From Paenibacillus dendritiformis (lineage in GTDB: Bacteria; Bacillota; Bacilli; Paenibacillales; Paenibacillaceae): a DNA stretch of 64,000 nucleotides. The stretch lies in the NCBI RefSeq assembly GCF_021654795.1, contig NZ_AP025344.1, positions 5,456,501 to 5,520,500 of the forward strand. Direction: 5' to 3'. Shown here piece after piece: positions 1 through 64,000 of this stretch. Each line of letters opens with the position of its first letter. The first letter of the stretch is position 1. The notes under the pieces were generated by a model. That model saw only the letters and a list, made by a program, of their open reading frames with translations. It was not told the origin of the DNA and ran no database searches. Position numbers and translations under genes: made by a program.

Positions 1-1
1 G

Positions 2-598
2 CTTCAAGCGGCCTTGTCGGAGTTTTCCATGAAAGGCTATGAAGCCGCTTCGACGAATCGGATAATCCAATCTGCTGGCGTATCCAAGGGCATCTTGTTT
101 CATTATTACGGGGATAAGCAGTCGCTATATATGGCCGTGGTCCGGTATTGCAACGATTTCGTCATGGAAGCGATGCAGCGCGAGATGGAACATATGTCAG
201 ACGATGTCTTCGAGGCGCTGGTTCAGCTCTCTGCCGCCAAGCGCAAGCTGTTCCTGGAGCATGCTCCGATATTCGGCGTGCTTCGCTCCGCCTTTGCCAG
301 CCCTCCGAAGGCATTGCGCCAAGAACTGAAGCAGATGCAGCAGCAGATGGAGAATCAATACGTCCCGCTGCTGAAGGAGCGAGTGAATCACGCGCATTTC
401 CGCGAAGGGATCGATCCCGATCAGGCCCTCCGATTTATCCTGCTCTCCCTGGAAGCGCTCGTTGCGCATCAGATGGCACAGAACGGCCCCCCTTCGATCG
501 ACGATGCCACGATAGAAGGGGGCGCGGATCTGACGCCTTTTCTTGATATGTTAAAGTACGGAGTCTACAGAAAAGGAGAAGACGGTTATGAAGATTAA
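2..598 (+). CDS. TetR/AcrR family regulator, 5' end outside window
   Basis: The reading frame is open to the left edge, so the true start lies upstream. The visible N-terminus is a TetR helix-turn-helix: a helix with the pattern MKGYEAASTNRI, then AGVSKGILFHYYGDKQSLY, the usual recognition helix followed by the F-x-Y-K-L-type ending. The remaining 140 residues are helical and would form the ligand-binding and dimer domain, which is not conserved enough to name a ligand. The gene overlaps the following glycosyltransferase start by 11 bases, so the two are probably co-transcribed and the regulator may control it. Family assignment is firm; target and ligand are unknown. Confidence 0.85.
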   Translation, partial: LQAALSEFSMKGYEAASTNRIIQSAGVSKGILFHYYGDKQSLYMAVVRYCNDFVMEAMQREMEHMSDDVFEALVQLSAAKRKLFLEHAPIFGVLRSAFASPPKALRQELKQMQQQMENQYVPLLKERVNHAHFREGIDPDQALRFILLSLEALVAHQMAQNGPPSIDDATIEGGADLTPFLDMLKYGVYRKGEDGYED

Positions 599-1859
599 TC
601 TTCTCACATTGGGCACACGGGGAGATGTACAGCCCTTCGTAGCTCTGGGGATGAAGCTTCGGAAAGCGGGACATGCTGTCACGGTAATAACAGCCGAGAA
701 CTTCAAGCCGTTCGTCGAGCGGCATGGGCTCTTCTGCAGCCCGATCCGGGCCCGCTTTCTGGATCTGGCCCAATCCGAGGAAGGCAAGCAAATGCTAGGC
801 GGGAACCCGCTCGCGATCATGCGAAATATGAAGAAGCTCATGTATCCGATGATGGAGCAAATGCTTGCCGATCTATGGGCAGCCTCCCAGGAAGCCGAAG
901 CGCTTATCTTCCATCCGAAGGCATTGGGCGGCGCCGATATCGCCGAGAAATTGGATATTCCGGTCTTCGCGGCTCATCCCGTGCCCTTGCTTATGCCGAC
1001 CTCGCGCTTCGCGAATCCGGCCCTCCCGTTCGATACGGGCATGGGCTGGTTGAATCGGATGAGCTATTCCATGAATCGTCTGATCTCCGCTCCTTTCCTG
1101 AATCTGTTGAACCGGTGGAGACGGGAGACGCTCGGCTTGCCGGCTCGGAGGCTGTTCACCCCTGATCTGAGAATCAACGGACGAGATATTCCTGTCCTGT
1201 ACGGATGCAGTCCTGCCGTTGTTCCCTATGACCCGCGTTGGGAGGATCGTGTCTGTATGGCCGGGTTCTGGTATTTGCCGGAGACAGATCCATGGCAGGC
1301 TCCGCAGCAATTAGCCGCTTTCCTGAGTCAAGGCCCTGCCCCGCTGGCAATCAGCTTCAGCAGCATGCCGTTGAAGCAGCCGGAACGCATTCTCGCGATG
1401 ATGACGGCAGCGTTGCAGCGGTCAGGGCAAAGAGGCATTATCCTAACCGGGGGAAGCGGCATGCAGGCGGAGAAACCGTTGGATGACGTCAGCCTCTTCC
1501 TTATCGAATCGGCCCCTCATGACTGGCTGTTTCCGCGGACGACGGGTATCATTCACCATGGAGGAGCAGGTACGACCGCTTCTGCATTGCGGGCCGGCAA
1601 ACCGATGCTCGTCTGCCCGTTCGTTGGCGATCAACCGTTCTGGGCGAGGCGAATGCGGCAATTGGGCGCAGCGGCGGCCCCTCTCCGCGAGAAGGAAATG
1701 ACGGTCGACACGCTTACCGCCCGCTTGCAGGAGCTTGCCCGGAACGAGAGCCTGTCCCGGAACGCGCACACGCTTGCCCAATCGATACGGCAAGAGGACG
1801 GCCTGGAACACGCCCTGCAATTCATCCATCGCAAGCTTGAGCAGTTCAGACGGCGCTGA
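588..1859 (+). CDS. UDP-glycosyltransferase, GT1/MGT type
   Basis: A 423-residue GT-B fold glycosyltransferase. The N-terminal domain opens with LTLGTRGDVQPFVALG, the acceptor-side signature shared by sterol glucosyltransferases and antibiotic or macrolide glycosyltransferases. The C-terminal nucleotide-sugar domain carries HHGGAGTT near residue 323 and PFVGDQPFWA about 20 residues later, the plant/bacterial UGT signature. No signal peptide or membrane segment is seen, so it is cytoplasmic. The ATG lies inside the end of the TetR gene behind an AGGAGAAG ribosome site, which implies translational coupling. The likely role is glycosylating a small lipophilic acceptor, possibly a xenobiotic sensed by the regulator. 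The acceptor is not predictable from sequence. Confidence 0.85.
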   Translation: MKINLLTLGTRGDVQPFVALGMKLRKAGHAVTVITAENFKPFVERHGLFCSPIRARFLDLAQSEEGKQMLGGNPLAIMRNMKKLMYPMMEQMLADLWAASQEAEALIFHPKALGGADIAEKLDIPVFAAHPVPLLMPTSRFANPALPFDTGMGWLNRMSYSMNRLISAPFLNLLNRWRRETLGLPARRLFTPDLRINGRDIPVLYGCSPAVVPYDPRWEDRVCMAGFWYLPETDPWQAPQQLAAFLSQGPAPLAISFSSMPLKQPERILAMMTAALQRSGQRGIILTGGSGMQAEKPLDDVSLFLIESAPHDWLFPRTTGIIHHGGAGTTASALRAGKPMLVCPFVGDQPFWARRMRQLGAAAAPLREKEMTVDTLTARLQELARNESLSRNAHTLAQSIRQEDGLEHALQFIHRKLEQFRRR

Positions 1860-1884
1860 CTCTCGTGCATGCGGCCAATAACCA

Positions 1885-1920
1885 AGCCCCTCGCTCGCCG
1901 TTCCGGCCAAGCAAGGGGCT
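1885..1920. terminator. Hairpin between convergent genes
   Basis: AGCCCCT at 1885-1891 pairs with AGGGGCT at 1914-1920, with further GCT/AGC pairing inside. It lies between the convergent glycosyltransferase and phosphoesterase genes and could end transcription from both sides. No long T-run follows on either strand. Confidence 0.5.
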
Positions 1921-1952
1921 GCAAGGAGTTCCACCGTTCGATGCTGCTGTCG

Positions 1953-4511
1953 TTACCTCTTTACGGACACCGGGTCCGAGTTGTTCCGCGTGCCGACCGC
2001 TTTAATAATGAACTCATAGGAGCGGCTCGAGTCGAGATTGTTCACGGAATGCGTATACTGGGTCTGTCCTGCGGCCGCCGGAATATAGGCGCTCCAGTTG
2101 GTGCCGGCCTGGCCGTTCTTCTCATAGATGCGGAAGCCTCTGACCGGCTCGGAGCTGGAAGAAGGCATCTTCCACGAGAGGTCGGCCCGCTTGCCGCTGA
2201 AGGTGAGCTTCGCCTGCTCGACCTTGTCCGGCTTGCCGTCCGTGCGCTTAATCGCGTACTCGTCATAGACGGCCGGCTTCGCCTTATCCGCCGTATAAGC
2301 CGTCAGCTTGAGAACATCATCCGCAATCGAGACATCGACGAACATTTTCTTGAACGGCTGCTCGTTAATGGCCGCAAAATAATCATTATAGCCCGGATAC
2401 TTCGTGTAAAATTTCTCGCCGAGGGAATTCGGCATCAGATAAATGCTGCCCGGCGGGTTCAGCACGCGCCCCTGCTCATCCTTCGGCACGTTCTTCACCG
2501 GCGCGTCGTTCAGCATCGGGTACGAACGCATATACATGTGGTCGTGCGCCTCGAACACGATATCGATGCCCATCTCATCGAACACCGGAACGAGATATTT
2601 TTTATAAAATTGAATCCGGCCGTCCTCCCATTGACCTGCGTTGTCGCCTGCCGAATAAGGGCCTTTGTGAAGCGACACGAACTTCCACTTCTTATCCGTC
2701 TTGGCGACCTGAAGCCGCATCCAATCCAGTTGGGCCCAGAACTCGTCATCCGCCCAATCGACATCCTTGCCGTTGGACTTCAGCTCGCCCTCGAACTGCG
2801 AATTGATGACGAGGAAGAGCGCATCGCCATATTCGAACGAGTAGATCGAGCCTTCATGCGCCCCGTTCACCCCGGCGCTGAGCGGGAGGTTGAAATGATT
2901 GTAAAAATTCCGGTTCGGCGTCGTCTCGTCGCCGTCATAATCCTGCACTTCATGCCCTCCGAGCACCGGAACAAAAGGAACCTGAGCCAATTCTTCCTGA
3001 GCGACGCCCAGCATCCACTGCCACTGCTCCTCCAAATCGCCGTTGTCGACCAGGTCGCCGACGCTGATCAGGAACTTCGGATCGCCGATCTGGTCAATCG
3101 CCTTGCGGAACGTGTCCTGCCACTTCTCGAAGGCGGACAGCTTCGAAGCTTGGGAATCCGACCCGACGATGAAATGGTACGGCTGATTGCCCGCGGCATC
3201 GGTCGTGAAGCTTCCAATCCGGCTCCACCCGGCGTCATCTCCGTTGCCGACCCGGTACTTGTAAGCGGTGCCCGGCTTCAAGTTGCCGGCGGAAGCCCGG
3301 TGGCTGATGAAGGTCGTATACTTTTTCTTCTCGCGATCCTTGGCGCTCATGAACGTCTTGATCGCTTCCGCGCTGCCGTTGAAGACCAACGCCTCTCGCT
3401 CCGGGAATTCGCTTCCCTGCATCTTGGACGCTTCCACGACCTGCAGCACCGTGCCCGTCATCTGATCCGTATACCAGGCGAGCGCAATGCCCGTCTTCGG
3501 ATCGCCGTTGAACGTCATACTGACGAGCCGCGGCGTATACGGGGAATCCTTCACCGTGAAGCTCCAGACGACATCCCGCACGAGCGGCCCGTTATCTGTC
3601 CCCTTCACCAATTCCTTCGGCACCGTGACCGTGTATGTCTTGCCCGGCGACAGCGCCGGATGCTGAATCGTCAGCATATCGTTGCTCGCCGAGACGGAAA
3701 TATTGGCGACCGCCTGCTTGTCGCTGTCCACGATGCTGGCGTTGTATCCTGAATTCACCGTAATCGCCTTGTTGAATTTCACCTGTACAGAGACATTGCC
3801 GGCCGCATCGCCGGTGCCGTTCATCGGATAGCGGAATTTATCGATGGTGGGAACGACCAGCTCCGAACCATCAATGCGCTCGCCCGCGATGCGCACGTCT
3901 TTGATGCGGCTGGAGCCGGCGCTGCCGACGCCGCCCGACTCGCCGGATGTTCTTGCATCCGAATTGACAACCCACCGAATATAGAGCAGCGGCTGGTTGT
4001 TGGCCTCCTTCGGAAGCGGCTTGCTGACCAGCTTGCATGCGTTGTTTTTACAGTTAAAATTATGGGTCTCCATTTTAAGAACGCCGCCCTGGATGTCTGT
4101 CCATGTCCGGTTATCGAGACTGAATTGCGCCTTGAAATCCCGCGGCCCCGTACCTGAAGAGGTCTGGGCCGATGAGACCGTAATATTTTTGAAGCCGGCG
4201 GTCGGCACCGTCGCGAGCCAATATTTCGTCCCTACCCCGCGATCCCAGCCTTGGTACGTAATCGCGTTATCGCCGTAGTATTCATAAGTCCCGCCCACAT
4301 TCTCGAACAACGCGGCATTCTTGTAAGCGCCGGAGGCCGCGGGAAAAATACCGTTGTCTCCCGCATCCTTGAATACCCATTGCGCAATCGCTTCCTGCTG
4401 CGCAAGCAGCTGTTGCTGATCCCCTTCCGCCGCAGCGGGTCCCGGGACATGGATGACAGCCAGCATGAATGCCATCAGCAGGCATAGCATGCGATTTCCT
4501 GTTCGTCTCAA
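1953..4511 (-). CDS. Secreted multidomain metallophosphoesterase
   Basis: About 850 residues. A signal peptide comes first (basic LRRTGNR, hydrophobic core, cleavage near PAAAEG). Next come a sugar-binding-like region to about residue 200, a bacterial Ig-like (SbsA/Big_5) domain around 205-325, a fibronectin-like domain typical of purple acid phosphatases, and the calcineurin-like catalytic domain with GSDSQ, SVGDLVDNG, GGHE (usually GNHE), SLHKGPYS and EAHDHMY. A fibronectin type III domain ends the protein. The metal ligands of a dinuclear phosphoesterase are mostly present; the Asn of GNHE is replaced by Gly. The TTG at 4511 has GAGAGGTG six bases upstream; an in-frame GTG at 4520 is the alternative. 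It probably hydrolyses phosphoesters outside the cell or on the wall. The substrate is unknown. Confidence 0.88.
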   Translation of the reverse strand: MRRTGNRMLCLLMAFMLAVIHVPGPAAAEGDQQQLLAQQEAIAQWVFKDAGDNGIFPAASGAYKNAALFENVGGTYEYYGDNAITYQGWDRGVGTKYWLATVPTAGFKNITVSSAQTSSGTGPRDFKAQFSLDNRTWTDIQGGVLKMETHNFNCKNNACKLVSKPLPKEANNQPLLYIRWVVNSDARTSGESGGVGSAGSSRIKDVRIAGERIDGSELVVPTIDKFRYPMNGTGDAAGNVSVQVKFNKAITVNSGYNASIVDSDKQAVANISVSASNDMLTIQHPALSPGKTYTVTVPKELVKGTDNGPLVRDVVWSFTVKDSPYTPRLVSMTFNGDPKTGIALAWYTDQMTGTVLQVVEASKMQGSEFPEREALVFNGSAEAIKTFMSAKDREKKKYTTFISHRASAGNLKPGTAYKYRVGNGDDAGWSRIGSFTTDAAGNQPYHFIVGSDSQASKLSAFEKWQDTFRKAIDQIGDPKFLISVGDLVDNGDLEEQWQWMLGVAQEELAQVPFVPVLGGHEVQDYDGDETTPNRNFYNHFNLPLSAGVNGAHEGSIYSFEYGDALFLVINSQFEGELKSNGKDVDWADDEFWAQLDWMRLQVAKTDKKWKFVSLHKGPYSAGDNAGQWEDGRIQFYKKYLVPVFDEMGIDIVFEAHDHMYMRSYPMLNDAPVKNVPKDEQGRVLNPPGSIYLMPNSLGEKFYTKYPGYNDYFAAINEQPFKKMFVDVSIADDVLKLTAYTADKAKPAVYDEYAIKRTDGKPDKVEQAKLTFSGKRADLSWKMPSSSSEPVRGFRIYEKNGQAGTNWSAYIPAAAGQTQYTHSVNNLDSSRSYEFIIKAVGTRNNSDPVSVKR

Positions 4512-5073
4512 TTCCTTCACCTCTCTCGCTCATGTGCACAACTTCTGACTTCGCTCGATGTTAAGGATGACACAGCAGTTCTGCTACAGGAAATAATCCG
4601 CAGCTCCCTCCCCTCCAATGTTCCGATTCGTCGCTTTTAGCCTACACCATAATATTCATTGATTTCCAGAACCTATCTTATCTTTTTTGAAAAATTTCAA
4701 CATATCTTCTTGTCATTTTCGACGTACGCAGCCATATCAAGGGGCTGCTCCCTGCTTTATTACATAATGACGGGAGACAAGACGGGATAACAATGAAGGC
4801 GGGAAGCGCGGAAGACGGCGGGGGTAATGCCGCGGAAAACGATGAGGCAGCGCAATCCTGCGTAAACCAGGCTGTTGAGAAACCACTGTTTTTTACGAAG
4901 GGGTGGAGATGGTCCATTTTCCTCATCCAGACATTGGCTCTCAGCGCGTCTTAAATCGTTTTTTACCGGGAGAAGAGATCCATCGCAGGTAAAGAGTCCC
5001 ATAAACTGCTCAATGCCCTGATTTTACGGGAACCAAGCGACCGCGTCGGATGCTGGGGGCATCATCGCCTTCA

Positions 5074-5140
5074 GGAAGCATTATCAGCCTACTGGAAGCA
5101 TTATCGGCCTGCTGGAAGCACTATCGGCCTGCTGGAAGCA
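5074..5140 (+). repeat. 20-bp tandem repeat, 3.3 units
   Basis: Three consecutive units of GGAAGCATTATCGGCCTGCT with one or two changes each, plus a partial fourth unit. The same motif occurs inverted at 31185-31231 in the other element copy with about two units, so the copy number differs between the two. Confidence 0.8.
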
Positions 5141-5172
5141 TCGTTGCCTCCTGGGGCTTGGACGTGCGGAGG

Positions 5173-5359
5173 AAATTGCTGCTATTTTACAGGAATTTCG
5201 GCTTCATGAGTCCCCATCCCGGGGAATTGCTGCAAATCTACATCATTCTAGGCCCTTTTGCTTCAAACCGAAGCGAAACGGGGGAAAGTCCTGTCATTTT
5301 GCAGGATTCCCTTTCTGGAAAAGTCGTCCCTATCGAATTGCTGTATTTATGCAGGATTC
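5173..5359. repeat. Array of four small palindromes inside element copy 1
   Basis: Palindromes at about 5173-5198, 5225-5247, 5286-5310 and 5335-5359 share the form AATTSCTGC, six bases, GCAGSAATT, where the six-base loop varies and is usually A/T rich. The second is the most degenerate. Each would fold into a short hairpin. They correspond one to one with four palindromes in the inverted copy at 30965-31152. Confidence 0.65.
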
Positions 5360-5460
5360 GCTTACCGAATCGGCGTGTCTCAGGAAATGGCGCCGTTTTC
5401 AGGCCGGTGGAATTATCCATTTTCCTACTCATTACTTCTTTTCTCAACAACCTGGTAAAC

Positions 5461-5840
5461 GCAGCAATTTTCGCGAGTTGAGTTGCGATTTGATGAGATT
5501 CCTGCAAAAGCGCATCATTTTCGCCGATTTTTGCTTTGAATCCATTGATAGTGCTCAGATTAATGTTGTTTTGCAGGAATTGGTCCAACGGAATAAACGC
5601 TATAAGGGAAACCTGCATTTTGGCAGTTTTTTCGGGAAGTCGAGCCGTGGAAGGAAGGCGGGGCCGAAGGCACCACCGAAGGCACCAGACAAGTAGAACG
5701 AACAAATTGAACCAACCGTCACATCAAAGAATTCGAATGAGGAATACTTGGACATCCGGCAAAACGGGCGGCTCTTTTACACAAGCTGGGGCCGGCTCAC
5801 CGCGGCGAAGAACTGCATGCGAGACAGCCCCTCGCCTGGC
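5461..5840. other. Intergenic stretch without a gene
   Basis: No credible coding frame. It contains weaker matches to half-palindromes of the same family (TGCAGGAAT or ATTCCTGCA, near 5500 and 5570). Its first 80 bases resemble, loosely, the sequence next to element copy 2. The 4521-4853 stretch on the other side of the element, upstream of the phosphoesterase gene, also shows no gene. Confidence 0.4.
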
Positions 5841-6509
5841 TTATCTCTTAAGCCTGCTGCGCAGCGATTGCCGCAGCAGCCATTCGTACAACTCCTCATT
5901 GTTATACGTCTCGGTCCACGAATCATGGGCGGCCTCGGGGTACACGGTCAGCTTCACATTGCCGCCCGCTTCCCGCAGCGCTTCAACCATCGCTTCCGAT
6001 TGGCTCAGCGGGACGACCGTATCCTTCGCCCCGTGGAATACCCAGACCGGAACCTGCTTCAAGAGCGGGGCCTGCTGCGGATTAGTGCCCCCGCAGATCG
6101 GCACCAGCGCCGCGAACCGATCCGGGTAAGCTATTCCGAGGCTCCAGGTACCGAATCCGCCCATGCTTAATCCCGTCACATAGATCCGATCCGTATCCGC
6201 CCGGTAAGCGGCTGTCACCTCATCCAGCAGCGCGATCACCGCGTCCATCTCCAACTGCCAGTGCGAATGCTCCGGGCATTGCGGCGCGACGATGATGAAC
6301 GGGAGATCCGCATGCTCCGCCAGCTTGGGAGGACCGTGAACCTTCACCTTGTCCAGATCGTCGCCCCGCTCGCCTGCCCCATGCAAGAAAAGAAGGACCG
6401 GCCATTTTGGGTCGGAAGAGGCATCATACTCCGACGGCAAATGGAGCAAGTATTGAATATGTACCGTTTTGCGAATCTGTGTATCCAGGGTATGCGCGGC
6501 CAGAGCCAT
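5841..6509 (-). CDS. Alpha/beta hydrolase, esterase/PHB-depolymerase-like
   Basis: A 222-residue alpha/beta hydrolase without signal peptide. LLFLHGAGERGDD gives the oxyanion-hole loop, GLSMGGFGTW holds the nucleophile Ser near residue 115, WVFHGAKDTVVP provides the Asp, and EAAHDSW provides the His. This order is typical of prolyl-oligopeptidase-like or phospholipase/carboxylesterase family enzymes. The ATG is preceded by GAGGTG at suitable spacing. It is probably a cytoplasmic carboxylesterase. The gene stands alone, and the substrate cannot be inferred from its neighbours. Confidence 0.85.
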   Translation of the reverse strand: MALAAHTLDTQIRKTVHIQYLLHLPSEYDASSDPKWPVLLFLHGAGERGDDLDKVKVHGPPKLAEHADLPFIIVAPQCPEHSHWQLEMDAVIALLDEVTAAYRADTDRIYVTGLSMGGFGTWSLGIAYPDRFAALVPICGGTNPQQAPLLKQVPVWVFHGAKDTVVPLSQSEAMVEALREAGGNVKLTVYPEAAHDSWTETYNNEELYEWLLRQSLRSRLKR

Positions 6510-6621
6510 CCTTCGTCACCTCATGTGTTCGAATTCCGCTGCAGCGGCATTGCTCCCTTCATTGTACCATGAATGCGTTCACAATGGCTGTAGAAGGTAC
6601 GGCCCGCATTCTCGTTCCCGG

Positions 6622-7170
6622 CTATTTCGTCCCTTCGCTCTGGCCTGCGACGCTCCAGCGGTGCGCGTATTCCCGCAGCCGCGGATGCGTCTCCTCCGGC
6701 TCGGACGCCAACAAGAGCCGGAGCTTCCCGATCCATGCCGCGAAGGAGGAGAAGGATGCGAGCTGATTGGCTGTCTCCGGCGTGACATATAAGAAATAAG
6801 GAGAAGGATATTTCTCTGTCAGATGGCGAAGCGCGGCATCGATCGGCGTATACTTCTTGCGCTTCCCTTCCCAATCTTCGATGGTCACCTTCGCACCGCC
6901 TCCACCGCCACGCTCCCGGGCCCATTGCTCCAGCCGGTTCACCCGCTTATAATAGGCGGCCGCGCTTCCCTTCGCCATTCGCTTCAGCGTCTCCTCGTGA
7001 ATCGGATACAGCACCAGCATCTTGAAGGCATACATCGCGGCATATTCCGCGGCCCGCTCGAGCTCTTCCTCCGTGGCCCGTTCAAAAGAATCGTAGTAAA
7101 TGAGCGTTCCTTTCTCCTTCTCGACCGGCGGCTCATAGCCATACGGTACGGTTATGTTGCTGCGTCCCAT
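6622..7170 (-). CDS. Conserved hypothetical protein, 182 aa
   Basis: Not recognised as a named family. It is a soluble, charged protein with no signal peptide or membrane segment. Predicted helices include the acidic stretch SFERATEEELERAAEYAAMYA. A run of five glycines near residue 90 looks like a flexible linker between an N-terminal helical part and a C-terminal half rich in aromatic residues (YPSPYFLYVTPE). The ATG has AAGGGAG close upstream. It is followed on the same strand within 26 bases of the next gene's end, so 7942 to 6622 may be one transcription unit of small conserved proteins. Confidence 0.65.
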   Translation of the reverse strand: MGRSNITVPYGYEPPVEKEKGTLIYYDSFERATEEELERAAEYAAMYAFKMLVLYPIHEETLKRMAKGSAAAYYKRVNRLEQWARERGGGGGAKVTIEDWEGKRKKYTPIDAALRHLTEKYPSPYFLYVTPETANQLASFSSFAAWIGKLRLLLASEPEETHPRLREYAHRWSVAGQSEGTK

Positions 7171-7195
7171 GGCTGCTCCCTTCTAGGGCGGAGAT

Positions 7196-7495
7196 TCATG
7201 ATTCGTCCGCCTCTGCATAATGATCGCTGCAGAACAAGTTCACCGCCGCTATCTCATCGTCTTCCAGATCGAGCTCCAGATAACGGTCGGTCGTCCGTTC
7301 ATAGATCTCGTGCTTCACGATATAGGACCGCTCCGCCTCGACGGCATAGATCACTCTGACGTATACGCCGTGTTCCGAATACAGTTCGTCGTCCTCGGGC
7401 ACTTCGATATCGAGTCTGAATTCATAGCGCCGTCCGGCCAAAATGCGGAACGGATCCTTTACGGATTCTACGCTATAGTCTGTTATGGTCAACAT
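7196..7495 (-). CDS. DUF6509-like small protein
   Basis: A 99-residue protein with the pattern KDPFRILAGRRYEFRLDIEVPEDDELYSE and an acidic C-terminal half. It matches my memory of the DUF6509 family of Bacillales proteins. No function is known for that family. It is soluble, with no signal peptide. AAGGGATG precedes the ATG. It sits between two other small genes of the same direction. Confidence 0.7.
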   Translation of the reverse strand: MLTITDYSVESVKDPFRILAGRRYEFRLDIEVPEDDELYSEHGVYVRVIYAVEAERSYIVKHEIYERTTDRYLELDLEDDEIAAVNLFCSDHYAEADES

Positions 7496-7582
7496 TCATC
7501 TCATCCCTTCGCTGCATGGCCTGCCAGGCCGCTTCCTGCCGCGCTTCTGTTCCTGGCGGCATAACCCGGAGGCTCTCGAAAA

Positions 7583-7942
7583 TTATTCTGCCGGTTCCAC
7601 ATGAGTCCGGGGAACCCAGCCCCATTCTTCTTCCCCTTCCCGGCGGCACCATACCCACTGGTTCAGTTCCCGGCGCACGTTCACGATATCGCCGGGATCG
7701 ACATTCAATTCATGGGCCGAATACGCTTCCCGAATGATGCCTTCCTGATCCCGCTTCTCGATAATCTGCTCGGGCACCCAGCCCTCCAGCTTCCGGTCGA
7801 GCGTATAACAGTAGCGCCAGTCGGGCCAGCCTTCCGGGCCGTCATCCAATCTCCCCAGAATTACCCGCTGCCCGGCTGACAACCGGATCGGCTGCGGGTA
7901 ATTGGAACGATGGGGCTTGAGCACTCGATAGGATCGGCTCAT
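7583..7942 (-). CDS. SH3-like domain protein, 119 aa
   Basis: Starts MSRSYRVLKPHRSNYPQPI, placed at 7942 because GGAGGGG lies a few bases upstream; an upstream in-frame start at 7975 lacks such a site. Two SH3-like halves can be seen, each ending in a W-x-P or WV-P pattern (EGWVPEQIIE near residue 55 and WGWVPRTHVE at the end), with GDIVNV in the second. Such proteins bind peptides or wall fragments or act as small scaffolds. No signal peptide is seen, so the place of action is unclear. It belongs with the neighbouring small genes. Confidence 0.7.
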   Translation of the reverse strand: MSRSYRVLKPHRSNYPQPIRLSAGQRVILGRLDDGPEGWPDWRYCYTLDRKLEGWVPEQIIEKRDQEGIIREAYSAHELNVDPGDIVNVRRELNQWVWCRREGEEEWGWVPRTHVEPAE

Positions 7943-8011
7943 CCCGCTCCCCTCCTTCCTCCTCAGAACATACATTCTTATTCCTTATCATAGCAGAAAT
8001 CTTCCCTTATT

Positions 8012-8045
8012 AAAAAATCCCGACGGACCACGCGGACCATCGGGA
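8012..8045 (-). terminator. Rho-independent terminator after the RCC1-like gene
   Basis: On the minus strand TCCCGATGGTCC pairs with GGTCCGTCGGGA around a short loop, followed by TTTTTT. It lies just downstream of the decayed RCC1-repeat gene. Confidence 0.75.
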
Positions 8046-8053
8046 ACAATGCT

Positions 8054-8986
8054 TTATTCCGAGAAACGGATCGGCTGCGCCGTCTCATATTTCGCTTGCG
8101 TGCCGTTCCCCAGCTGTCCATAATCATTATTCGTTCCGTATGCCCACACATCTGCCCGTTCGAGTTGACGGACACATTGCTGCCGGCCGCCGCGACGCAA
8201 TCGGCCTTCTGATACAGATTGCCAGTCCGGAACGGATAAATAACCGAAGAAGAGCATCTCCTTATTTTTCGTCAGCAGGATGGCCCCGTTGGAGCCCGCC
8301 GTGACGGAAGCATAGGTTGGTTTATCCCAGTCTCCGTTCCGCCTTCCGGCCGCGATGGCCGCCATCTTCGGAAATCCCGGCAGCTGTGCCGCCGCATATT
8401 TCTTCTTCTGCACGATATTTTTCCATGACCAGACCGTACCGTCCTTCAGCACCGCATAGCTTCGCAAATTCCCCGCCGCGATCGCCTTCGCTTGGCCTAT
8501 GTCCAGCTTCCAAATCAAATCCTCGGGCTCAACCTCCTTCGTGCAGCTCAGCAGCTTCGCCCTTTCCTCCGCAGACATCAGGCCATTCGCCAGCTCGAAG
8601 CTGCCTTCGCGCTTAATGTCCGTCCAGTAAGTATGATCGCCCCATTCGACGGACACGTACCGGGCTCCCTCCACCTCCCCCATGGACGTCCTGACAAAGC
8701 CCTTCTCGTCGAACTCGCGAAATGTCACCTGGTTCGCCTATCCATCGCGCTGGAGCTAGGCGCCGATGACGACATACTGTCCATCCGGCATGGGCTTGCC
8801 GGCATACTCCGGCGCCAATACTTTCACATACAGCGTCCGATCCGGGGCCAAGAAGGCATTGAGCGAGACCGAGCCTCCATCCGCCGCCTTTGCCGCTTCC
8901 GCATGCAGCGCTGCCGCCACCGTCCACAGCAGCGCGATTAGCAACCTCAGCGCTAGGGTCCCGCTTCTTTTTCTCTTGCATGCCAT
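8054..8986 (-). pseudogene. Decayed secreted RCC1-repeat protein
   Basis: The 5' part (8986-8759) encodes a signal peptide (KRKRSG, hydrophobic core, AEA) and ends VVIGA before a TAG. After 14 bases and a second in-frame TAG, the same frame resumes as VTFREFDEKGF and runs to 8054 with RCC1-like pieces (LRSYAVLKDGTVWSW, WAYGTNNDYGQLGNG). Between about 8145 and 8215 the best protein reading moves to another frame (ADCVAAAGSNVSVNSNGQM) and then returns, which implies a one-base and a two-base insertion that compensate. The two stops could likewise come from a pair of small indels. The gene is therefore broken, or the sequence has clustered errors. Its terminator is still intact. An intact form would be an exported beta-propeller-like protein of about 310 residues. 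Confidence 0.75.
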
Positions 8987-9105
8987 TCCGCTATCCCCCG
9001 GTATCTAGGTATATAGCCACAATTCTTTGTCGGGAAAATATAACTAACTTATGAGGCGTTAAGCCCCTTCCAAACACATCATTCAGCAGATGGGACTTCC
9101 CGAAG

Positions 9106-10059
9106 TCATCTTGCGATAATATTTCGAGGATGAGACAGGATGCGTTCCCCTTCCCGCTCGACAATCTGGATGAAGATATCGGCGATGCCGGGATCGAATT
9201 GCGTCCCTTTATGCTTGCGAATCTCCTCCAGGGCGCAGCGGATATCGGCCTCGGGCCGGTAGATCCGCCTTGACGTCATCGCGTCGAAGGAATCGGCCAC
9301 GGCCATAATGCGCGCCGCCAGCGGAATCTCGCTCCCCCGCAATCCATGCGGATATCCGGTCCCGTCATAGCGTTCGTGATGGAACAGAATCATGTCGAGA
9401 ACGCCGTTTTTTTGAAAGCAAGAAATATGCTTCACCATCTCATAGCCGATGACGGGATGCCGCTTAATGACCTCATACTCTTCCATCGTCAGCTTGGACG
9501 GCTTGTTCAGAATCGATTCGGGCACGCCTATTTTTCCGATATCGTGCAGGAGGCCGCCGATATAAATATGGCCGCACAGCTTGCGCTTCAGCCCCATCTC
9601 TGTCGCGATGCATACGGCATAATAAGCCACATTCTCCGAATGGAAGGCCGTATACGGATCTCTCGAATCCAGCGACTTGGCTAAGGTCAGCGTCAGGTTG
9701 AGCGTATTCTCTTTTTCGCGGATGTAATATTTAATGGCAAAAGATATCGATAAAATCGCTAATAAATGAATAAGAGCTTGGGATATAAACACATTGGCAC
9801 GCGGGAACGGAAAAGGAGCCAACGCGTAATGGAGCCATGTAATCACTGCCGCCGCGAGAAGCTGCAGCAGCGGAATGCGCCAGAACCCGAATCCGGCAAG
9901 CACGATATCGACGAGATACCAGACGAACATATCCTGATCCGGGTAGAGGAATCCGTCAATCCATATCGTAAGCGATAAACAGAATACGTACAGTACAATA
10001 AACAGGATGGGCCGCTCCCACCACATTTTCAGTAATCTTCTTTGCGCAAAATGAACCAT
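9106..10059 (-). CDS. Membrane HD-GYP domain protein
   Basis: About 317 residues. The N-terminal 120 residues hold about four to five hydrophobic segments (ILFIVLYVFCLSLTIWI, YLVDIVLAGFGFW, LLQLLAAAVITWLHYAL, ALIHLLAILSISFAI). A cytoplasmic HD-GYP domain follows, with HDIGKIGVP near residue 171, HHERYDGTGYP about 50 residues later, and ARIMAVADSFDAMTS. These are the metal and nucleotide-binding motifs of cyclic-di-GMP phosphodiesterases, so it probably lowers cyclic-di-GMP in response to a membrane signal. The ATG at 10059 is chosen because AAGGTGG precedes it; a TTG at 10083 is the alternative. It stands alone between unrelated genes. Confidence 0.88.
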   Translation of the reverse strand: MVHFAQRRLLKMWWERPILFIVLYVFCLSLTIWIDGFLYPDQDMFVWYLVDIVLAGFGFWRIPLLQLLAAAVITWLHYALAPFPFPRANVFISQALIHLLAILSISFAIKYYIREKENTLNLTLTLAKSLDSRDPYTAFHSENVAYYAVCIATEMGLKRKLCGHIYIGGLLHDIGKIGVPESILNKPSKLTMEEYEVIKRHPVIGYEMVKHISCFQKNGVLDMILFHHERYDGTGYPHGLRGSEIPLAARIMAVADSFDAMTSRRIYRPEADIRCALEEIRKHKGTQFDPGIADIFIQIVEREGERILSHPRNIIAR

Positions 10060-10318
10060 ATTCCACCTTATCTCGGGATCCAAGGTTGAGCGGACACGTT
10101 CCCGCTCTCCTTCATTGCCTGGCCTTCTTCTCCGTTCGCACGCTGCGTTCCTGATCTCACACCAGGCGATTCCCGAATTGTACTACCTGCTTGTTGATGC
10201 CTTCATATACAAAAGCCGCTTGACTTCGCGGGCTTGCACGCGGCCTCCCGGGCCGGAAGCTCATCGAAGAATCGATAACCGCAGCCCATTGCTTCTCCTT
10301 CAGCGGCATGGTGATGAC

Positions 10319-10780
10319 TTACCCGATATGCCGCCTCGCGAACTGCTCCTCCGATTCCACTTCGATTCCGTGCCTTCTCAAGAGCGCAGCGGTTACGCCG
10401 AGCCCTGCCTTCGCCTTGCCAGCGAATTCTCCATTATAAATCATCGAGCTTCCGCAAGAAGGACTGTATTCCTTGAGCACGACGAGCGTGGCCTTCATCG
10501 CTTGGGCCTGTCTCAGTGTCTCCCGGGCTCCTTCGACGTACATGGCGGTCACGTCTCTGCCTGTTCGCTCGATGACGCGGGCCTTCCCGTCCAGGACATC
10601 CTCCCCGTCTCCGCCGATAATCTCGGCCGGTTCCCGGGGAGTCGCGAAGCCTCCCAGCAGCTCCGGGCAGGCGGTAACGGCCTTCCCTTGCTCCAGCAGC
10701 CTCGCGATGCGATGATCGAGTCGGTGCGTTCCATCATATCTTACTTCCAATCCGGCCAGACAAGCACTGACGATAATCAC
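10319..10780 (-). CDS. DUF523 family protein
   Basis: A 153-residue protein that opens VSACLAGLEVRYDG and contains TACPELLGGFATPREPAEI and KEYSPSCGSSMIY, the conserved cysteine-containing motifs of the DUF523 (YbbK-like) family. The conserved cysteines suggest a metal or redox site, but the biochemical role is not established. Translation starts at a GTG behind GAGGAAG. No operon partner is evident. Confidence 0.85.
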   Translation of the reverse strand: MIIVSACLAGLEVRYDGTHRLDHRIARLLEQGKAVTACPELLGGFATPREPAEIIGGDGEDVLDGKARVIERTGRDVTAMYVEGARETLRQAQAMKATLVVLKEYSPSCGSSMIYNGEFAGKAKAGLGVTAALLRRHGIEVESEEQFARRHIG

Positions 10781-10949
10781 GTTTCTTCCTCTTTTCTATT
10801 CGATTCGAATCTGCAGCTAGCAAGCGCCTATCTATTTTACCGCGACAACTTGCAGGAATAAACAAAAAACCGAGAAAAAAACAGGAGAAAATTCCTGAAT
10901 TCCGCACGGTCAATCTCTTTTTCTAGTCATGGACGCAGACATGGGGACA

Positions 10950-10975
10950 AAAAAGAAGCCGAGGGGCCTCTGGCT
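10950..10975 (-). terminator. Terminator of the 11 kb TetR gene
   Basis: On the minus strand AGCCAGAGG pairs with CCTCGGCT around a two-base centre, followed by TCTTTTTTG. It lies 45 bases past the TetR stop. Confidence 0.75.
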
Positions 10976-11020
10976 CAACGCCTGAGACCGTCTCGACTTC
11001 CGCCGGCTATGGCTGCTTCG

Positions 11021-11623
11021 TCACCGTGACGCAAGCAGATGATGCAGAGCCTTCTTATATAAATAGGGGGGCATGCTCTCGTCGCCAATATAACTGAATA
11101 TGGCCAGGCCATTTTCCAGAGCCAGAATCGTCCATGCAATGTCATCCGCCGATAACGCCGTTCCGCCCTTCTCCCTCGAGATCAGTTGCCCAATGGACCC
11201 TGAAATTTGCGCGACGGATTCCGTGAGCATGCGCGACCATTTGTGGCGCACCGCTTCTTCGCGCATCGCGTACAGCAAAAACTCGATATACAGCATATTC
11301 CAGGTCCGGTTTCGCTTCTTCACCGTTCCGAAGCAAGCATCCATCGCGTCAATGAACTGGGAGATGGAATGCTGCCGCTCGATGACTTGCCGAATATTAT
11401 CAACTTGCAACAGCATCTGCTGCTCCAATATGGCGAGAAAAAGCTCTTCTTTCGACTTGAAATGAGCATACACGGCCCCTTTGCTAAAGCCCGCATGCTC
11501 TGCGATTTTATCTACAGAAGCGCCGTGGAAGCCGAACTGGGCAAAGATCTCGATCGCCGACTCGATAAGCAATTGCCGCGTTTCCTGTTTACGTTGTTCC
11601 TGGGTTAATCTCCGTCTGCCCAT
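11021..11623 (-). CDS. TetR/AcrR family regulator
   Basis: About 200 residues. The N-terminal helix-turn-helix is canonical: LLIESAIEIFAQFGFHGASVDKIAEHAGFSKGAVYAHFKSKEELF. The start at 11623 (MGRRRLTQEQ) follows GAGGGAGGAAG, unlike the in-frame start at 11656. The gene is divergent from the heme O synthase gene across about 110 bases holding the A/T-rich inverted repeat TATATATTCTAATTCGTATA near 11680-11703, a plausible operator. It may regulate itself and the farnesyltransferase gene, which is an inference from arrangement only. Confidence 0.87.
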   Translation of the reverse strand: MGRRRLTQEQRKQETRQLLIESAIEIFAQFGFHGASVDKIAEHAGFSKGAVYAHFKSKEELFLAILEQQMLLQVDNIRQVIERQHSISQFIDAMDACFGTVKKRNRTWNMLYIEFLLYAMREEAVRHKWSRMLTESVAQISGSIGQLISREKGGTALSADDIAWTILALENGLAIFSYIGDESMPPYLYKKALHHLLASR

Positions 11624-11734
11624 GGTTCTTCCTCCCTCACTTGACAATGATACCACACCCCATTAACATACCACATAGTATATATATTCTAATTCGTATA
11701 TAAAATAAAATTCATCACAAGGGAGAGGTTCATT

Positions 11735-12646
11735 ATGCGAAGGGCGCTTGACGTTCCACAGCAAGAGCGGACTCGGACGGCCATCTTGGCCCAGACGGTC
11801 AAGAGCGGAATTATCATATCCAACCTGATTCCGATGTTCGCCGGGTTGACGTTGGCCTTATATACCTATCATCTGAGCTTGGCGGAGAAGCTGCCGGAGA
11901 TGATACTGGCCTTGATGGGATCGGTGTTCGTCATGGGCGCGGCCGGAGCCTTCAATAACCTGTATGACCGGGATATCGACTCCATCATGAAGAGAACCAA
12001 AAACAGGCCGACGGTGACCGGGGAAATCCAGCCGGCGTCCGTGCTCTGGCTTGGCATCGCCGCTTCTATTCTTGGTCTGGCGGCCTTATATTTGGCCACG
12101 CCGCTGGCCGCATTGCTCGGTTTTCTCGGTTTGTTCTTTTACACGGTTCCCTATACGATGTGGAGCAAAAGAAAGACGGTCTACAATACGGAGATAGGCA
12201 GCATTGCCGGAGCGATGCCCCCGCTTATCGGATGGGCCGCGATCTATCCGGACCTGGCCCATCCTGCGATTATCGGACTTTTTGTACACGCTGTCATCTG
12301 GCAGATGCCCCACTTCTATGCGATCGCGATCCGCAAGCATGAAGAGTACAGGGCGGCGAACATCCCGATGCTTCCCGTCGTCAAAGGCATCCACAGAACC
12401 TATATCCAGACGAATCTGTATTTGACGGCTCTCATTTTGGCAAGCTGTCTGTTCTGGCCGCTAAGCCTCGGCCTGATGCTGGTCGCTTTGCTGTCGAGTG
12501 TCTCTTGGCTGTTGCTCAGCCTGGTCGGGTATCGAAAAATGGACTCCGAGAGATGGGCCAGATCCATGTTTTTATTCTCGCTTTTTCATATGACTGTTTT
12601 GTTCTCCACCGTAATTATCTATTCTTTGATCGGCATATTGCTGTGA
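11735..12646 (+). CDS. ctaB: Protoheme IX farnesyltransferase (heme O synthase)
   Basis: A 303-residue integral membrane UbiA-type prenyltransferase. The first Asp-rich motif, NNLYDRDIDSIMKRTKNRP (about residues 74-92), is characteristic of CyoE/CtaB. The second active-site region includes MPHFYAIAIRKHEEYRAANIPMLPVV, the typical CtaB signature. Nine or so hydrophobic segments follow the expected topology. It adds a farnesyl group to protoheme IX, the first step toward heme A for cytochrome aa3 oxidases. It lies apart from other cta genes, so this may be a second, stand-alone copy. GGGAGAGG precedes the ATG. Confidence 0.92.
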   Translation: MRRALDVPQQERTRTAILAQTVKSGIIISNLIPMFAGLTLALYTYHLSLAEKLPEMILALMGSVFVMGAAGAFNNLYDRDIDSIMKRTKNRPTVTGEIQPASVLWLGIAASILGLAALYLATPLAALLGFLGLFFYTVPYTMWSKRKTVYNTEIGSIAGAMPPLIGWAAIYPDLAHPAIIGLFVHAVIWQMPHFYAIAIRKHEEYRAANIPMLPVVKGIHRTYIQTNLYLTALILASCLFWPLSLGLMLVALLSSVSWLLLSLVGYRKMDSERWARSMFLFSLFHMTVLFSTVIIYSLIGILL

Positions 12647-12706
12647 GCCCCGATGCATAGGAAAAACTCTGATGCCGCAGATCTTCATAGCCGGCGCGTG
12701 ACCTTG

Positions 12707-13516
12707 TCAGCCGTGATTCTGATGGTATCCGCGCTGGCGCGGCAGCGCCATCTTCACCTGGCCGCGTCCCGCTTGAACCATTGGGCTGCGGCCGGCATGC
12801 GGCTGCCCTTGAAGCTCGTCTACACGCACGCATCGATAACCCTGCAGACGCAGCTTGGCAAGAACCTCCCGCAGACTCTTCAGCATTTGCCGCGGAGCAT
12901 CCTCGTCCGCCCCGGCCGTGTCGCCGCTGTCATGCAGCAGCACGATGGAGCCGGGCTTGATGTTCCGCAGCAGCCTTCGCGTCAACCGCCCCGCATCCGT
13001 GCCGCGCATCCAATCCCACCCCATCACGGACCAGAGAACGATCCGGTACGTTTTGCGCAGCAAGAACCAGTCTCCTCCATTCATCATCCCCCATGGCGGC
13101 CGATAACAAACGGGGCGTTCTCCGACGAGGCGCTCGACAATATCGGCCGTTCGCTCCACATGCCGCTCCCTCACCTGCCAGGGCGACATCAACCAATTGG
13201 GCAGATGCGAATAGTTGTGTATCCCGAGCTGATGGCCTTCGAGATAGATGCGCCTCGTCAAATCCGGATACTGCTCCGCCTTGCTGCCCAGCACGAAAAA
13301 GGTGGCCTTCGCCCCATGCTCCTGGAGCAAATCAAGCAGTTGGGGAGTGTACCGCGGATCAGGCCCGTCATCAAAGGTAAGGGCGATCCGCGCCGCAGGC
13401 TTTCCTTTTCTTAAGACACCAATCCCGCATATTCTCGTTATGACAAATGGGAGCCCCATGTAAAAGACGATCAGCACCAGAATCAACAGCGCTCCGCCAA
13501 GCATCAGCTTTGGCAT
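12707..13516 (-). CDS. Polysaccharide deacetylase (NodB domain)
   Basis: About 269 residues from the ATG at 13516. An N-terminal hydrophobic anchor (LMLGGALLILVLIVFYMGLPFVI) is followed by a NodB homology domain: ALTFDDGPDPRYT near residue 45, HQLGIHNYSH with the metal His pair, and CYRPPWGMMNG. SIVLLHDSG gives the late catalytic His motif. It is a carbohydrate esterase 4 family enzyme, likely acting on peptidoglycan or another amino-sugar polymer outside the membrane. The start overlaps the upstream YkoP-like gene by 13 bases, which implies translational coupling; the ribosome site is weak. Confidence 0.87.
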   Translation of the reverse strand: MPKLMLGGALLILVLIVFYMGLPFVITRICGIGVLRKGKPAARIALTFDDGPDPRYTPQLLDLLQEHGAKATFFVLGSKAEQYPDLTRRIYLEGHQLGIHNYSHLPNWLMSPWQVRERHVERTADIVERLVGERPVCYRPPWGMMNGGDWFLLRKTYRIVLWSVMGWDWMRGTDAGRLTRRLLRNIKPGSIVLLHDSGDTAGADEDAPRQMLKSLREVLAKLRLQGYRCVRVDELQGQPHAGRSPMVQAGRGQVKMALPRQRGYHQNHG

Positions 13517-14115
13517 GGAATCACATCTTGGCGGTACCGCTCCAGTAAAGACCGCTTCGTCATCATCAATACCATCGGATTGAGCTTCCCGCTGTTCTGC
13601 TTCACTCTTCGCGTGCCGCTTGGATGCATTACCGCCAGCAAGAGGCGAAGATAGTGCGTCGTCGTCCAGCGGAGCCATTTGGACTTCATCGGGTGGAGCT
13701 CAAAGCCCAATCCATAAATTATGCCGCGATGGAGCAAGGTGATGCCCGTTAGCGCGGTGACCTTCCCAAGCTCGGGCGTGCCGTCGATGGCCCTGCTGAT
13801 CTGATGGAGCGCCTCGCGCAGCTGCCGCGCCGTCATCAAGGCGGCCCGATTCGGCCCGTGAGAACGGGACAGCTCCAGCACCTGCCTGTTATCCAGATGG
13901 AGCTCCCCTACCCAATCGCCGGGATGCACCCATTGTCCGTCATTGCATTGCATGCTGCGCCCATGATAGCGTCTTACGACAAGCTTGCATATCCCATATT
14001 GGGATACGGATACGCTTCTTGCCTTCGTAATCAGATCAAACGCCCGCTCCCACATCATCCATAGACCTTGCACGCATGCTTTTGAAGTTGATGCCAACAC
14101 ACTCAATCCCGTCAC
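13504..14115 (-). CDS. YkoP-like protein
   Basis: A 203-residue soluble protein with LVVRRYHGRSMQCNDG, VGELHLDNRQVLEL and a long helical C-terminal half. The pattern and its coupling to a polysaccharide deacetylase resemble the YkoP family, which I recall as a partner of deacetylases or glycosyltransferases in Bacillales. No enzymatic motif is evident. The GTG start at 14115 has AAGGAAA upstream. It overlaps the deacetylase start, so the two products are likely made together and may act on the same polymer. Confidence 0.65.
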   Translation of the reverse strand: MTGLSVLASTSKACVQGLWMMWERAFDLITKARSVSVSQYGICKLVVRRYHGRSMQCNDGQWVHPGDWVGELHLDNRQVLELSRSHGPNRAALMTARQLREALHQISRAIDGTPELGKVTALTGITLLHRGIIYGLGFELHPMKSKWLRWTTTHYLRLLLAVMHPSGTRRVKQNSGKLNPMVLMMTKRSLLERYRQDVIPCQS

Positions 14116-14505
14116 CTGTTTCCTTCGTAAAATAAGTTCATTTCCCTAGGAGGCCGCCCCCAGCCATTACCGGCTTCAGGCACAGCCCCGTACCCGTTAC
14201 TCATTTGACGTACCTCTTCCCGGTTACCCCTTTTCCTCGTAACCAGCAATCCGATTCCGCTGAAGCTTGATGCGCCATCTCTCCCCCCCTCCCTGGTTGG
14301 TTATCTTACACATCGATATGCTCGATGCGGCGTATCGACAAGTCCCTCGTTTCGTTACAACTTCATTATAGGAATCGATGTTTGCTTATTTCTTACTCGA
14401 TTCTTACAAATTTCTTATGATGCGCCTTGAGAGGCGCGGCAAAAAAAATAAAAAAATGCGATCTATTTCACAGACATGCCGGCCGTCAAGCCGTAAACTA
14501 AAAAT
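14116..14505. other. Divergent intergenic region without a gene
   Basis: No coding frame with a ribosome site was found. It must hold the promoter of the minus-strand YkoP-like/deacetylase pair and, at its right end, that of the TetR/P-type ATPase operon. Confidence 0.4.
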
Positions 14506-14523
14506 CAAGCAAGTACTTACTTG
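14506..14523. promoter_or_regulatory. Probable TetR operator
   Basis: CAAGCAAGTACTTACTTG is an inverted repeat centred on AGTACT with one mismatched pair. It ends 24 bases before the GTG of the TetR gene and just ahead of its ribosome site, the usual place for an autoregulatory TetR operator. Confidence 0.6.
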
Positions 14524-14547
14524 ACTAATAGAAAGGAGAGCTCTTCT

Positions 14548-15123
14548 GTGAAACAGACGGTTAGAGAAAAAATGCTGTCGGCCGCCTTGGAAAATATGGC
14601 GGTGCATGGATTCAAGGGTACGACAACCAAATGTATCGCCCGGCAGGCAGCCATTAATGAAGCAACGATATTCAAGCATTTCAAAGGCAAAGATGATCTC
14701 ATTCATGAAGCGCTGGAACAACAAATGACCAGGATCAAAACAAAAATCGACACCTTTTTCCACGCCGACCATGAAAACATTCGCGAACTTCTGCTGGCGA
14801 AGATTGATTTTATCCATGAGATATACGAAGAGCATAAAGCGTTCTTCTTGGTCACCATTAGAGAAATGGGCAGCAAAGAGCTGGAATTTATGTATCCTTC
14901 GATCTTCGAATATATCACGGAGGAACTTGAAAAAGAGATTGCCAAGATGGCGGACGACTCCATCACCGAGGATGAAATCAGCGGCATCGCGCTCATCGCG
15001 AACAGTGTGCTGCTCACCCTTATTCTTGAGAAAGTGAAGGCAGAATCTTTTGGCCACCCCGTTCGACTGGATATGAAAAAGGAAATGCTCGTTGAATTTT
15101 TGCTTCGCCTCTGGGGCGGATAG
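14548..15123 (+). CDS. TetR family regulator of the P-type ATPase operon
   Basis: About 191 residues from the GTG at 14548, which follows AAAGGAG at good spacing. The DNA-binding domain reads MLSAALENMAVHGFKGTTTKCIARQAAINEATIFKHFKGKDDLI. The C-terminal part is helical and acidic. The P-type ATPase gene begins 24 bases after its stop, and a palindromic operator precedes it, so the most economical reading is a self-regulated operon that controls cation export. The inducer is unknown. Confidence 0.85.
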   Translation: MKQTVREKMLSAALENMAVHGFKGTTTKCIARQAAINEATIFKHFKGKDDLIHEALEQQMTRIKTKIDTFFHADHENIRELLLAKIDFIHEIYEEHKAFFLVTIREMGSKELEFMYPSIFEYITEELEKEIAKMADDSITEDEISGIALIANSVLLTLILEKVKAESFGHPVRLDMKKEMLVEFLLRLWGG

Positions 15124-15147
15124 ATTTCATAAAGAGAGGTGCATTGA

Positions 15148-17799
15148 ATGAAATGGATGGAGAGAACACGGGAGGATATCTTTAAGACGCTTCGGACAAA
15201 CAAAGAGAACGGACTAAGCAGCAAGCAGGCAGCGGAGATGCTGGCGCAAAAGGGCTACAATGAGTTCGAAGAAGAGAAGAAAGAGAACATCTGGGCGAAG
15301 CTCCTGCATCAATTGTCAGAGGTTACCACGTTAATCCTGATTGTCGCCGCCATCATTTCCACTTATCTGGCGGTAACGGAGGGGCATGACTATGCGGAGC
15401 CGATCGTCATCCTCGCCATCGTCATCCTGAATGCGGTGCTCGGCATCCGTCAGGAGGTTAGCGCCGAAAAGGCGCTGGATGCTCTCAAAAATATGAATGC
15501 TCCTCTGGCCAAGGTGGTGCGCGATGGCATGCTGCAGCCCATCAATGCGAAAGAGCTCGTACCCGGCGATATTATCGTGGTCGAAGCCGGAGATATGGTT
15601 CCGGCGGATGCCCGTATTATCGAGAGCTCCAACCTGCTAGTCGAGGAATCTGCCTTAACGGGCGAGAGTGTCCCATCGGAGAAAAACGCGAATGCAAAAG
15701 TGAAAGCATCCGCCCCGCTCGGTGACCGGGTGAATATGCTCTTCTCCGGCTGCCTGGTCACCAATGGCCGCGGCAGAGCCGTGGTCGTAGCCACCGGGAT
15801 GGAGACCGAGATGGGCAAGATCGCTTCCCTTCTCAACAATACGAAAAAGAGCAAGACTCCGCTTCAAAATCGCCTCATGGAGCTCGGGAAGAAGCTAAGC
15901 GTCGTGGCTGTCGCATCTGGCGCGCTTGTCTTCTTCATTGGCCTCATGCATGGCGAGACAATGATGGAAATGCTGATGACCGCCGTATCCCTGGCCGTAG
16001 CGGCCGTGCCGGAGACGCTGCCTGTCATCGTCACCATCACCCTGGCCTTCGGCATTCAGAACATGGTGAAGAAAAACGCCATCATTCGCCGCATTCCGGC
16101 GGTGGAGGCGCTCGGCAGCGCATCGGTCATCTGCTCCGACAAGACGGGAACGCTGACACAAAATCAGATGACGATTCAGCGGATCTGGGCGGCCTCTCAT
16201 GAGCCGAAGGAGGCCGGAGCTGTATTTAATGACGCCGAGAACGATCTTCTCGTCATGTTCAGCCTGGCAAGCAACGCATCCATCGAAGTACAGGATGGAG
16301 AAGAGACGGTGATCGGCGATCCGACCGAGTCCGCGATTATTCGCCTCATGCTGAATAAAGGGATGACCAAGGCAGAGCTTGAAGCGAAATATCCGCGTGT
16401 GCATGAGCTGCCCTTTGATTCTTCACGGAAGCTGATGACGGCGGTGCACCGCACCGCGGATGGTTATATCTCCATCACCAAGGGCGCGTTCGATCGGATT
16501 CCGCTGGATCCGAATGCGGCCTGCACGATGCAGCATCAAGCGCAGGCGAACCAGGTTCACGATCGATTCGCCGAGCAAGCCCTTCGCGTCCTTGCGCTGG
16601 GGTACAAGCACTATGATGAGCTCCCTGAGAGGCTGGACGCGGAAGAACTGGAGCAGGGTCTGCGCTTCGCCGGTCTCGTAGGCATGATTGATCCGCCGCG
16701 CCCGGAGAGCAAGGCTGCGGTGCAAGCCGCCAAGGATGCAGGAATTAAGACGGTCATGATCACGGGAGATCATATGGCCACGGCCTCGGCCATTGCCCGC
16801 GAGATTGGCATACTCGAAGACGGAGACCTCGCGATATCCGGCGAAGAGCTGGCGCGCATGTCCGACGAGGAGCTCGCGCGCAAGGTCAAAGATATTGCCG
16901 TATATGGCCGCGTGTCCCCGGAGGACAAGATTCGTATCGTCAAAGCTTGGCAGGCCAATGATGCTGTCGTCGCGATGACCGGCGACGGGGTGAATGACGC
17001 CCCTGCGTTGAAGGCTGCGGATGTCGGCACGGCTATGGGCATCACCGGAACAGATGTGGCGAAGAGCGCTTCGGACATGGTATTGACCGACGATAACTTC
17101 GCAACGATTGTCGATGCCGTGGGGGAAGGAAGACGCGTCTACGAAAATATACGCAAGACGATCTACTTCCTGCTCAGCTGCAACTTCTCTGAGATCATGA
17201 TCATGATTATTGCGATTCTGCTCGGTTGGGGAGCGCCGGTCATCGCGATTCAATTGCTCTTAATCAACGTCGTCGCTGACGGGATTCCAGGCTTCTGCTT
17301 GAGCCGCGAGAAGATGGAGCCAGATGCGATGCGGCAGAAGCCAGTCGCGAAGAATGCCGGCATCTTCTCGAATGGCTTGGGCAAGAAGATTGCCTTTCAA
17401 GCAACGGTTTACACGATTCTGACGTTAATTGGCTTCTATGTAGGGAACTTTGTACAAATCTCTGATCAAATCGGGCCGTCCTACGAAGTGGGACAGACGA
17501 TGGCCTTTGTCATCCTCGGCTGGTCCTCTGTCGTTCATATTTTCAATGTGCGCAGCAACACCTTGTCGATTTTCACGATCGGGTTCATGTCCAACCGGCC
17601 ATTGTTCTGGTGCGCGATGCTCTCACTGGCGATTGTATTCGGGGTAGCCGCGATCCCGGCGCTGATGGACATCTTCCACCTCGTCCCGCTGAGCTTGGCC
17701 CACTGGGCTCTGGTTGCGGTGCTGTCCGTCATCCCGCTCGTCGTGGTCGAGCTGATCAAGCTACAGAAGCGTGCGCGGCGAAGAGCAGCGCAAGCCTAG
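15148..17799 (+). CDS. Cation-transporting P-type ATPase, P2 class
   Basis: 883 residues with all P-type landmarks: N-terminal cation ATPase domain, LTGESVPSEK in the actuator domain (about residue 170), SDKTGTLTQNQ with the phosphorylated Asp (about 331), KGAFDRI in the nucleotide domain, MITGDH and TGDGVNDAPALK in the phosphorylation domain (about 611), and a C-terminal bundle of four to six membrane helices. It most resembles the Ca2+/SERCA-PMCA group. The helix-4 ion-binding motif reads PETLP where that group usually has PEGLP, so the ion preference should not be assumed. It is encoded with its own TetR regulator. Export of Ca2+ or another divalent ion is the likely role. Confidence 0.9.
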   Translation: MKWMERTREDIFKTLRTNKENGLSSKQAAEMLAQKGYNEFEEEKKENIWAKLLHQLSEVTTLILIVAAIISTYLAVTEGHDYAEPIVILAIVILNAVLGIRQEVSAEKALDALKNMNAPLAKVVRDGMLQPINAKELVPGDIIVVEAGDMVPADARIIESSNLLVEESALTGESVPSEKNANAKVKASAPLGDRVNMLFSGCLVTNGRGRAVVVATGMETEMGKIASLLNNTKKSKTPLQNRLMELGKKLSVVAVASGALVFFIGLMHGETMMEMLMTAVSLAVAAVPETLPVIVTITLAFGIQNMVKKNAIIRRIPAVEALGSASVICSDKTGTLTQNQMTIQRIWAASHEPKEAGAVFNDAENDLLVMFSLASNASIEVQDGEETVIGDPTESAIIRLMLNKGMTKAELEAKYPRVHELPFDSSRKLMTAVHRTADGYISITKGAFDRIPLDPNAACTMQHQAQANQVHDRFAEQALRVLALGYKHYDELPERLDAEELEQGLRFAGLVGMIDPPRPESKAAVQAAKDAGIKTVMITGDHMATASAIAREIGILEDGDLAISGEELARMSDEELARKVKDIAVYGRVSPEDKIRIVKAWQANDAVVAMTGDGVNDAPALKAADVGTAMGITGTDVAKSASDMVLTDDNFATIVDAVGEGRRVYENIRKTIYFLLSCNFSEIMIMIIAILLGWGAPVIAIQLLLINVVADGIPGFCLSREKMEPDAMRQKPVAKNAGIFSNGLGKKIAFQATVYTILTLIGFYVGNFVQISDQIGPSYEVGQTMAFVILGWSSVVHIFNVRSNTLSIFTIGFMSNRPLFWCAMLSLAIVFGVAAIPALMDIFHLVPLSLAHWALVAVLSVIPLVVVELIKLQKRARRRAAQA

Positions 17800-17810
17800 A
17801 TTGGAAATGC

Positions 17811-17831
17811 AGGGCGGCCCGGGGCCGCCCT
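17811..17831 (+). terminator. GC-rich hairpin after the ATPase gene
   Basis: AGGGCGGCC pairs with GGCCGCCCT around CGG, 11 bases past the stop. There is no T-run directly after it. A second hairpin with a T-run follows at 17889. Confidence 0.6.
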
Positions 17832-17888
17832 GATTCGTTCCCTCTCCTCTAACGGAAAGAGCGAGAGCAAAATGCAAAAAACACAGAG

Positions 17889-17924
17889 ACCCTCATCTCA
17901 TATGAGGGTTGTCAGCGTTTTTTT
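17889..17924 (+). terminator. Second hairpin with T-run
   Basis: ACCCTCAT pairs with ATGAGGGT around CTCAT and is followed after about eight bases by TTTTTTT. With the hairpin at 17811 it likely gives tandem termination of the ATPase operon. The stretch from 17925 to 18022 shows nothing recognisable. Confidence 0.6.
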
Positions 17925-18025
17925 AGCGAATTCGCGTACTCATTCATGGACGTGGCCTCCTCGTGTTTCAAGGATCTTCGCCACACATATCCATCTGCCT
18001 GTTAAGTCTTGATTTTCTTTTGAAA

Positions 18026-18064
18026 CAAAAAAAGAGCGGACTATCTTTTCGATAACCTGCTCTT
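18026..18064 (-). terminator. Terminator downstream of the broken transporter copy
   Basis: On the minus strand AGAGCAGGTTATC pairs imperfectly with GATAGTCCGCTCT around GAAAA, followed by TTTTTTTG. It lies about 95 bases past the stop of the decayed transporter copy and may be its original terminator. Confidence 0.6.
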
Positions 18065-18157
18065 GTGCTTGATTATGGTTTCCGCGCCTTATCTTAATGA
18101 CATTGACCCTCATCTCTGTGTTTTTCCGTTCTCTGCGTTTTCCCGCTTCCCTAGGCG

Positions 18158-18456
18158 TTATGTTTTCACCTTTTCCAGATAGAAATACACCAACCCCATA
18201 AAGACGCTTCCCCCGATGATATTGCCTAAGGTAACGGGGATTATATTATGCACCGAGGGAGATGCCGGGCCGCTGCTCCATGATCAAACAGCTTCGGCCC
18301 GTCCCCCTTGAGACTCATGGGGATAAAAAACGCCATGCAGACCAGCCAATTGCACAGGATGGAACGAAGCAGATACTGGAACTTGCCGGAGTCCCACGCC
18401 GCCTTCTTTTTTAATGCCAGGGCCTCAACCTGATCTAATGCATGCCGCTGTTCCAT
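18158..18456 (-). pseudogene. Deleted copy of the formate/nitrite transporter gene
   Basis: Starts MEQRHALDQVEALALKKKAAWDSGKF, identical to the intact gene at 22721-23497 over this stretch, then jumps from YLLRSIL directly to CNWLVCMAFFIPMSLKGDGPKLF, losing about 115 codons. A second deletion removes the next 40 or so codons and shifts the frame, and a small third one follows. The last 100 bases again match the intact gene up to its stop. The first deletion lies between similar short sequences coding RSIL and RAIL, which suggests recombination at short repeats. The upstream flank is also duplicated. Confidence 0.85.
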
Positions 18457-18601
18457 AACCTGCTCCCTTAACCTCATTCTTTCCCTGTAGCATGCCTCTA
18501 ACTGATATATCCCATACGTGCATATCCATTCATGCAAGCCGGATCTAACCCGGGCTTCGCTCTGCGGGAATGCCGCCTGCCCAGCCGCATTTAATGTACT
18601 G

Positions 18602-21600
18602 TTATCGTCCCATGCCGCAGTCGGAGGGAACTCGGATGCTGCACGGCAGCTCCGAAAGCGGTACTTCTTCTCTAGGCTGACACATCGTCGCCTCGATCAT
18701 GATCGGGATGACGAATTTGACAATAAGCTCAAGGCACCAATCGATCTGCACCTCGATAGATGAGCTGTCCGTTACTCTTGCGGCACAATGGATGTCGAAC
18801 ATCCGGGAAGCGATGTTGGATTCGTCCAGCGGATTCGGCAGACAGAGCGCCACCTTTTTGTTGTTCCGCGCGGTGAGCGGGAACGCGCATTGCTCCCCTG
18901 TTCCCGGTTCCGTTAATGTAAGGAGCACCTGGACAGTACAAGCGGTCAGAACGATGCCGGCCTGCGGACCGATATCCGGCAGCGGCAATCGCTTGACGAT
19001 CGCGAGGCTGCATGCTTCCGTCGACGGAACAACGGAACAATTCACGAGAACATCGCGGCCGCTCGCCTTGACTGCCTCTATGAATGCCCTGCAGTCCTCC
19101 GGAATGGTCTCTTCCACGATAACCCCGGTACGGGTCACCACCCAATCGAACAGCTTGCTGGCCGCAATGCACTCCAACAGTCGAACCACGCGGGTCGTAA
19201 GCGCCGTTGTCACGGGAGCCGCATTATCCGCCTGTGCCGTGGCCGTGTTCGTGATGGTCCCTTCCATCAATGGAATCACCGTAATTATGATCGTCCGCTC
19301 CTGCTGCGCTTCCAGCGTTCCCAAGAAACAAGTGACGGTCTGCCCTAATGCGGAACACGTCCCGCCTTCGGACTCCACGCTGATGAACTGCACCATGGGA
19401 GGAAGAACATCCTGCACGATGACATTGTCCAGATCGATCTCGCCAAGATTAGCGACACTGATTGTATACTCCAGTCTATCGCCTACAATCGCCGGATCTC
19501 TGGATGCTTGCTTCGAGATGGCCAACGGCTGAATGACCGTGACATCCGCGGTCGTCACTTCGGGATTGATAATGTTATCGGCCGTAACAATCGCCGAATT
19601 CGTTAACGTGCCGACGGCAAGCACTCTGGCCTCCATCGTCACATTCGCGCAGCCGCCGGGAGGAAGCGAACCGAATCCCACGGTTACGGTTCCGTCTCCC
19701 TGCACGAACGAACCTTCCGAGACCTGGACGGACAGCAGCTCTACTCCTTCCGGCAAGGTGTCGGTGGCGACCACATTTACCGCCGTTGTCTCCCCCCTAT
19801 TGCATACCGTAATATGGAATACGACTTCGTCGCCGAGATGGACAAGATCGGGCTCGGCAAGCTTCTCTATCGTAAGGGAAGCGGGAGCAAGCGGATTGAC
19901 GGTCGTGTCGATCGAGGTCATGACGGCGGCGGTTTCATTGGAGGTGGCGGTAGCTGTGTTCGTGATTACACCGGCGGCGGTCGGGATAACCGATATGGTG
20001 ATGATCTCGGATTGGCCGGGGGCAAGGTTGCCGATCGTCGCGGTCACCGTGCCGAGCACCTCCACGACCGTCCCCTGCGTCGTCTCGGCGGATACAAAGG
20101 TGACGCCCGCCGGCAGAACATCCTCTACCACCACTCCGGTCAGCACTTCCGCCGTTTCGTTCGACACGACCAGCGTGTAAATAAGCTCCTCATTCACCGT
20201 AGCCGGGTCCGGCCCTGCAGCTTTCGATATCACTAATTCCAGTATCGGCTCTTCGATGACGACCGTTTCCGTCGTGGCAGATTCAGGAGCCGTCTGGTCC
20301 GAAAACGTTGTGGCGGTGTTCAGGAGGAGTCCGGTCACCACAGGCCTTACGACGATGATGATCTGCACCGTATCTCCCGGAGCCAATGAACCGATGTCAT
20401 TCGTGATCACGGTTCCGTCGAATACGATCGTTCCTTGATCCGATTCGGCGGATACGAATACGGTTCCCGGAGGAAGGGCATCGGTCATAACGACATTCGT
20501 GGCCGTGCTCCCCCCAATATTCGACACAAACACAATATATACGAGCTCCGAATTGACGGCGACGGTAGAAGGAAAAGCCAATTTCTCGATTTCCAGAACA
20601 GGAGGCGGCAGAGGCACAATCGTAGTGACTGCGGTTGAAGAGATGAGCCCCGTTTGGCTTGCTTGCGCCGAGGCCGTATTCGATATGAGTCCAACCGACG
20701 CAGCCAGCACGGTAATATTTACAGTGACGCTCTGTCCGACCGGAATCGTCCCGATATCGACGGTTACCGTACCGGCCGCGAACGATGCCGTCCCTTGAGT
20801 TGTTTGCACCGATTGGAAGATGACCCCGGCCGGCAGCGGATCGGTGAGCACCGTATTCTCAAGCGGGGAATCGCCGTCGTTGCTGACCACGATGGTATAT
20901 ACGATTTCCTCCCCTACGGTTACCGTGTCGGGGAATGCGGATTTTTCGAGCAATAAGGAAGGGGGAATGTTATCGATCTGAATGGCCAATAAGTTGATCG
21001 TGTATCCGTCCCCGTTCGTTCCGAATTGGAGCGCGGCCGATGTTTGGCCATTGACGAGTCTGGAAAGTATGCTGACGTTGGCGATATCCCATCCTTGCCG
21101 ATTGCCGTCGCTTATGTTCGAGCCTGGCTGACCGGGTATCGGGTTGCGATCCCCGAATGTGGCAGTCATATTGATATTGCCGTTATCATCATAGATGAGA
21201 GATTGGAAAAAGTTGTTTGTAAAGCCATCCGGCTGCGGAATCGTCACCAGATTGTTCGGATCGGGGCCGAATCTTACAAAGTCGCCGGTAATCGATGCAT
21301 CCCCTTCTTGCGCGCTAACGAGAAGCCGTCCGTTAATGGGACCGACTGACGGGGTTTGGAAGTTCCCGATCATTTCCGTGACCGGAGGAGATACGGCCTG
21401 GATGGGGACGTTCCCCAAATAGAGATTCATGCTGCGGAAAGGCAAAGCGGGATTCACATAGACAACGCCAAGCGTCCAACCGGCGAAGCTCGTCGTATTC
21501 GGGTCGGGGACGAGCGTGCCCACAATTCGGCCTGCACCGTAAGTGCCTGCACCGCCTCCGGCGACCAGGGCCGTAACGTTCGCGGATCGGATATAACCGA

Positions 21601-22030
21601 GATCCCCTTGAACATTCACGGCATAATTAAAAAAGGTCTCTGGGTTCACATTGAACATGCCCGCCGGCGTGTTGAAGCGTACGGGATCATCTAATCTTGC
21701 CGATAAATCTTCGCCGCCTGGCGCGTTAATAAGATACGTCCCGCCCCATACCAATTCGGCATACACCACCGTGCTGCCTGGAGGGAGAACTAACTCATTT
21801 GTGGAAAAGTTCATAGCGTACATATTCGTCGTTCCCCCGCCGGTAGCCGGACTGGAAGGAACCGAACCGCATACCGAGTCGGGGTTGTTGATGATAAAGG
21901 AGCCGATCGCGTCAGCCGTACCCGGTGTGCACGCTGGAGAAAATCGGGAGGCGCGGCTAATTCCGAGCGAGTTGCCCGTGAATGTAATCGCACCTCTCGT
22001 AATCGTACTGAAGCGTAAAATGAACGGCAT
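18602..22030 (-). CDS. DUF11-repeat surface protein, 1142 aa
   Basis: The N-terminal domain (about 1-345) starts MPFILRFSTITRGAITFTGN and has no signal peptide. Five DUF11-type repeats of about 120 residues follow, starting near 357, 477, 598, 717 and 837. Each opens L-x-I-x-K and has YTIVVSN-like and DPLPAGVIFQSV-like strands. The last 190 residues (from LLECIAASKLFDWVV) form a different domain with about ten cysteines that I do not recognise. Similar proteins without signal peptide occur in Bacillales and may reach the spore surface from the mother cell; this is an inference. The ATG at 22030 follows AAGGA; a start four codons upstream is less well placed. The final codons (CGMGR) lie in a duplicated segment, so the natural C-terminus may have been replaced. 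Confidence 0.8.
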   Translation of the reverse strand: MPFILRFSTITRGAITFTGNSLGISRASRFSPACTPGTADAIGSFIINNPDSVCGSVPSSPATGGGTTNMYAMNFSTNELVLPPGSTVVYAELVWGGTYLINAPGGEDLSARLDDPVRFNTPAGMFNVNPETFFNYAVNVQGDLGYIRSANVTALVAGGGAGTYGAGRIVGTLVPDPNTTSFAGWTLGVVYVNPALPFRSMNLYLGNVPIQAVSPPVTEMIGNFQTPSVGPINGRLLVSAQEGDASITGDFVRFGPDPNNLVTIPQPDGFTNNFFQSLIYDDNGNINMTATFGDRNPIPGQPGSNISDGNRQGWDIANVSILSRLVNGQTSAALQFGTNGDGYTINLLAIQIDNIPPSLLLEKSAFPDTVTVGEEIVYTIVVSNDGDSPLENTVLTDPLPAGVIFQSVQTTQGTASFAAGTVTVDIGTIPVGQSVTVNITVLAASVGLISNTASAQASQTGLISSTAVTTIVPLPPPVLEIEKLAFPSTVAVNSELVYIVFVSNIGGSTATNVVMTDALPPGTVFVSAESDQGTIVFDGTVITNDIGSLAPGDTVQIIIVVRPVVTGLLLNTATTFSDQTAPESATTETVVIEEPILELVISKAAGPDPATVNEELIYTLVVSNETAEVLTGVVVEDVLPAGVTFVSAETTQGTVVEVLGTVTATIGNLAPGQSEIITISVIPTAAGVITNTATATSNETAAVMTSIDTTVNPLAPASLTIEKLAEPDLVHLGDEVVFHITVCNRGETTAVNVVATDTLPEGVELLSVQVSEGSFVQGDGTVTVGFGSLPPGGCANVTMEARVLAVGTLTNSAIVTADNIINPEVTTADVTVIQPLAISKQASRDPAIVGDRLEYTISVANLGEIDLDNVIVQDVLPPMVQFISVESEGGTCSALGQTVTCFLGTLEAQQERTIIITVIPLMEGTITNTATAQADNAAPVTTALTTRVVRLLECIAASKLFDWVVTRTGVIVEETIPEDCRAFIEAVKASGRDVLVNCSVVPSTEACSLAIVKRLPLPDIGPQAGIVLTACTVQVLLTLTEPGTGEQCAFPLTARNNKKVALCLPNPLDESNIASRMFDIHCAARVTDSSSIEVQIDWCLELIVKFVIPIMIEATMCQPREEVPLSELPCSIRVPSDCGMGR

Positions 22031-22153
22031 TGGCCTACACATCCTTACAGGACTTAAATGATGTGCATTATCTTATTCTGGACATTTGCCGATGGTTCAT
22101 TGTCACCTGCTGATCATCGGCTGGGCATGATGTCTCCTGTTGTCCCGGATATG

Positions 22154-22232
22154 TTCAGGCTACTCTACCGTTATGCGCAGGGATGCTTTTTTGCCGCCAT
22201 AGGTAAAGGTAATGACGGCCTTGCCTTTGCTC
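22154..22232 (-). pseudogene. 3' fragment of an Ig-like repeat protein gene
   Basis: These roughly 80 bases match the 3' end of the gene at 32149-33525 (at 32144-32221) with few differences, in the same orientation, covering its last 25 or so codons. Nothing else of that gene is present here. Confidence 0.75.
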
Positions 22233-22258
22233 GCTTTATAAGTCATATTGGAACCAGC

Positions 22259-22688
22259 TCATCGTACGGGTGAGACATAGGTCTCGATCAGGTTCGCCAC
22301 AGTAAACAAGACGGCCATTAAGCCAAGCAGCGCCGCGATTGTACGCCATTCCTTCTTCCAATCAACCGGTTGCTTGGTGCGTACGTATCGAAGAACCCAG
22401 CTAAAGGGCTTCAAGCCTATGGTACAGGCCAATAGGATGGCCGGAAGCTCAAAGATGCCATGGGGAGCCAACGCCGCGATAATTGCTGCCGCAGAATAAT
22501 GGGAGGCAGACAGCATAACGAGATAACCGAGCATAAACCCGTTGAAGAGAGTCAGCAGCACGGCAGGAACGGATAATAGAATCCCGCTGGCTGCAATGAG
22601 AAGACCTGCACCGATATTGTTCGCCGCAATCTGGTACCATTCGTAATCGAATCCGGTGATCAGATTGGCATTATCGACATGAATCTGC
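22259..22688 (-). pseudogene. Truncated SpoIIM-like gene copy
   Basis: Matches the intact gene at 29378-29929 with only scattered changes, from HVDNANLITGFDYEW to ETYVSPV. It lacks the first 38 or so codons and the last four. At its truncated 5' end the sequence jumps to GATGCGGTTGAAAG, which also occurs at 30041-30054 upstream of the intact copy. A deletion therefore joined the middle of the gene to its former upstream region. The remaining frame is open but has no start signal. Confidence 0.85.
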
Positions 22689-22720
22689 GATGCGGTTGAA
22701 AGTTTACCGGTTCAAAGACT

Positions 22721-23497
22721 TTATGTTTTCACCTTTTCCAGATAGAAATAGACTGCCCCCATAAAGAAGCTTCCCCCGATAATATTGCCGAAAGTGACGG
22801 GAATCAGATTATGCAGGGCTCCGTATACGGAGATGCCGGGCCGGTGTTCCATGATCAAGGCGATCGCAAATGAGGTCATATTGGCAATGCTGTGCTCGAA
22901 TCCGGAAATAAAAAAGCAATACACAAACAGAATCATCGCAAACAGCTTCGGCCCATCCCCCTTGAGGCTCATCGGGATGAAGAACGCCATGCAGACCAGC
23001 CAATTGCACAGAATGGCCCGAAAAAATAGCTGAAGAGCGGGAGCATCCATCTTATGCGCAACGACATCATAGAAAAAAACGTTGCTGTGCGGTTCGCGGA
23101 ATAACCCGGTGCCCCATAGGAGCGCGGCGAAGAGGAGCGCGCCAATCAAGTTTCCCCCATAACTGGCGCCCCACATCTTCAGTACGTCTCCCCAGGTCGT
23201 CGATCCGCGCAGCGCAGAAAAGGTAAAGTAAAACGTATTCCCCGTGAACAAATCGCCGCCCGCGTAACCGATCAAAATAATAGCGGCGCCAAATGTCACA
23301 GCAGCCGCTGTATAGGCAAACGGCGAGGCCCCTTCGTCGAACAGATTGCCTGTCTTGAACGCAACGACAATGCCGAACCCGATAAACATGCTTGCCAGGA
23401 TGGAACGGAGCAGATACGGGAACTTGCCGGAGTCCCACGCCGCCTTCTTTTTTAATGCCAAGGCCTCCACCTGATCTAATGCATGCCGCTGTTCCAT
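22721..23497 (-). CDS. Formate/nitrite transporter family protein
   Basis: A 258-residue channel of the FNT family with six membrane segments. The first half includes GYAGGDLFTGNTFYFTFSALRG and the second half NWLVCMAFFIPMSLKGDGPKLF and GFEHSIANMT, the paired Asn/His-containing regions that form the pore. A charged cytoplasmic N-terminus (MEQRHALDQVEALALKKKAAWDSGKF) precedes helix 1. FNT channels pass formate, nitrite, hydrosulfide or lactate; the substrate here is not determined. A deleted copy lies at 18158-18456. The upstream gene on the same strand is a DUF4097 lipoprotein 133 bases away. The start has only a weak purine-rich ribosome site. Confidence 0.88.
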   Translation of the reverse strand: MEQRHALDQVEALALKKKAAWDSGKFPYLLRSILASMFIGFGIVVAFKTGNLFDEGASPFAYTAAAVTFGAAIILIGYAGGDLFTGNTFYFTFSALRGSTTWGDVLKMWGASYGGNLIGALLFAALLWGTGLFREPHSNVFFYDVVAHKMDAPALQLFFRAILCNWLVCMAFFIPMSLKGDGPKLFAMILFVYCFFISGFEHSIANMTSFAIALIMEHRPGISVYGALHNLIPVTFGNIIGGSFFMGAVYFYLEKVKT

Positions 23498-23630
23498 AGC
23501 CTACTCCTTAATCCCTTTAGTTCCCTGTAGCATGCCTCTAAGTAATATCTCCCATACGCGCATATCCATTCATGCAAGCCGGATCTAACCCGAGCTTCGT
23601 TCTACGGGCATGCGGCCCCCAAAACCGTAT

Positions 23631-24494
23631 CTACTTTACGGTTATCGTCCCATATTCACTGATGAGCTCCAATTTATGTGCGGCTTCCCCAATGGTGCCT
23701 TCTTTTGCTGTTTCCGAGCTCCCGTTCTCTTTGAAGCCATCTAAATCAACGCTTATATCCGACGAACCGCTGTGCGCGGCAAGCCTTAATGACACGGGAG
23801 CCGCTCGATAAGAAACCGCGATATCTCCTGATTTGGTTTCTATACGTAATGACTTCCCTTCTTGCATCTCTTGGAGTGAGACTTCACCATCTGTTGAAGT
23901 AATGGTCATCTCAGGACTAGTCACACCGGTAATATAGCTGCCACCGCTAAGGGAGGTTATTGTTAATTGGTTGAGCAAGCTGTCTTTCAAGTTCAATTCC
24001 CCGTCTCTGGATGTAAATTCACCCTTATCTGCGGATAGTCCTTCCATCATTTCCGTGCCGGAATCATTGGAAATAACGAGGTTTGCGGCCGTTACATCCT
24101 TCATCTTGATGTCACCCGCGCCATTATGCAATGTAATCGAATCTACCCCACGATCGGGGATGGATATATAGATAGTGCCTTTCTTGCCAAAACTGAAGCC
24201 CCCCATTCCCCCTTGATCTTGCTGGGTAATTACAATTTTCTTCCCGTCATGGAGAAGGGTCACAGGGTCGCTATTCTTGTCTTGCCGCTTTCCTTCACAA
24301 GCGATGGTGATTTGTCGGGATTCCGTATTTTTGAACTCAATATCCCAAGAATCATTGTTCATTTCGATTGCCTCAATGCCGTTTGCCTCGAAGGAAATTT
24401 TATTTTTAAAGTCCTGCATCCCCACTCCCTGGCAGCCAACCGCTAACCCGCCAACGGCAACTAAGGCAAGCGAAGCAAAAATCATTTTTTTCAA
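23631..24494 (-). CDS. DUF4097-type lipoprotein
   Basis: 287 residues. Lipoprotein signal peptide MKKMIFASLALVAVGGLAVGC with the lipid-modified Cys at 21, followed by a repetitive beta-rich domain (SITLHNGAGDIKMKDV, MTITSTDGEVSLQEM, LRIETKSGDIAVSY) of the DUF4097/putative adhesin type, which forms a right-handed beta-helix. It starts 30 bases after the ABC permease gene and is probably the last gene of that operon. It would sit on the outer face of the membrane. In similar operons such proteins accompany envelope-stress or peptide-resistance ABC systems, but no function is proven. Confidence 0.82.
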   Translation of the reverse strand: MKKMIFASLALVAVGGLAVGCQGVGMQDFKNKISFEANGIEAIEMNNDSWDIEFKNTESRQITIACEGKRQDKNSDPVTLLHDGKKIVITQQDQGGMGGFSFGKKGTIYISIPDRGVDSITLHNGAGDIKMKDVTAANLVISNDSGTEMMEGLSADKGEFTSRDGELNLKDSLLNQLTITSLSGGSYITGVTSPEMTITSTDGEVSLQEMQEGKSLRIETKSGDIAVSYRAAPVSLRLAAHSGSSDISVDLDGFKENGSSETAKEGTIGEAAHKLELISEYGTITVK

Positions 24495-24524
24495 CGCGAA
24501 TCCCTCTATTCATTTGAAATGGAT

Positions 24525-25232
24525 TTATATTGCCACATCGTTTTTGTCCACTTTATAAAAAGAAAGATAGCCGATGAGAAGGCCGAGCAGACATAGCGCA
24601 ATCGGGATTCCTATGAATTGGAACAAACTGATCGGGCTCCCCCCGTCAGACACCGTGGCGTTAATCACGAAGCCGATGACGACAGCCGAGGTAATGGTGG
24701 AAGGGGCCGATTTTTTTCTCATGCCAAAAGATAAAGGAACCAGGCTGATTCCAGCCATCATAAATGCGTGCATCAACGTTGCCGGAACGGCCACCGCCAT
24801 GTCATCGATACGAACAGGCGCTTCAAATAAACCTATCATCGGATTTAAGAAAAAAGTGAGTATATTGATGATGACCGTAGTCAGGATGATGCTAAAAAAA
24901 CAGAACCCAAACACAATGGCTAACTTGGCTTGAATGATTTTTTTCCGTGGCCGCGGATACGTAAACAGCACTTGAATCATGCTGCTCTTGTATTCCTCAA
25001 TCACTAGACGTGACAAGATAACGCTTGAGAAAATGAGATATACGATTCGAATCAAAATATTCGTTAAAGACATGAAGGCGGCATAATCCGGAAACATGGG
25101 CTCGCCTTCACCGTGAGAGCCCCGTGCCATCAGCGCAACGGCAACGAAAATGGCCACAATACAAATGGCTAAGCCTTTCAAATAACTGGATACGTTACTT
25201 TTTTCCCATTCTAGTCTTATCAGTTTAAGCAT
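24525..25232 (-). CDS. ABC-2 type permease, BcrB/lantibiotic-immunity-like
   Basis: About 235 residues with six hydrophobic segments (LAICIVAIFVAVALM, ILIRIVYLIFSSVI, FGFCFFSIILTTVIINIL, TLMHAFMMAGISL, ITSAVVIGFVINATV, FIGIPIALCLLGLLIGYL) and no ATPase motifs. The start at 25232 follows GGAGG and overlaps the ATPase gene end by 8 bases. Together with the ATPase it forms a BcrAB- or SpaFEG-like exporter, which typically removes peptide antibiotics such as bacitracin or lantibiotics from the membrane. A divergent two-component system completes the module. Confidence 0.85.
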   Translation of the reverse strand: MLKLIRLEWEKSNVSSYLKGLAICIVAIFVAVALMARGSHGEGEPMFPDYAAFMSLTNILIRIVYLIFSSVILSRLVIEEYKSSMIQVLFTYPRPRKKIIQAKLAIVFGFCFFSIILTTVIINILTFFLNPMIGLFEAPVRIDDMAVAVPATLMHAFMMAGISLVPLSFGMRKKSAPSTITSAVVIGFVINATVSDGGSPISLFQFIGIPIALCLLGLLIGYLSFYKVDKNDVAI

Positions 25233-25956
25233 ATCGAGTGCCTCCATGAATCAGATGGATGAAATATTCTTCTAACGAGCCGGGATGTTGTCTGCGGATG
25301 GTCTCCATCTTTACTTCTTTTAATAATTTGCCATGATGAATGACGCCAATCGTATCGGCGAGAGATTCAATTTCGGACACGATATGACTCGAAATGAAAA
25401 TGGTAGTTCCGTATTTCTCTTTTAAAAGCAAGAGAAGCTCGCGAATCTCCTTCATTCCGATAGGATCCAGTCCATTAGTAGGCTCGTCAAGAAGGAGAAT
25501 CTCCGGTTTCGTCACAAGCGCCCGCGCAATCCCTAACCGCTGCTTCATTCCTAAAGAAAATTCATGTATTTTTTTATTCTCCACTCCGTGAAGACCTGCG
25601 ATCTCCAGCGCTTCCCTGATCGCGGTCTTATCGCGATACCCCGCGTATTCACAATGAAATTCCAAATTTGCCTTTGCCGTTAGCCGGTCATAAAACACGG
25701 GATATTCAATGATGCTGCCTATCCTTTGTAAGTATTGATAAGACGTTGGCAGAACCGGCTGATTGAATACTTTGATTTCACCGGAAGATGGCTTTACTAG
25801 ATTTAATATCATTTTCATGATGGTTGTTTTTCCCGCTCCATTCGGGCCTAAAAATCCATAAATTTCTCCCTTGTTGACGTTCATATTGACATTCGAAATC
25901 GTCTCCGTGCCCCTGAAGGTCTTGCTTACTTGATGGATTTGAATGACGGCTTCCAC
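25225..25956 (-). CDS. ABC transporter ATP-binding protein, BcrA-like
   Basis: 243 residues. Walker A GPNGAGKTT near residue 37, Q-loop region, signature FSLGMKQRLGIARAL, Walker B ILLLDEPTNGLDP and the switch His in SSHIVSEIE. The sequence resembles ATPases of bacitracin and lantibiotic self-protection or resistance exporters. It is the first gene of the minus-strand operon ATPase-permease-lipoprotein. The promoter region carries an 11-bp-spaced direct repeat that suits an OmpR-type regulator, and a response regulator gene is divergent from it. Confidence 0.9.
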   Translation of the reverse strand: MEAVIQIHQVSKTFRGTETISNVNMNVNKGEIYGFLGPNGAGKTTIMKMILNLVKPSSGEIKVFNQPVLPTSYQYLQRIGSIIEYPVFYDRLTAKANLEFHCEYAGYRDKTAIREALEIAGLHGVENKKIHEFSLGMKQRLGIARALVTKPEILLLDEPTNGLDPIGMKEIRELLLLLKEKYGTTIFISSHIVSEIESLADTIGVIHHGKLLKEVKMETIRRQHPGSLEEYFIHLIHGGTRYA

Positions 25957-26008
25957 TCCGAGTTCCTCCCGATTTCTTATTGATGTGCTACACTAAGTGT
26001 AAGGAATG

Positions 26009-26027
26009 AAAGTAAAATCAAAGTAAA
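26009..26027. promoter_or_regulatory. Direct repeat, probable response-regulator box
   Basis: AAAGTAAA occurs at 26009-26016 and 26020-26027, one helical turn (11 bp) apart, the usual layout of an OmpR/PhoB-type binding site. Read on the minus strand it lies just upstream of a TACACT -10-like sequence for the ABC operon, between the divergent ABC and two-component genes. Confidence 0.55.
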
Positions 26028-26116
26028 CGCTGCGGAAAATGCCCGTAACTTTTTTGGATAGGATGTAAGATAGAAAATGAATTGGCAGGATAAGATTGAA
26101 GCGAGGGAAGAGCACA

Positions 26117-26836
26117 ATGGAATCTGCACACATCTTGGCGGTCGATGATGAAATCGGAATTTTGAAGTTATTGGAGATCACGCTCAGGAAAGAGAACTTT
26201 ACTCATATCGACACCGTATCCACGGGCAAAGGCGCGTTGGAGCGCATCAAAGAAAAAGCATATGATATGATTTTGCTCGATATTATGCTTTCGGATATAA
26301 GCGGTTTTGAATTATGCACCGAGATGCGGAAGCATACAAATGCACCGATTATTTTTATTAGTGCGCGTTCTACCGATTTCGACAAACTAACGGGGCTGGG
26401 CATCGGCGGAGATGATTATATTACCAAGCCTTTCAATCCGTTGGAGGTTGTTGCTCGCATCAAAGCTATCCTTCGCCGTCAAAGGCTGGTTGAGCATTCA
26501 CATCAACAGAACACGGTATACGATTATGGGTATTTCGCTTTTCATCCGGACTCGGCAACGTTAACCGTGAAGCATCAACCTGTAGATTGCACGGCCAAGG
26601 AGCTGGAGCTGCTTCATTTTTTTTGCAGACATCCCAATCATATCTTCACGACGGCTCAGCTTTACGAGCGGGTGTGGGGAAATGAGGTGTTCGGGGAAGA
26701 AAAAACGGTCACGATCCATATCTCCAAGCTGCGAAAAAAACTCGGGGACGATACCCGCAAACCAAAAATCATTGTGAATTTGCGAGGAATCGGTTATAAA
26801 TTCATCCCCCCGAATGAGGCGCTCCTATGCGAATAA
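26117..26836 (+). CDS. OmpR-family response regulator
   Basis: 239 residues. Receiver domain with acidic pocket VDDE, phosphorylated Asp in ILLDIML (about residue 52), and the switch Thr/Ser and Lys (FISARS, ITKPFNPLE). The C-terminal winged helix includes CTAKELELLHFFCRHPNHIFT and VTIHISKLRKKLGDD. The ATG at 26117 is preferred over a TTG seven codons upstream because GGGAAGAG lies before it. Its stop overlaps the kinase start by 10 bases. It is divergent from the BcrAB-like operon and probably activates it. Confidence 0.9.
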   Translation: MESAHILAVDDEIGILKLLEITLRKENFTHIDTVSTGKGALERIKEKAYDMILLDIMLSDISGFELCTEMRKHTNAPIIFISARSTDFDKLTGLGIGGDDYITKPFNPLEVVARIKAILRRQRLVEHSHQQNTVYDYGYFAFHPDSATLTVKHQPVDCTAKELELLHFFCRHPNHIFTTAQLYERVWGNEVFGEEKTVTIHISKLRKKLGDDTRKPKIIVNLRGIGYKFIPPNEALLCE

Positions 26837-27930
26837 AAACTAGATTCACTGTTCATCTCGCCTTAGGACTTATTCTGTGGATGCTTGGGACGGGCTTCGT
26901 CATTATCGCGTTGCGTGAAGGCCTTCTGCCGCTGCTCGATATCCATGTCAGTCCAGATGATGAAGGATTTCTCGTTGGATGGATTTTTGGGATCAGCACG
27001 CTGCTTTGCATTGGCCTGTTCGGGTGGTATTTTGGCGGTCCGCTCGGATTCGTCATGGCCTGGATTCATCAGCTCTCGCAAGACAACTACCGGCAGCCAG
27101 CCGGATTGCCTCGCATTTATACCCGCAAAGGGAAGCTTCGCATGCGATACCGTCTCTATCAGGAGGTACTCCAGCACCTCCAATCCTTGGGTGTCACCTT
27201 GCAAGCGAATGAAGTCGAGAGAACCAGAATCGAACAAGCCAAACAGGATTGGATTGCGGGGATTTCCCATGATCTGAAAACGCCATTAACCTATATCAAG
27301 GGCTACTCCACCCTGTTATTAAATGATCAGTATGAGTGGTCGAAGGAAGAGGCGATTTCTTTTATTCGGGAGATTGATGACAAAGGAAAGCATATGGAAG
27401 ACTTAATTCAAGATCTAAGCCTTGTCATCCAGCTCAATCGCGCTGACGGCACGCTGCCCTTACAGAAGACGAACCAGGATATGGTTGAATTTACGAAAAG
27501 GGTGGTCGCCGATATCAGCAATAATCCGCAAGCAAGCAGCTATCATCTTCATTTTGAAACGGACACGCCTGTCATTTATGTTCAGTTTGATCCGAAATAC
27601 ATGCAGCGCATCCTGCAAAATCTATTAATGAACTCCATTATCCATAATCCTGAACCTGCGGATATCTATGTCCAGCTTGCGGACAAAGGGGACCATGCCG
27701 CTATCCGGATCATGGATAACGGCGTTGGCATGCCGGCTTCTACGGTAGAACATCTGTTTCAGCAATATTACCGCGGCACCACCACGGATTCCTCCTCCGA
27801 TGGGACCGGATTGGGGATGGCCATTGTCTACAAGCTGATTCAAGCCCAGGACGGCACTATTACGGTCGAGAGCAAGCCTTCGCAAGGAACCTCGTTCGAG
27901 ATTAGGCTGCCGAAAAAAGGACGATTATAA
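26827..27930 (+). CDS. Sensor histidine kinase
   Basis: 367 residues. Two membrane segments (about 9-30 and 52-72) enclose a very short external loop, so the kinase may sense through the membrane or through its transporter. The DHp motif WIAGISHDLKTPLTYIKGYS has the phospho-accepting His near residue 148. The catalytic domain shows N (LMNSIIHN), G1 (DNGVGMP) and G2 (GTGLGMAIV) boxes. It pairs with the response regulator whose gene it overlaps. The short sensor region is typical of intramembrane-sensing kinases linked to peptide-antibiotic ABC exporters. Confidence 0.9.
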   Translation: MRIKTRFTVHLALGLILWMLGTGFVIIALREGLLPLLDIHVSPDDEGFLVGWIFGISTLLCIGLFGWYFGGPLGFVMAWIHQLSQDNYRQPAGLPRIYTRKGKLRMRYRLYQEVLQHLQSLGVTLQANEVERTRIEQAKQDWIAGISHDLKTPLTYIKGYSTLLLNDQYEWSKEEAISFIREIDDKGKHMEDLIQDLSLVIQLNRADGTLPLQKTNQDMVEFTKRVVADISNNPQASSYHLHFETDTPVIYVQFDPKYMQRILQNLLMNSIIHNPEPADIYVQLADKGDHAAIRIMDNGVGMPASTVEHLFQQYYRGTTTDSSSDGTGLGMAIVYKLIQAQDGTITVESKPSQGTSFEIRLPKKGRL

Positions 27931-27938
27931 AAAAGGAA

Positions 27939-27972
27939 GGGGGGTACCGGACTTTTATTCCGATATCCCCCC
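27939..27972 (+). terminator. Hairpin after the kinase gene
   Basis: GGGGGGTACCGGA pairs imperfectly with TCCGATATCCCCCC around a T-rich loop, nine bases past the stop. No T-run follows. The next 220 bases to 28190 hold no recognisable gene. Confidence 0.4.
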
Positions 27973-28193
27973 AGATCATTGGACACCTCTTCTTATAGAC
28001 CAAACATGTTCCTTCGTTTCCCTGCCTGTGTTTAACACGATATACCCTTTAGGCCAGTGATGGGGGGATCGAAAAAGCGCTAATTCAAACGAAATATCCG
28101 TAGCACTTTACAAAAGTCACTTCAAGCCGCCAAAAAGTAACCGCTCTAAAAGGGGAGCTTGTAATATTTTTATTTTAGATCTTGCTGAACTTA

Positions 28194-28828
28194 CTATGTG
28201 ACCGGGAAATTAAATTTGAAATCCCAGTTTGATTGTTGTCCTCTTTGAATTTTTGCAGTAATATTAATCCCTACGGCATAACCTAACCCGTATTTCAGAA
28301 TCGGAGTCCATCCATAATTTCTAACCAATTCAGTCCCCGAATCCTCAATGTTTATTGTCTTATCCTGTTTAGTAATATTCTTCATATCAGGATAACCAAC
28401 ACCATTTTGTGCTATTTGCATTTGTTTAAACGAAACTTTATAAGAAGAGTCATTAATTTCAAATCTATGGCTAACTTTGTCGATTCCCACAAAGTTAAAT
28501 CCGTCCTTGTTTGTTGTAGTAATATAGATCGTTAACTTTTTCAGTTAAAGCACTCTTCACTTGTACATTTAGGAGTTCTCCAGTTGCCTCATTGGGAAGT
28601 ATCCCATCTCCATTCAAGAAATTGATAAGACTGTGCTCACTAGGGACAATTCGTTCATTTTTGTTGTAAGTCTTTATAATCTGAAAATTTTCAAAGCCTT
28701 TTGCCTTTTACAGAAATGATTTCAGTTGCGTTTTGGTTTTCACTTGCGTTTGCGATTGTTCCAATGCCCAATGATGTGACCATAATAAGTAAGCTTAGAA
28801 CAGAAACGAGAAATTTTCTTTTTTTCAC
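28194..28828 (-). pseudogene. Broken small secreted protein
   Basis: A GTG at 28828 behind GAGG starts a typical signal peptide (VKKRKFLVSVLSLLIMV, then IGTIANAS). The frame stops after 45 codons. Shifting one base near 28700 gives FENFQIIKTYNKNERIVPSE and on to about 28535. A second shift is needed to reach ITTTNKDGFNFVGIDKV and the final 98-codon stretch ending at 28194. Without the two frameshifts it would be about 210 residues. It is much richer in A and T than the surrounding genes, so it probably came from another source. The family is not recognised. Confidence 0.65.
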
Positions 28829-29090
28829 AAAGAAACCTCTATCTGTTTATTTATGGTAAAAATGTATTATATAATAAATTACAAGCACAACACACACCTT
28901 CCTCTGTTGACCATTCAAGAAATCATCTAGCTTTGATGTACAGCACAAACTAAGTTTCCTCACACTTGATTCGATATTTTAGAGAGGTGAGTGAAATATT
29001 TTTTAGAACTAACTGATCCTAAAAAGGCTTAGTCGTTATGGGTGTGGCTGGGTGCTCTAAATCACCGACCCTTCTCAAGTTGTTTATGGT

Positions 29091-29303
29091 ATGTCTTATG
29101 ATATAACTAGTGAAGGGATTGGTCCTCAGCTAAGTGGATCGTCAACTTCTTCGGATAAAAGTGGTAAGACATCAGCTTTAACAAACAATACAATTTCAAC
29201 GTCAATTAGTATGTATAGATTGCCAGAAGAAGGTAAGAAAATTACAGTCACGATTAAATGGAATAGTGATAATCAGGAAAAGATAATACTTATCCCTCAG
29301 TAA
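29091..29303 (+). pseudogene. 3' remnant of an unknown gene
   Basis: 70 codons (SYDITSEGIGPQLSGSSTSSDKSG... VTIKWNSDNQEKI) open at the 5' side for ten more codons (ITDPSQVVYG) until a stop, with no ribosome site. The sequence looks like the end of a secreted or surface beta-rich protein. It is A/T-rich like the broken gene beside it. The stretch 28829-29060 between them shows no gene. Confidence 0.35.
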
Positions 29304-29312
29304 ACTTCAAAT

Positions 29313-29328
29313 AACAGGTTAACCTGTT
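29313..29328. repeat. Perfect 16-bp palindrome
   Basis: AACAGGTTAACCTGTT is self-complementary without a loop. It lies 9 bases after the 3' remnant and about 50 bases from the stop of the SpoIIM-like gene. Role unknown; it has the form of a dimeric-protein site. Confidence 0.45.
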
Positions 29329-29377
29329 CGGAAAAGAAAATGAACAAATACCAGATTTCACTATTTTACAAAGAACA

Positions 29378-29929
29378 CTAGCCAACGTAGTTCATCGTGA
29401 CGGGTGAGACATAGGTCTCGATCAAGCTCGCCACAGTAAACAAGACGGCCATTAAGCCAAGCAGCGCCGCGATTGTACGCCATTCCTTCTTCCAATCAAC
29501 CGGTTGCTTGGTGCGTACGTAGCGAAGGACCCAGCTAAAGGGCTTCAAGCCTATGGTACAGGCCAGTAGGATCGCCGGAACCTCAAAGATGCCATGGGGC
29601 GCCAACGCCGCGATAATTGCAGCCGCAGAATAATGGGAGGCAGACAGCATAACAAGATAACCGAGCATAAACCCGTTGAAGAGAGTCAGCAGCACGGCAG
29701 GAACGGATAAAAGAATCCCGCTGGCTGCAATGAGAAGACCTGCACCGATATTGTTCGCCGCAATCTGGTACCATTCGTAATCGAACCCGGTGATCAGATT
29801 GGAATTATCCACATGAATTTGCTTTCCAATGAATAGACTGAGCGCAATGCCTGCGAAGAACCAAATTGCCGCGGCCCGGATCAGTTTCTTTTCATCATGC
29901 CAAATCTTCTTCCAAAAGGTTCGCAACAT
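29378..29929 (-). CDS. SpoIIM family membrane protein
   Basis: 183 residues from the ATG at 29929, chosen because AAGGGAG lies 8 bases upstream; the frame is open further back but without such a site. Five hydrophobic segments and the conserved stretch ALAPHGIFEVPAILLACTIGLKPF are typical of the stage II sporulation protein M family. True SpoIIM works with SpoIIP and SpoIID in engulfment. This shorter, duplicated relative is away from sporulation genes and its role is open. A truncated copy is at 22259-22688. Confidence 0.85.
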   Translation of the reverse strand: MLRTFWKKIWHDEKKLIRAAAIWFFAGIALSLFIGKQIHVDNSNLITGFDYEWYQIAANNIGAGLLIAASGILLSVPAVLLTLFNGFMLGYLVMLSASHYSAAAIIAALAPHGIFEVPAILLACTIGLKPFSWVLRYVRTKQPVDWKKEWRTIAALLGLMAVLFTVASLIETYVSPVTMNYVG

Positions 29930-30021
29930 AACCCGCTCCCTTCTTCTGCCATAGATTGTAATCAAGTACATCATATGTCGAAAAACGTGCATGCGTGCTA
30001 GATTTAAGTACGTCGAAGTTA

Positions 30022-30593
30022 TCAACTCTAGCAGCAGACCGATGCGGTTGAAAGACAAACTTCCGCGAAATACTGCAATCGCGGGAGTTCTTTGTCTTGT
30101 TTATCCATATTTACATTACGAAAGAAATTGGGAGAGGTGCGACTGGTCTTCCAGAGCCAGGTCGCCATTTTTTTGAGGTTCATGGCAGCAAAAACTCGCT
30201 CTATTGTTTCTTTCCTCTGCGCATAACTCCATTTGTTTTCATCTGTATGGCGAAGGTGATCGCCTCGTCCTCACCGTATACTCTCATCTCATCGTCGAAG
30301 ATGCTGTGAACTCGCAAATAGCGGAAGGGGCACACCCTCTCCCCATGCCGCAGCTGATCCTGAACATCGGCATGCAAGCCTCCTTGGCTTTGCCTATCGT
30401 GATCAACGGCTTCCACGTATGCCGGATCGGTTTGCCGGGGACGGAGAGGTCCACTTCTCAGGCGTACTTCTCCTGCCCCGAGAATATCATCATCCGCTGC
30501 ACCAAGCGATTGGCTGCGCTGCAAATACGGATTGATTATCCTCAGCGCGCTGGATGAATTGAACGCCAAATCGGTGGCCGATGGCTTTTTCAT
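30022..30593 (-). pseudogene. IS1182-family transposase remnant
   Basis: On the minus strand, with at least one frameshift, one reads CPFRYL, RVYGEDEA, then DHLRHTDENKWSYAQRKETIERVF, joined directly to AAMNLKKMATWLWK. The last two are hallmark C-terminal motifs of IS1182 transposases, but about 28 residues between ERVF and AAMNLKKMA are missing. The N-terminal two thirds are absent or unrecognisable. No element ends were identified. The final bases (GATGCGGTTGAAAG) recur at 22689-22702. Confidence 0.6.
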
Positions 30594-30645
30594 CTACTCC
30601 ACCAAAGCTGCAGTATCTCCCGCCACTCTAGTCATCTGCTCCACC

Positions 30646-30718
30646 AATGCTGCAAAAATGCAGGAATTTTTATTGACACGAGGTTGCGAAAATAAGATTG
30701 CTGCAAAAATACAGCAAT
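30646..30718. repeat. Two intact palindromes of the CTGC family
   Basis: AATGCTGC, AAAAAT, GCAGGAATT at 30646-30668 and ATTGCTGC, AAAAAT, ACAGCAAT at 30697-30718. They lie outside element copy 2 and show the family in its unoccupied form: arms of eight or more bases around a six-base loop. Confidence 0.7.
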
Positions 30719-30964
30719 TCCCCTACGGCAAGGCATATATAGCGTTCAAAATGGCGAAATAATGTAATTTTGCATGATTTTCTTGGAATTTAGCCTCTTG
30801 AGGTTAAAAATGCTGCGCCTGTCAGGCTGTTGAGAAAGAAGTTTTGAGCAGGAAAATGGATATTTCCACCATCCTGAAAACTGCACCATTTCCCTAGACA
30901 CGCCCATCCGGCAGGCGAAATCCGCAAACTCCACGATTTTTCCAGGCACGCCGATTCGGTAAGC

Positions 30965-31152
30965 GAAATCCTGCAGAAATACAGCAATTCGATCTGGACG
31001 ACTATTCCAGAAAGGGAATCCTGCAAAATTACAGGAATTTCCCCCGTTTCGCTTCGGTTTGAAGCAAAAGGGCCTAAAATGATGTAGATTTGCAGCAATT
31101 CCTCGGGATGTGGACTCATTAAGCCGAAATTCCTGTAAAATAGCAGCAATTT
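30965..31152. repeat. Array of four small palindromes inside element copy 2
   Basis: At about 30965-30990, 31015-31042, 31081-31102 (degenerate) and 31127-31152. They are the counterparts, in reverse order, of those in copy 1. Each keeps a six-base spacer between CTGC/CTGT and GCAG/ACAG. Confidence 0.65.
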
Positions 31153-31184
31153 CCTCCGCACGTCCAAGCCCCGGGAGGCAACGA

Positions 31185-31231
31185 TGCTTCCAGCCGGCCG
31201 ATAGTGCTTCCAGCAGGCTGATAATGCTTCC
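31185..31231 (-). repeat. 20-bp tandem repeat, about 2.3 units
   Basis: The same repeat as at 5074-5140, inverted, with one unit fewer. Confidence 0.75.
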
Positions 31232-31465
31232 TGAAGGCGATGATGCCCCCAGCATCCGACGCGGTCGGTTGGATCCCGTAAGATCAGGCCATTGAGTAGT
31301 CTATGGGACTTTTCACCTGTGATGTGGATCTCTTCTCCCGGTAGAAAAAAATCGATTTAAAACGCTCTAAGAGCCAAAGTTTGGATGAGGAAAATGGACC
31401 TTCTCCACCCCTTCACAAAAAACAGGGGTTTTCCAACAGCCTGGCCTGTGCAGCATTTTCAAGCG

Positions 31466-31521
31466 GGGACTAGCTTGCTTCTCGCAGGGACCAGCTTGCT
31501 TCAAGCGCGGACCAGCTTGCC
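31466..31521 (+). repeat. 21-bp tandem repeat, about 2.6 units
   Basis: Units start GGGACTAGCTTGCTT, GGGACCAGCTTGCTT and CGGACCAGCTTGCC. It lies between the element copy and the terminator of the small peptide gene. It is not coding in any convincing frame. Confidence 0.6.
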
Positions 31522-31565
31522 ATAACCTAACCTGCTCTGCCTCCCCCGGCCCCGCCCTTCCTAAG

Positions 31566-31624
31566 AAAAAAAGACTGTCGACAGGACTTTGTCGACAGTC
31601 TGGCGCACCCGATAACGGGTGCGC
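31566..31624 (-). terminator. Double-hairpin terminator of the small peptide gene
   Basis: On the minus strand GCGCACCCG/CGGGTGCGC is followed directly by GACTGTCGACA/TGTCGACAGTC and then TTTTTTT. Both stems are perfect. It starts 26 bases past the stop at 31651. Confidence 0.85.
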
Positions 31625-31650
31625 ATCGTACCGCAAGACTCGTGAATGCC

Positions 31651-31818
31651 TTACAGTACAACGGCAAGGTTGCTCAAGCCTGCGTCTACAAGGAATAAAA
31701 TTAAATCTTTGACAGGCTCAAGCGCGGGAGGAACGACGCCGTTAAGGATTCCTTCCAGAACCTGCTGTGCCTCAGCGAGGTTAATTCCCAAGATAGAAGC
31801 GATTTTGAATAACGCCAT
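31651..31818 (-). CDS. Small hydrophobic peptide, 55 aa
   Basis: Begins MALFKIASILGINLAEAQ and ends NLAVVL. The ATG at 31818 is preceded by GAGGAGGTGATAAC, close to a perfect anti-Shine-Dalgarno match, and a strong double terminator follows. This is the layout of a highly expressed, single-gene transcript. The peptide has few charges (two Lys, several Glu/Asp), two stretches able to form amphipathic helices split by a VVPP turn, and no Cys or leader cleavage motif. I do not recognise it. A leaderless bacteriocin is possible, but known ones are usually cationic; a small membrane-active or spore-related peptide is equally possible. Confidence 0.6.
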   Translation of the reverse strand: MALFKIASILGINLAEAQQVLEGILNGVVPPALEPVKDLILFLVDAGLSNLAVVL

Positions 31819-32148
31819 GTTATCACCTCCTCTTGCCTTGCTGAGATTACTATATTCGGGAGTTGTCTCTTCGGACCCTGAAACTATGAAAATCAAACGA
31901 AATTACATATTTTCATGGATTGCCGTACTTGAAAAATGGAGGGACAAAATGACAAATGCTGCAAGTGACTCTTTGAGATAGGGCTGCTTTTGACCGATCA
32001 GCGCATGTCATCACGGGGAATGATGCATCGCAAAAAGGACTGCTCATAAGTAGATGAACTACGATGAGACAGCCCCTCGATTTCACATCATATTCAAAAT
32101 GGTAAAGAAACGAATCCCTTCTCCTCATCCTGGCATGATATCTTCATG
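31819..32148. other. Intergenic stretch without a gene
   Basis: Holds the leader of the peptide gene (about 31819-31900 on the minus strand). Otherwise no coding frame beyond a ten-codon frame at 31950 with a ribosome site (MTNAASDSLR), which is probably a decayed gene start. Confidence 0.35.
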
Positions 32149-33525
32149 CTACTCTACCGGAATGCGCAGGGATACTTTTTTGCCGCCATAGGTAAAGGTA
32201 ATGACGGCCTTGCCTTTGCTCACTGCGGTAATCGTGCCCTGACTGGCGGTCGCTTTGCCATTCGACTTGGACTGGGCGAGCGACGTTACATCGCTGCTGT
32301 TTCCGCTGGTATACACGGCCTGTACCCGATAAGTGGTCGTTTGATAAGGAGCCAGCTTCGGGTTCGATGCCGTGACCGTCAGCTTCTGCAGCTTAGGCGT
32401 GACCTGAACGGGGATTTCAAATGTGCGATCGCCGTAAACGCCGACGATTTTCGTCGTCCCTTCCTTCAACCCCTTTATGCTGGCGCCTGCCGCTTTGGCG
32501 ATTTGCGCGTTGTCGGATGTCCAGGCCACCTTGCTTGCAAGCGACACCTTTTTCCCGTTGGAATAGGTGCCGATTACTTTGATCGGCTTAGAAGCTCCGG
32601 CCCCGACGACGAGAGACGCAGGCTGCACCTCGATGCTCGCCAGGCTCTCCTGCAAGGTGACTGGAAGGGATACTCCTTTTCCTCCATAATACAGTTTCAC
32701 GCTGGCACGCCCCGGCTGGCCTGCCGCGGTAACTGTGCCGTTGCTCGCTTGAATGCCTTTGCCGGCCACTTTCGCCGTCACCTGCGAGGTCACATCCACC
32801 GTTCGCCCGCCTTCATAGACCGCCTGAACGGAATAAGCGGCCGCTTTACCGGGAGTCAGCACCAGTTTCGCAGGCGTTACGGTTAGTTTTTTAATCTTGG
32901 GCGTAATCTGCACGGGAATGTTGAACGGCTGCTGGCCTAACACGCCCGTAACGGTCGTACTGCCTTCCGCCACTCCCTTTATCGTTCCGCCGCTAACCCG
33001 CGCAACCTGATCATTTCCGGATTTCCATTGGATTTTCGTTCCGATGGATACTTTTTTTCCATTGGAGTAATAACCCGTTACTTTAATCGGCTGAGAGGAG
33101 CCCGCGCTTATGGTGACGGAAGACGGCTCCACTTCATACTTCACGAAATCCTCTTCTATACGAACGGGAACGGTAACCTTCTGATTGCCGTACGTGCCTG
33201 TCAGCTTCGCCGAAGCGCCATATCTGCCGCTCACCTTGCCTCCGCTGATCGTCAACACATCCGAACTGGGCTGCCACGTGACGGATCCGGTCACATCCTC
33301 GATCCTGCCGTCCTTATAGAGGGCGTTCACCTTGGGAAGATCGGCTTCCTTGCCAATGACGAGATATAATGACTTGGATGCGGCCTTCAATTTAAATGAC
33401 GCCGCCGCGGCATTGCTCTTGGCTTGGATGCTAGCCGGCCACGATACGGCAAGGATAAGTATCGCACACACAACGAGCAAGCCAGAACCGAAGCGGCCTT
33501 TTCCTGATTCAAATACGGACTTCAT
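32149..33525 (-). CDS. Secreted Ig-like (Big_2-type) repeat protein
   Basis: 458 residues. A long signal peptide (basic start, LLVVCAILILAVSW, cleavage near IQAKS) is followed by repeated bacterial Ig-like units with recurrent patterns YSNGKKVS, QWKSGNDQVA/AWTSDNAQIA, IKGVAEGSTTVTGV/IKGLKEGTTKIVGV and PVQITPKIKKLTV. At least two copies of a two-domain block are present, so internal duplication is clear. No cell-wall anchor is visible. It is probably an exported structural or adhesion protein. A fragment of its 3' end recurs at 22154-22232. Confidence 0.8.
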   Translation of the reverse strand: MKSVFESGKGRFGSGLLVVCAILILAVSWPASIQAKSNAAAASFKLKAASKSLYLVIGKEADLPKVNALYKDGRIEDVTGSVTWQPSSDVLTISGGKVSGRYGASAKLTGTYGNQKVTVPVRIEEDFVKYEVEPSSVTISAGSSQPIKVTGYYSNGKKVSIGTKIQWKSGNDQVARVSGGTIKGVAEGSTTVTGVLGQQPFNIPVQITPKIKKLTVTPAKLVLTPGKAAAYSVQAVYEGGRTVDVTSQVTAKVAGKGIQASNGTVTAAGQPGRASVKLYYGGKGVSLPVTLQESLASIEVQPASLVVGAGASKPIKVIGTYSNGKKVSLASKVAWTSDNAQIAKAAGASIKGLKEGTTKIVGVYGDRTFEIPVQVTPKLQKLTVTASNPKLAPYQTTTYRVQAVYTSGNSSDVTSLAQSKSNGKATASQGTITAVSKGKAVITFTYGGKKVSLRIPVE

Positions 33526-33780
33526 AAGTTACTCCTTTCAACTGCCTGACTGTATCTTTTCGATGCCTTATTCCGATACTTAAGGATTAAACTATGTTTC
33601 TTCCGAATAGTTCATATGATCGAGATAGGCTCTACTTCTTATAACGGCTATTGATGGGAAAAAGTGTTGCTTTTTTTGAAAATATCGACCCGCAACGGCC
33701 TCAAGACTATCGTCAAACTCGTCACTTCACAGTATGCTTTACTTACGTTGTGAAAATTTGAACAATTTGGACTATTGATT

Positions 33781-33824
33781 TGTGAAAAAAATCACAGTAG
33801 ACTGTATGTGTGAAATAAATCACA
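33781..33824 (+). promoter_or_regulatory. Two Rex/Fnr-type operator sites
   Basis: TGTGAAAAAAATCACA (33781-33796) and TGTGAAATAAATCACA (33809-33824) both fit TGTGA, six bases, TCACA. The Rex box and the Bacillus Fnr box share this core. A third, weaker half-match (TTGTGAAAATTTGAAC) lies at 33749. The sites are 28 bp apart centre to centre and end 54 bases before the NADH oxidase start. Confidence 0.7.
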
Positions 33825-33877
33825 ACAAAATTCAACAATTTTGGTTACTTAGACTTGACTCCCAAGGAGGAATTGCG

Positions 33878-35239
33878 ATGAAGATTGCAGTGATTGGATG
33901 TACCCATGCCGGAACCGCAGCGGTGGTCAATGCGGCCAAGCTGTACCCCGATGCGCGGATTACCGTTTACGAACGCAACGACAACATATCGTTTTTATCT
34001 TGCGGTATCGCTTTGTATGTGGGCGGCGTCGTAGAGAATCCGGAAGGGCTCTTTTACTCCTCCCCGCAGCATCTGGCCGATTTGGGCGTCGTCACCCGCA
34101 TGCGTCATGAGGTCCTCTCGGTCGATACGGATGCGAAAACCATTCAAGTGCGCAACCTGCTCACCGGAGAGGAATTCAAAGATGGTTTCGACAAGCTGAT
34201 TGTTACGACGGGATCCTGGCCGGTCATTCCACAGCTTCCAGGCATGGAGCTTGGCAACATTCTGCTGTGCAAAAACTATGAACATGCCAACACCATCATC
34301 GCAAAGGCAAAACAGGCGAATCATATCACGGTGGTCGGTGCGGGATATATCGGCGTAGAGCTTGTGGAGGCGTTCCAGCAAAGCGGCAAACAGGTGACGC
34401 TGATTGACAGCGCAGACCGGATTTTGAACCGTTATCTGGATACCGAATTCAGCGGCCGGATCGAGGAAGCGTTCCGCGGCAAAGGCATCGATCTTGCGCT
34501 TGGGCAGACCGTGAAAAGTTTTGAAGGCAAGGACGGCCTGGTCAACCTCGTCATCACCGACAAGGGCGAAATCGAAACGGATATGGTCATTCTTTGTATC
34601 GGATTCCGCCCGAATACGCAACTGCTTCAAGGTCAGGTGGATATGCTGCCGAATGGCGCGATCATCGTGGATGAATATATGCGAACCAGCAAGCAGGACG
34701 TGTTCGCCGCCGGCGACAGCTGTGCCGTGCATTACAATCCTACCGGCAAGGCGGCTTACATTCCGCTGGCCACCAATGCGGTGCGTATGGGAATGCTGGC
34801 GGCCCGCAATCTGATGGGGCCAACGACAAAATACTTGGGCACGCAGGGCACGTCGGGCCTCAAAATATACGATCTCAACCTTGCTTCGACGGGACTTACC
34901 GAAGTCGCATGCGCCGACGAGAAGATGAATGCCGAAGCGGTTACGGTAACTGACGCCTATCGGCCGGAATTTATGCCTACGGCAGAGACGGTAACCTTGA
35001 AGGTGGTATATGAACAAGAAAGCCGCCGTCTGCTGGGTGCGCAAATCATGTCCAAAGTCGATCTGACCCAAGCGATGAACACCTTGTCGGTATGCATTCA
35101 AAACGGGATGACGATCGACGAGCTGGCTTTCGTCGACTTCTTCTTCCAGCCTCACTTTAACAAGCCTTGGAACTTTTTGAATACGGCCGGCATTGCCGCG
35201 CTTCCCCACGTTGGAGACGGGGAGCCGCAGCACGCCTGA
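33878..35239 (+). CDS. Water-forming NADH oxidase / CoA-disulfide reductase family
   Basis: 453 residues from the ATG at 33878, preceded by AAGGAGG. FAD-binding MKIAVIGCTHAGTAA at the N-terminus, the single redox-active Cys at 42 in ISFLSCGIALYVGG, a second dinucleotide fold ITVVGAGYIGVELVEAF for NADH, and DVFAAGDSCAV for FAD near residue 280. This matches Nox enzymes that reduce O2 to water with a Cys-sulfenate. Upstream Rex/Fnr-type sites tie its expression to the NADH/NAD+ ratio or oxygen, as expected for an enzyme that regenerates NAD+. A CoA-disulfide reductase activity cannot be excluded. Confidence 0.88.
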   Translation: MKIAVIGCTHAGTAAVVNAAKLYPDARITVYERNDNISFLSCGIALYVGGVVENPEGLFYSSPQHLADLGVVTRMRHEVLSVDTDAKTIQVRNLLTGEEFKDGFDKLIVTTGSWPVIPQLPGMELGNILLCKNYEHANTIIAKAKQANHITVVGAGYIGVELVEAFQQSGKQVTLIDSADRILNRYLDTEFSGRIEEAFRGKGIDLALGQTVKSFEGKDGLVNLVITDKGEIETDMVILCIGFRPNTQLLQGQVDMLPNGAIIVDEYMRTSKQDVFAAGDSCAVHYNPTGKAAYIPLATNAVRMGMLAARNLMGPTTKYLGTQGTSGLKIYDLNLASTGLTEVACADEKMNAEAVTVTDAYRPEFMPTAETVTLKVVYEQESRRLLGAQIMSKVDLTQAMNTLSVCIQNGMTIDELAFVDFFFQPHFNKPWNFLNTAGIAALPHVGDGEPQHA

Positions 35240-35258
35240 ATGAATCAACATGAATAAA

Positions 35259-35296
35259 GGTCATCGGATCATCTTTACAGGCGCCCGATGACTTTT
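35259..35296 (+). terminator. Terminator of the NADH oxidase gene
   Basis: GTCATCGG pairs with CCGATGAC around a 17-base loop, followed by TTTTG. The 35297-35515 stretch shows no gene. Confidence 0.6.
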
Positions 35297-35515
35297 GCTT
35301 TACCCGAGAACGATCATGAAGCGTACTTGTACCAGAAACAGGGGGGGGCTGGGATAGCCTTACACTCCTGCTTCAACCAAGCGTAGGTAAGCAAAAGATG
35401 AGACATAACGTGATACGAGCGATCTTGAATGAGGAAGAGACTTAGAAGGCGTGCCCAGCAGGACACGCCTCGTTATCATGGATGATTGTAGAATGAAGGA
35501 GAGTTGAGACAATCC

Positions 35516-35878
35516 TCATCTATCATTATTCTGAAACCACGTTTCAAAATCATCTTCGTCGGATTCATTCTTACGTAAACCTCCGGACGAAGCGGCCTGG
35601 TTCCCCGTGTTAAGAGTTCCTGCATGAACGGATGAATTCATTTGCAGAATCCACCCTAATGTAAATAGGATAACGGCAAACAGCATATATTGTGCACAGT
35701 TTGTCATAAAGAAGTTTACAATTTCATATCTATTTTCGCTGGCCACCAACTGGCTCATGGCTATCATTTCAGAAATATAACCGTAGCTGTTGGCCGCCGA
35801 CCAAGCGGTATATAGCATTAGCAACCCGGCAAGTGCATATAGACCCATACTTAAAATGGGAATCTTCTTTTTTCTCAT
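35516..35878 (-). CDS. Small two-helix membrane protein, 120 aa
   Basis: Two hydrophobic segments (about 9-27, MGLYALAGLLMLYTAW, and 62-80, YMLFAVILFTLGWIL) with a loop of about 35 residues between them and an acidic, polar C-terminal tail (ESDEDDFETWFQN). Not a recognised family. It is the last gene of the minus-strand permease-ATPase operon, 53 bases after the ATPase stop, with GAGAAGGAAAAC before its ATG. It may be an accessory subunit of the exporter. Confidence 0.65.
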   Translation of the reverse strand: MRKKKIPILSMGLYALAGLLMLYTAWSAANSYGYISEMIAMSQLVASENRYEIVNFFMTNCAQYMLFAVILFTLGWILQMNSSVHAGTLNTGNQAASSGGLRKNESDEDDFETWFQNNDR

Positions 35879-35931
35879 GTTTTCCTTCTCTTTTCGCTAG
35901 ATTTTTTATGTTCAATCCTCACGGCCACGAC

Positions 35932-36615
35932 TTAGTCAGTTTCTCCAACTAAAAACAGTCTTCCCGCATGTATCCCCCATACCTCATCGGCAATAGAGGT
36001 CACCTTTTTGGAGTGGGTAACGATAATGACGCATTTGCCTTCCTCATGGGCAAGCGAAGTGAAAATCTTTAAAATTTCGGCTTCCGTATCCTTGTCCAAA
36101 TTTCCGGTCGGCTCATCGGCGATGATGATGCCTGGATGATGCGACAGCGCCCGTGCGATACCAACCCGCTGCTGTTCGCCGCCCGATAATTTCAGTACCG
36201 GCCTGTCGGCTGTTTCACGATCAATTCCAACTTTTTCAAGAATTTGATAGGCAAATTCCTTCTTATCCTTTTCAGGGCTCTTGCTGATGTTCATGGAAAG
36301 AACAATATTTTGAACCGCCGTAGCGCTTGTAAGCAGGTTATAAGCCTGAAAGATAACGCCGATGCTCTTTGCCCTGTAATCGTCGCGGTCAATTTTTTTC
36401 AGATCATCGCCCCGATAATAAATCGCACCTTCCTTACAAGTGTCAAGACCTGCCATCAGCGACAGCAGGGTGGACTTGCCAGAACCCGACTTGCCAATAA
36501 TCGTATACACTTTTCCTGCCTCGAACGCGGTGCTTACCTCTTTCAGAACGCTTTTTTTGGCGCCATCATATTTGTAGGAGACGTTTTGTAACGACAATAC
36601 ACTCATATTTATCAC
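35932..36615 (-). CDS. ABC transporter ATP-binding protein, MacB/LolD-like
   Basis: 227 residues. Walker A GKSGSGKST, signature LSGGEQQRVGIARAL, Walker B IIIADEPTGNLD and switch His (IIVTHSKKV). The LSGGEQQR and ADEPTGNLD motifs are those of MacB/LolD/FtsE-type ATPases that pair with FtsX-like permeases. The GTG overlaps the permease stop by sharing TAAGTG, with AAAGGA inside the permease end. An ATG three codons later is possible. It powers the adjacent permease; the likely job is antimicrobial peptide resistance or envelope maintenance. Confidence 0.9.
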   Translation of the reverse strand: MINMSVLSLQNVSYKYDGAKKSVLKEVSTAFEAGKVYTIIGKSGSGKSTLLSLMAGLDTCKEGAIYYRGDDLKKIDRDDYRAKSIGVIFQAYNLLTSATAVQNIVLSMNISKSPEKDKKEFAYQILEKVGIDRETADRPVLKLSGGEQQRVGIARALSHHPGIIIADEPTGNLDKDTEAEILKIFTSLAHEEGKCVIIVTHSKKVTSIADEVWGIHAGRLFLVGETD

Positions 36616-38052
36616 TTAATTCCTTTCCATAAGAATTTTAATCGGTTCGTATTTGGTAATTCGGGTGATCGATAGTAGACTCGCTAAAGATACGAGCAGC
36701 AACGCGATTCCTATAATTTGAAGAGCCGAGTTCATATTTAAGGAAAGATCGATGCTGCTGAGCGGCTCCACGTCTGCGCTTGGAAAGGAGCTCTGCGGAG
36801 CCATCATCATCATATTGCCTCCGCTTGGCTGTTGATTCGCTGCCTCTTCTGCCATTTCAATCTGGTTGGCAAGCAAGGCATTGGTGACTGGCTGCGCTGA
36901 CAGACTGCCCGCCCCAAGTCCAACCGCCAAGCATGCACAGGTTATGATTAAGATTTCAGACCACAATCCAAAAGCGACCTTCCTTTTTTTCATCCCCATC
37001 GCCCGCAGGACGCCGATTTCATATTTGCGCTCCCGGATAGAGATGGAGGAAAGAAGCGTGATAATGATGCCCCCGAGAATTAAAACGACCGCCATGAACG
37101 TCACAGCCACGCCTTTGAGTCCTTCCACGGGACCAATGATTTTATTGTAAGAAGCCTCATCCGTAGTAACTTCAAAGGTTTTCTCCAACCCTTTATCGTA
37201 TACTTCCTCAGCGAACGCATCCAACATGTCGGGTTGCTTCAGAAAATAGGTCGCTTCAACCTTGATCCCCGACATATCTGGTTGGATTTCCTGCACGACC
37301 GTCTCATAGGTCGTAAGTATTTCATTGCGGCGGTTAGTAAAAGCGTTTTTCATTGAGCCTTCCGAGTATTCGTCCGTCGCGTCATAGTAGGTTCCCACCA
37401 CGGTCAATTCATATGATATATCCGCACGTTTCCCTTCCATCATATTGTTCAATTCACCATATAACGATAGCTTATCCCCGATTTGAATCCCGTTTTTCTC
37501 CGCTAAATCCGTACTAATGATACCCTCGTTACGTTCTTCCGGCATTCTTCCTTCCGCAAGCTCCCGCATTCCATCCTCAAATTCAGTAAATTTATTTCCG
37601 AAAAGACTCAGCATGAACTGCATGGGTTCACCCTCGGACATACCTGGACCGCCACCCATCCGCATCAGGCCGCTTCCCGCGCCAAGCTCCGCGTCAATTG
37701 CGGTTATGTTTTCGCTGTTTACACCGGTTCTGGCCGTATATAGGCTGCTCTGCAGATATTCCGATTCGCCAAAAGCAATATAGTGGTCAGCAGGGATCGT
37801 CGGAATGGTTATCATGACCCGCCCATCTTTGCTGTTAGCCATGGCCTCCTCTCGTATTTTCTGCATGTTAGGTTCAAGACGCACTTCCGATCCAAAACGG
37901 CCCTTATAGTCGTCTATGATGCCATTTGCGGTGTTACGGATCATAATCGTGATCACGGTGGTAACGATAACGACCAAAATGATTGCGCCGATCAGAATGT
38001 TCCTCCCTCTATTTTGCAGCACATTGTGAAGCGCATTTTTTAAAATGTACAT
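36616..38052 (-). CDS. ABC transporter permease, FtsX/MacB type
   Basis: 478 residues from the ATG at 38052 (GGAGGAGAGAAC upstream). One membrane helix near the N-terminus (ILIGAIILVVIVTTVITIMI) is followed by an external domain of about 280 residues and three C-terminal helices (VAVTFMAVVLILGGIIITLL, ILIITCACLAVGLGAG, IIGIALLLVSLASLL). EIGVLRAMGMKKRKV lies between, the coupling motif of FtsX-like permeases. This is the MacB topology, a mechanotransmission transporter rather than a channel. The operon has its own promoter with a response-regulator box and is separated from the upstream kinase by a terminator. Confidence 0.9.
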   Translation of the reverse strand: MYILKNALHNVLQNRGRNILIGAIILVVIVTTVITIMIRNTANGIIDDYKGRFGSEVRLEPNMQKIREEAMANSKDGRVMITIPTIPADHYIAFGESEYLQSSLYTARTGVNSENITAIDAELGAGSGLMRMGGGPGMSEGEPMQFMLSLFGNKFTEFEDGMRELAEGRMPEERNEGIISTDLAEKNGIQIGDKLSLYGELNNMMEGKRADISYELTVVGTYYDATDEYSEGSMKNAFTNRRNEILTTYETVVQEIQPDMSGIKVEATYFLKQPDMLDAFAEEVYDKGLEKTFEVTTDEASYNKIIGPVEGLKGVAVTFMAVVLILGGIIITLLSSISIRERKYEIGVLRAMGMKKRKVAFGLWSEILIITCACLAVGLGAGSLSAQPVTNALLANQIEMAEEAANQQPSGGNMMMMAPQSSFPSADVEPLSSIDLSLNMNSALQIIGIALLLVSLASLLSITRITKYEPIKILMERN

Positions 38053-38122
38053 GTTCTCTCCTCCATGAAAATCGTTTTGCGACGAGCCCCGGATTCTCAT
38101 CGGAGAATAGAATACCGTCCCA

Positions 38123-38141
38123 ATCTAACTTTAATCTAACT
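38123..38141 (-). promoter_or_regulatory. Response-regulator box of the ABC operon
   Basis: ATCTAACT at 38123-38130 and 38134-38141 (AGTTAGAT on the minus strand), exactly 11 bp apart. The same pair precedes the response regulator gene at 40322-40340. A TATTCT -10-like sequence lies downstream on the minus strand. Confidence 0.75.
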
Positions 38142-38162
38142 TCGGATTCCAACATAAAAAAT

Positions 38163-38186
38163 AACCGGCAGGTTTATCTGCCGGTT
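38163..38186 (-). terminator. Terminator of the two-component operon
   Basis: AACCGGCAG pairs perfectly with CTGCCGGTT around six bases. On the minus strand it is followed by ATTTTTTATG. It lies 23 bases past the kinase stop. Confidence 0.8.
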
Positions 38187-38208
38187 AATCGGTTAGACAT
38201 CATTTTAT

Positions 38209-39633
38209 TTAATATGGTAAGTCCATTCGAAATAAAACGCCATTCTCCGCGTTCTCAAGCGCAAACGGGATTCCCATGAAATCGAGAGCTTTTTTTACAA
38301 TCGTAAGACCCAGGCCGCTGCGCCCCTGATCCCGGCTTCTGGCTTTATCCTCGCGGTAAAAAGGCTCAACAAGCTTATGCAGCATTTTCTCTTCAATCCT
38401 CACGCCGTTGTTGTAGACGCAAAGACGAACGCTTGTATTCACTTCCTGCGCATAGATATGGATTTGTCCGCCTTCCGGCGTATTTTGAACGGCGTTCATG
38501 ACAATGTTGGACAACGCTTTGCGGAACAGGCTTGGATCCAATGTACAGCACAGGTTCTCTGGAATATCCACATCGATGTTTTGCTCTTTTACATCCGCTA
38601 ACGTTCGGTAGGAAGTAAGAATCCCGGTCATAAATTCGTTAAGATGGATTCGCTCTTTTTCCTGTACGGTCATATCATTGCTCAACGTCACAATTTCTAA
38701 GATCTCCGAGACCAGTTGATTTTGTTCATTCATCATTTTCAAACATTCGCGTAAATATTTGGGGTATTCCGCGGGCGCAATCACATGTTCCAGCATCCCC
38801 TCCAGCAATGCACTGGTGGCGGCGATGGGCGTCTTTAACTCATGCGAAGCCGCGGAGAAAAAATACCGCTGATTCTCTTCCATTTCTTTTTCCCGCTCAA
38901 TTTCAATTTCCAATTGTTGAATTGTTACTTGCAATGTTTTATACATTTTATAGACATCTCCGGCAAGCTGTCCAATCTCGTCTTTACGGGAAGCCGGAGC
39001 AGGGACTGGCTCCAAATCAGCCATTTTCTTGGTGTCTTTCGCGATTTTTTCAATCGGCTTTGCGATTTGTCTGGCAAATAGGGCTGCGGCAAGCAGACTT
39101 GCCAAGAATATCATCCCAAAAGCGAAAACCATTTTTTCTATGACTTCGCTATATACTTTAGTTCCCGATATCGTACCCGTAACATATAAGGTTACGCCCC
39201 CCGAAGCTTTCACCAGGAATTGAAACCGCTCGTTGGCATCGCTTGTCAGAAAATGATAATTACGCTCCGTAAATGCATTTCCTTTGATGATAACATGGCT
39301 TGGCGGCGGTAATCCGATATCATTTTTCATCATCGTAAAATTTTCGGTTTGATATAAAATTTGTCCATCGGAAGCCTCCAAGCAAAATTCAAAGGACGTG
39401 TTTTTTTCGTGAAAATTTTTAGCGATATTCATTATTTCATCCTCGGATTTTCCATGCAGATGATTGAGAAGAGGCTGAAATACCTCTGATATTTGCTGGC
39501 GCTGCGTTGACTCAACGACCGATTTGACTTGGTCGAAGAAAAAGATAAACATAAAAAATATAACAAAAAGCAAGATCAGCGCGGTATAGAAAAACACCTT
39601 TCCATAAATTCCAAAAAGCCTGCGCTTAATCAT
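38209..39633 (-). CDS. Sensor histidine kinase with external sensor domain
   Basis: 474 residues from the ATG at 39633, which overlaps the regulator stop by 8 bases and has GGAGG upstream. Two membrane helices (about 12-32 and 165-187) flank an external domain of about 130 residues. Then come HAMP-like and coiled regions, the DHp motif FFSAASHELKTPIAATSALLEGM and the catalytic domain (IVMNAVQNTPEGG, GLGLTIVKKAL). The G1 box is weak: CVYNNGVRIEEK in place of DNGxGI. It signals to the adjacent OmpR-type regulator and presumably controls the MacB-like exporter. Confidence 0.9.
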   Translation of the reverse strand: MIKRRLFGIYGKVFFYTALILLFVIFFMFIFFFDQVKSVVESTQRQQISEVFQPLLNHLHGKSEDEIMNIAKNFHEKNTSFEFCLEASDGQILYQTENFTMMKNDIGLPPPSHVIIKGNAFTERNYHFLTSDANERFQFLVKASGGVTLYVTGTISGTKVYSEVIEKMVFAFGMIFLASLLAAALFARQIAKPIEKIAKDTKKMADLEPVPAPASRKDEIGQLAGDVYKMYKTLQVTIQQLEIEIEREKEMEENQRYFFSAASHELKTPIAATSALLEGMLEHVIAPAEYPKYLRECLKMMNEQNQLVSEILEIVTLSNDMTVQEKERIHLNEFMTGILTSYRTLADVKEQNIDVDIPENLCCTLDPSLFRKALSNIVMNAVQNTPEGGQIHIYAQEVNTSVRLCVYNNGVRIEEKMLHKLVEPFYREDKARSRDQGRSGLGLTIVKKALDFMGIPFALENAENGVLFRMDLPY

Positions 39634-40291
39634 CCTCGGCCTCCAAACAGTAACCAATCCCCTTTACAGTCTTGATGATATTTTTAGGCAATTTATCCCT
39701 CAGCTTTTTGATGGTTGCGTGAATAATACCCTCGTTTCCATCAAAATCATACCCCCAAATCTTAATCAGCAACGTTTCATGCGATACAATTTTATATCTG
39801 TTTTGGGCAAGCAGCAGCAATATCTCAAATTCCTTTGGCGACAGCTGGATCTTTTCGCCGCTATATTCCGCTCCGTACGTTTCGGGGAAGACGGTCAGTT
39901 TTCCTGCTGTAATTTCTTTTTTGATGGCCCCGCTCCGCCGTAAAATAGCTTCCACACGTTTGACAAGAATCGGCATAGAGAACGGCTTGGTGACGTAATC
40001 ATCCGCTTCATTCGTATATGCGGTCAGCTGATTCCGATCATCGCCCAAAGCAGTCATCATCAATACCGGGGTATCGTTTATTTTACGGAGCTCCTTCAAC
40101 AGTTCCTGTCCGTCCATGCCCGGCAGCATAATATCCAGTATGATGAGGTGGTACGGTTTGTTATAAAATTGATCGAGCGCGTCATCGCCATCCGAACACG
40201 TATCGACATGATAACCCGCGTTTTGCAAAAATTTTTGCACCATCGTCCTGATATGCTCATCATCCTCGACAACCAAGATTGTAATCTCCAT
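39626..40291 (-). CDS. OmpR-family response regulator
   Basis: 221 residues starting MEITILVVEDDEHIRTMV. Acidic pocket EDDE, phospho-Asp in LIILDIMLPG (about residue 52), MMTALGD and VTKPFSMPILVKRV for the switch residues. The C-terminal winged helix includes LSPKEFEILLLLAQNRYKIVS and IIHATIKKLRDKL. It is the first gene of a regulator-kinase operon. The promoter carries the direct repeat AGTTAGAT, also found before the exporter operon, so it probably activates itself and the exporter. Confidence 0.9.
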   Translation of the reverse strand: MEITILVVEDDEHIRTMVQKFLQNAGYHVDTCSDGDDALDQFYNKPYHLIILDIMLPGMDGQELLKELRKINDTPVLMMTALGDDRNQLTAYTNEADDYVTKPFSMPILVKRVEAILRRSGAIKKEITAGKLTVFPETYGAEYSGEKIQLSPKEFEILLLLAQNRYKIVSHETLLIKIWGYDFDGNEGIIHATIKKLRDKLPKNIIKTVKGIGYCLEAEDD

Positions 40292-40321
40292 AATCTCACC
40301 CGAAGCCAATATAACATGAAA

Positions 40322-40340
40322 ATCTAACTTTTATCTAACT
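40322..40340 (-). promoter_or_regulatory. Response-regulator box of the two-component operon
   Basis: ATCTAACT at 40322-40329 and 40333-40340, 11 bp apart, read as AGTTAGAT on the minus strand, followed by a TATATT -10-like sequence. Same box as at 38123-38141. Confidence 0.75.
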
Positions 40341-40587
40341 AGGATGTAACAGCATGGCCTTGAATCATTTTCCAAGGGGGGGCGACTTAATAACAAAGAC
40401 TTCATGACAAAGGTGTTTTTTACGCTTCTGCTCAACGGAGATTGAACCATATCTTTCACTTTGGTGACGGAATGCGGTCTGGAGGATTGATTGATAGATG
40501 CTTTAACAGATATTCGGAACTTTCGCGCCCCTCTTCCGTGTTCTGCCGGAAGATTCCAGAGCGTCGAGAACAATTTCAAAAGCCCCC

Positions 40588-40624
40588 TTGACACTTGCTA
40601 TGTGTTGTAACTATAATAGTTACA
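40588..40624 (+). promoter_or_regulatory. Promoter with overlapping operator of a truncated Rrf2 gene
   Basis: TTGACA (40588-40593), 18 bases, TATAAT (40612-40617). The palindrome TGTAACTATAATAGTTACA (40606-40624) covers the -10, so a bound repressor would block RNA polymerase. The core TGTAA, nine bases, TTACA recurs at 40798-40816. The stretch from 40341 to 40587 holds no gene. Confidence 0.75.
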
Positions 40625-40641
40625 CCGCGAGGGTGTCAGTA

Positions 40642-40774
40642 ATGAAACCAAGCAGCAGATTTTCCAAAGCGGTTCACATTCTTTCATTGCTTGTTCCAGC
40701 CAAGGATGCGCACTGCCACATCGGAATGGATTGCTGGCAGCGTCGGAACGAATCCGGTTATCGGAAAATAAAGT
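40642..40774 (+). pseudogene. Truncated Rrf2-family regulator
   Basis: Starts MKPSSRFSKAVHILSLL, the typical N-terminal helix of Rrf2 regulators. After KDAHC a frameshift is needed to read SEWIAGSVGTNPVI, the Rrf2 recognition helix. The frame then ends and no wing, cysteine or dimer helix follows. Only about 45 of roughly 140 residues remain. The operator and promoter ahead of it are still intact. Confidence 0.8.
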
Positions 40775-40795
40775 GAACCCATTTTTTTTGGAATG

Positions 40796-40818
40796 GTTGT
40801 AATAAAGTTGGTTACAAC
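40796..40818 (+). promoter_or_regulatory. Second Rrf2-type operator, before the lipoprotein gene
   Basis: GTTGTAA and TTACAAC form an inverted repeat with nine bases between them. This is the same TGTAA, nine bases, TTACA core as at 40606-40624, about 104 bases before the lipoprotein start. Confidence 0.6.
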
Positions 40819-40921
40819 ACCAAATCTCGAAATCCAATGAAAGGAGAGTCGTGGATTACGACGTGCATGACATGCTGGTAGCCAAAATCGTTATCAATAT
40901 AAGGAAGAGGGAGATTTGACG

Positions 40922-41851
40922 ATGTTTAGTAAGAAATCATCGATGGGAATTATTTTATTGCTTTGTATCGCGTTATTGCTGAGCGCATGCTCCGGCGAGG
41001 CGAGTACGACGAATACCGCGAGCGAAGGAACTCAAACGCCGGCGACGGACCTCAAGATCACGCCGTTCAACCCTGGAGAAAGCGGCCTCTTCTCCGTGAC
41101 CTCAAGCCTGATCGAAGGACCGAACGAGGTACTGCTCGTCGATGCTCAGATCGAAAAGAACTACGCCGAGCAACTGGTCAAGATGATCCGCGACACCGGA
41201 AAGAAGCTGACTACGGTTTATATCAGCCACCAGGATCCGGATTTCTACTTCGGCCTGTCGGCGATCCGCGAGGCATTTCCTGACGTAAAGATCGTTGCCA
41301 CCCCGGCCACTGTGGAAGGGATCAAGGCAACTATCCAGCTCAAAAGCGATTTCTGGAGTCCGATCCTGAAAGAAAACGCCCCAACCGCGCTGATCGTCCC
41401 TGATGTCCTTGACGGGGATAAACTGACAGTCGATGGCGAAACCGTGCAGGTGATCGGTCTCGACGGTCCGGATCCGTCGCATACCGTCCTGTGGGTTCCG
41501 TCGAAAAAGACCATCCTTGGCGGTGTGCCGATCTACGAGAACCTGCACGTCTGGATGGCAGACAACCAGACCCCGGAGAGCCGTGACCACTGGCGGGAGA
41601 TTCTGGAGCGGATTCTTGCCCTGAAGCCGGAACGGGTTATCCCGGGCCATTACCTGGGCAAGAGCTCCGAAGATACATCCAGCGTCGTCTTTACCCGTGA
41701 CTACCTTGCAGAATTTGAAGCTGCGGCAAAGCAGGCCAAAAATTCCGCAGAGCTGATTGCAGCGATGCAGAAGGCCCATCCGGACTTAAAGAACACAAGT
41801 GATCTGGAATTGGGCGCCCAGGTGATCAAGGGTGAGCGTTCCTGGCCATGA
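40922..41851 (+). CDS. Metallo-beta-lactamase-fold lipoprotein
   Basis: 309 residues from the ATG at 40922 (GGGAG upstream). Lipoprotein signal with LLLSAC and the lipid-modified Cys at 23, then a metallo-beta-lactamase fold. The metal motif, normally HxHxDH, reads SHQDPDFYFG: the first His and the Asp are kept, the second His is Asp and the last His is Phe. Later ligand positions show DPSHT and IPGHY. This resembles the altered ODP/flavodiiron-like sites, so it may bind metal differently or not act as a hydrolase. It follows a truncated Rrf2 regulator gene and carries a matching operator, which suggests control by redox or nitrosative stress. Confidence 0.8.
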   Translation: MFSKKSSMGIILLLCIALLLSACSGEASTTNTASEGTQTPATDLKITPFNPGESGLFSVTSSLIEGPNEVLLVDAQIEKNYAEQLVKMIRDTGKKLTTVYISHQDPDFYFGLSAIREAFPDVKIVATPATVEGIKATIQLKSDFWSPILKENAPTALIVPDVLDGDKLTVDGETVQVIGLDGPDPSHTVLWVPSKKTILGGVPIYENLHVWMADNQTPESRDHWREILERILALKPERVIPGHYLGKSSEDTSSVVFTRDYLAEFEAAAKQAKNSAELIAAMQKAHPDLKNTSDLELGAQVIKGERSWP

Positions 41852-41930
41852 TATAACGCTGACGGCCGGTAGCTGACGGCCTTGAACTGTGGCCCTTAAC
41901 GTGGACAGTATAAAAAATCACTACGTTGCC

Positions 41931-41969
41931 AGAAGATGATTCCTATTCGTTAGGGGTCATCTTCTTTAA
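41931..41969 (+). terminator. Terminator after the lipoprotein gene
   Basis: AGAAGATGA pairs with TCATCTTCT around a 17-base loop, followed by TTAAT. The stretch to 42092 holds no gene. Confidence 0.65.
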
Positions 41970-42092
41970 TGTCCACTGATAGCGCTCAGTGTCGTAAAAG
42001 TGTATGTACTCATTAATGCAAGTACGAAGCTCGTCAGGTGCAGTAACAGAGTGGTTGTTAGAATACCGCGTGAAAAAAATAGTAAAAACGTA

Positions 42093-42123
42093 TTGACATT
42101 GGAGTTTACTCCAATGTTATTTT
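42093..42123 (+). promoter_or_regulatory. MerR-type promoter with 19-bp spacer
   Basis: TTGACA (42093-42098), a 19-base spacer, then TATTTT (42118-42123). The spacer is the inverted repeat TTGGAGTTTACTCCAA. An over-long spacer with a central dyad is the hallmark of promoters activated by MerR proteins through DNA untwisting. It lies directly before the merR-like gene. Confidence 0.8.
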
Positions 42124-42129
42124 TGATGT

Positions 42130-42603
42130 ATGGAAAAACAATATTCTATAAAAGAGGTTTCACGGATACTTGGTATCCCGAAGGATACGCTTCGGTACTA
42201 TGACCGTATTGGACTCGTCTCACCGTCTCGGGAACACAATTCTTACCGCAGTTATTCTAAGGAGGACCTCATCGATTTGATGAATATTCAAATCATGAAG
42301 TATGCGGACTTTTCTCTAGAAGAAATCAAAGAGAAGTTTCAATTCCACAGAATGCAGAGTGTAGATCCTGCTTATTACCAGGAGGTCGCTGAATTCCTTG
42401 ATTCCAAAAAAGCAGAAACGCGCAAAAAAATTGCACATCTTGAAAAGGTCAGTCAGTTGCTAGACGTAGCAATTGAATCACTAAGGGACTTTAATCATGA
42501 AAGTGACCAGCGGCTGGCAGCGTTCGTTCGGGAGATTTACCGGGATCTGCACAAGAAGGATCCTGGAATAACTAAGGAGGATTGTGATGGACGTGAAAAT
42601 TAA
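42130..42603 (+). CDS. MerR-family regulator
   Basis: 157 residues. Winged helix YSIKEVSRILGIPKDTLRYYDRIGLVSPSREHNSYRSYS at the N-terminus, then a long coiled-coil dimer helix (EVAEFLDSKKAETRKKIAHLEKVSQLLDVAIESL). No cysteine metal site is present, so an organic ligand is likelier than a metal. Its own promoter has the MerR-type 19-bp spacer. The next gene overlaps its end by 17 bases and encodes a membrane protein, the probable regulated partner. Confidence 0.9.
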   Translation: MEKQYSIKEVSRILGIPKDTLRYYDRIGLVSPSREHNSYRSYSKEDLIDLMNIQIMKYADFSLEEIKEKFQFHRMQSVDPAYYQEVAEFLDSKKAETRKKIAHLEKVSQLLDVAIESLRDFNHESDQRLAAFVREIYRDLHKKDPGITKEDCDGREN

Positions 42604-43033
42604 AAATTATTACTATCTGATTGCTGGCGTTCTTGCAATACTGTTTGCCGTTACACACGCATGGAACGGGCAATCCGCTGTACTGCCGATGCTCTTGGTG
42701 AATGATATAGCCATGGATACACGGATAGTATTTAGGTATGTCTGGCATATTATCACTGCGGAGAATCTGATCTTCGGCATTGTATTCATTATCCTCTCAT
42801 TTCAAAGCGAGCGATCGAAGATCCGGTCTGCTGCATGGATAATCGTGTCACTTCTGCTCGTTCGTCTGATTGTCATTCTTGGTGTAACGGCATATTATGA
42901 TGTTTCGGCACTTACGGACACATTAATTGATTCGATTGCCATCCTAATCTATGTCGCTTTCATCATACTGGGCATAAGAATGAAGAAAAAAGAGTTGGGA
43001 AGTCAATCGGCACAATCCAGTAGGAAAGTTTAA
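42587..43033 (+). CDS. Four-helix membrane protein co-expressed with MerR
   Basis: 148 residues from the ATG at 42587, with AAGGAGG upstream inside the merR end. Four hydrophobic segments (YYYLIAGVLAILFAVTHAW, NLIFGIVFIILSF, SAAWIIVSLLLVRLIVILGV, IDSIAILIYVAFIILGI) and short loops. It is not assigned to a named family. Overlap with the MerR gene indicates coupling. A membrane function induced by the MerR ligand is an inference from this arrangement. Confidence 0.75.
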   Translation: MDVKIKNYYYLIAGVLAILFAVTHAWNGQSAVLPMLLVNDIAMDTRIVFRYVWHIITAENLIFGIVFIILSFQSERSKIRSAAWIIVSLLLVRLIVILGVTAYYDVSALTDTLIDSIAILIYVAFIILGIRMKKKELGSQSAQSSRKV

Positions 43034-43075
43034 AGAACTAACTGGGGGGCGTATCACTGCCAGTGATCGCAATAC

Positions 43076-43094
43076 GCTAACGGGAAACGTTAGC
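43076..43094 (+). terminator. Hairpin after the MerR operon
   Basis: GCTAACG pairs perfectly with CGTTAGC around GGAAA, 43 bases past the stop. No strong T-run. Confidence 0.45.
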
Positions 43095-43165
43095 TCAATA
43101 AATTGGCTTTTACCACTTTTGAGCAGATGCTAAAATACATGTGTACCAGTTAACCTCCGAGTCTA

Positions 43166-43303
43166 ATGTGGCCTCCGAAATCGGATACCGATCTGGCGAC
43201 CATCGGCTCCTCCGCTTATCGGGTCTACCGCTATGAAGTCTACTATCAAGCTCAAGTTGGGGATACATTAGCCCAGATTAAAACGCAGCTCAATGCTGCA
43301 TAG
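43166..43303 (+). pseudogene. Short gene remnant, 45 codons
   Basis: Reads WPPKSDTDLATIGSSAYRV and ends QVGDTLAQIKTQLNAA. A stop precedes the ATG and there is no ribosome site. The ending looks like the C-terminus of a longer protein, but no family can be named. Confidence 0.3.
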
Positions 43304-43382
43304 GCATACTGTCATATTTTTCAACTCCAAAATTATTGAATCGATTATTGGCAAGTATGTTATATAAACAAACCAAAAGAAA

Positions 43383-43442
43383 AACCACCGGTTCCTCCGC
43401 AATGCACAATCACCCGCATCAGGGGAAGAGAACCGATGGTTT
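43383..43442 (-). terminator. Terminator of the phosphotransferase/RsgA operon
   Basis: On the minus strand AAACCATCGGTTC pairs with GAACCGGTGGTTT around a long loop, followed by TTCTTTTGG. Confidence 0.65.
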
Positions 43443-43478
43443 ATCCCTAATTCAATACATCACTGCCCATGACCGCTG

Positions 43479-44561
43479 TTACCTCTTGTTTTCCTCGTAT
43501 TGAAAAGGCGCTTCGAATGAATAAATGTCGTGGAAAAATCCTTTATACGGGATGTCTTCCTCCAAACATTTGATAAGGTACAACAATGCTTCGTCGCACT
43601 CCACTTGCTCTCCGTTATGTTGTGCCACCTCAAATGCGTCAATCATATCCTCCAAGATAGTCGTTTGAATAAATAAAGGCAATTGCTCCAGCATAGCATC
43701 ATCAAGATCAGTTTCGGAGCGATAGCCGTCCAGAACAGTCTCAAAATAGTCTTCCATAAACTTCATCCGTTTGTTTACGTCTTTTTCGAATTGAATCCAG
43801 CCAACGCCATGTCCCCACAGACCCGCCAAGTCGTACATATACCAGCAGAAACAGGAGTTGTCGAAGTCAAATACCGTAATCTGTCCGTTATCGTAATCGA
43901 TGTTATAGTTTCCGTCACTGTAATCAAAATGAACCATGCCATAATGATCGGAATGCCTGTTGAGCCCCTGCAATTGCTCAAGAATACGGAACAATTTCTC
44001 CTTGACCGTCGGCGACAAGAAGTCGGGAACTATTTGTTCTATATAGGTTTTATTGTATTTATCGAAGAAATCGTATCTCTGCCGGGTGGGCTGGTAGGCT
44101 TTGGACAATTGGTGCAGCTTGCCAAGCGTTTTGCCGCAGTTGTAGAAGTATTCGGTCAGTGGCGCTCCATCCCGATAACGGTAGTGGTTTTCCGCAAGCT
44201 GCTTCCCTGGGGCCCGTTCGAACAAACAGATAAAGAAGACTTGACCCTCATGCTGAATTTCTTCCAGAAGCCGACCATTCTTGGAGTGGATGACATTGGA
44301 TACACTGCCTCCGTGTTCGTGCAAATAACAGATATATTCGAGCTCGCCCACAAAGTCATCTTTGCTGCGGTCGTCCAGAAAAGAGATTCGGATGACCATA
44401 TCCTGTGCTTCTGCTTTATGGCAGGTGTACACCAGATTTCTACCGCCGTCATGCGGTGGAATTTGGGAAAAGGAGTAGCCCTCTAAACCATATAGTTTCT
44501 TAATTGCGGGCAATAACAGACTTTGTGCTGTTGCGGCCGCTGCTTGGTAGGTTATGCTCAT
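43479..44561 (-). CDS. APH-like phosphotransferase
   Basis: 360 residues of the aminoglycoside phosphotransferase/choline kinase fold. NLVYTCHKAEAQDMVIRIS gives the nucleotide-binding strands. The catalytic loop is HFDYSDGNYNID near residue 209 (Brenner-type HxDxxxxN), and VFDFDNSCFCWYMYDLA is the DFD-equivalent metal motif. Its ATG overlaps the TGA-side end of the RsgA-like gene (ATGA at 44558-44561), so the two are translated together. The substrate is unknown; these kinases act on aminoglycosides, homoserine, choline or spore-related sugars. An attenuator-like leader before the operon hints at induction by a ribosome-directed stress. Confidence 0.85.
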   Translation of the reverse strand: MSITYQAAAATAQSLLLPAIKKLYGLEGYSFSQIPPHDGGRNLVYTCHKAEAQDMVIRISFLDDRSKDDFVGELEYICYLHEHGGSVSNVIHSKNGRLLEEIQHEGQVFFICLFERAPGKQLAENHYRYRDGAPLTEYFYNCGKTLGKLHQLSKAYQPTRQRYDFFDKYNKTYIEQIVPDFLSPTVKEKLFRILEQLQGLNRHSDHYGMVHFDYSDGNYNIDYDNGQITVFDFDNSCFCWYMYDLAGLWGHGVGWIQFEKDVNKRMKFMEDYFETVLDGYRSETDLDDAMLEQLPLFIQTTILEDMIDAFEVAQHNGEQVECDEALLYLIKCLEEDIPYKGFFHDIYSFEAPFQYEENKR

Positions 44562-45634
44562 CTATGTTTTCCTCCTCTTTTTTGCTGTCTCTCTATTACT
44601 TTTGAAGCCACGATCTGGGCCGTTTTGTTGCGCAAATAGGCAGCTTTGTCCTCTACGAATGCGGCTTCCCTTCTGAGAGCGAGATAGCTGTCCCAACGCT
44701 CCTTCGGCAACTCACCGTTTTGTATGGCGGCTCTGACGGCACAACCCGGCTCACCTGCGTGCCCGCAGTCGGAGAATTTGCAATGACCCAGGTAACGCTC
44801 CACATCGGAGAATCCTTCACGGATGCCTTCGGACGCCTCCCACATGCCAAGCTCGCGCATCCCCGGCGTATCAATGACCATAACGCCGCTGCTCAGGAGA
44901 ATTAATTGGCGATGAGAAGTGGTATGCTTGCCTTTGCTGTCATCCTCGCGGATATCGCTAACCCTCATCATTTCCTTTCCTGCAAGCTTATTGACAAGGC
45001 TTGATTTTCCTACACCGGAAGAGCCGAGAAACACAATAGTGTTCCCTTTTGTGAGGTAGTCGGAAAGTCCGTCTATGCCCTCACCGGTTTTTGCACTAAT
45101 GACATAAACTGCAACCCCGATTGCTATTTGATTCACCGCCGCAAGATATTCCGAGGTATCGGTTATCAAATCCGCTTTGGTCAGGATGACAACGGGAATG
45201 GCGCCCGATTGCCATGATAAAGCCAGATAACGTTCAATCCGACGCGGATTGAAGTCATGGTTTAGCGATTGCATGATGAATACGTAGTCGAAATTGGCGG
45301 CCACCGTCTGCTCTTTTACGGTCTTTGCAAAGTTAGCCGCATGACCGGATAAGTCATTTCGAGCAAATTTCGATTTGCGTGGCAGCGTTCTGATAATCAG
45401 GCTTTCGCCGTCAGGATTATATTGAATTTGCACGAAATCCCCGGTGGTAGGGAATTCTTCGGTACAGTTGTTGAAGTAGATACCCGCCTTCAGTCGCGCA
45501 AGGCATTCCCCCTGCTCGGTTATGAGGCTGTAATGTTGTTTATGCACAGCGGTAACCCTTGCGTAGGTTCCATCTGTGTGTAGGGGATCATGTTGCGGCG
45601 TGAAGCCGTAGTCACGTAGTGTAAAAGTGTTCAT
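44558..45634 (-). CDS. RsgA-like circularly permuted GTPase
   Basis: About 358 residues from the ATG at 45634, preceded by GGGAGG. OB-fold N-terminus, then the circularly permuted order G4 (VILTKADL), G5 (ISAKTGEG), G1 (FLGSSGVGKSSL near residue 203), G3 (VIDTPGMRELG), and the C-terminal zinc site CKFSDCGHAGEPGCAV. RsgA proteins assist 30S subunit maturation. This copy is paired with a phosphotransferase rather than with prpC/prkC and rpe, so it is probably a second paralog that specialises in a stress response. Confidence 0.9.
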   Translation of the reverse strand: MNTFTLRDYGFTPQHDPLHTDGTYARVTAVHKQHYSLITEQGECLARLKAGIYFNNCTEEFPTTGDFVQIQYNPDGESLIIRTLPRKSKFARNDLSGHAANFAKTVKEQTVAANFDYVFIMQSLNHDFNPRRIERYLALSWQSGAIPVVILTKADLITDTSEYLAAVNQIAIGVAVYVISAKTGEGIDGLSDYLTKGNTIVFLGSSGVGKSSLVNKLAGKEMMRVSDIREDDSKGKHTTSHRQLILLSSGVMVIDTPGMRELGMWEASEGIREGFSDVERYLGHCKFSDCGHAGEPGCAVRAAIQNGELPKERWDSYLALRREAAFVEDKAAYLRNKTAQIVASKVIERQQKRGGKHR

Positions 45635-45723
45635 GGATGCCTCCCTGCTGTTTTTGTAAAGAAAAATCACGTCCGAGAAACCGCATTACAGGCCATACTT
45701 TGTTACCGTCCAGGGCGCAATGC

Positions 45724-45766
45724 AAAAAAACCGCAGCAAGCAGCCGTTCATGGCTGTCTGCTGCGG
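45724..45766 (-). promoter_or_regulatory. Attenuator-like terminator in the RsgA leader
   Basis: On the minus strand CCGCAGCA...TGCTGCGG with inner pairing CAGCC/GGCTG, followed by TTTTTTT, 90 bases before the rsgA-like start. A small hairpin (CACAC/GTGTG) lies upstream. A GTG at 45851 opens a frame that reads through the hairpin and overlaps the rsgA start, so leader translation could control termination. Confidence 0.6.
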
Positions 45767-46087
45767 TCCAATGATGAAGGAAAAATGAGCATAAAAATAA
45801 CACACCCAGAAGTGTGCTACCGTTGCTTTTGACCAAAGCTTCAATATTCACGAAAGGTTACTTTTTTGGCATACTAAATAAAGGGATACAATCCCCGTAA
45901 AAATTCAGTCATGCGCCCTTATTCGGTTTTAAGTATGGGATACCTCAAATGTTTTTGCGTTTTTCATTACGAAACAGCCCCTTTACACATTTATAAACCA
46001 CGGTACAACATAAGTAATATACCATATTTCCTGCTGTATGTATATATTTGGATAAAAGGCTTTAGACGATTCCATTAGAAACAAAGT

Positions 46088-46219
46088 CTACAGGCAGTGC
46101 TGCGTCAGCTCATCTTCAGTTAATGCTTGTCCATTCCGAATGATATAGGTTCTGGCATAATCCCCGCAGTAGCTGTTCATTACAGGACTCAAATCGATCG
46201 TAACGATATCATTATTTCG
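46088..46219 (-). pseudogene. Fragment of an M24-family peptidase
   Basis: One frame reads NNDIVTIDLSPVMNSYCGDYARTY, then IIRNGQALTEDELTQ and a stop. The DIVTIDLSP...GDYARTY pattern is the first metal-ligand region (D and D) of Xaa-Pro aminopeptidases. Only about 43 codons remain, with no start. The neighbouring 45852-46087 shows nothing. Confidence 0.6.
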
Positions 46220-46227
46220 AACGGTCT

Positions 46228-46262
46228 GAAGGGAGCCCGAATCATTCCCCCGGGCTCCCTTC
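46228..46262. terminator. Bidirectional hairpin
   Basis: GAAGGGAGCCCG pairs with CGGGCTCCCTTC around 11 bases. It lies upstream of the peptidase fragment on its strand, so it belonged to a lost neighbour. Confidence 0.45.
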
Positions 46263-46427
46263 TAGACGTTCAATCATCTTGCATGTCGGTTCACAACATT
46301 TACTACTGGTTCCACACTTTTTGACCACCAGACTGTGCTGTAAATGGGATTTATGCAGGAAATGCAGGATATAAAGAGAGTCTTAAAAATCTCAATTCAG
46401 TTTATTCGACCCCTTTTACAAAATAAA

Positions 46428-46458
46428 AAACTACCAAGCAGATTTGGGTGGTAGTTTT
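46428..46458 (+). terminator. Hairpin with T-run
   Basis: AAACTACC pairs with GGTAGTTT and is followed by TT. A-runs on the left make it usable on both strands. No intact gene is attached. The stretch 46263-46600 has no gene. Confidence 0.5.
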
Positions 46459-46607
46459 ATCCAGAAGTTATTTCAATGCCTTAGATATTCTCACTAGCGT
46501 TGCATAAAACATTGACAGACAATTCAGATAATTATCATCTAACATGAGAACCAAAAGGTCGAGCAGCCACTAAAGGTAGCCCTGTCCATTTGAAAATTTA
46601 TGTATAT

Positions 46608-47220
46608 TTACTTGGCTTTTGCGTCAGACAACGCCCTTCGGGCCGGCTCGGTTACGTGGGTTCTAACCGCTTTCGTCCTGCCGACTTGCGGCTCGGTTTT
46701 CGCTTCATACGCCCGATCCGCTGTGCATAGGGCTTCCAAATCAGAGCCTTCAGCCACCGCTGTCCACGTAACCGCGGTCAACACATAGGTGATTCCGGCA
46801 TCTTCGATAAGGTCATCCATCTGTGTCCGGTCATTTTTCTTGGCTGTCGTAATGGTTGCCTTCTCTGGCAGGACCTCATGAGCATCTGCAAAAGCAAGGC
46901 GGAGGTGAAGCTTTATACCTGCCTTGGTCTTGCGAAAGTCGGCCCACTTGTACCTCCGCAAGCAAAGAGCAACGGTGGTAGAGTCGATAATCCGGAGTGC
47001 TTTGCGGTCTGCTATCGAACAACCATGTCTAGACAAAATCTGCATAGCCAGCCGCTCGAAAACCTGCTGGAGCAGGTTCGGATCCACCTGATTATGCTTG
47101 CGGCATAATTTTGCCGGTGAGATCGATTCCAAGCCTAGCATTCCTGTTGAAATTCCTTATCAGAACGTCGTCGGCTATCTCTCTCAGCCCTTCCTGCGGC
47201 CTATTTCGGCCGTTGTATTT
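46608..47220 (-). pseudogene. Frameshifted IS4-type DDE transposase remnant
   Basis: The central part reads KLCRKHNQVDPNLLQQVFERL and IIDSTTVALCLRRYKWADFRKTKAGIKLHLRLAF, typical of IS4-family transposases (first catalytic Asp in IDSTT). Two frameshifts are visible. At the 5' side, GLREIADDVLIRNFNR is in another frame. At the 3' side, GITYV must shift one base to read FDRGYVDSGG, the second catalytic Asp motif. The C-terminal Glu region is missing. No terminal repeats or target duplication were found. Confidence 0.7.
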
Positions 47221-47545
47221 CGGAACTTTTCCCCTATGAGGTAGTAGTAATGAGTAGCCGCGGCGCACGTTTTAGATATCTGTATTTCTTCCTGTAGTCT
47301 TCGTGTGCCGTTTGTTGTTCTTCTGGTGTCATAGTCAAAAGATTAAACTCGTCTGCAACGATCGGCAATTACTTCTTTTCGTTTTTCGGGTATTCGGAAT
47401 ATCTCTGTTTAAATGGTTTGATTCTTAGTATACCAAAGGTAAACTAAGATTTCTGTTGTGTTTTGTTGCTTTTCCAATAAATTGAAATCGTTGCTCAGCG
47501 GCACTTGACGTCAGATTCCTGTGGTGGATTTTTCCCTTTCATTTG
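47142..47545. other. Intergenic stretch with decayed sequence
   Basis: Apart from the 5' transposase piece up to about 47220, no gene, promoter or further transposon end is recognisable. It separates the NRPS terminator from the transposase remnant. Confidence 0.35.
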
Positions 47546-47603
47546 AAAAAAACACCCGGCAGGATGCGTACCGAGAGAAATACGGCATACACCCAAGCCG
47601 GGT
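47546..47603 (-). terminator. Terminator of the NRPS gene
   Basis: On the minus strand ACCCGGC, five bases past the stop, pairs with GCCGGGT, with additional imperfect pairing inside, followed by GTTTTTTT. It marks the true end of the NRPS transcript. Confidence 0.8.
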
Positions 47604-47608
47604 AGGGA

Positions 47609-50600
47609 TTAGAAAATAATATCAATGGCCTCTAGCACATCTTGCTCCTGTTCGGATTGCCCGTTCAGGGAAATATCCTTCAACAGCACCGAAGGCTGTT
47701 CGCAAATTTGGGTGATGATCGCGAGCAGGTCCTGAGCGAAATTGTCGATCAGATTGCGTGTGAACAACTTGGTGGCATATTCAAACTGCCCGTTCATTCC
47801 CTCATCCAGCAACGAAATGACCAAGGTAAGATCAAATTGGGAAACCGTATGAGTTTCCGGATAAGATTCGATCTTGATATCCCCGAAGCTTGGAACGTTA
47901 TCTTCGTTCGTTTCCAGAGCAAACACGACATCGAATACAGGATTGCGGCTTTGATCTCGCGGCGCCTGCAGCTTTTTCACAAGCTCCTCGAACGGATAAT
48001 CCTGATGGTCGTAGGCCCCCAGCATCGTTTCTTTGACTTCGTTCAAGTAAGCGAGGAACGTCTTCTCCCCGGACGGATAATGGCGAATCGCCAAAGTGTT
48101 GACAAACATTCCGATGAGCGGCTCCAGGTCGGCATGTGTGCGGCCCGAAACCGGCGTGCCTACAATGAAGTCTTCTTGTCCCGAGTACTTGCTGAGCAGG
48201 ATGGAATAGGCCGCCGATAACACCATATAAAGGGTGGCACCGTTCTCATCGGCGATGCGCTGCAAGCTGTCGGTCATCTGCTTGTCGATGCTGAAAGGCA
48301 GCACATCTCCCTCAAAGCTGCGAGCGGCAGGTCTGACAAAGTCCGTAGGCAGTTCAAGCGTCGGCAGTTCGCCTTCCAGCACGTCCAGCCAGTAGGCTTC
48401 CTGACGTTTCAGCCGCTCTTTTACAGGTTCGGACTGCTGCCAAGCGGCGAATTCCTTGTATTGAATCCGAAGCGGTTCCAGCGTCTCGCCGTTATACAAG
48501 CGCAGCAGCTCTGCGACGAAGATGCCCATCGACATGCCATCCGTGACGATATGATGAATGTCCAGCATGAGCAGATGCCGCTCCGCTTCCCATTCGACTA
48601 AGCCCACACGCAGCAGCGGCGGCCGCTCCAAATCAAAGACGCGCACAAAGCCGTCTGCGATGCTCTTCGTTTCACTTTCCGTCGCTTTCGTATACTCGAC
48701 GGCAAACTTCAAGTCCGGATAAATCCGTTGTACCGGTTCGCCGTCGACCATTTCGAAGCCGGTTCGCAAAATTTCGTGACGAGCGATCAATCCTTTGAGC
48801 GCCGCCTCGAATTGTTTCCGTTCCAAGCGCCCGACGAGAACCGTCATGCCGGACATGTTGTAGCTAAGCTCGGCTCCTTCCATCTGCTGCTGGATGTACA
48901 GCCGTTTTTGCACGGAGGAAAGCGGATAGTAATCCCTCTTATCCAGAACCGGAATGGAGAGGTGTTCCTGCCGCTCCAATTGGCTGATCGCTTCGGCCAT
49001 CGCTTCGATGGTCGAGTGCCGGAACACATCCCGCAGCGGCAGGTCCACGCTCAGCTCCTTGTGCACCTTGCTGACCAGCGTCGTCGCCCGCAGCGAGTGC
49101 CCGCCGAGGTCGAAGAAGTTGTCCGTCACGCCAATCGTGACCGGCCCGAGCACGTCCTGCCAGATGGCGGCCAGTGTCGCCTCCAGTTCGGTGCGCGGCG
49201 CCACGTATTCGCGGCCTCCGCCTGCTCCCCCTTCCGGCGCCGGCAGCGCCTTCCGGTCAATCTTTCCGTTCGGCGTCAGAGGCAGGCGCTCCAGCTCCAC
49301 GAAGTACGACGGAATCATGTAACCCGGCAGCTCGCTGGAAATCGCCCGTTTCAGGTCTGCCGCCGTCAGGCCTTCTTCCGCTGTATAATAAGCGCACAAA
49401 GCTTTCTGACCTTCTTGATCTTCCCTGACGACAACGACCGCTTCCTTCACGCCACCTGCACTCAGCATCTTCGCTTCGACTTCGCCCATCTCAATCCGGT
49501 ACCCCCGGATTTTCGCCTGATTGTCGATCCGGCCGATGAAGTCCACGTTGCCGTCCTCCATCCACCGCGCCAAGTCTCCCGTGCGGTACAGCCGCTCGCC
49601 CGCGGCGAACGGGCTGTCTACGAACTTCTCTTCTGTCAGCTCCGGACGGTTTAAGTACCCGCGCGCCACGCCGGCTCCGCCGATAACCAGCTCGCCCAGC
49701 ACCCCGACCGGCACCGGGTTCAGGTGCGCGTCCACAATGTAGAATTTCGCATTCAGCCACGCTTTGCCGATCGGCACGCTGCCCGTCTTCGGCAGCTTCT
49801 CCAGCGGCTCGTCATAGAAGCTGGAGTCGATCGCCGCTTCCGTCACGCCGTAGGCGTTGATGATCCGGAACAATGAGCCGAAGCGTTCCTGCAAGGTCCG
49901 GTAATCCGCCACGCTGCAGCTGTCCGAGCTCGTGATCAACAGCTCCATCCCGCTCATATCCAGCCGCTGCTCGTGCACGTATTCCAGGAACGGCCCGATC
50001 AGCGCCGGCGTCGATTCGACGATGGTGACCCGCTCCCGCTCCATCCAGTGGTGCAGACGAGACGGATCGATCCGGTCGTCCTTCGGCACAATCACCATCG
50101 TGCCTCCGTTATACAGCGTCCGCGCGATATCTCCCACGAACACGTCGAACGAGAAGCTTGCGAGCTGCAGCAGGCGCACCGGGAACTGATCCAACCGGTA
50201 TTCCCGCCGGTAGCCCGCTGCCGTGTTCACCAGGCTGCGGTGCTCGATCATCACGCCCTTCGGCCTGCCCGTCGTTCCCGACGTATAGATCACGTACGCC
50301 AGATCCTCCGGACGGGCTTCATGGAAGCTGTCGGTGCCGACATGCTGATGGCTCTCATCGCCGTCGTCCACAGCATCCGTCAGCTTGCCGGAGACCATGC
50401 CGGAGCCAATCGGCGCATTCGCCCGCTCCTCGCTGTACGACGCTTCGTCGTCCAGGTACAGCACCGCCGCCAGCGCCAGCTCCTCTTCGCCGAGCCAGGC
50501 TTCGGCGCGTTCCCGCAGCGGCATTTGCGTCAGCAGCACCTTCGCTCCGCTGTCTTCGAGCATGAACCGCACGCGGTCTGCCGGATAATCCGGATCGAGC

Positions 50601-53600
50601 GGCACATACGCCCCGCCCGCTTTCCAGACGGCCAGCACGGCCACCAGCAAGTCCACCGAACGCTCGGCGAGAATGCCGACGATCGACTCCCGGCCGATGC
50701 CGCTTGCGCGCAGCGTGGCCGCCAAGCGGTTCGCCCGCTCGTTCAGCTCCGCATACGTCAGCCGTTCGTTCTCGTACACGACGGCCTCCGCTTCCGGCGT
50801 GCGCTCCGCCTGTTCCTCGAACAGCCGGTGGAACGCGGCCGCAGGAGCCGCTTCCGGCTGCGTCGGGTTGAACGCGCCGAGAATTTGCTCTTTTTCCGCC
50901 GGTGTCAAAATGCCCAGCTCGGCAATAGTCGCCGACGGGTTGCGGAGAATGGATTCAAGCAGCTGCAAGTAGTGAGCGGCCAATTTCTCCACCGTTTCGG
51001 TTTTATAAAGAGCAGTGGCGTATTCAAACAGATATTCCAAGCCTTCCTCGATCTCCGTGACGTCCAGGCTGAGATCGAATTTAGAAACAATTTCTTCGCT
51101 GGCATACGTTGACAAATGGAGTCCGGGAAGCTGGATTTCCAAATTCTCTGTATTCTGCAAAGCAAACATCGTATCGAACAGCGGATTGCGGCTTAAATCG
51201 CGAGCTACGTTCACCTTATCCACCAGTTCCTCAAACGGATAATTCTGATGTTCAAAAGCGCCCAGCGTCGTCTGCTTAATTTCCTTCAAGTAGTCAAGGA
51301 ACGTCTTACCGGCAGCCGGATAACTGCGGATGGCCAGAGTATTGACGAACATTCCGATCAGCGGCTGAACGTCGCTGTGATTTCTTCCCGCAATCGGCGT
51401 ACCGACCACCACGTCTTCTTGCCCTGTATATTTTTGCAATAATATTGTATAACCAGCAAGCAGAACCATGTAAAGCGTTGCGCCGTTCTCGGCTGCAAGT
51501 CGTTTCAGACCCTCGCTTTTCTCCTTATGCATAAACAATTGCAGCGTGCGGCCCTCGTAGCTCTGCATAGCCGGGCGCGGATAGTCCGTCGGCAATTCCA
51601 AAACCGGCAGCTCTCCGCGGAACATGTCGAGCCAGTAGGCTTCCTGCTTGGCAAGCTGAGCCTTCTGCTCGTCCGATTGCTGCCATACCGCATAATCTTT
51701 GTATTGAATGCGGAGCGGCTCCAACTGCTCCCCGCTGTACAAGCGGACGAACTCTTCGATCAGTACGTCAATCGAAACACCGTCAGATACGATATGATGC
51801 GTATCGAACATCAGAATGTGCCGGTCCGGCGCCAGTTCGGCAAGGCCTACCCGCAGAAGCGGCGGCTTCGCCAGATCAAACGGACGAACGAATTGACGCA
51901 CCGTTTCTTCCGCCTGCTCCCCGCTGATCCGCACATATTCCACCTGGAAGGCGGCTTCTTCGTAAATCCGCTGAACCGCTTCGCCTTTTACCATCTCAAA
52001 GCCGGTACGCAGCGTTTCATGACGAGCTACGAGCCCGCGGAACGCTTCTTCAAACCGCTGCCGGTCGAGCTCCCCTTCGAGCAGCATAGCTCCCGGTATG
52101 TTGTAGCTCAGCTCGGCTCCTTCCAGCTGGTTCAAGATATAGAGACGTTTCTGAGCGGAAGAGAGCGGATAATACTCGCTAGGTTCCGCAGCCGGAATAG
52201 CCGTGAACGAGCCGATCTCCAGCCGCTCCATAGCCGCGGCCATTTCCTCAACCGTCGAGTAGCGGAATACGTCGCGAAGCGGGAATTCAACGCCTAGCTC
52301 CTTATGCATTTTGCTGACAAGCGTCGTCGCCCGCAGGGAGTGTCCGCCGAGGTCGAAGAAGTTGTCCGTTACGCCTACCGCCTTCTCCCGAACAAGCACC
52401 TCCTGCCAAATGACGGCCAGCTTCGCCTCCAGTTCGGTGCGCGGCGCCACGTATTCGCGGCCTCCGCCTGCTCCCCCTTCCGGCGCCGGCAGCGCCTTCC
52501 GGTCGATCTTTCCGTTCGGCGTCAGAGGCAGGCGCTCCAGCTCCACGAAGTACGACGGGATCATGTACCCCGGCAGCTCGCTGGCCATCGCCCGCTTCAG
52601 GTCCGCCGCCGTCAAGCCTTCTTCCGCTGTATAATAAGCGCACAAAGCTTTCTGACCTTCTTGATCTTCCCTGACGACAACGACCGCTTCCTTCACGCCA
52701 CCTGCACTCAGCAGCTTCGCTTCGACTTCGCCCGTCTCAATCCGGTAGCCCCGGATTTTCGCCTGGTTGTCGATCCGGCCGATGAAGTCCACATTGCCGT
52801 CCTCCATCCACCGCGCCAAGTCTCCCGTGCGGTACAGCCGCTCGCCCGCGGCGAACGGACTGTCTACGAACTTCTCTTCCGTCAGCTCCGGACGGTTCAA
52901 GTACCCGCGCGCCACGCCGGCTCCGCCGATGACCAGCTCGCCCAGCACCCCGACCGGCACCGGGTTCAGATGCGCATCCACAATGTAGAATTTCGCATTC
53001 AGCCACGCTTTGCCGATTGGCACATGGCCTGTCCGCGGCAGCTTCGCCAGATCCTCGTCGTAGAAGCTGGAGTCGATCGCCGCTTCCGTCACGCCGTAGG
53101 CGTTGATGATCCGGAACAACGAGCCGAAGCGTTCCTGCAAGGTCCGGTAATCCGCCACGCTGCAGCTGTCCGAACTCGTGATCAACAGCTCCATCCCGCT
53201 CATATCCAGCCGCTGCTCGTGCACGTACTCCAGGAACGGCACGATCAGCGCCGGCGTCGATTCGAAGACGGTGACCCGCTCCCGCTCCATCCAGTAGTGC
53301 AGACGAGACGGATCGATCCGGTCGTCCTTCGGCACGATCACCATCGCGCCTCCGTTATACAGCGTCCGCGCGATATCGCCCACGAACACGTCGAACGAGA
53401 AGCTGGCGAGCTGCAGCAGCCGCACCGGGAACTGATCCAACCGGTATTCCCGCCGGTAGCCCGCCGCCGTGTTCACCAGGCTGCGGTGCTCGATCATCAC
53501 GCCCTTCGGCTTGCCCGTCGTTCCCGACGTATAGATCACGTACGCCAGATCCTCCGGACGGGCTTCATGGAAGCTGTCGGTGCCAACATTCGGATGGGTC

Positions 53601-56600
53601 TCATCGCCGTCATCCACAGCATCCGTCCGCTTGCCGGAGACCATGCCGGAGCCAATCGGCGCATTCGCCCGCTCCTCGCTGTACGGCGCTTCGTCGTCGA
53701 GGTAGAGCACCGCCGCCAGCGCCAGCTCCTCTTCGCCGAGCCAGGCTTCGGCGCGTTCCCGCAGCGGCATTTGCGTCAGCAGCACCTTCGCTCCGCTGTC
53801 TTCGAGCATGAACCGCACGCGGTCCGCCGGATAATCCGGGTCGAGCGGCACATACGCCCCGCCCGCTTTCCAGACGGCCAGCACGGCCACCAGCAAGTCC
53901 ACCGAACGCTCGGCGAGAATGCCGACGATCGACTCCCGGCCGATGCCGCTTGCGCGCAGCGTGGCCGCCAAGCGGTTCGCCCGCTCGTTCAGCTCCGCAT
54001 ACGTCAGCCGGTCGTTCTCGCACACGACGGCCTCCGCTTCCGGCGTGCGCTCCGCCTGTTCCTCGAACAGCCGGTGGAACGCGGCCGCAGGAGCCGCTTC
54101 CGGCTGCGCCGGGTTGAACGCGCCGAGAATTTGGTCTTTTTCCGCCGCCGTCAAAAGCTCCAACTCATTCACGCGGATGTTCGGGTTAGCCGCAACCTTC
54201 TCCAGTGCCTGGGCAAAATGACCGTGGATCAGCCTGATGTCTTCCTCTCTGAACGTCAGCGCATTGTACGTAAACCGCAGCAAAATATGCTCTTCCGGAA
54301 TGACGGTAATGTCCAGGTCGTAGTTCGTTTGCTCCGGCGACTGGATATTAGCGATTTTCAGCGCTTCTTTGTCTCCGCCGACGACCTGCTCAATCTGTTC
54401 TTCCATCGGATAATTTTCAAAGACCATAATATGGTTGATCAAGTCGCGCTTTTGCTCGCTCACCGACTGAATTTCGAACAGCGGGAACGTTTCGTAAGCT
54501 CCCGATGCCAGCGCTTGATCCTGGATTTTTCTCAAAATATCGGCTACCGTCTCCTCGGCTTTGGCTTGAATACGGACCGGGATCGTATTAATAAACAGGC
54601 CGATCATGCTTTCGATGCCCGGAATTTCCGCCGGACGCCCGGATACGACGGAGCCGAATACGACATCCTCGCTGTTGTTGTATACCTGCAGAACCAGTCC
54701 CCATACGGTCTGCATGAACGTATTGAGCGTCACCTGCTGCTGGCGCGCCACCCGCTTGATTTGCCCGGTCAGTTCCTTGCTGAGTTCCACATCGAATTCA
54801 GCCGCTTCAAAAGCGCCCTGCTTCAGCTGCGTTTTCTCCTGGGGCAGCTTGGTCTGCTGATCGTAACCCGCCAAATACTCGGACCAGTAACGCGAAGCTT
54901 TCGCGGCATCCTGAGCTTCCAGCCATTCGATATACCGGGAGTACGAGGTAACCGGAGGAAGCTCCGGCGTCCGCTTCTCCTGGAACGCGAAGTAGGTGTC
55001 GAACACTTCCTTGATCATGAAGGACATGCACCAGCCGTCCATCAAAATGTGATGATGACTCCAGATCACATGGTAGGACTCGCCGCCTGTGCGCAAAACC
55101 GTCACGCGCATAAGAGAGCCTCGGGCCAAATCGAACTTGTTCGCTTTATCCGCGCTGACGAAACCGGCTATCGTCTTCGCCGGGTCTTCATCGCTTGCCG
55201 AGCGAATATCCTCGAAGTACACTTCACACTTCCGCTCGCGGAATACCACTTGAATCGGCTCGTCTCTCCAGCCGGTAATAAAGTTGGTCCGCAGCGCCTC
55301 ATTCCGCTGCACCAGCGTATCCAATCCTTGGGTGAAGGCTTCGACATTCAGGCTTCCATACAGATCGAAGGTCACCTGTTCGAAGTAAGCTTCCGAATCG
55401 GCATCCAGCAGGCTGTGGAACAACATTCCTTTTTGCAGCGGAGTCAGGGTGTATACATTCTCCAGTTCGCCGAGCGCCGCCGTATGTTCGGCCAGCCGCT
55501 CCAGTTCCTCCACCGTCACATCTTGAAGCAGAACGTCGCTAGGCGTAAGCTCCGGCCGCTCTTTCGATACGCAATGGCTGATGACTTCACGCAAGCTCGA
55601 TTGAAGCAGGGTGCCCAGGCGCTCTACCGTTTCCCGTTTATACTGGGTTTCCCCATAACGGATCGTGAGTTCCAGCACTCCTTCCGACACCATGCCGTTG
55701 ATATCGAGGACATACTCCATCACTGCATTCGGGCTTGAATCGGAGCCCGGGCTGAACGGAGACGGCTGCGAGCCGCTGCTTTCGTAATCCTGGTCGAACT
55801 GACCCAAATAGTTAAAGCTGATCTCCGGCTCCAAAGCGAAGCGCTCGCCGTCACGCGGCACCGACAAATAACGCAGGATGCCGTAGCCGATTCCTTTGTT
55901 CGGAATGCGGCGCAAGCTTTCTTTAACCTGTTTCACCTGATGACCGAGCGCCTGGGCGTGACCCGGCTCCAGAACGACAGGGAATTGGCTTGTAAACCAG
56001 CCTACCGTGCGCGTAATGTCCACATCCGGCAAAATATCTTCCCGGCCGTGGCCTTCAAGATTCACCAGCACGCGTTCCCGGCCGCTCCAAGCTTGTACCG
56101 CGAGGCCAAGCGCGGCAAGCAGCAAATCGTTCATTTCCGTATGGTAAGCACGGTGTGCCTGCTTCAGCAGCTGTTCGGTTTCCTCCGCCGTCCAGCGGAC
56201 GGTCACGAGCCCGCTGTCCTTCAGCTTGGATCTGCCTTGTTCAAAATCTTTCGGAAGCGGCTCATAGCTCAATTGCTCAATATGCTGCCAATACTCTCGC
56301 TCGCTTTCCATCGCCGGACCGTTCGCATAATCAGCGAGCTGTTTCGCCCACGTTTGGAATGAATCCGTTTTGAGCGGCAGACGGATCGGCTGCCCTTGCA
56401 GCGCCTGCTCATAGCCGGCAGCAAAATCTTCAAGCAGAATCCGCCAGGATACGCCGTCTACGACCAAGTGATGGATCGCGATGAGCAGGTGGTCGCCGTC
56501 GTGGCAGCGGAACAAGCCGAGCTTCACCAGCGGGCCGTTCTCCAGATCGATGCTCGCTTGAATGGCATTCGCCTTAGCCTCTGCCGCTTCTTTTACGTCG

Positions 56601-59600
56601 CCGACTCCCTTGCAATCGACCACTTCCAGATCGAACAGCGCTTCGTTCTCCCCGGCGCCGCGGTTCCAGGCCATATAGCCGTTCTCGGTTTGGCGGTAAA
56701 CCGTACGGAGAGCATCGTGATGCACGACAAGCTGACGCACCGCTTGGCGTAAAGCTTCTTCGTCAAAGCCATGCTTGGAGAACTGCATAAACGCCTGGTT
56801 GCTGTGATGCACGTCGGCCGGATTTTGTTCAAAGAACCAGCGCTGAATCGGGGTCAAGATGACCTCTCCCGTCACTTCGGCCTGGCTTGCCGTTCTCTCC
56901 GCCGTCTGCAGCTGCAAACTAAGGGCGGAAATCGTCGGGTAATGGAACAAATCTTTCATGACCAGCTTGTACCCCGTTTGCAAAAGACGGGACGATACCT
57001 GCAAGGCCTTGATCGAATCGCCGCCGACCGCAAAGAAATTGTCCATCGTGCCGACCTGATCCACGCCCAGCACCGACTGCCAGACCGACGCAAGCGCTTG
57101 CTCGGCAGGAGTACGAGGCGCCGTGTATGCAGCCTCGGCACGAATGCTTCCTTCCGGCACAGGCAGCGCTTTACGGTCGATCTTCCCGTTCGGCGTAAGC
57201 GGCATTTGATCCAGGCGCATGATGCGCGAAGGCACCATATGGGAAGGCAGCGCGGCGTCCAGATGGGCCACAAGCCCTTCCAGACCGAAGCTGGAATCCG
57301 CTACGACATACCCGCACAAATATTTCTGCCCCCGCTCGTCCGTCCGAGCGATGACAAGCGCTTGACGCACGCCGGCAACATTTTGCATAGCTGCTTCAAT
57401 TTCTCCAAGCTCGATCCGATAGCCGTGAATTTTCACCTGATTGTCGATCCGGCCGATGAAGTCCACGTTGCCGTCCGGCATCCAGCGCGCCAGGTCGCCC
57501 GTCCGGTACAGCCGCTCCCCAGCGGCGAACGGGCTGTCTACGAATTTCTCCGCCGTCAAATCCGGGCGGTTCAAGTAACCGCGGGCCACACCCGCTCCGC
57601 CGATAATCAGCTCGCCCAACACCCCGACCGGCACCGGCTTCAGATTCGCATCCACGATGTAGAACTTGGCGTTCAGCCACGCTTTCCCGATCGGCACGCT
57701 GCCCGTCTTCGGCAGCTTCTCCAGCGGCTCGTCATAGAAGCTGGAGTCAATCGCCGCTTCCGTTACGCCGTAGCTGTTAATAATACGGAACTGCGAGCCG
57801 AAGCGCTCCTGCAAGGTGCGATAATCCGCTACGCTGCACGCATCCGAGCTTGTGATCAGCAGCTGCATCGAGCTGAGGTCCAGACCTTCAGCATGTACAT
57901 GCTCCATGAACGGTACGATCAGCGCCGGAGTCGATTCGAACACCGTCACGGCGTAGTCGCGAATCCAGCCGTAGAGGCGGGTTGGATCGATCCGGTCGTC
58001 CTTCGGCACGATCACCATGGTGCCGCCGTTGTACAGCGTCCGCGCAATGTCGCCGACGAACACGTCGAATGAGAAGCTGGCGAGCTGCAGCAGCCGCACC
58101 GGGAACTGATCCAACCGGTATTCCCGCCGGTAGCCCGCCGCCGTGTTCACCAGGCTGCGGTGTTCCACCGCCACGCCCTTCGGACGGCCCGTCGTACCGG
58201 AGGTGTAGATGACGTAAGCCAAATCGCGCGGCTTGTTCACATTCGCCGGATTCGATGCGAGATCCGCCGCCAGTACGTTCTTCTCGGCTTCTGCCGTGGC
58301 CGACGTTTCGGCAGAAGCCGCTTCCGACGCTCCGAGGCTGTACGTCGCGGCGTCGTCAAGCGCAAGCACCGTTTGCAGCGCTAGAGCTCCGTCGCTGCGC
58401 CAAGCTTCCGCCTGCTCCAGCAGGCGGGTCTGCGTGAGAAGCACCGACGCCCCGCTGTCCGCGAGCATATACTCGATCCGTTCCGCCGGATAGTCCGGGT
58501 CGAGCGGCACATAAGCGCCGCCCGCTTTCCATACGGCGAGCACCCCGATCAACAGCTCCGCCGAACGGCCGGCCAGAACGCCGACCACCTGCTCAGGCTT
58601 CACCCCGCGCGCCCGCAGCGCATACGCCAGACGATTCGCTTTGGCGTTCAGCTCCGCATACGTCAGCTTGCTGTCTTCGTAGACAACCGCCAGCGCTCCC
58701 GGAGTGCGCTCCGCCTGCTCCTCGAACAGCTCGTGGAACGTTCTCTCTCTCCACGACTCATCCGCTTCCAAGCCTGTACCCTCTGCGGCGGGTTGCTTCG
58801 CAAGAACCGAAGACGACACGTCAAACCCGACCAGCAAATCATGCTTTTCGCTGTCCGTCAAAATATCCAAATCCGCAATACGCGCACCCGGCTGAGCCAG
58901 AATCGACGCCAAAAGCTGCTCGTAATGAGCCGCCAGTCGTACCATCGTTTCCTGTCTAAACAACGAGGTAGCGTACTCGATCTTGCAAACCAGCTCGTTA
59001 TCGGCTTCCACGATATCTAAGCTGAGATCGAACTTTGCCGTCTTTTCCTCGATGTCGAACAGCGACCATTGCAAGCCTTCCAGGGTTACATCCAAGCTTT
59101 CGTGCTTTTGCAAAGAAAACATAGTGTCAAACAGCGGATTCCGGCTTAAATCCCGTCTCACCTGAAGAGCTTCCACCAGCTCCTCGAACGGATAGTCCTG
59201 GTGCTCATAGGCTCCAAGCGTCGTTTCCTTCACTTCCTGCAAGTAATCCAGGAATGTCCGTTCCGCCGCCGGACTCAAGCGTAGGGCCAGTGTGTTGACG
59301 AACATGCCGATAATCGGCTGCAGGTCGGCGTGAGAACGGGCGGCAATCGGAGTGCCGACCACGATATCTTCCTGTCCCGCGTATTTATGAAGCAATACGG
59401 AGTACGCAGCCAGCAAAAGCATGTACAGCGTCGCCCCCGAATCGCCGGCAAGCCGTTTGAGAGCTTCGCTTTTCTCCGCATCCAGCGTAAACGTGAGCGT
59501 CTGACCGTCAAACTGCTGGACGGCCGGGCGGGAGAAGTCGATAGGCAGCTCAAGAACCGGAAGCTCGGAGCTGAATACCCCGCGCCAGTATTCCTCCTGC

Positions 59601-62600
59601 CGTTTGATGCGCTGGCGCTGCTCCTCGGATTGCTGCCACACGGCGTAATCCTTGTATTGAATCCGCAGCTCCGGCAATTCTTCTCCATTGTAAAGCCGCA
59701 CGAATTCGCGCAGCAGCACGTCCATGGAAAGGCCGTCCGAACCAATATGATGTATATCCAGCGCGAGCAGGAATTTCTCTTTCTCCAGTTCGATCAGCAG
59801 GGCGCGCAGCAAAGGCGGCTGGGCCAAGTCAAAAGGCTGAATGAAGCCTTCAAGAATAGCCGCAACCTGATCTTCGCTTGCTTGAAGCTTCTGGACCTTA
59901 AAAGCTGCGAGCGGATGAATTCGCTGAACCGGCTCCCCATTCACGATTTCAAAACCGGTGCGCAGCATATCGTGCCGGTTCACCAAAGTAGTCAGCGCCT
60001 TTTCCAATTTGACCTCGTTCAAAGCCCCCTCCAATTGCAAGGCGCTTGGGAGGTTGTAATTCAGCTCCGAGCCATCCAGCTGGTGCAGGACGTACAGCCT
60101 TTTTTGCGCGGAGGAAACCGGATAGTACGCTTTCTCTTCCGCTTTCGGAATCGAGCTGTGCCGCGTTTCCTCCAAGCTGGCAATAGCCCCGGCCATCGAC
60201 TCTACCGTCGTATAGCGGAACACATCGCGCAGCGGAAGTTCGACGTTCATTTCCTTCCGAATCTTGCTGACAAGGTTCGTCGCCCGCAAGGAGTGGCCTC
60301 CGAGCTCGAAGAAATTGTCCAGGACTCCAATGCCGGAGTAACCCAGCACTTCCTCCCAGATCTTCACAAGCTGGGACTCCGTCCGGTTACGCGGCGCTAC
60401 GTATTCGACGCCCGTTTGCAAGCCGCCTTGCGGCTCCGGCAGCGCTTTGCGGTCCACTTTGCCGTTGGACGTCAGCGGCATGCGCTCCAGCTGCACGAAG
60501 TACGACGGGATCATGTACCCCGGCATTCCCTGGGCCAGCGAGGTTCTCATTTCACTGACCGTCAGCATCCGGTCCGCCACAAAGTAGGCGACAAGCGCCT
60601 TCTCGCCCCCGCCGTCCTGACGGGCGAGCACCACCGCTTCTTCCACGCCCTCGACGTTCAGAAGCTGCGTCTCGATTTCGTCCAGCTCGATCCGGTACCC
60701 GCGGATTTTGACCTGGTGGTCGATCCGGCCCAGGTATTCGATGTTGCCGTCCGGCAGCCAAGCCCCCAAGTCGCCCGAGCGGTACAGCTTCTCCCCCTCC
60801 GCAAACGGGGAATCGACGAACTTCTCCGCCGTCAGATCCGGACGGTTCAGGTATCCTCTCGCCAGGCCTTCCCCGGCCACGTACATTTCGCCCGCTACGC
60901 CGATCGGCACTGGGCGGCGGTTTTCATCCAGGACGTACACCTTCAGCGTCGGGATCGGCTTGCCGATATTGCTCTTCGCCGCCTCCATTTCGACCCGCGT
61001 AATTTCCTTATACGTCACGTGAACCGTCGTCTCGGTAATGCCGTACATATTGATCAGCTTCGTCTCCGGGTACTTCGTCTTGAAGCCCTTGAGCAGCAGC
61101 GGACTCAGCGCTTCGCCCCCGAAGATGACGTTGCGAATCCGCAGATCGTACGGATGATCCGCCAAGACCTCACGCAGCAGCTGGTAGAAGTACGTTGGCG
61201 TCTGGTTCAAAATCGTGACCTGTTCGCGGCCCAGCAGCGCCAGGAAATCGGCCGGATTTTTCGCCGTGAGCGGCGGTACGATGACCAGCTTGCCTCCGTA
61301 CAGCAGCGCTCCGTACATTTCCCAGACGGAGAAATCGAAGCAGAACGAGTGGAACAGCGTCCACGTGTCGGACGGCCCGAAGTCGAACAGGTTCTTTTCG
61401 TTGAACAGGAGGCGCACCACGTTCTTATGCTCGATCAGCGTTCCTTTCGGTCTGCCGGTCGTTCCCGACGTGTAGATGACATAAGCCAGGTTGCCCGGTC
61501 CGGAAATCGGTTCCAGGTTCAAAGCGTCCAGCGCACCTTCGGAGTCCGCCCCTCTGTCGCCCCAAACGAAATCATCCAATTCGAGGCGCGTTCCTGCGAA
61601 GTCGGTCTTCTCGTGCAGATGCTTTTGAATCAGCAATAACGGCGCGCCCGAATCCTCGATCATGAAGCGGATGCGCTCCTCCGGGTAGTCGGGATCGACA
61701 GGCACGTAGGCTCCGCCCGCTTTGAGAATCGCCAGAATGCCGACGACCATATCGAGCGAGCATTCGGCCAGAATCGCTACCAGCTGGTCCGCTTCTACTC
61801 CCGTCTCCCGCAGCTTCCGCGCAAGGCGGTTGGATCGCTCGTTCAGCTCGCGGTAGGTCAGCTGCCGCTCGTTCATGACGGCGGCCACGTTGTCCGGGTA
61901 AAGCTCTGCCTGCTCTTCGAACAAGCCATGAATCGTCTGCTGCCGCGGGTAGTCCGCCTCCGAATCGTTGAAACCGCGCACCAGCTCGCGGATTTCCTCC
62001 TCCGTGAGCATTTCCAGCGAGGCAATATCCCCGTCCGGCGCTGCTGCGATGGTTTCTAACAGCTTGTCATAATGTTTGGCGAACCGCTCCGCGGTCTCCT
62101 GTTTATACAAAGCCGTTGCGTACTCCAACCGGCATTCGAGCTGACCATCCAGCTCCGAAATGTCTAGGAGCAGCTCGAACTTGGATGTTCGGTTTTCCAG
62201 CGGATAAAACGATTGCTCCAGACCCTCGACGACAATTTGCTCGTTCTCCGTATTTTGCAGGGAGAAGAACGTATCAAAGAGCGGATTCCGACCAGTCGCG
62301 CGCGGAATGTGAAGACTTTCCACCAAGTCTTCAAACAAATAATTTTGGTGTTCGAAAGCCCCGAGCGTGATGTCCTTGATTTCTTCCAGGTACGAAAGGT
62401 ACGGCTTGGAACGCTCCGGACGGCTGCGAATGGCCAGCGTATTGATAAACATTCCTACGATCGGCTGCACTTCTTCCTGCGTTCTTCCGGCAATCGGCGT
62501 TCCGACGATCAGATCTTCCTGACCCGAATATTTATGCATAAGGATGGAGTAAGCCGACAGCAGCACCATGTACAGGGTCGTCCCCGTCCGTGCCGCCAGC

Positions 62601-64000
62601 TCCTTCAGCTTCTCCGTCCGCTCTTTCCCGATATAAAACTTCACGGTCCGGCCATCAAAGCTTTGCACCGCTGGCCGCGGGAAGTCCGTCGGCAGCTCCA
62701 AGACCGGCAGCTCGCCTGACAATTGTTCCAGCCAGTACTCCTTCTGCGGCTGGAGCATCTGCCCGTAAGCTTCGGAATGCTGCCAAACGGCATAATCTTT
62801 GTATTGAATGCGCAGCGGAGCCAGCTCTTCGCCCCGATACAGGCGGCTGAACTCGTCGAAGAGCAGCGCTGTCGATATGCCGTCCGAGACGATATGGTGC
62901 ATATCGAACAGCAGAATGTGGCGATCCTCGGCGACTTCGATCAGGCCGATGCGGAGAAGTGGCGGCTTGGTCAGATCAAACGGGCGATAGTAAGCTTCCA
63001 CCACTTGGTCCACTTCCCGCTCGCTCGCCTGGAAATAATCCACAGCAAACTCCACCTCGTCATAGATGCGCTGCACAAGCTCGCCTTGAACCTGCTCGAT
63101 CCCGGTACGCAGCGTCTCATGGCGCTGAATCAGCGCCCGGAATGCGTGCTCGGCGCGCATGCGGTCCAGCTTGCCTTCGAGAAGAAGCGCCGCCGACATA
63201 TTGTAGCTGCGCTCGGCCCCCTCAAGCTGGCGCAGGACGTACAGACGCTTTTGCTCGGATGAAACCGGATAGTACTCGGCCTCAGCCGCCTTTGTAATTT
63301 CATACGTCTCCTGCTGCTTTAAACCGCCGATTCTTTGGGCCAGCTGTTTGATCGTGGTGTAGCGGAAAACGTCCCGCAGCGGAACCTCGACTTGCAGCTC
63401 TTTCCGAATCTTGGAAACCAGCGTGGAGGCCCGCAAGGAATGACCACCCAGGTCAAAGAAATCGTCTTCGATTCCAACTCGCGCAATACCCAGCACCTGC
63501 TGCCAAATGAGAGCAAGTCTTGTTTCCAGCGTTGTGCGAGGAGCCACATACTCACGGCCTGCTTCTACCTCTCCGGTCGGTTCAGGCAGCGCTTTACGGT
63601 CAATTTTGCCGTTCGGAGTAAGTGGAAGCTTATCAAGAGACACCAGCCGGGCCGGGATCATATGGGTCGGCAGCTCTTGCTTCAATTGGGACAGCAGATC
63701 GCTCAGCTGCAAGGAAGCATCCGCCGCCACGTAGCCGCACAAATACTTTTGCCCCTGTTCATCCGTACGGTCAGTCACCACAGCCTGCTTGACGCCCGGG
63801 AAACGCAGCAGGGCCGTTTCAATTTCGCCGAGTTCAATCCGGAACCCGCGAATTTTCACCTGATAGTCGATCCGGCCGATGAAGTCAACGTTGCCGTCTT
63901 CCAGCCAGCGGGCCAAATCGCCTGTACGGTACAGACGTTCGCCCGGCACAAACGGGCTGTCCACAAATTTCTCGGCGTTAAGGTCCGGACGGTTCCAGTA
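47609..64000 (-). CDS. pmxE: Polymyxin-type NRPS (PmxE-like), 5' end outside window
   Basis: 5463 codons are visible; the frame runs off the right edge inside the first A domain. Domain order with approximate positions: A1 end and T1 (64000-63330); C2 (63290-62000), A2, T2 (to 60190); C3 (60140-58870), A3, T3 (to 56920), E3 (56860-55560, HHLVVDG); C4 (55500-54150, HHHILMDG), A4, T4 (to 52240); C5, A5, T5 (52180-48990); C6 (48940-47640, HHIVTDG). Specificity residues read DFWNIGMVH for A2 (Thr), DVGEISSID for A3 and DVGEISAID for A4 and A5 (2,4-diaminobutyrate as in polymyxin synthetases). The predicted chain X1-Thr-D-Dab-Dab-Dab equals polymyxin residues 1-5. PmxE of P. polymyxa is, from memory, about 6300 residues and also ends in a lone C domain. 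There is no thioesterase; the chain is presumably handed to a PmxA-like subunit. Confidence 0.85.
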   Translation of the reverse strand, partial: YWNRPDLNAEKFVDSPFVPGERLYRTGDLARWLEDGNVDFIGRIDYQVKIRGFRIELGEIETALLRFPGVKQAVVTDRTDEQGQKYLCGYVAADASLQLSDLLSQLKQELPTHMIPARLVSLDKLPLTPNGKIDRKALPEPTGEVEAGREYVAPRTTLETRLALIWQQVLGIARVGIEDDFFDLGGHSLRASTLVSKIRKELQVEVPLRDVFRYTTIKQLAQRIGGLKQQETYEITKAAEAEYYPVSSEQKRLYVLRQLEGAERSYNMSAALLLEGKLDRMRAEHAFRALIQRHETLRTGIEQVQGELVQRIYDEVEFAVDYFQASEREVDQVVEAYYRPFDLTKPPLLRIGLIEVAEDRHILLFDMHHIVSDGISTALLFDEFSRLYRGEELAPLRIQYKDYAVWQHSEAYGQMLQPQKEYWLEQLSGELPVLELPTDFPRPAVQSFDGRTVKFYIGKERTEKLKELAARTGTTLYMVLLSAYSILMHKYSGQEDLIVGTPIAGRTQEEVQPIVGMFINTLAIRSRPERSKPYLSYLEEIKDITLGAFEHQNYLFEDLVESLHIPRATGRNPLFDTFFSLQNTENEQIVVEGLEQSFYPLENRTSKFELLLDISELDGQLECRLEYATALYKQETAERFAKHYDKLLETIAAAPDGDIASLEMLTEEEIRELVRGFNDSEADYPRQQTIHGLFEEQAELYPDNVAAVMNERQLTYRELNERSNRLARKLRETGVEADQLVAILAECSLDMVVGILAILKAGGAYVPVDPDYPEERIRFMIEDSGAPLLLIQKHLHEKTDFAGTRLELDDFVWGDRGADSEGALDALNLEPISGPGNLAYVIYTSGTTGRPKGTLIEHKNVVRLLFNEKNLFDFGPSDTWTLFHSFCFDFSVWEMYGALLYGGKLVIVPPLTAKNPADFLALLGREQVTILNQTPTYFYQLLREVLADHPYDLRIRNVIFGGEALSPLLLKGFKTKYPETKLINMYGITETTVHVTYKEITRVEMEAAKSNIGKPIPTLKVYVLDENRRPVPIGVAGEMYVAGEGLARGYLNRPDLTAEKFVDSPFAEGEKLYRSGDLGAWLPDGNIEYLGRIDHQVKIRGYRIELDEIETQLLNVEGVEEAVVLARQDGGGEKALVAYFVADRMLTVSEMRTSLAQGMPGYMIPSYFVQLERMPLTSNGKVDRKALPEPQGGLQTGVEYVAPRNRTESQLVKIWEEVLGYSGIGVLDNFFELGGHSLRATNLVSKIRKEMNVELPLRDVFRYTTVESMAGAIASLEETRHSSIPKAEEKAYYPVSSAQKRLYVLHQLDGSELNYNLPSALQLEGALNEVKLEKALTTLVNRHDMLRTGFEIVNGEPVQRIHPLAAFKVQKLQASEDQVAAILEGFIQPFDLAQPPLLRALLIELEKEKFLLALDIHHIGSDGLSMDVLLREFVRLYNGEELPELRIQYKDYAVWQQSEEQRQRIKRQEEYWRGVFSSELPVLELPIDFSRPAVQQFDGQTLTFTLDAEKSEALKRLAGDSGATLYMLLLAAYSVLLHKYAGQEDIVVGTPIAARSHADLQPIIGMFVNTLALRLSPAAERTFLDYLQEVKETTLGAYEHQDYPFEELVEALQVRRDLSRNPLFDTMFSLQKHESLDVTLEGLQWSLFDIEEKTAKFDLSLDIVEADNELVCKIEYATSLFRQETMVRLAAHYEQLLASILAQPGARIADLDILTDSEKHDLLVGFDVSSSVLAKQPAAEGTGLEADESWRERTFHELFEEQAERTPGALAVVYEDSKLTYAELNAKANRLAYALRARGVKPEQVVGVLAGRSAELLIGVLAVWKAGGAYVPLDPDYPAERIEYMLADSGASVLLTQTRLLEQAEAWRSDGALALQTVLALDDAATYSLGASEAASAETSATAEAEKNVLAADLASNPANVNKPRDLAYVIYTSGTTGRPKGVAVEHRSLVNTAAGYRREYRLDQFPVRLLQLASFSFDVFVGDIARTLYNGGTMVIVPKDDRIDPTRLYGWIRDYAVTVFESTPALIVPFMEHVHAEGLDLSSMQLLITSSDACSVADYRTLQERFGSQFRIINSYGVTEAAIDSSFYDEPLEKLPKTGSVPIGKAWLNAKFYIVDANLKPVPVGVLGELIIGGAGVARGYLNRPDLTAEKFVDSPFAAGERLYRTGDLARWMPDGNVDFIGRIDNQVKIHGYRIELGEIEAAMQNVAGVRQALVIARTDERGQKYLCGYVVADSSFGLEGLVAHLDAALPSHMVPSRIMRLDQMPLTPNGKIDRKALPVPEGSIRAEAAYTAPRTPAEQALASVWQSVLGVDQVGTMDNFFAVGGDSIKALQVSSRLLQTGYKLVMKDLFHYPTISALSLQLQTAERTASQAEVTGEVILTPIQRWFFEQNPADVHHSNQAFMQFSKHGFDEEALRQAVRQLVVHHDALRTVYRQTENGYMAWNRGAGENEALFDLEVVDCKGVGDVKEAAEAKANAIQASIDLENGPLVKLGLFRCHDGDHLLIAIHHLVVDGVSWRILLEDFAAGYEQALQGQPIRLPLKTDSFQTWAKQLADYANGPAMESEREYWQHIEQLSYEPLPKDFEQGRSKLKDSGLVTVRWTAEETEQLLKQAHRAYHTEMNDLLLAALGLAVQAWSGRERVLVNLEGHGREDILPDVDITRTVGWFTSQFPVVLEPGHAQALGHQVKQVKESLRRIPNKGIGYGILRYLSVPRDGERFALEPEISFNYLGQFDQDYESSGSQPSPFSPGSDSSPNAVMEYVLDINGMVSEGVLELTIRYGETQYKRETVERLGTLLQSSLREVISHCVSKERPELTPSDVLLQDVTVEELERLAEHTAALGELENVYTLTPLQKGMLFHSLLDADSEAYFEQVTFDLYGSLNVEAFTQGLDTLVQRNEALRTNFITGWRDEPIQVVFRERKCEVYFEDIRSASDEDPAKTIAGFVSADKANKFDLARGSLMRVTVLRTGGESYHVIWSHHHILMDGWCMSFMIKEVFDTYFAFQEKRTPELPPVTSYSRYIEWLEAQDAAKASRYWSEYLAGYDQQTKLPQEKTQLKQGAFEAAEFDVELSKELTGQIKRVARQQQVTLNTFMQTVWGLVLQVYNNSEDVVFGSVVSGRPAEIPGIESMIGLFINTIPVRIQAKAEETVADILRKIQDQALASGAYETFPLFEIQSVSEQKRDLINHIMVFENYPMEEQIEQVVGGDKEALKIANIQSPEQTNYDLDITVIPEEHILLRFTYNALTFREEDIRLIHGHFAQALEKVAANPNIRVNELELLTAAEKDQILGAFNPAQPEAAPAAAFHRLFEEQAERTPEAEAVVCENDRLTYAELNERANRLAATLRASGIGRESIVGILAERSVDLLVAVLAVWKAGGAYVPLDPDYPADRVRFMLEDSGAKVLLTQMPLRERAEAWLGEEELALAAVLYLDDEAPYSEERANAPIGSGMVSGKRTDAVDDGDETHPNVGTDSFHEARPEDLAYVIYTSGTTGKPKGVMIEHRSLVNTAAGYRREYRLDQFPVRLLQLASFSFDVFVGDIARTLYNGGAMVIVPKDDRIDPSRLHYWMERERVTVFESTPALIVPFLEYVHEQRLDMSGMELLITSSDSCSVADYRTLQERFGSLFRIINAYGVTEAAIDSSFYDEDLAKLPRTGHVPIGKAWLNAKFYIVDAHLNPVPVGVLGELVIGGAGVARGYLNRPELTEEKFVDSPFAAGERLYRTGDLARWMEDGNVDFIGRIDNQAKIRGYRIETGEVEAKLLSAGGVKEAVVVVREDQEGQKALCAYYTAEEGLTAADLKRAMASELPGYMIPSYFVELERLPLTPNGKIDRKALPAPEGGAGGGREYVAPRTELEAKLAVIWQEVLVREKAVGVTDNFFDLGGHSLRATTLVSKMHKELGVEFPLRDVFRYSTVEEMAAAMERLEIGSFTAIPAAEPSEYYPLSSAQKRLYILNQLEGAELSYNIPGAMLLEGELDRQRFEEAFRGLVARHETLRTGFEMVKGEAVQRIYEEAAFQVEYVRISGEQAEETVRQFVRPFDLAKPPLLRVGLAELAPDRHILMFDTHHIVSDGVSIDVLIEEFVRLYSGEQLEPLRIQYKDYAVWQQSDEQKAQLAKQEAYWLDMFRGELPVLELPTDYPRPAMQSYEGRTLQLFMHKEKSEGLKRLAAENGATLYMVLLAGYTILLQKYTGQEDVVVGTPIAGRNHSDVQPLIGMFVNTLAIRSYPAAGKTFLDYLKEIKQTTLGAFEHQNYPFEELVDKVNVARDLSRNPLFDTMFALQNTENLEIQLPGLHLSTYASEEIVSKFDLSLDVTEIEEGLEYLFEYATALYKTETVEKLAAHYLQLLESILRNPSATIAELGILTPAEKEQILGAFNPTQPEAAPAAAFHRLFEEQAERTPEAEAVVYENERLTYAELNERANRLAATLRASGIGRESIVGILAERSVDLLVAVLAVWKAGGAYVPLDPDYPADRVRFMLEDSGAKVLLTQMPLRERAEAWLGEEELALAAVLYLDDEASYSEERANAPIGSGMVSGKLTDAVDDGDESHQHVGTDSFHEARPEDLAYVIYTSGTTGRPKGVMIEHRSLVNTAAGYRREYRLDQFPVRLLQLASFSFDVFVGDIARTLYNGGTMVIVPKDDRIDPSRLHHWMERERVTIVESTPALIGPFLEYVHEQRLDMSGMELLITSSDSCSVADYRTLQERFGSLFRIINAYGVTEAAIDSSFYDEPLEKLPKTGSVPIGKAWLNAKFYIVDAHLNPVPVGVLGELVIGGAGVARGYLNRPELTEEKFVDSPFAAGERLYRTGDLARWMEDGNVDFIGRIDNQAKIRGYRIEMGEVEAKMLSAGGVKEAVVVVREDQEGQKALCAYYTAEEGLTAADLKRAISSELPGYMIPSYFVELERLPLTPNGKIDRKALPAPEGGAGGGREYVAPRTELEATLAAIWQDVLGPVTIGVTDNFFDLGGHSLRATTLVSKVHKELSVDLPLRDVFRHSTIEAMAEAISQLERQEHLSIPVLDKRDYYPLSSVQKRLYIQQQMEGAELSYNMSGMTVLVGRLERKQFEAALKGLIARHEILRTGFEMVDGEPVQRIYPDLKFAVEYTKATESETKSIADGFVRVFDLERPPLLRVGLVEWEAERHLLMLDIHHIVTDGMSMGIFVAELLRLYNGETLEPLRIQYKEFAAWQQSEPVKERLKRQEAYWLDVLEGELPTLELPTDFVRPAARSFEGDVLPFSIDKQMTDSLQRIADENGATLYMVLSAAYSILLSKYSGQEDFIVGTPVSGRTHADLEPLIGMFVNTLAIRHYPSGEKTFLAYLNEVKETMLGAYDHQDYPFEELVKKLQAPRDQSRNPVFDVVFALETNEDNVPSFGDIKIESYPETHTVSQFDLTLVISLLDEGMNGQFEYATKLFTRNLIDNFAQDLLAIITQICEQPSVLLKDISLNGQSEQEQDVLEAIDIIF
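49085..50900 (-). repeat. Near-identical A-T segment, module 5 copy
   Basis: The DNA of A5-T5 is almost the same as that of A4-T4 at 52325-54145 for about 1.8 kb, including an unusual insert (LYLDDEA...EERANAPIGSGMVSGK) before the core LAYVIYTSGTTG. Identity falls off sharply at both ends, at the T domain and just before the A domain. Confidence 0.8.
52325..54145 (-). repeat. Near-identical A-T segment, module 4 copy
   Basis: Direct-repeat partner of 49085-50900. The flanking C domains are different: C4 is of the type that accepts a D-residue donor, C5 of the ordinary L type. Only the A-T part was therefore copied or homogenised. Confidence 0.8.

Follow-up and report, generated by a model that had tools for sequence, protein, structure and literature searches.

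A putative composite IS1182-type MITE of Paenibacillus dendritiformis in the loops of regularly spaced palindromes, of which it carries four

Introduction

Insertion in short palindromes has been described for several mobile elements, which are summarized here from the accessible portions of the papers cited. Some members of the IS1182 family target palindromes (Siguier et al., according to PMC5678879), with duplication of the loop sequence among the outcomes in a model figure of the same article, and IS1272 replaces a stem-loop (PMC5678879). The IS3-family elements IS1397 and ISKpn1 insert in enterobacterial REP sequences (PMC1525189), and QMITE2 of Coxiella burnetii is a MITE carrying a palindrome that is targeted by IS1111 (PMC10969869). 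The accessible part of the latter review mentions neither IS1182 nor Paenibacillus. Regularly spaced palindromes in high copy are also known as BIME or REP clusters and as REPINs (PMC2817692); REPs of the GTAG/CGTC type are treated in PMC3733652, with no mention of Paenibacillus in the part available. The literature that we found, as far as it was accessible, describes neither a Paenibacillus palindrome array nor an IS1182 MITE carrying its own targets; since the coverage of subscription journals was poor, this absence is only weak evidence of novelty.

The element analysed here lies in a 64,000-nucleotide stretch of the Paenibacillus dendritiformis chromosome (hereafter the window; positions 5456501-5520500 of a single 6.55-Mb contig) and resembles each of these systems in part. 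It is akin to the IS1182 family, in that the transposase of a related IS in another Paenibacillus genome (G007) scores above the NCBIfam cut-off for that family, but it differs from IS of the family by lacking a transposase and carrying its own targets. Unlike IS1272, it keeps the stem and duplicates the 6-nt loop, of which the empty site shows one copy; the criterion for IS1272-type stem-loop replacement is unmet, both stem halves and two loop copies being present. Repeated palindromes serve as targets, as for IS1397 and ISKpn1 and likewise for an IS3-family element of the same genome (12 of 12 copies in a loop), but the element of the window is a non-coding one of IS1182 type that targets palindrome tetrads of the Paenibacillales. 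As in QMITE2, a MITE-borne palindrome is used by an IS; there, however, the IS targets the MITE, and nothing is said, in the part of the source available, of a MITE targeting the palindrome that it carries. Finally, short palindromes in high copy and with regular spacing are shared with BIME/REP clusters and REPINs, from which the present arrays differ in being strict units of four palindromes, with spacings of ~51, 61 and 50 bp, and in occurring across four families of one order.

Results

Two copies of the element in the window

Copy 1 of the non-autonomous IS1182-type element spans 587 bp (4868-5454; coordinates are those of the window, with no strand assigned unless given). Its left end, CAGGCTGTTGAGAAA (4868-4882), recurs with one mismatch as a near-complement at 5440-5454, and the element is flanked by the target duplications GTAAAC (4862-4867 on the left, 5455-5460 on the right), which correspond to the palindrome loop and occur only once at the empty orthologous site of genome G014. 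The 587-bp segment, its 15-base ends and the GTAAAC repeats on both sides are thus exactly as given, in coordinates and letters, in a preliminary description of this DNA, which had also noticed four palindromes within the element; the matrix scan described below places these at 5169-5202, 5220-5253, 5281-5314 and 5331-5364. All ORFs overlapping copy 1 are short, and the four that were tested have no Pfam match at E ≤ 0.01; there is no transposase gene inside the element. The occupied palindrome (P1; left half plus loop 4848-4867, loop copy plus right half 5455-5474) is the first of a host tetrad, followed by P2 (5492-5525, 51 bp from P1 once the element is excised), P3 (5553-5586, 61 bp from P2) and P4 (5603-5636, 50 bp from P3).

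Copy 2 (30823-31443, 621 bp) lies in the opposite orientation to copy 1, between the duplications GCCTGT (30817-30822 and 31444-31449). Its host tetrad (30640-30822) consists of palindromes at 30640-30673, 30691-30724 and 30752-30785 and the occupied fourth, the left half of which starts at 30803; the tetrad that it bears (30961-31156) comprises palindromes at 30961-30994, 31011-31044, 31072-31105 and 31123-31156. Also present in the window are a perfect, terminator-like hairpin (AGACTGTCGACA...TGTCGACAGTCT, 31572-31601), ~130 bp past copy 2, and an ORF of 5451 codons (47609-63964, minus strand).

Both window copies align to a 722-bp copy of the element in G014 (L182), made up of 169, 387 and 166 bp: two mini-elements flank a middle segment, in direct orientation, alike along their entire length and each with both IS1182-type ends. 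By alignment to this full composite, copy 1 consists of a nearly complete mini-element A (4868-5020, minus strand) with its own eroded inner end at ~5006-5020, a captured middle segment with the element-borne tetrad (5021-5399), and an internally deleted remnant of mini-element B (5400-5454, minus strand). Copy 2 resolves likewise into a mini remnant (30823-30876), the middle segment (30877-31284) and a mini-element (31285-31443). The inner mini ends recur in many copies, and the inner junctions, AAAACT-GCACCATTT and GATCCCG-TAAAAT, resemble halves of the target palindrome by eye. Read in this way, the element is shown to be a composite of two ~160-bp minis around a segment with four target palindromes. 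The composite history rests on anatomy, since solo mini-elements flanked by a clean duplication were not encountered.

Spacing and distribution of the palindrome tetrads

In 464 kb of the genome (20 pieces of 20 kb from all around it plus the window), the matrix scan detected 27 palindrome sites at a score of at least 20, against none in three simulated controls. The palindromes are grouped in fours, with centres ~51, 61 and 50 bp apart; among distinct neighbour distances below 400 bp, 50 (104 cases), 51 (84), 61 (86) and 62 bp (5) stand out and no other exceeds 8, in a count that includes many element-borne, homologous palindromes. The 28 complete host tetrads of the genome (24 element sites with the element removed and 4 intact) have distances of 50-52, 61-62 and 49-51 bp. 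By eye, the host tetrads at six loci (L012, L015, L030, L064, L065 and L088) seem to be adjoined by a hairpin whose arms resemble GGGGCTGTC/GACAGCCCC, and tetrads with such a hairpin may belong to a longer dispersed repeat.

A sequence-only tetrad model, built from 19 tetrads and applied to the best 24 candidates per genome, matched 46 of the 98 genomes from the order at E ≤ 0.01. In 32 of them the best E was ≤ 1e-6; by a count from the match table, these 32 fall in four families. In an even draw of 119 genomes from the phylum, 18 matched: besides the own genome, two belong to its family and 15 are recorded only as of the same phylum (kinship is unlisted for 81 genomes without a match). Each of these 15 had one or two partial matches of ~16-24 bits, the best with E 5.8e-5, and nothing outside the order fell below that value in this draw of 119 genomes. 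Because of these weak matches, only the 32 genomes with E ≤ 1e-6, and not the 46, were counted. The preliminary description had spoken of a small palindrome family; its members are parts of ordered tetrads that occur in many more genomes than the element does. Sampling of 400 kb from the own genome revealed four tetrads, and 200 kb of another genome, G015, contained two, in one of which three palindromes were visible; by extrapolation, there may be tens of tetrads per genome. Two loci of other genomes (L249 and L251) hold long tandem rows instead of tetrads, with 9-11 palindromes in view at a period of 51-52 bp, and at two model matches in other genomes (L246 and L255) the loops are, by eye, apparently longer than 6 nt.

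The tetrads could be RNA features, that is, four hairpins in 3' untranslated regions that would act, for example, in mRNA stability or termination. The palindromes are able to form hairpins, and, of 26 tetrad loci, 24 have one or more neighbouring genes that end towards the tetrad (11 between convergent genes, 13 between tandem genes), the other 2 lying between divergent genes, although the gene context rests on crude ORF calls and some of these loci are weak model matches; by the same crude calls, 15 of the 26 overlap a mechanical ORF of at least 90 codons. Such hairpins, however, would not be expected to keep a spacing that is constant to 1-2 bp and close to whole helical turns, the consensus fold of 19 tetrads is weakly paired (RNAalifold), with a covariation term of only -1.05 kcal/mol, the arms are often unmatched by eye (for example, GCATCA opposite CCTGC), and a search of six loci returned no Rfam family, bar two weak matches far under the cut-offs. 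We regard an RNA function as unlikely, if still a serious contender. Pairing of P2 with P3 was also considered and dropped by eye. Given that 51, 61 and 50 bp are near 5, 6 and 5 turns and that folding support for RNA is scant, our best guess, held with modest confidence, is that four dimers form a scaffold bound to the DNA of the tetrad; no binding protein is known.

The constant spacing might, on the other hand, reflect nothing but common descent, if the tetrad were an ancient dispersed repeat, multiplied as a whole and unconstrained in its spacing. Indeed, BLAST connects 26 of the 28 own host tetrads with at least one other through matches of at least 60 bp, the best pairs being 70-88% identical; judged by these matches, the own-genome tetrads are in part a dispersed repeat family, and their constant spacing may partly result from common descent. 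The model, moreover, penalises indels, and the distant tetrads were found with it. Across 101 between-genome pairs drawn from 15 tetrads (own-own pairs and one same-genome pair excluded), arm identity averages 0.675, a value biased upwards because the arms were found by the matrix, whereas linkers, which are unaffected by this bias, are near random, with 0.307 identity vs 0.276 when shuffled (highest single pair 0.87). The distances in these 15 tetrads of different genomes nevertheless stay at 50-51, 60-62 and 49-51 bp, and unconstrained linkers of that age should hold indels, which argues against common descent alone. A scan requiring perfect arms missed most tetrad members, the arms of which are imperfect, and a matrix for single palindromes was used instead. 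With this matrix, 200 kb of G015 from outside its training set gave pair distances of 51, 62, 113 and 164 bp only, and the shuffled sequence gave none; the sole tetrad in the sample of another genome, G035 (L237), had been in the matrix training set and is not independent evidence. At one locus compared in four genomes, the arms diverged less than the linkers (0.059 vs 0.114), a difference that is not significant (p = 0.09). To the extent that such comparisons allow, neither the model nor descent alone accounts for the tetrad spacing, and descent as the sole cause appears improbable. Since linkers change but palindromes and their spacing persist, we infer, with less confidence and in the absence of binding data, that the tetrads are recognised by a DNA-binding protein, of which four dimers would lie on one helix face.

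Copies of the element in the genome

The 15-mer of the element ends, with at most two mismatches, occurs 61 + 46 times in the genome vs 2 + 2 times for a reversed control; the ends are not due to chance. At least 40 long copies were identified by BLAST (best 40 of 137 candidates scored). Sixty loci were scanned for end pairs, and the 45 with both ends readable were used; the other 15 lacked one end or any pair or, at L078, had a chance pair enclosing ordinary genes, which was rejected as an element copy. No match to the element was found in the plasmid and phage collections.

An exact 6-bp duplication flanks 32 of the 45 copies and an exact 7-bp duplication one further copy, against identity in 25 of 1980 pairs when flanks of different copies are compared. 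With the element removed, the consensus of the 32 sites is the palindrome GAAAATCCTGC-N6-GCAGGATTTTC, of which the 6-bp repeat forms the loop. By matrix score, a palindrome is present at the insertion site of 40 of the 45 copies, a figure that is partly circular as 32 of these sites had served to train the site matrix, but palindromes and duplications also hold outside the training set, in the IS copies of G007 and G018 described below. Among the 12 copies without an exact duplication of at least 6 bp, 5 match at 5 of 6 positions. In six others (L004, L005, L011, L015, L063 and L089), the loops of the two flanking palindrome halves are unlike, a pattern that recombination between copies would produce; the last, L087, shows a 5-bp repeat without a palindrome. 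The preliminary description had proposed 6-bp duplications in palindrome loops as a check on other copies, and named copies without a duplication or outside loops as grounds for refutation: the check succeeded, and the exceptions do not amount to a rule, with the palindrome absent at 5 of the 45 sites. In L005, L011, L015, L063, L089, L208, L215 and L172, the flanking palindrome halves come from different sites, as inter-copy recombination would leave them, and L005 has two middle segments in tandem. It is possible that copies between unlike palindrome halves are points of genome rearrangement.

Regular clusters of short palindromes in many copies resemble REP/BIME, and one could suppose that palindromes and element alike are spread in the manner of REPINs, by a RAYT (Y1, HUH) transposase recognising hairpins in single-stranded DNA. 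This is very improbable in view of the duplications and inverted ends of DDE type, the lack of a GTAG tag in the palindrome consensus and the absence of any Y1_Tnp (PF01797) match at E ≤ 0.001 in the own genome; the same search found matches in 5 of 14 control genomes.

Source of the transposase

Element DNA was found at strong E-values in 4 of 97 other genomes (G005, G007, G011 and G014), with short, weak matches only in G006 and G061. Pairing of ends in G007 uncovered a 1564-bp IS with the ends CAGGCTGTTGGAAAACCCCT and CAGAGTGTTGAGAAAGTCTA and a 488-aa transposase, which scores 432 bits against NCBIfam NF033551 (IS1182; cut-off 270) and matches Pfam DUF772 and DDE_Tnp_1_6. The 28 transposase matches in that genome represent 26 copies 98-100% identical and two pieces of one divergent copy. 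At one end of this IS, 33 bp are 91-97% identical to the element (BLAST); the other end yields matches of 11-22 bp only, in the copies having any, and none to window copy 1 beyond its 15-base repeat. By these alignments, the IS and the element have only their termini in common.

The site preference of the IS is that of the element. Exact 6-bp duplications flank 14 of the 17 distinct copies read in G007, with palindrome halves on both sides in all 17, and further palindromes at tetrad distances adjoin most of the 15 copies examined. Another genome, G018, has 18 matches to the G007 transposase, 12 of them full-length relatives of 57-59% identity, and the 11 copies tested all have an exact 6-bp duplication in ACTGC-N6-GCAGT palindromes. 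As the copies in both genomes sit in loops, loop targeting belongs to this IS1182 transposase lineage. With shared ends, no transposase and the same 6-bp duplication length (32 of 45 element copies, 14 of 17 copies of the G007 IS), the element agrees in these three features with a MITE of the IS1182 family, and the full-length relative with a transposase that the preliminary description had suggested looking for thus exists. The claim of a transposable element is accordingly supported, with the qualification that the element, having no transposase, needs an IS1182 enzyme in trans: among 19 genomes of the genus searched, the own genome, G005 and G011 have no match to the G007-type transposase at E ≤ 1e-40, so that action in trans is only inferred. 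An IS1182-family IS such as that of G007 remains the likely source, its role in mobilisation being inferred.

Other candidates within the own genome were rejected. An IS with a 454-aa DDE_Tnp_1 transposase (L093-L102; nine full copies and one broken, at sites without the target palindrome by eye) has ends GAATCAATTTCAT... unlike those of the element and is therefore not the source, and the remaining DDE_Tnp_1 and DUF772 matches have no paired ends of the element's kind. A short DUF772 transposase fragment (L103, own-genome position 5159359), also without paired element-type ends, lies ~1 kb from the element copy L063.

Use of the loops by other insertion sequences

The palindrome loops are shared with other transposons. 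An IS3-family element of the own genome (L186-L197; ~1.4 kb, ends CTCCTAGGCCCCC; OrfB 179 bits against NF033516, cut-off 160, with rve PF00665) sits in a palindrome loop in all 12 copies, with 4-bp duplications, and six of the 12 are inside element-borne palindromes, at four distinct positions, two of which were seen twice. In G011, an IS110-family element occupies the loop of an element-borne palindrome at five loci, which do not give a rate as they were picked for enlarging the element, and a second IS1182-like element, below the family cut-off, does so at one locus. IS256 copies at two G011 loci are within the element linker, outside the loop, so the loop is not used by every IS. That the IS3- or IS110-family enzymes themselves move the element is hardly credible: they insert in the same loops, some copies inside the element, but the IS3-family element makes 4-bp duplications (12 of 12) and has different ends, whereas the window element has 6-bp duplications and ends matching the IS1182-family IS.

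The element itself was not found in the palindromes that it bears, neither among the 45 copies of the own genome nor in the 9 evaluated of 19 G011 loci and 3 of 7 G005 loci. The difference between 0 of 45 element copies and 6 of 12 IS3 copies is significant (Fisher p = 2.5e-5; p = 6e-4 using 4 of 10), but weaker than it appears because the two IS3 positions seen twice were perhaps copied along with the element, and it is confounded by age, since the IS3-family element may have arrived once element-borne palindromes were many. The absence of the element from its own cargo palindromes may, accordingly, represent target immunity or just age. Of the self-propagating repeat system envisaged in the preliminary description, one half stands, in that each copy exports four targets and these are used by the IS3-family element; use by the element itself was not seen.

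Empty sites in related genomes

The joined flanks of copy 1 were searched in 19 genomes of the genus, of which 5 match, the own genome included. Three of the four matching relatives (G014, G005 and G011) were taken as orthologous; the G007 matches are arrays, and orthology at this locus is unestablished. In G014, the upstream flank (78% identity) leads into an intact tetrad with one GTAAAC loop, that is, an empty site, with no match on the downstream side beyond the array. In G005, P1 is empty and P2 holds a 476-bp copy with the duplication AAAAGC, both outer flanks matching, and in G011 the P1 insertion is in common with the own genome (701 bp, duplication GTAAAC). The own genome additionally contains, at L151, a paralogous empty site, the unbroken ATGCTGC-GCCTGT-GCAGCAT that copy 2 splits. 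At the level of sequence, insertion is directly demonstrated, beyond inference. Empty sites in sister strains, suggested as a check in the preliminary description, are thus available as the single-loop orthologous site of G014 and the empty P1 of G005, and the segment is not ancestral at orthologous loci, which would have refuted that description. The insertion shared with G011 implies that the segment is not young, but the notion that it is an old resident sequence, around which palindrome and direct repeat arose by chance, can be discounted almost entirely, being refuted already by the empty sites in G014 and G005 and confronted with 32 of 45 copies that follow one rule exactly.

Discussion

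We are highly confident of the overall explanation of the window element as a composite IS1182-family MITE, moved in trans by a DDE transposase that targets palindrome loops; the tetrads as protein sites are held with less confidence. The ends, duplications, loop targeting, empty site, matching IS, composite anatomy and use of cargo palindromes by another IS are shown by comparison of DNA sequences, and this type of IS as the mover of the element is inferred. Two ~160-bp minis with IS1182-type ends, in the same orientation, flank a chromosomal segment holding a tetrad, and the outer ends would now mobilise the whole unit. The simplest origin, which is inferred, is that minis inserted in palindromes on either side of a tetrad, whereupon the outer ends moved everything. 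An IS1182-family DDE transposase, presumed to act in trans, would join the element to the two borders of the 6-nt loop in palindromes of the form AATNCTGC-N6-GCAGNATT, thereby duplicating the loop.

Only tentatively do we put forward a wider reading, in which the tetrad is a new chromosomal site of the Paenibacillales, with four dimer-binding palindromes on one helix face (~5, 6 and 5 turns), probably in tens per genome. Several transposon families would land there, and this MITE would have captured one tetrad, exporting four sites per jump and avoiding its own cargo through target immunity.

An element that carries its targets alters the usual limit on a site-specific transposon, because its spread makes more landing sites: with a tetrad captured by the MITE, every jump exports four new ones. 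In the own genome another IS does use these exported sites, and the element itself, as far as seen, does not. The targets are perhaps more important than the element. An ordered tetrad with a spacing kept within 1-2 bp in four families suggests a constrained nucleoprotein structure, and a labelled tetrad would be the bait for its putative binding protein.
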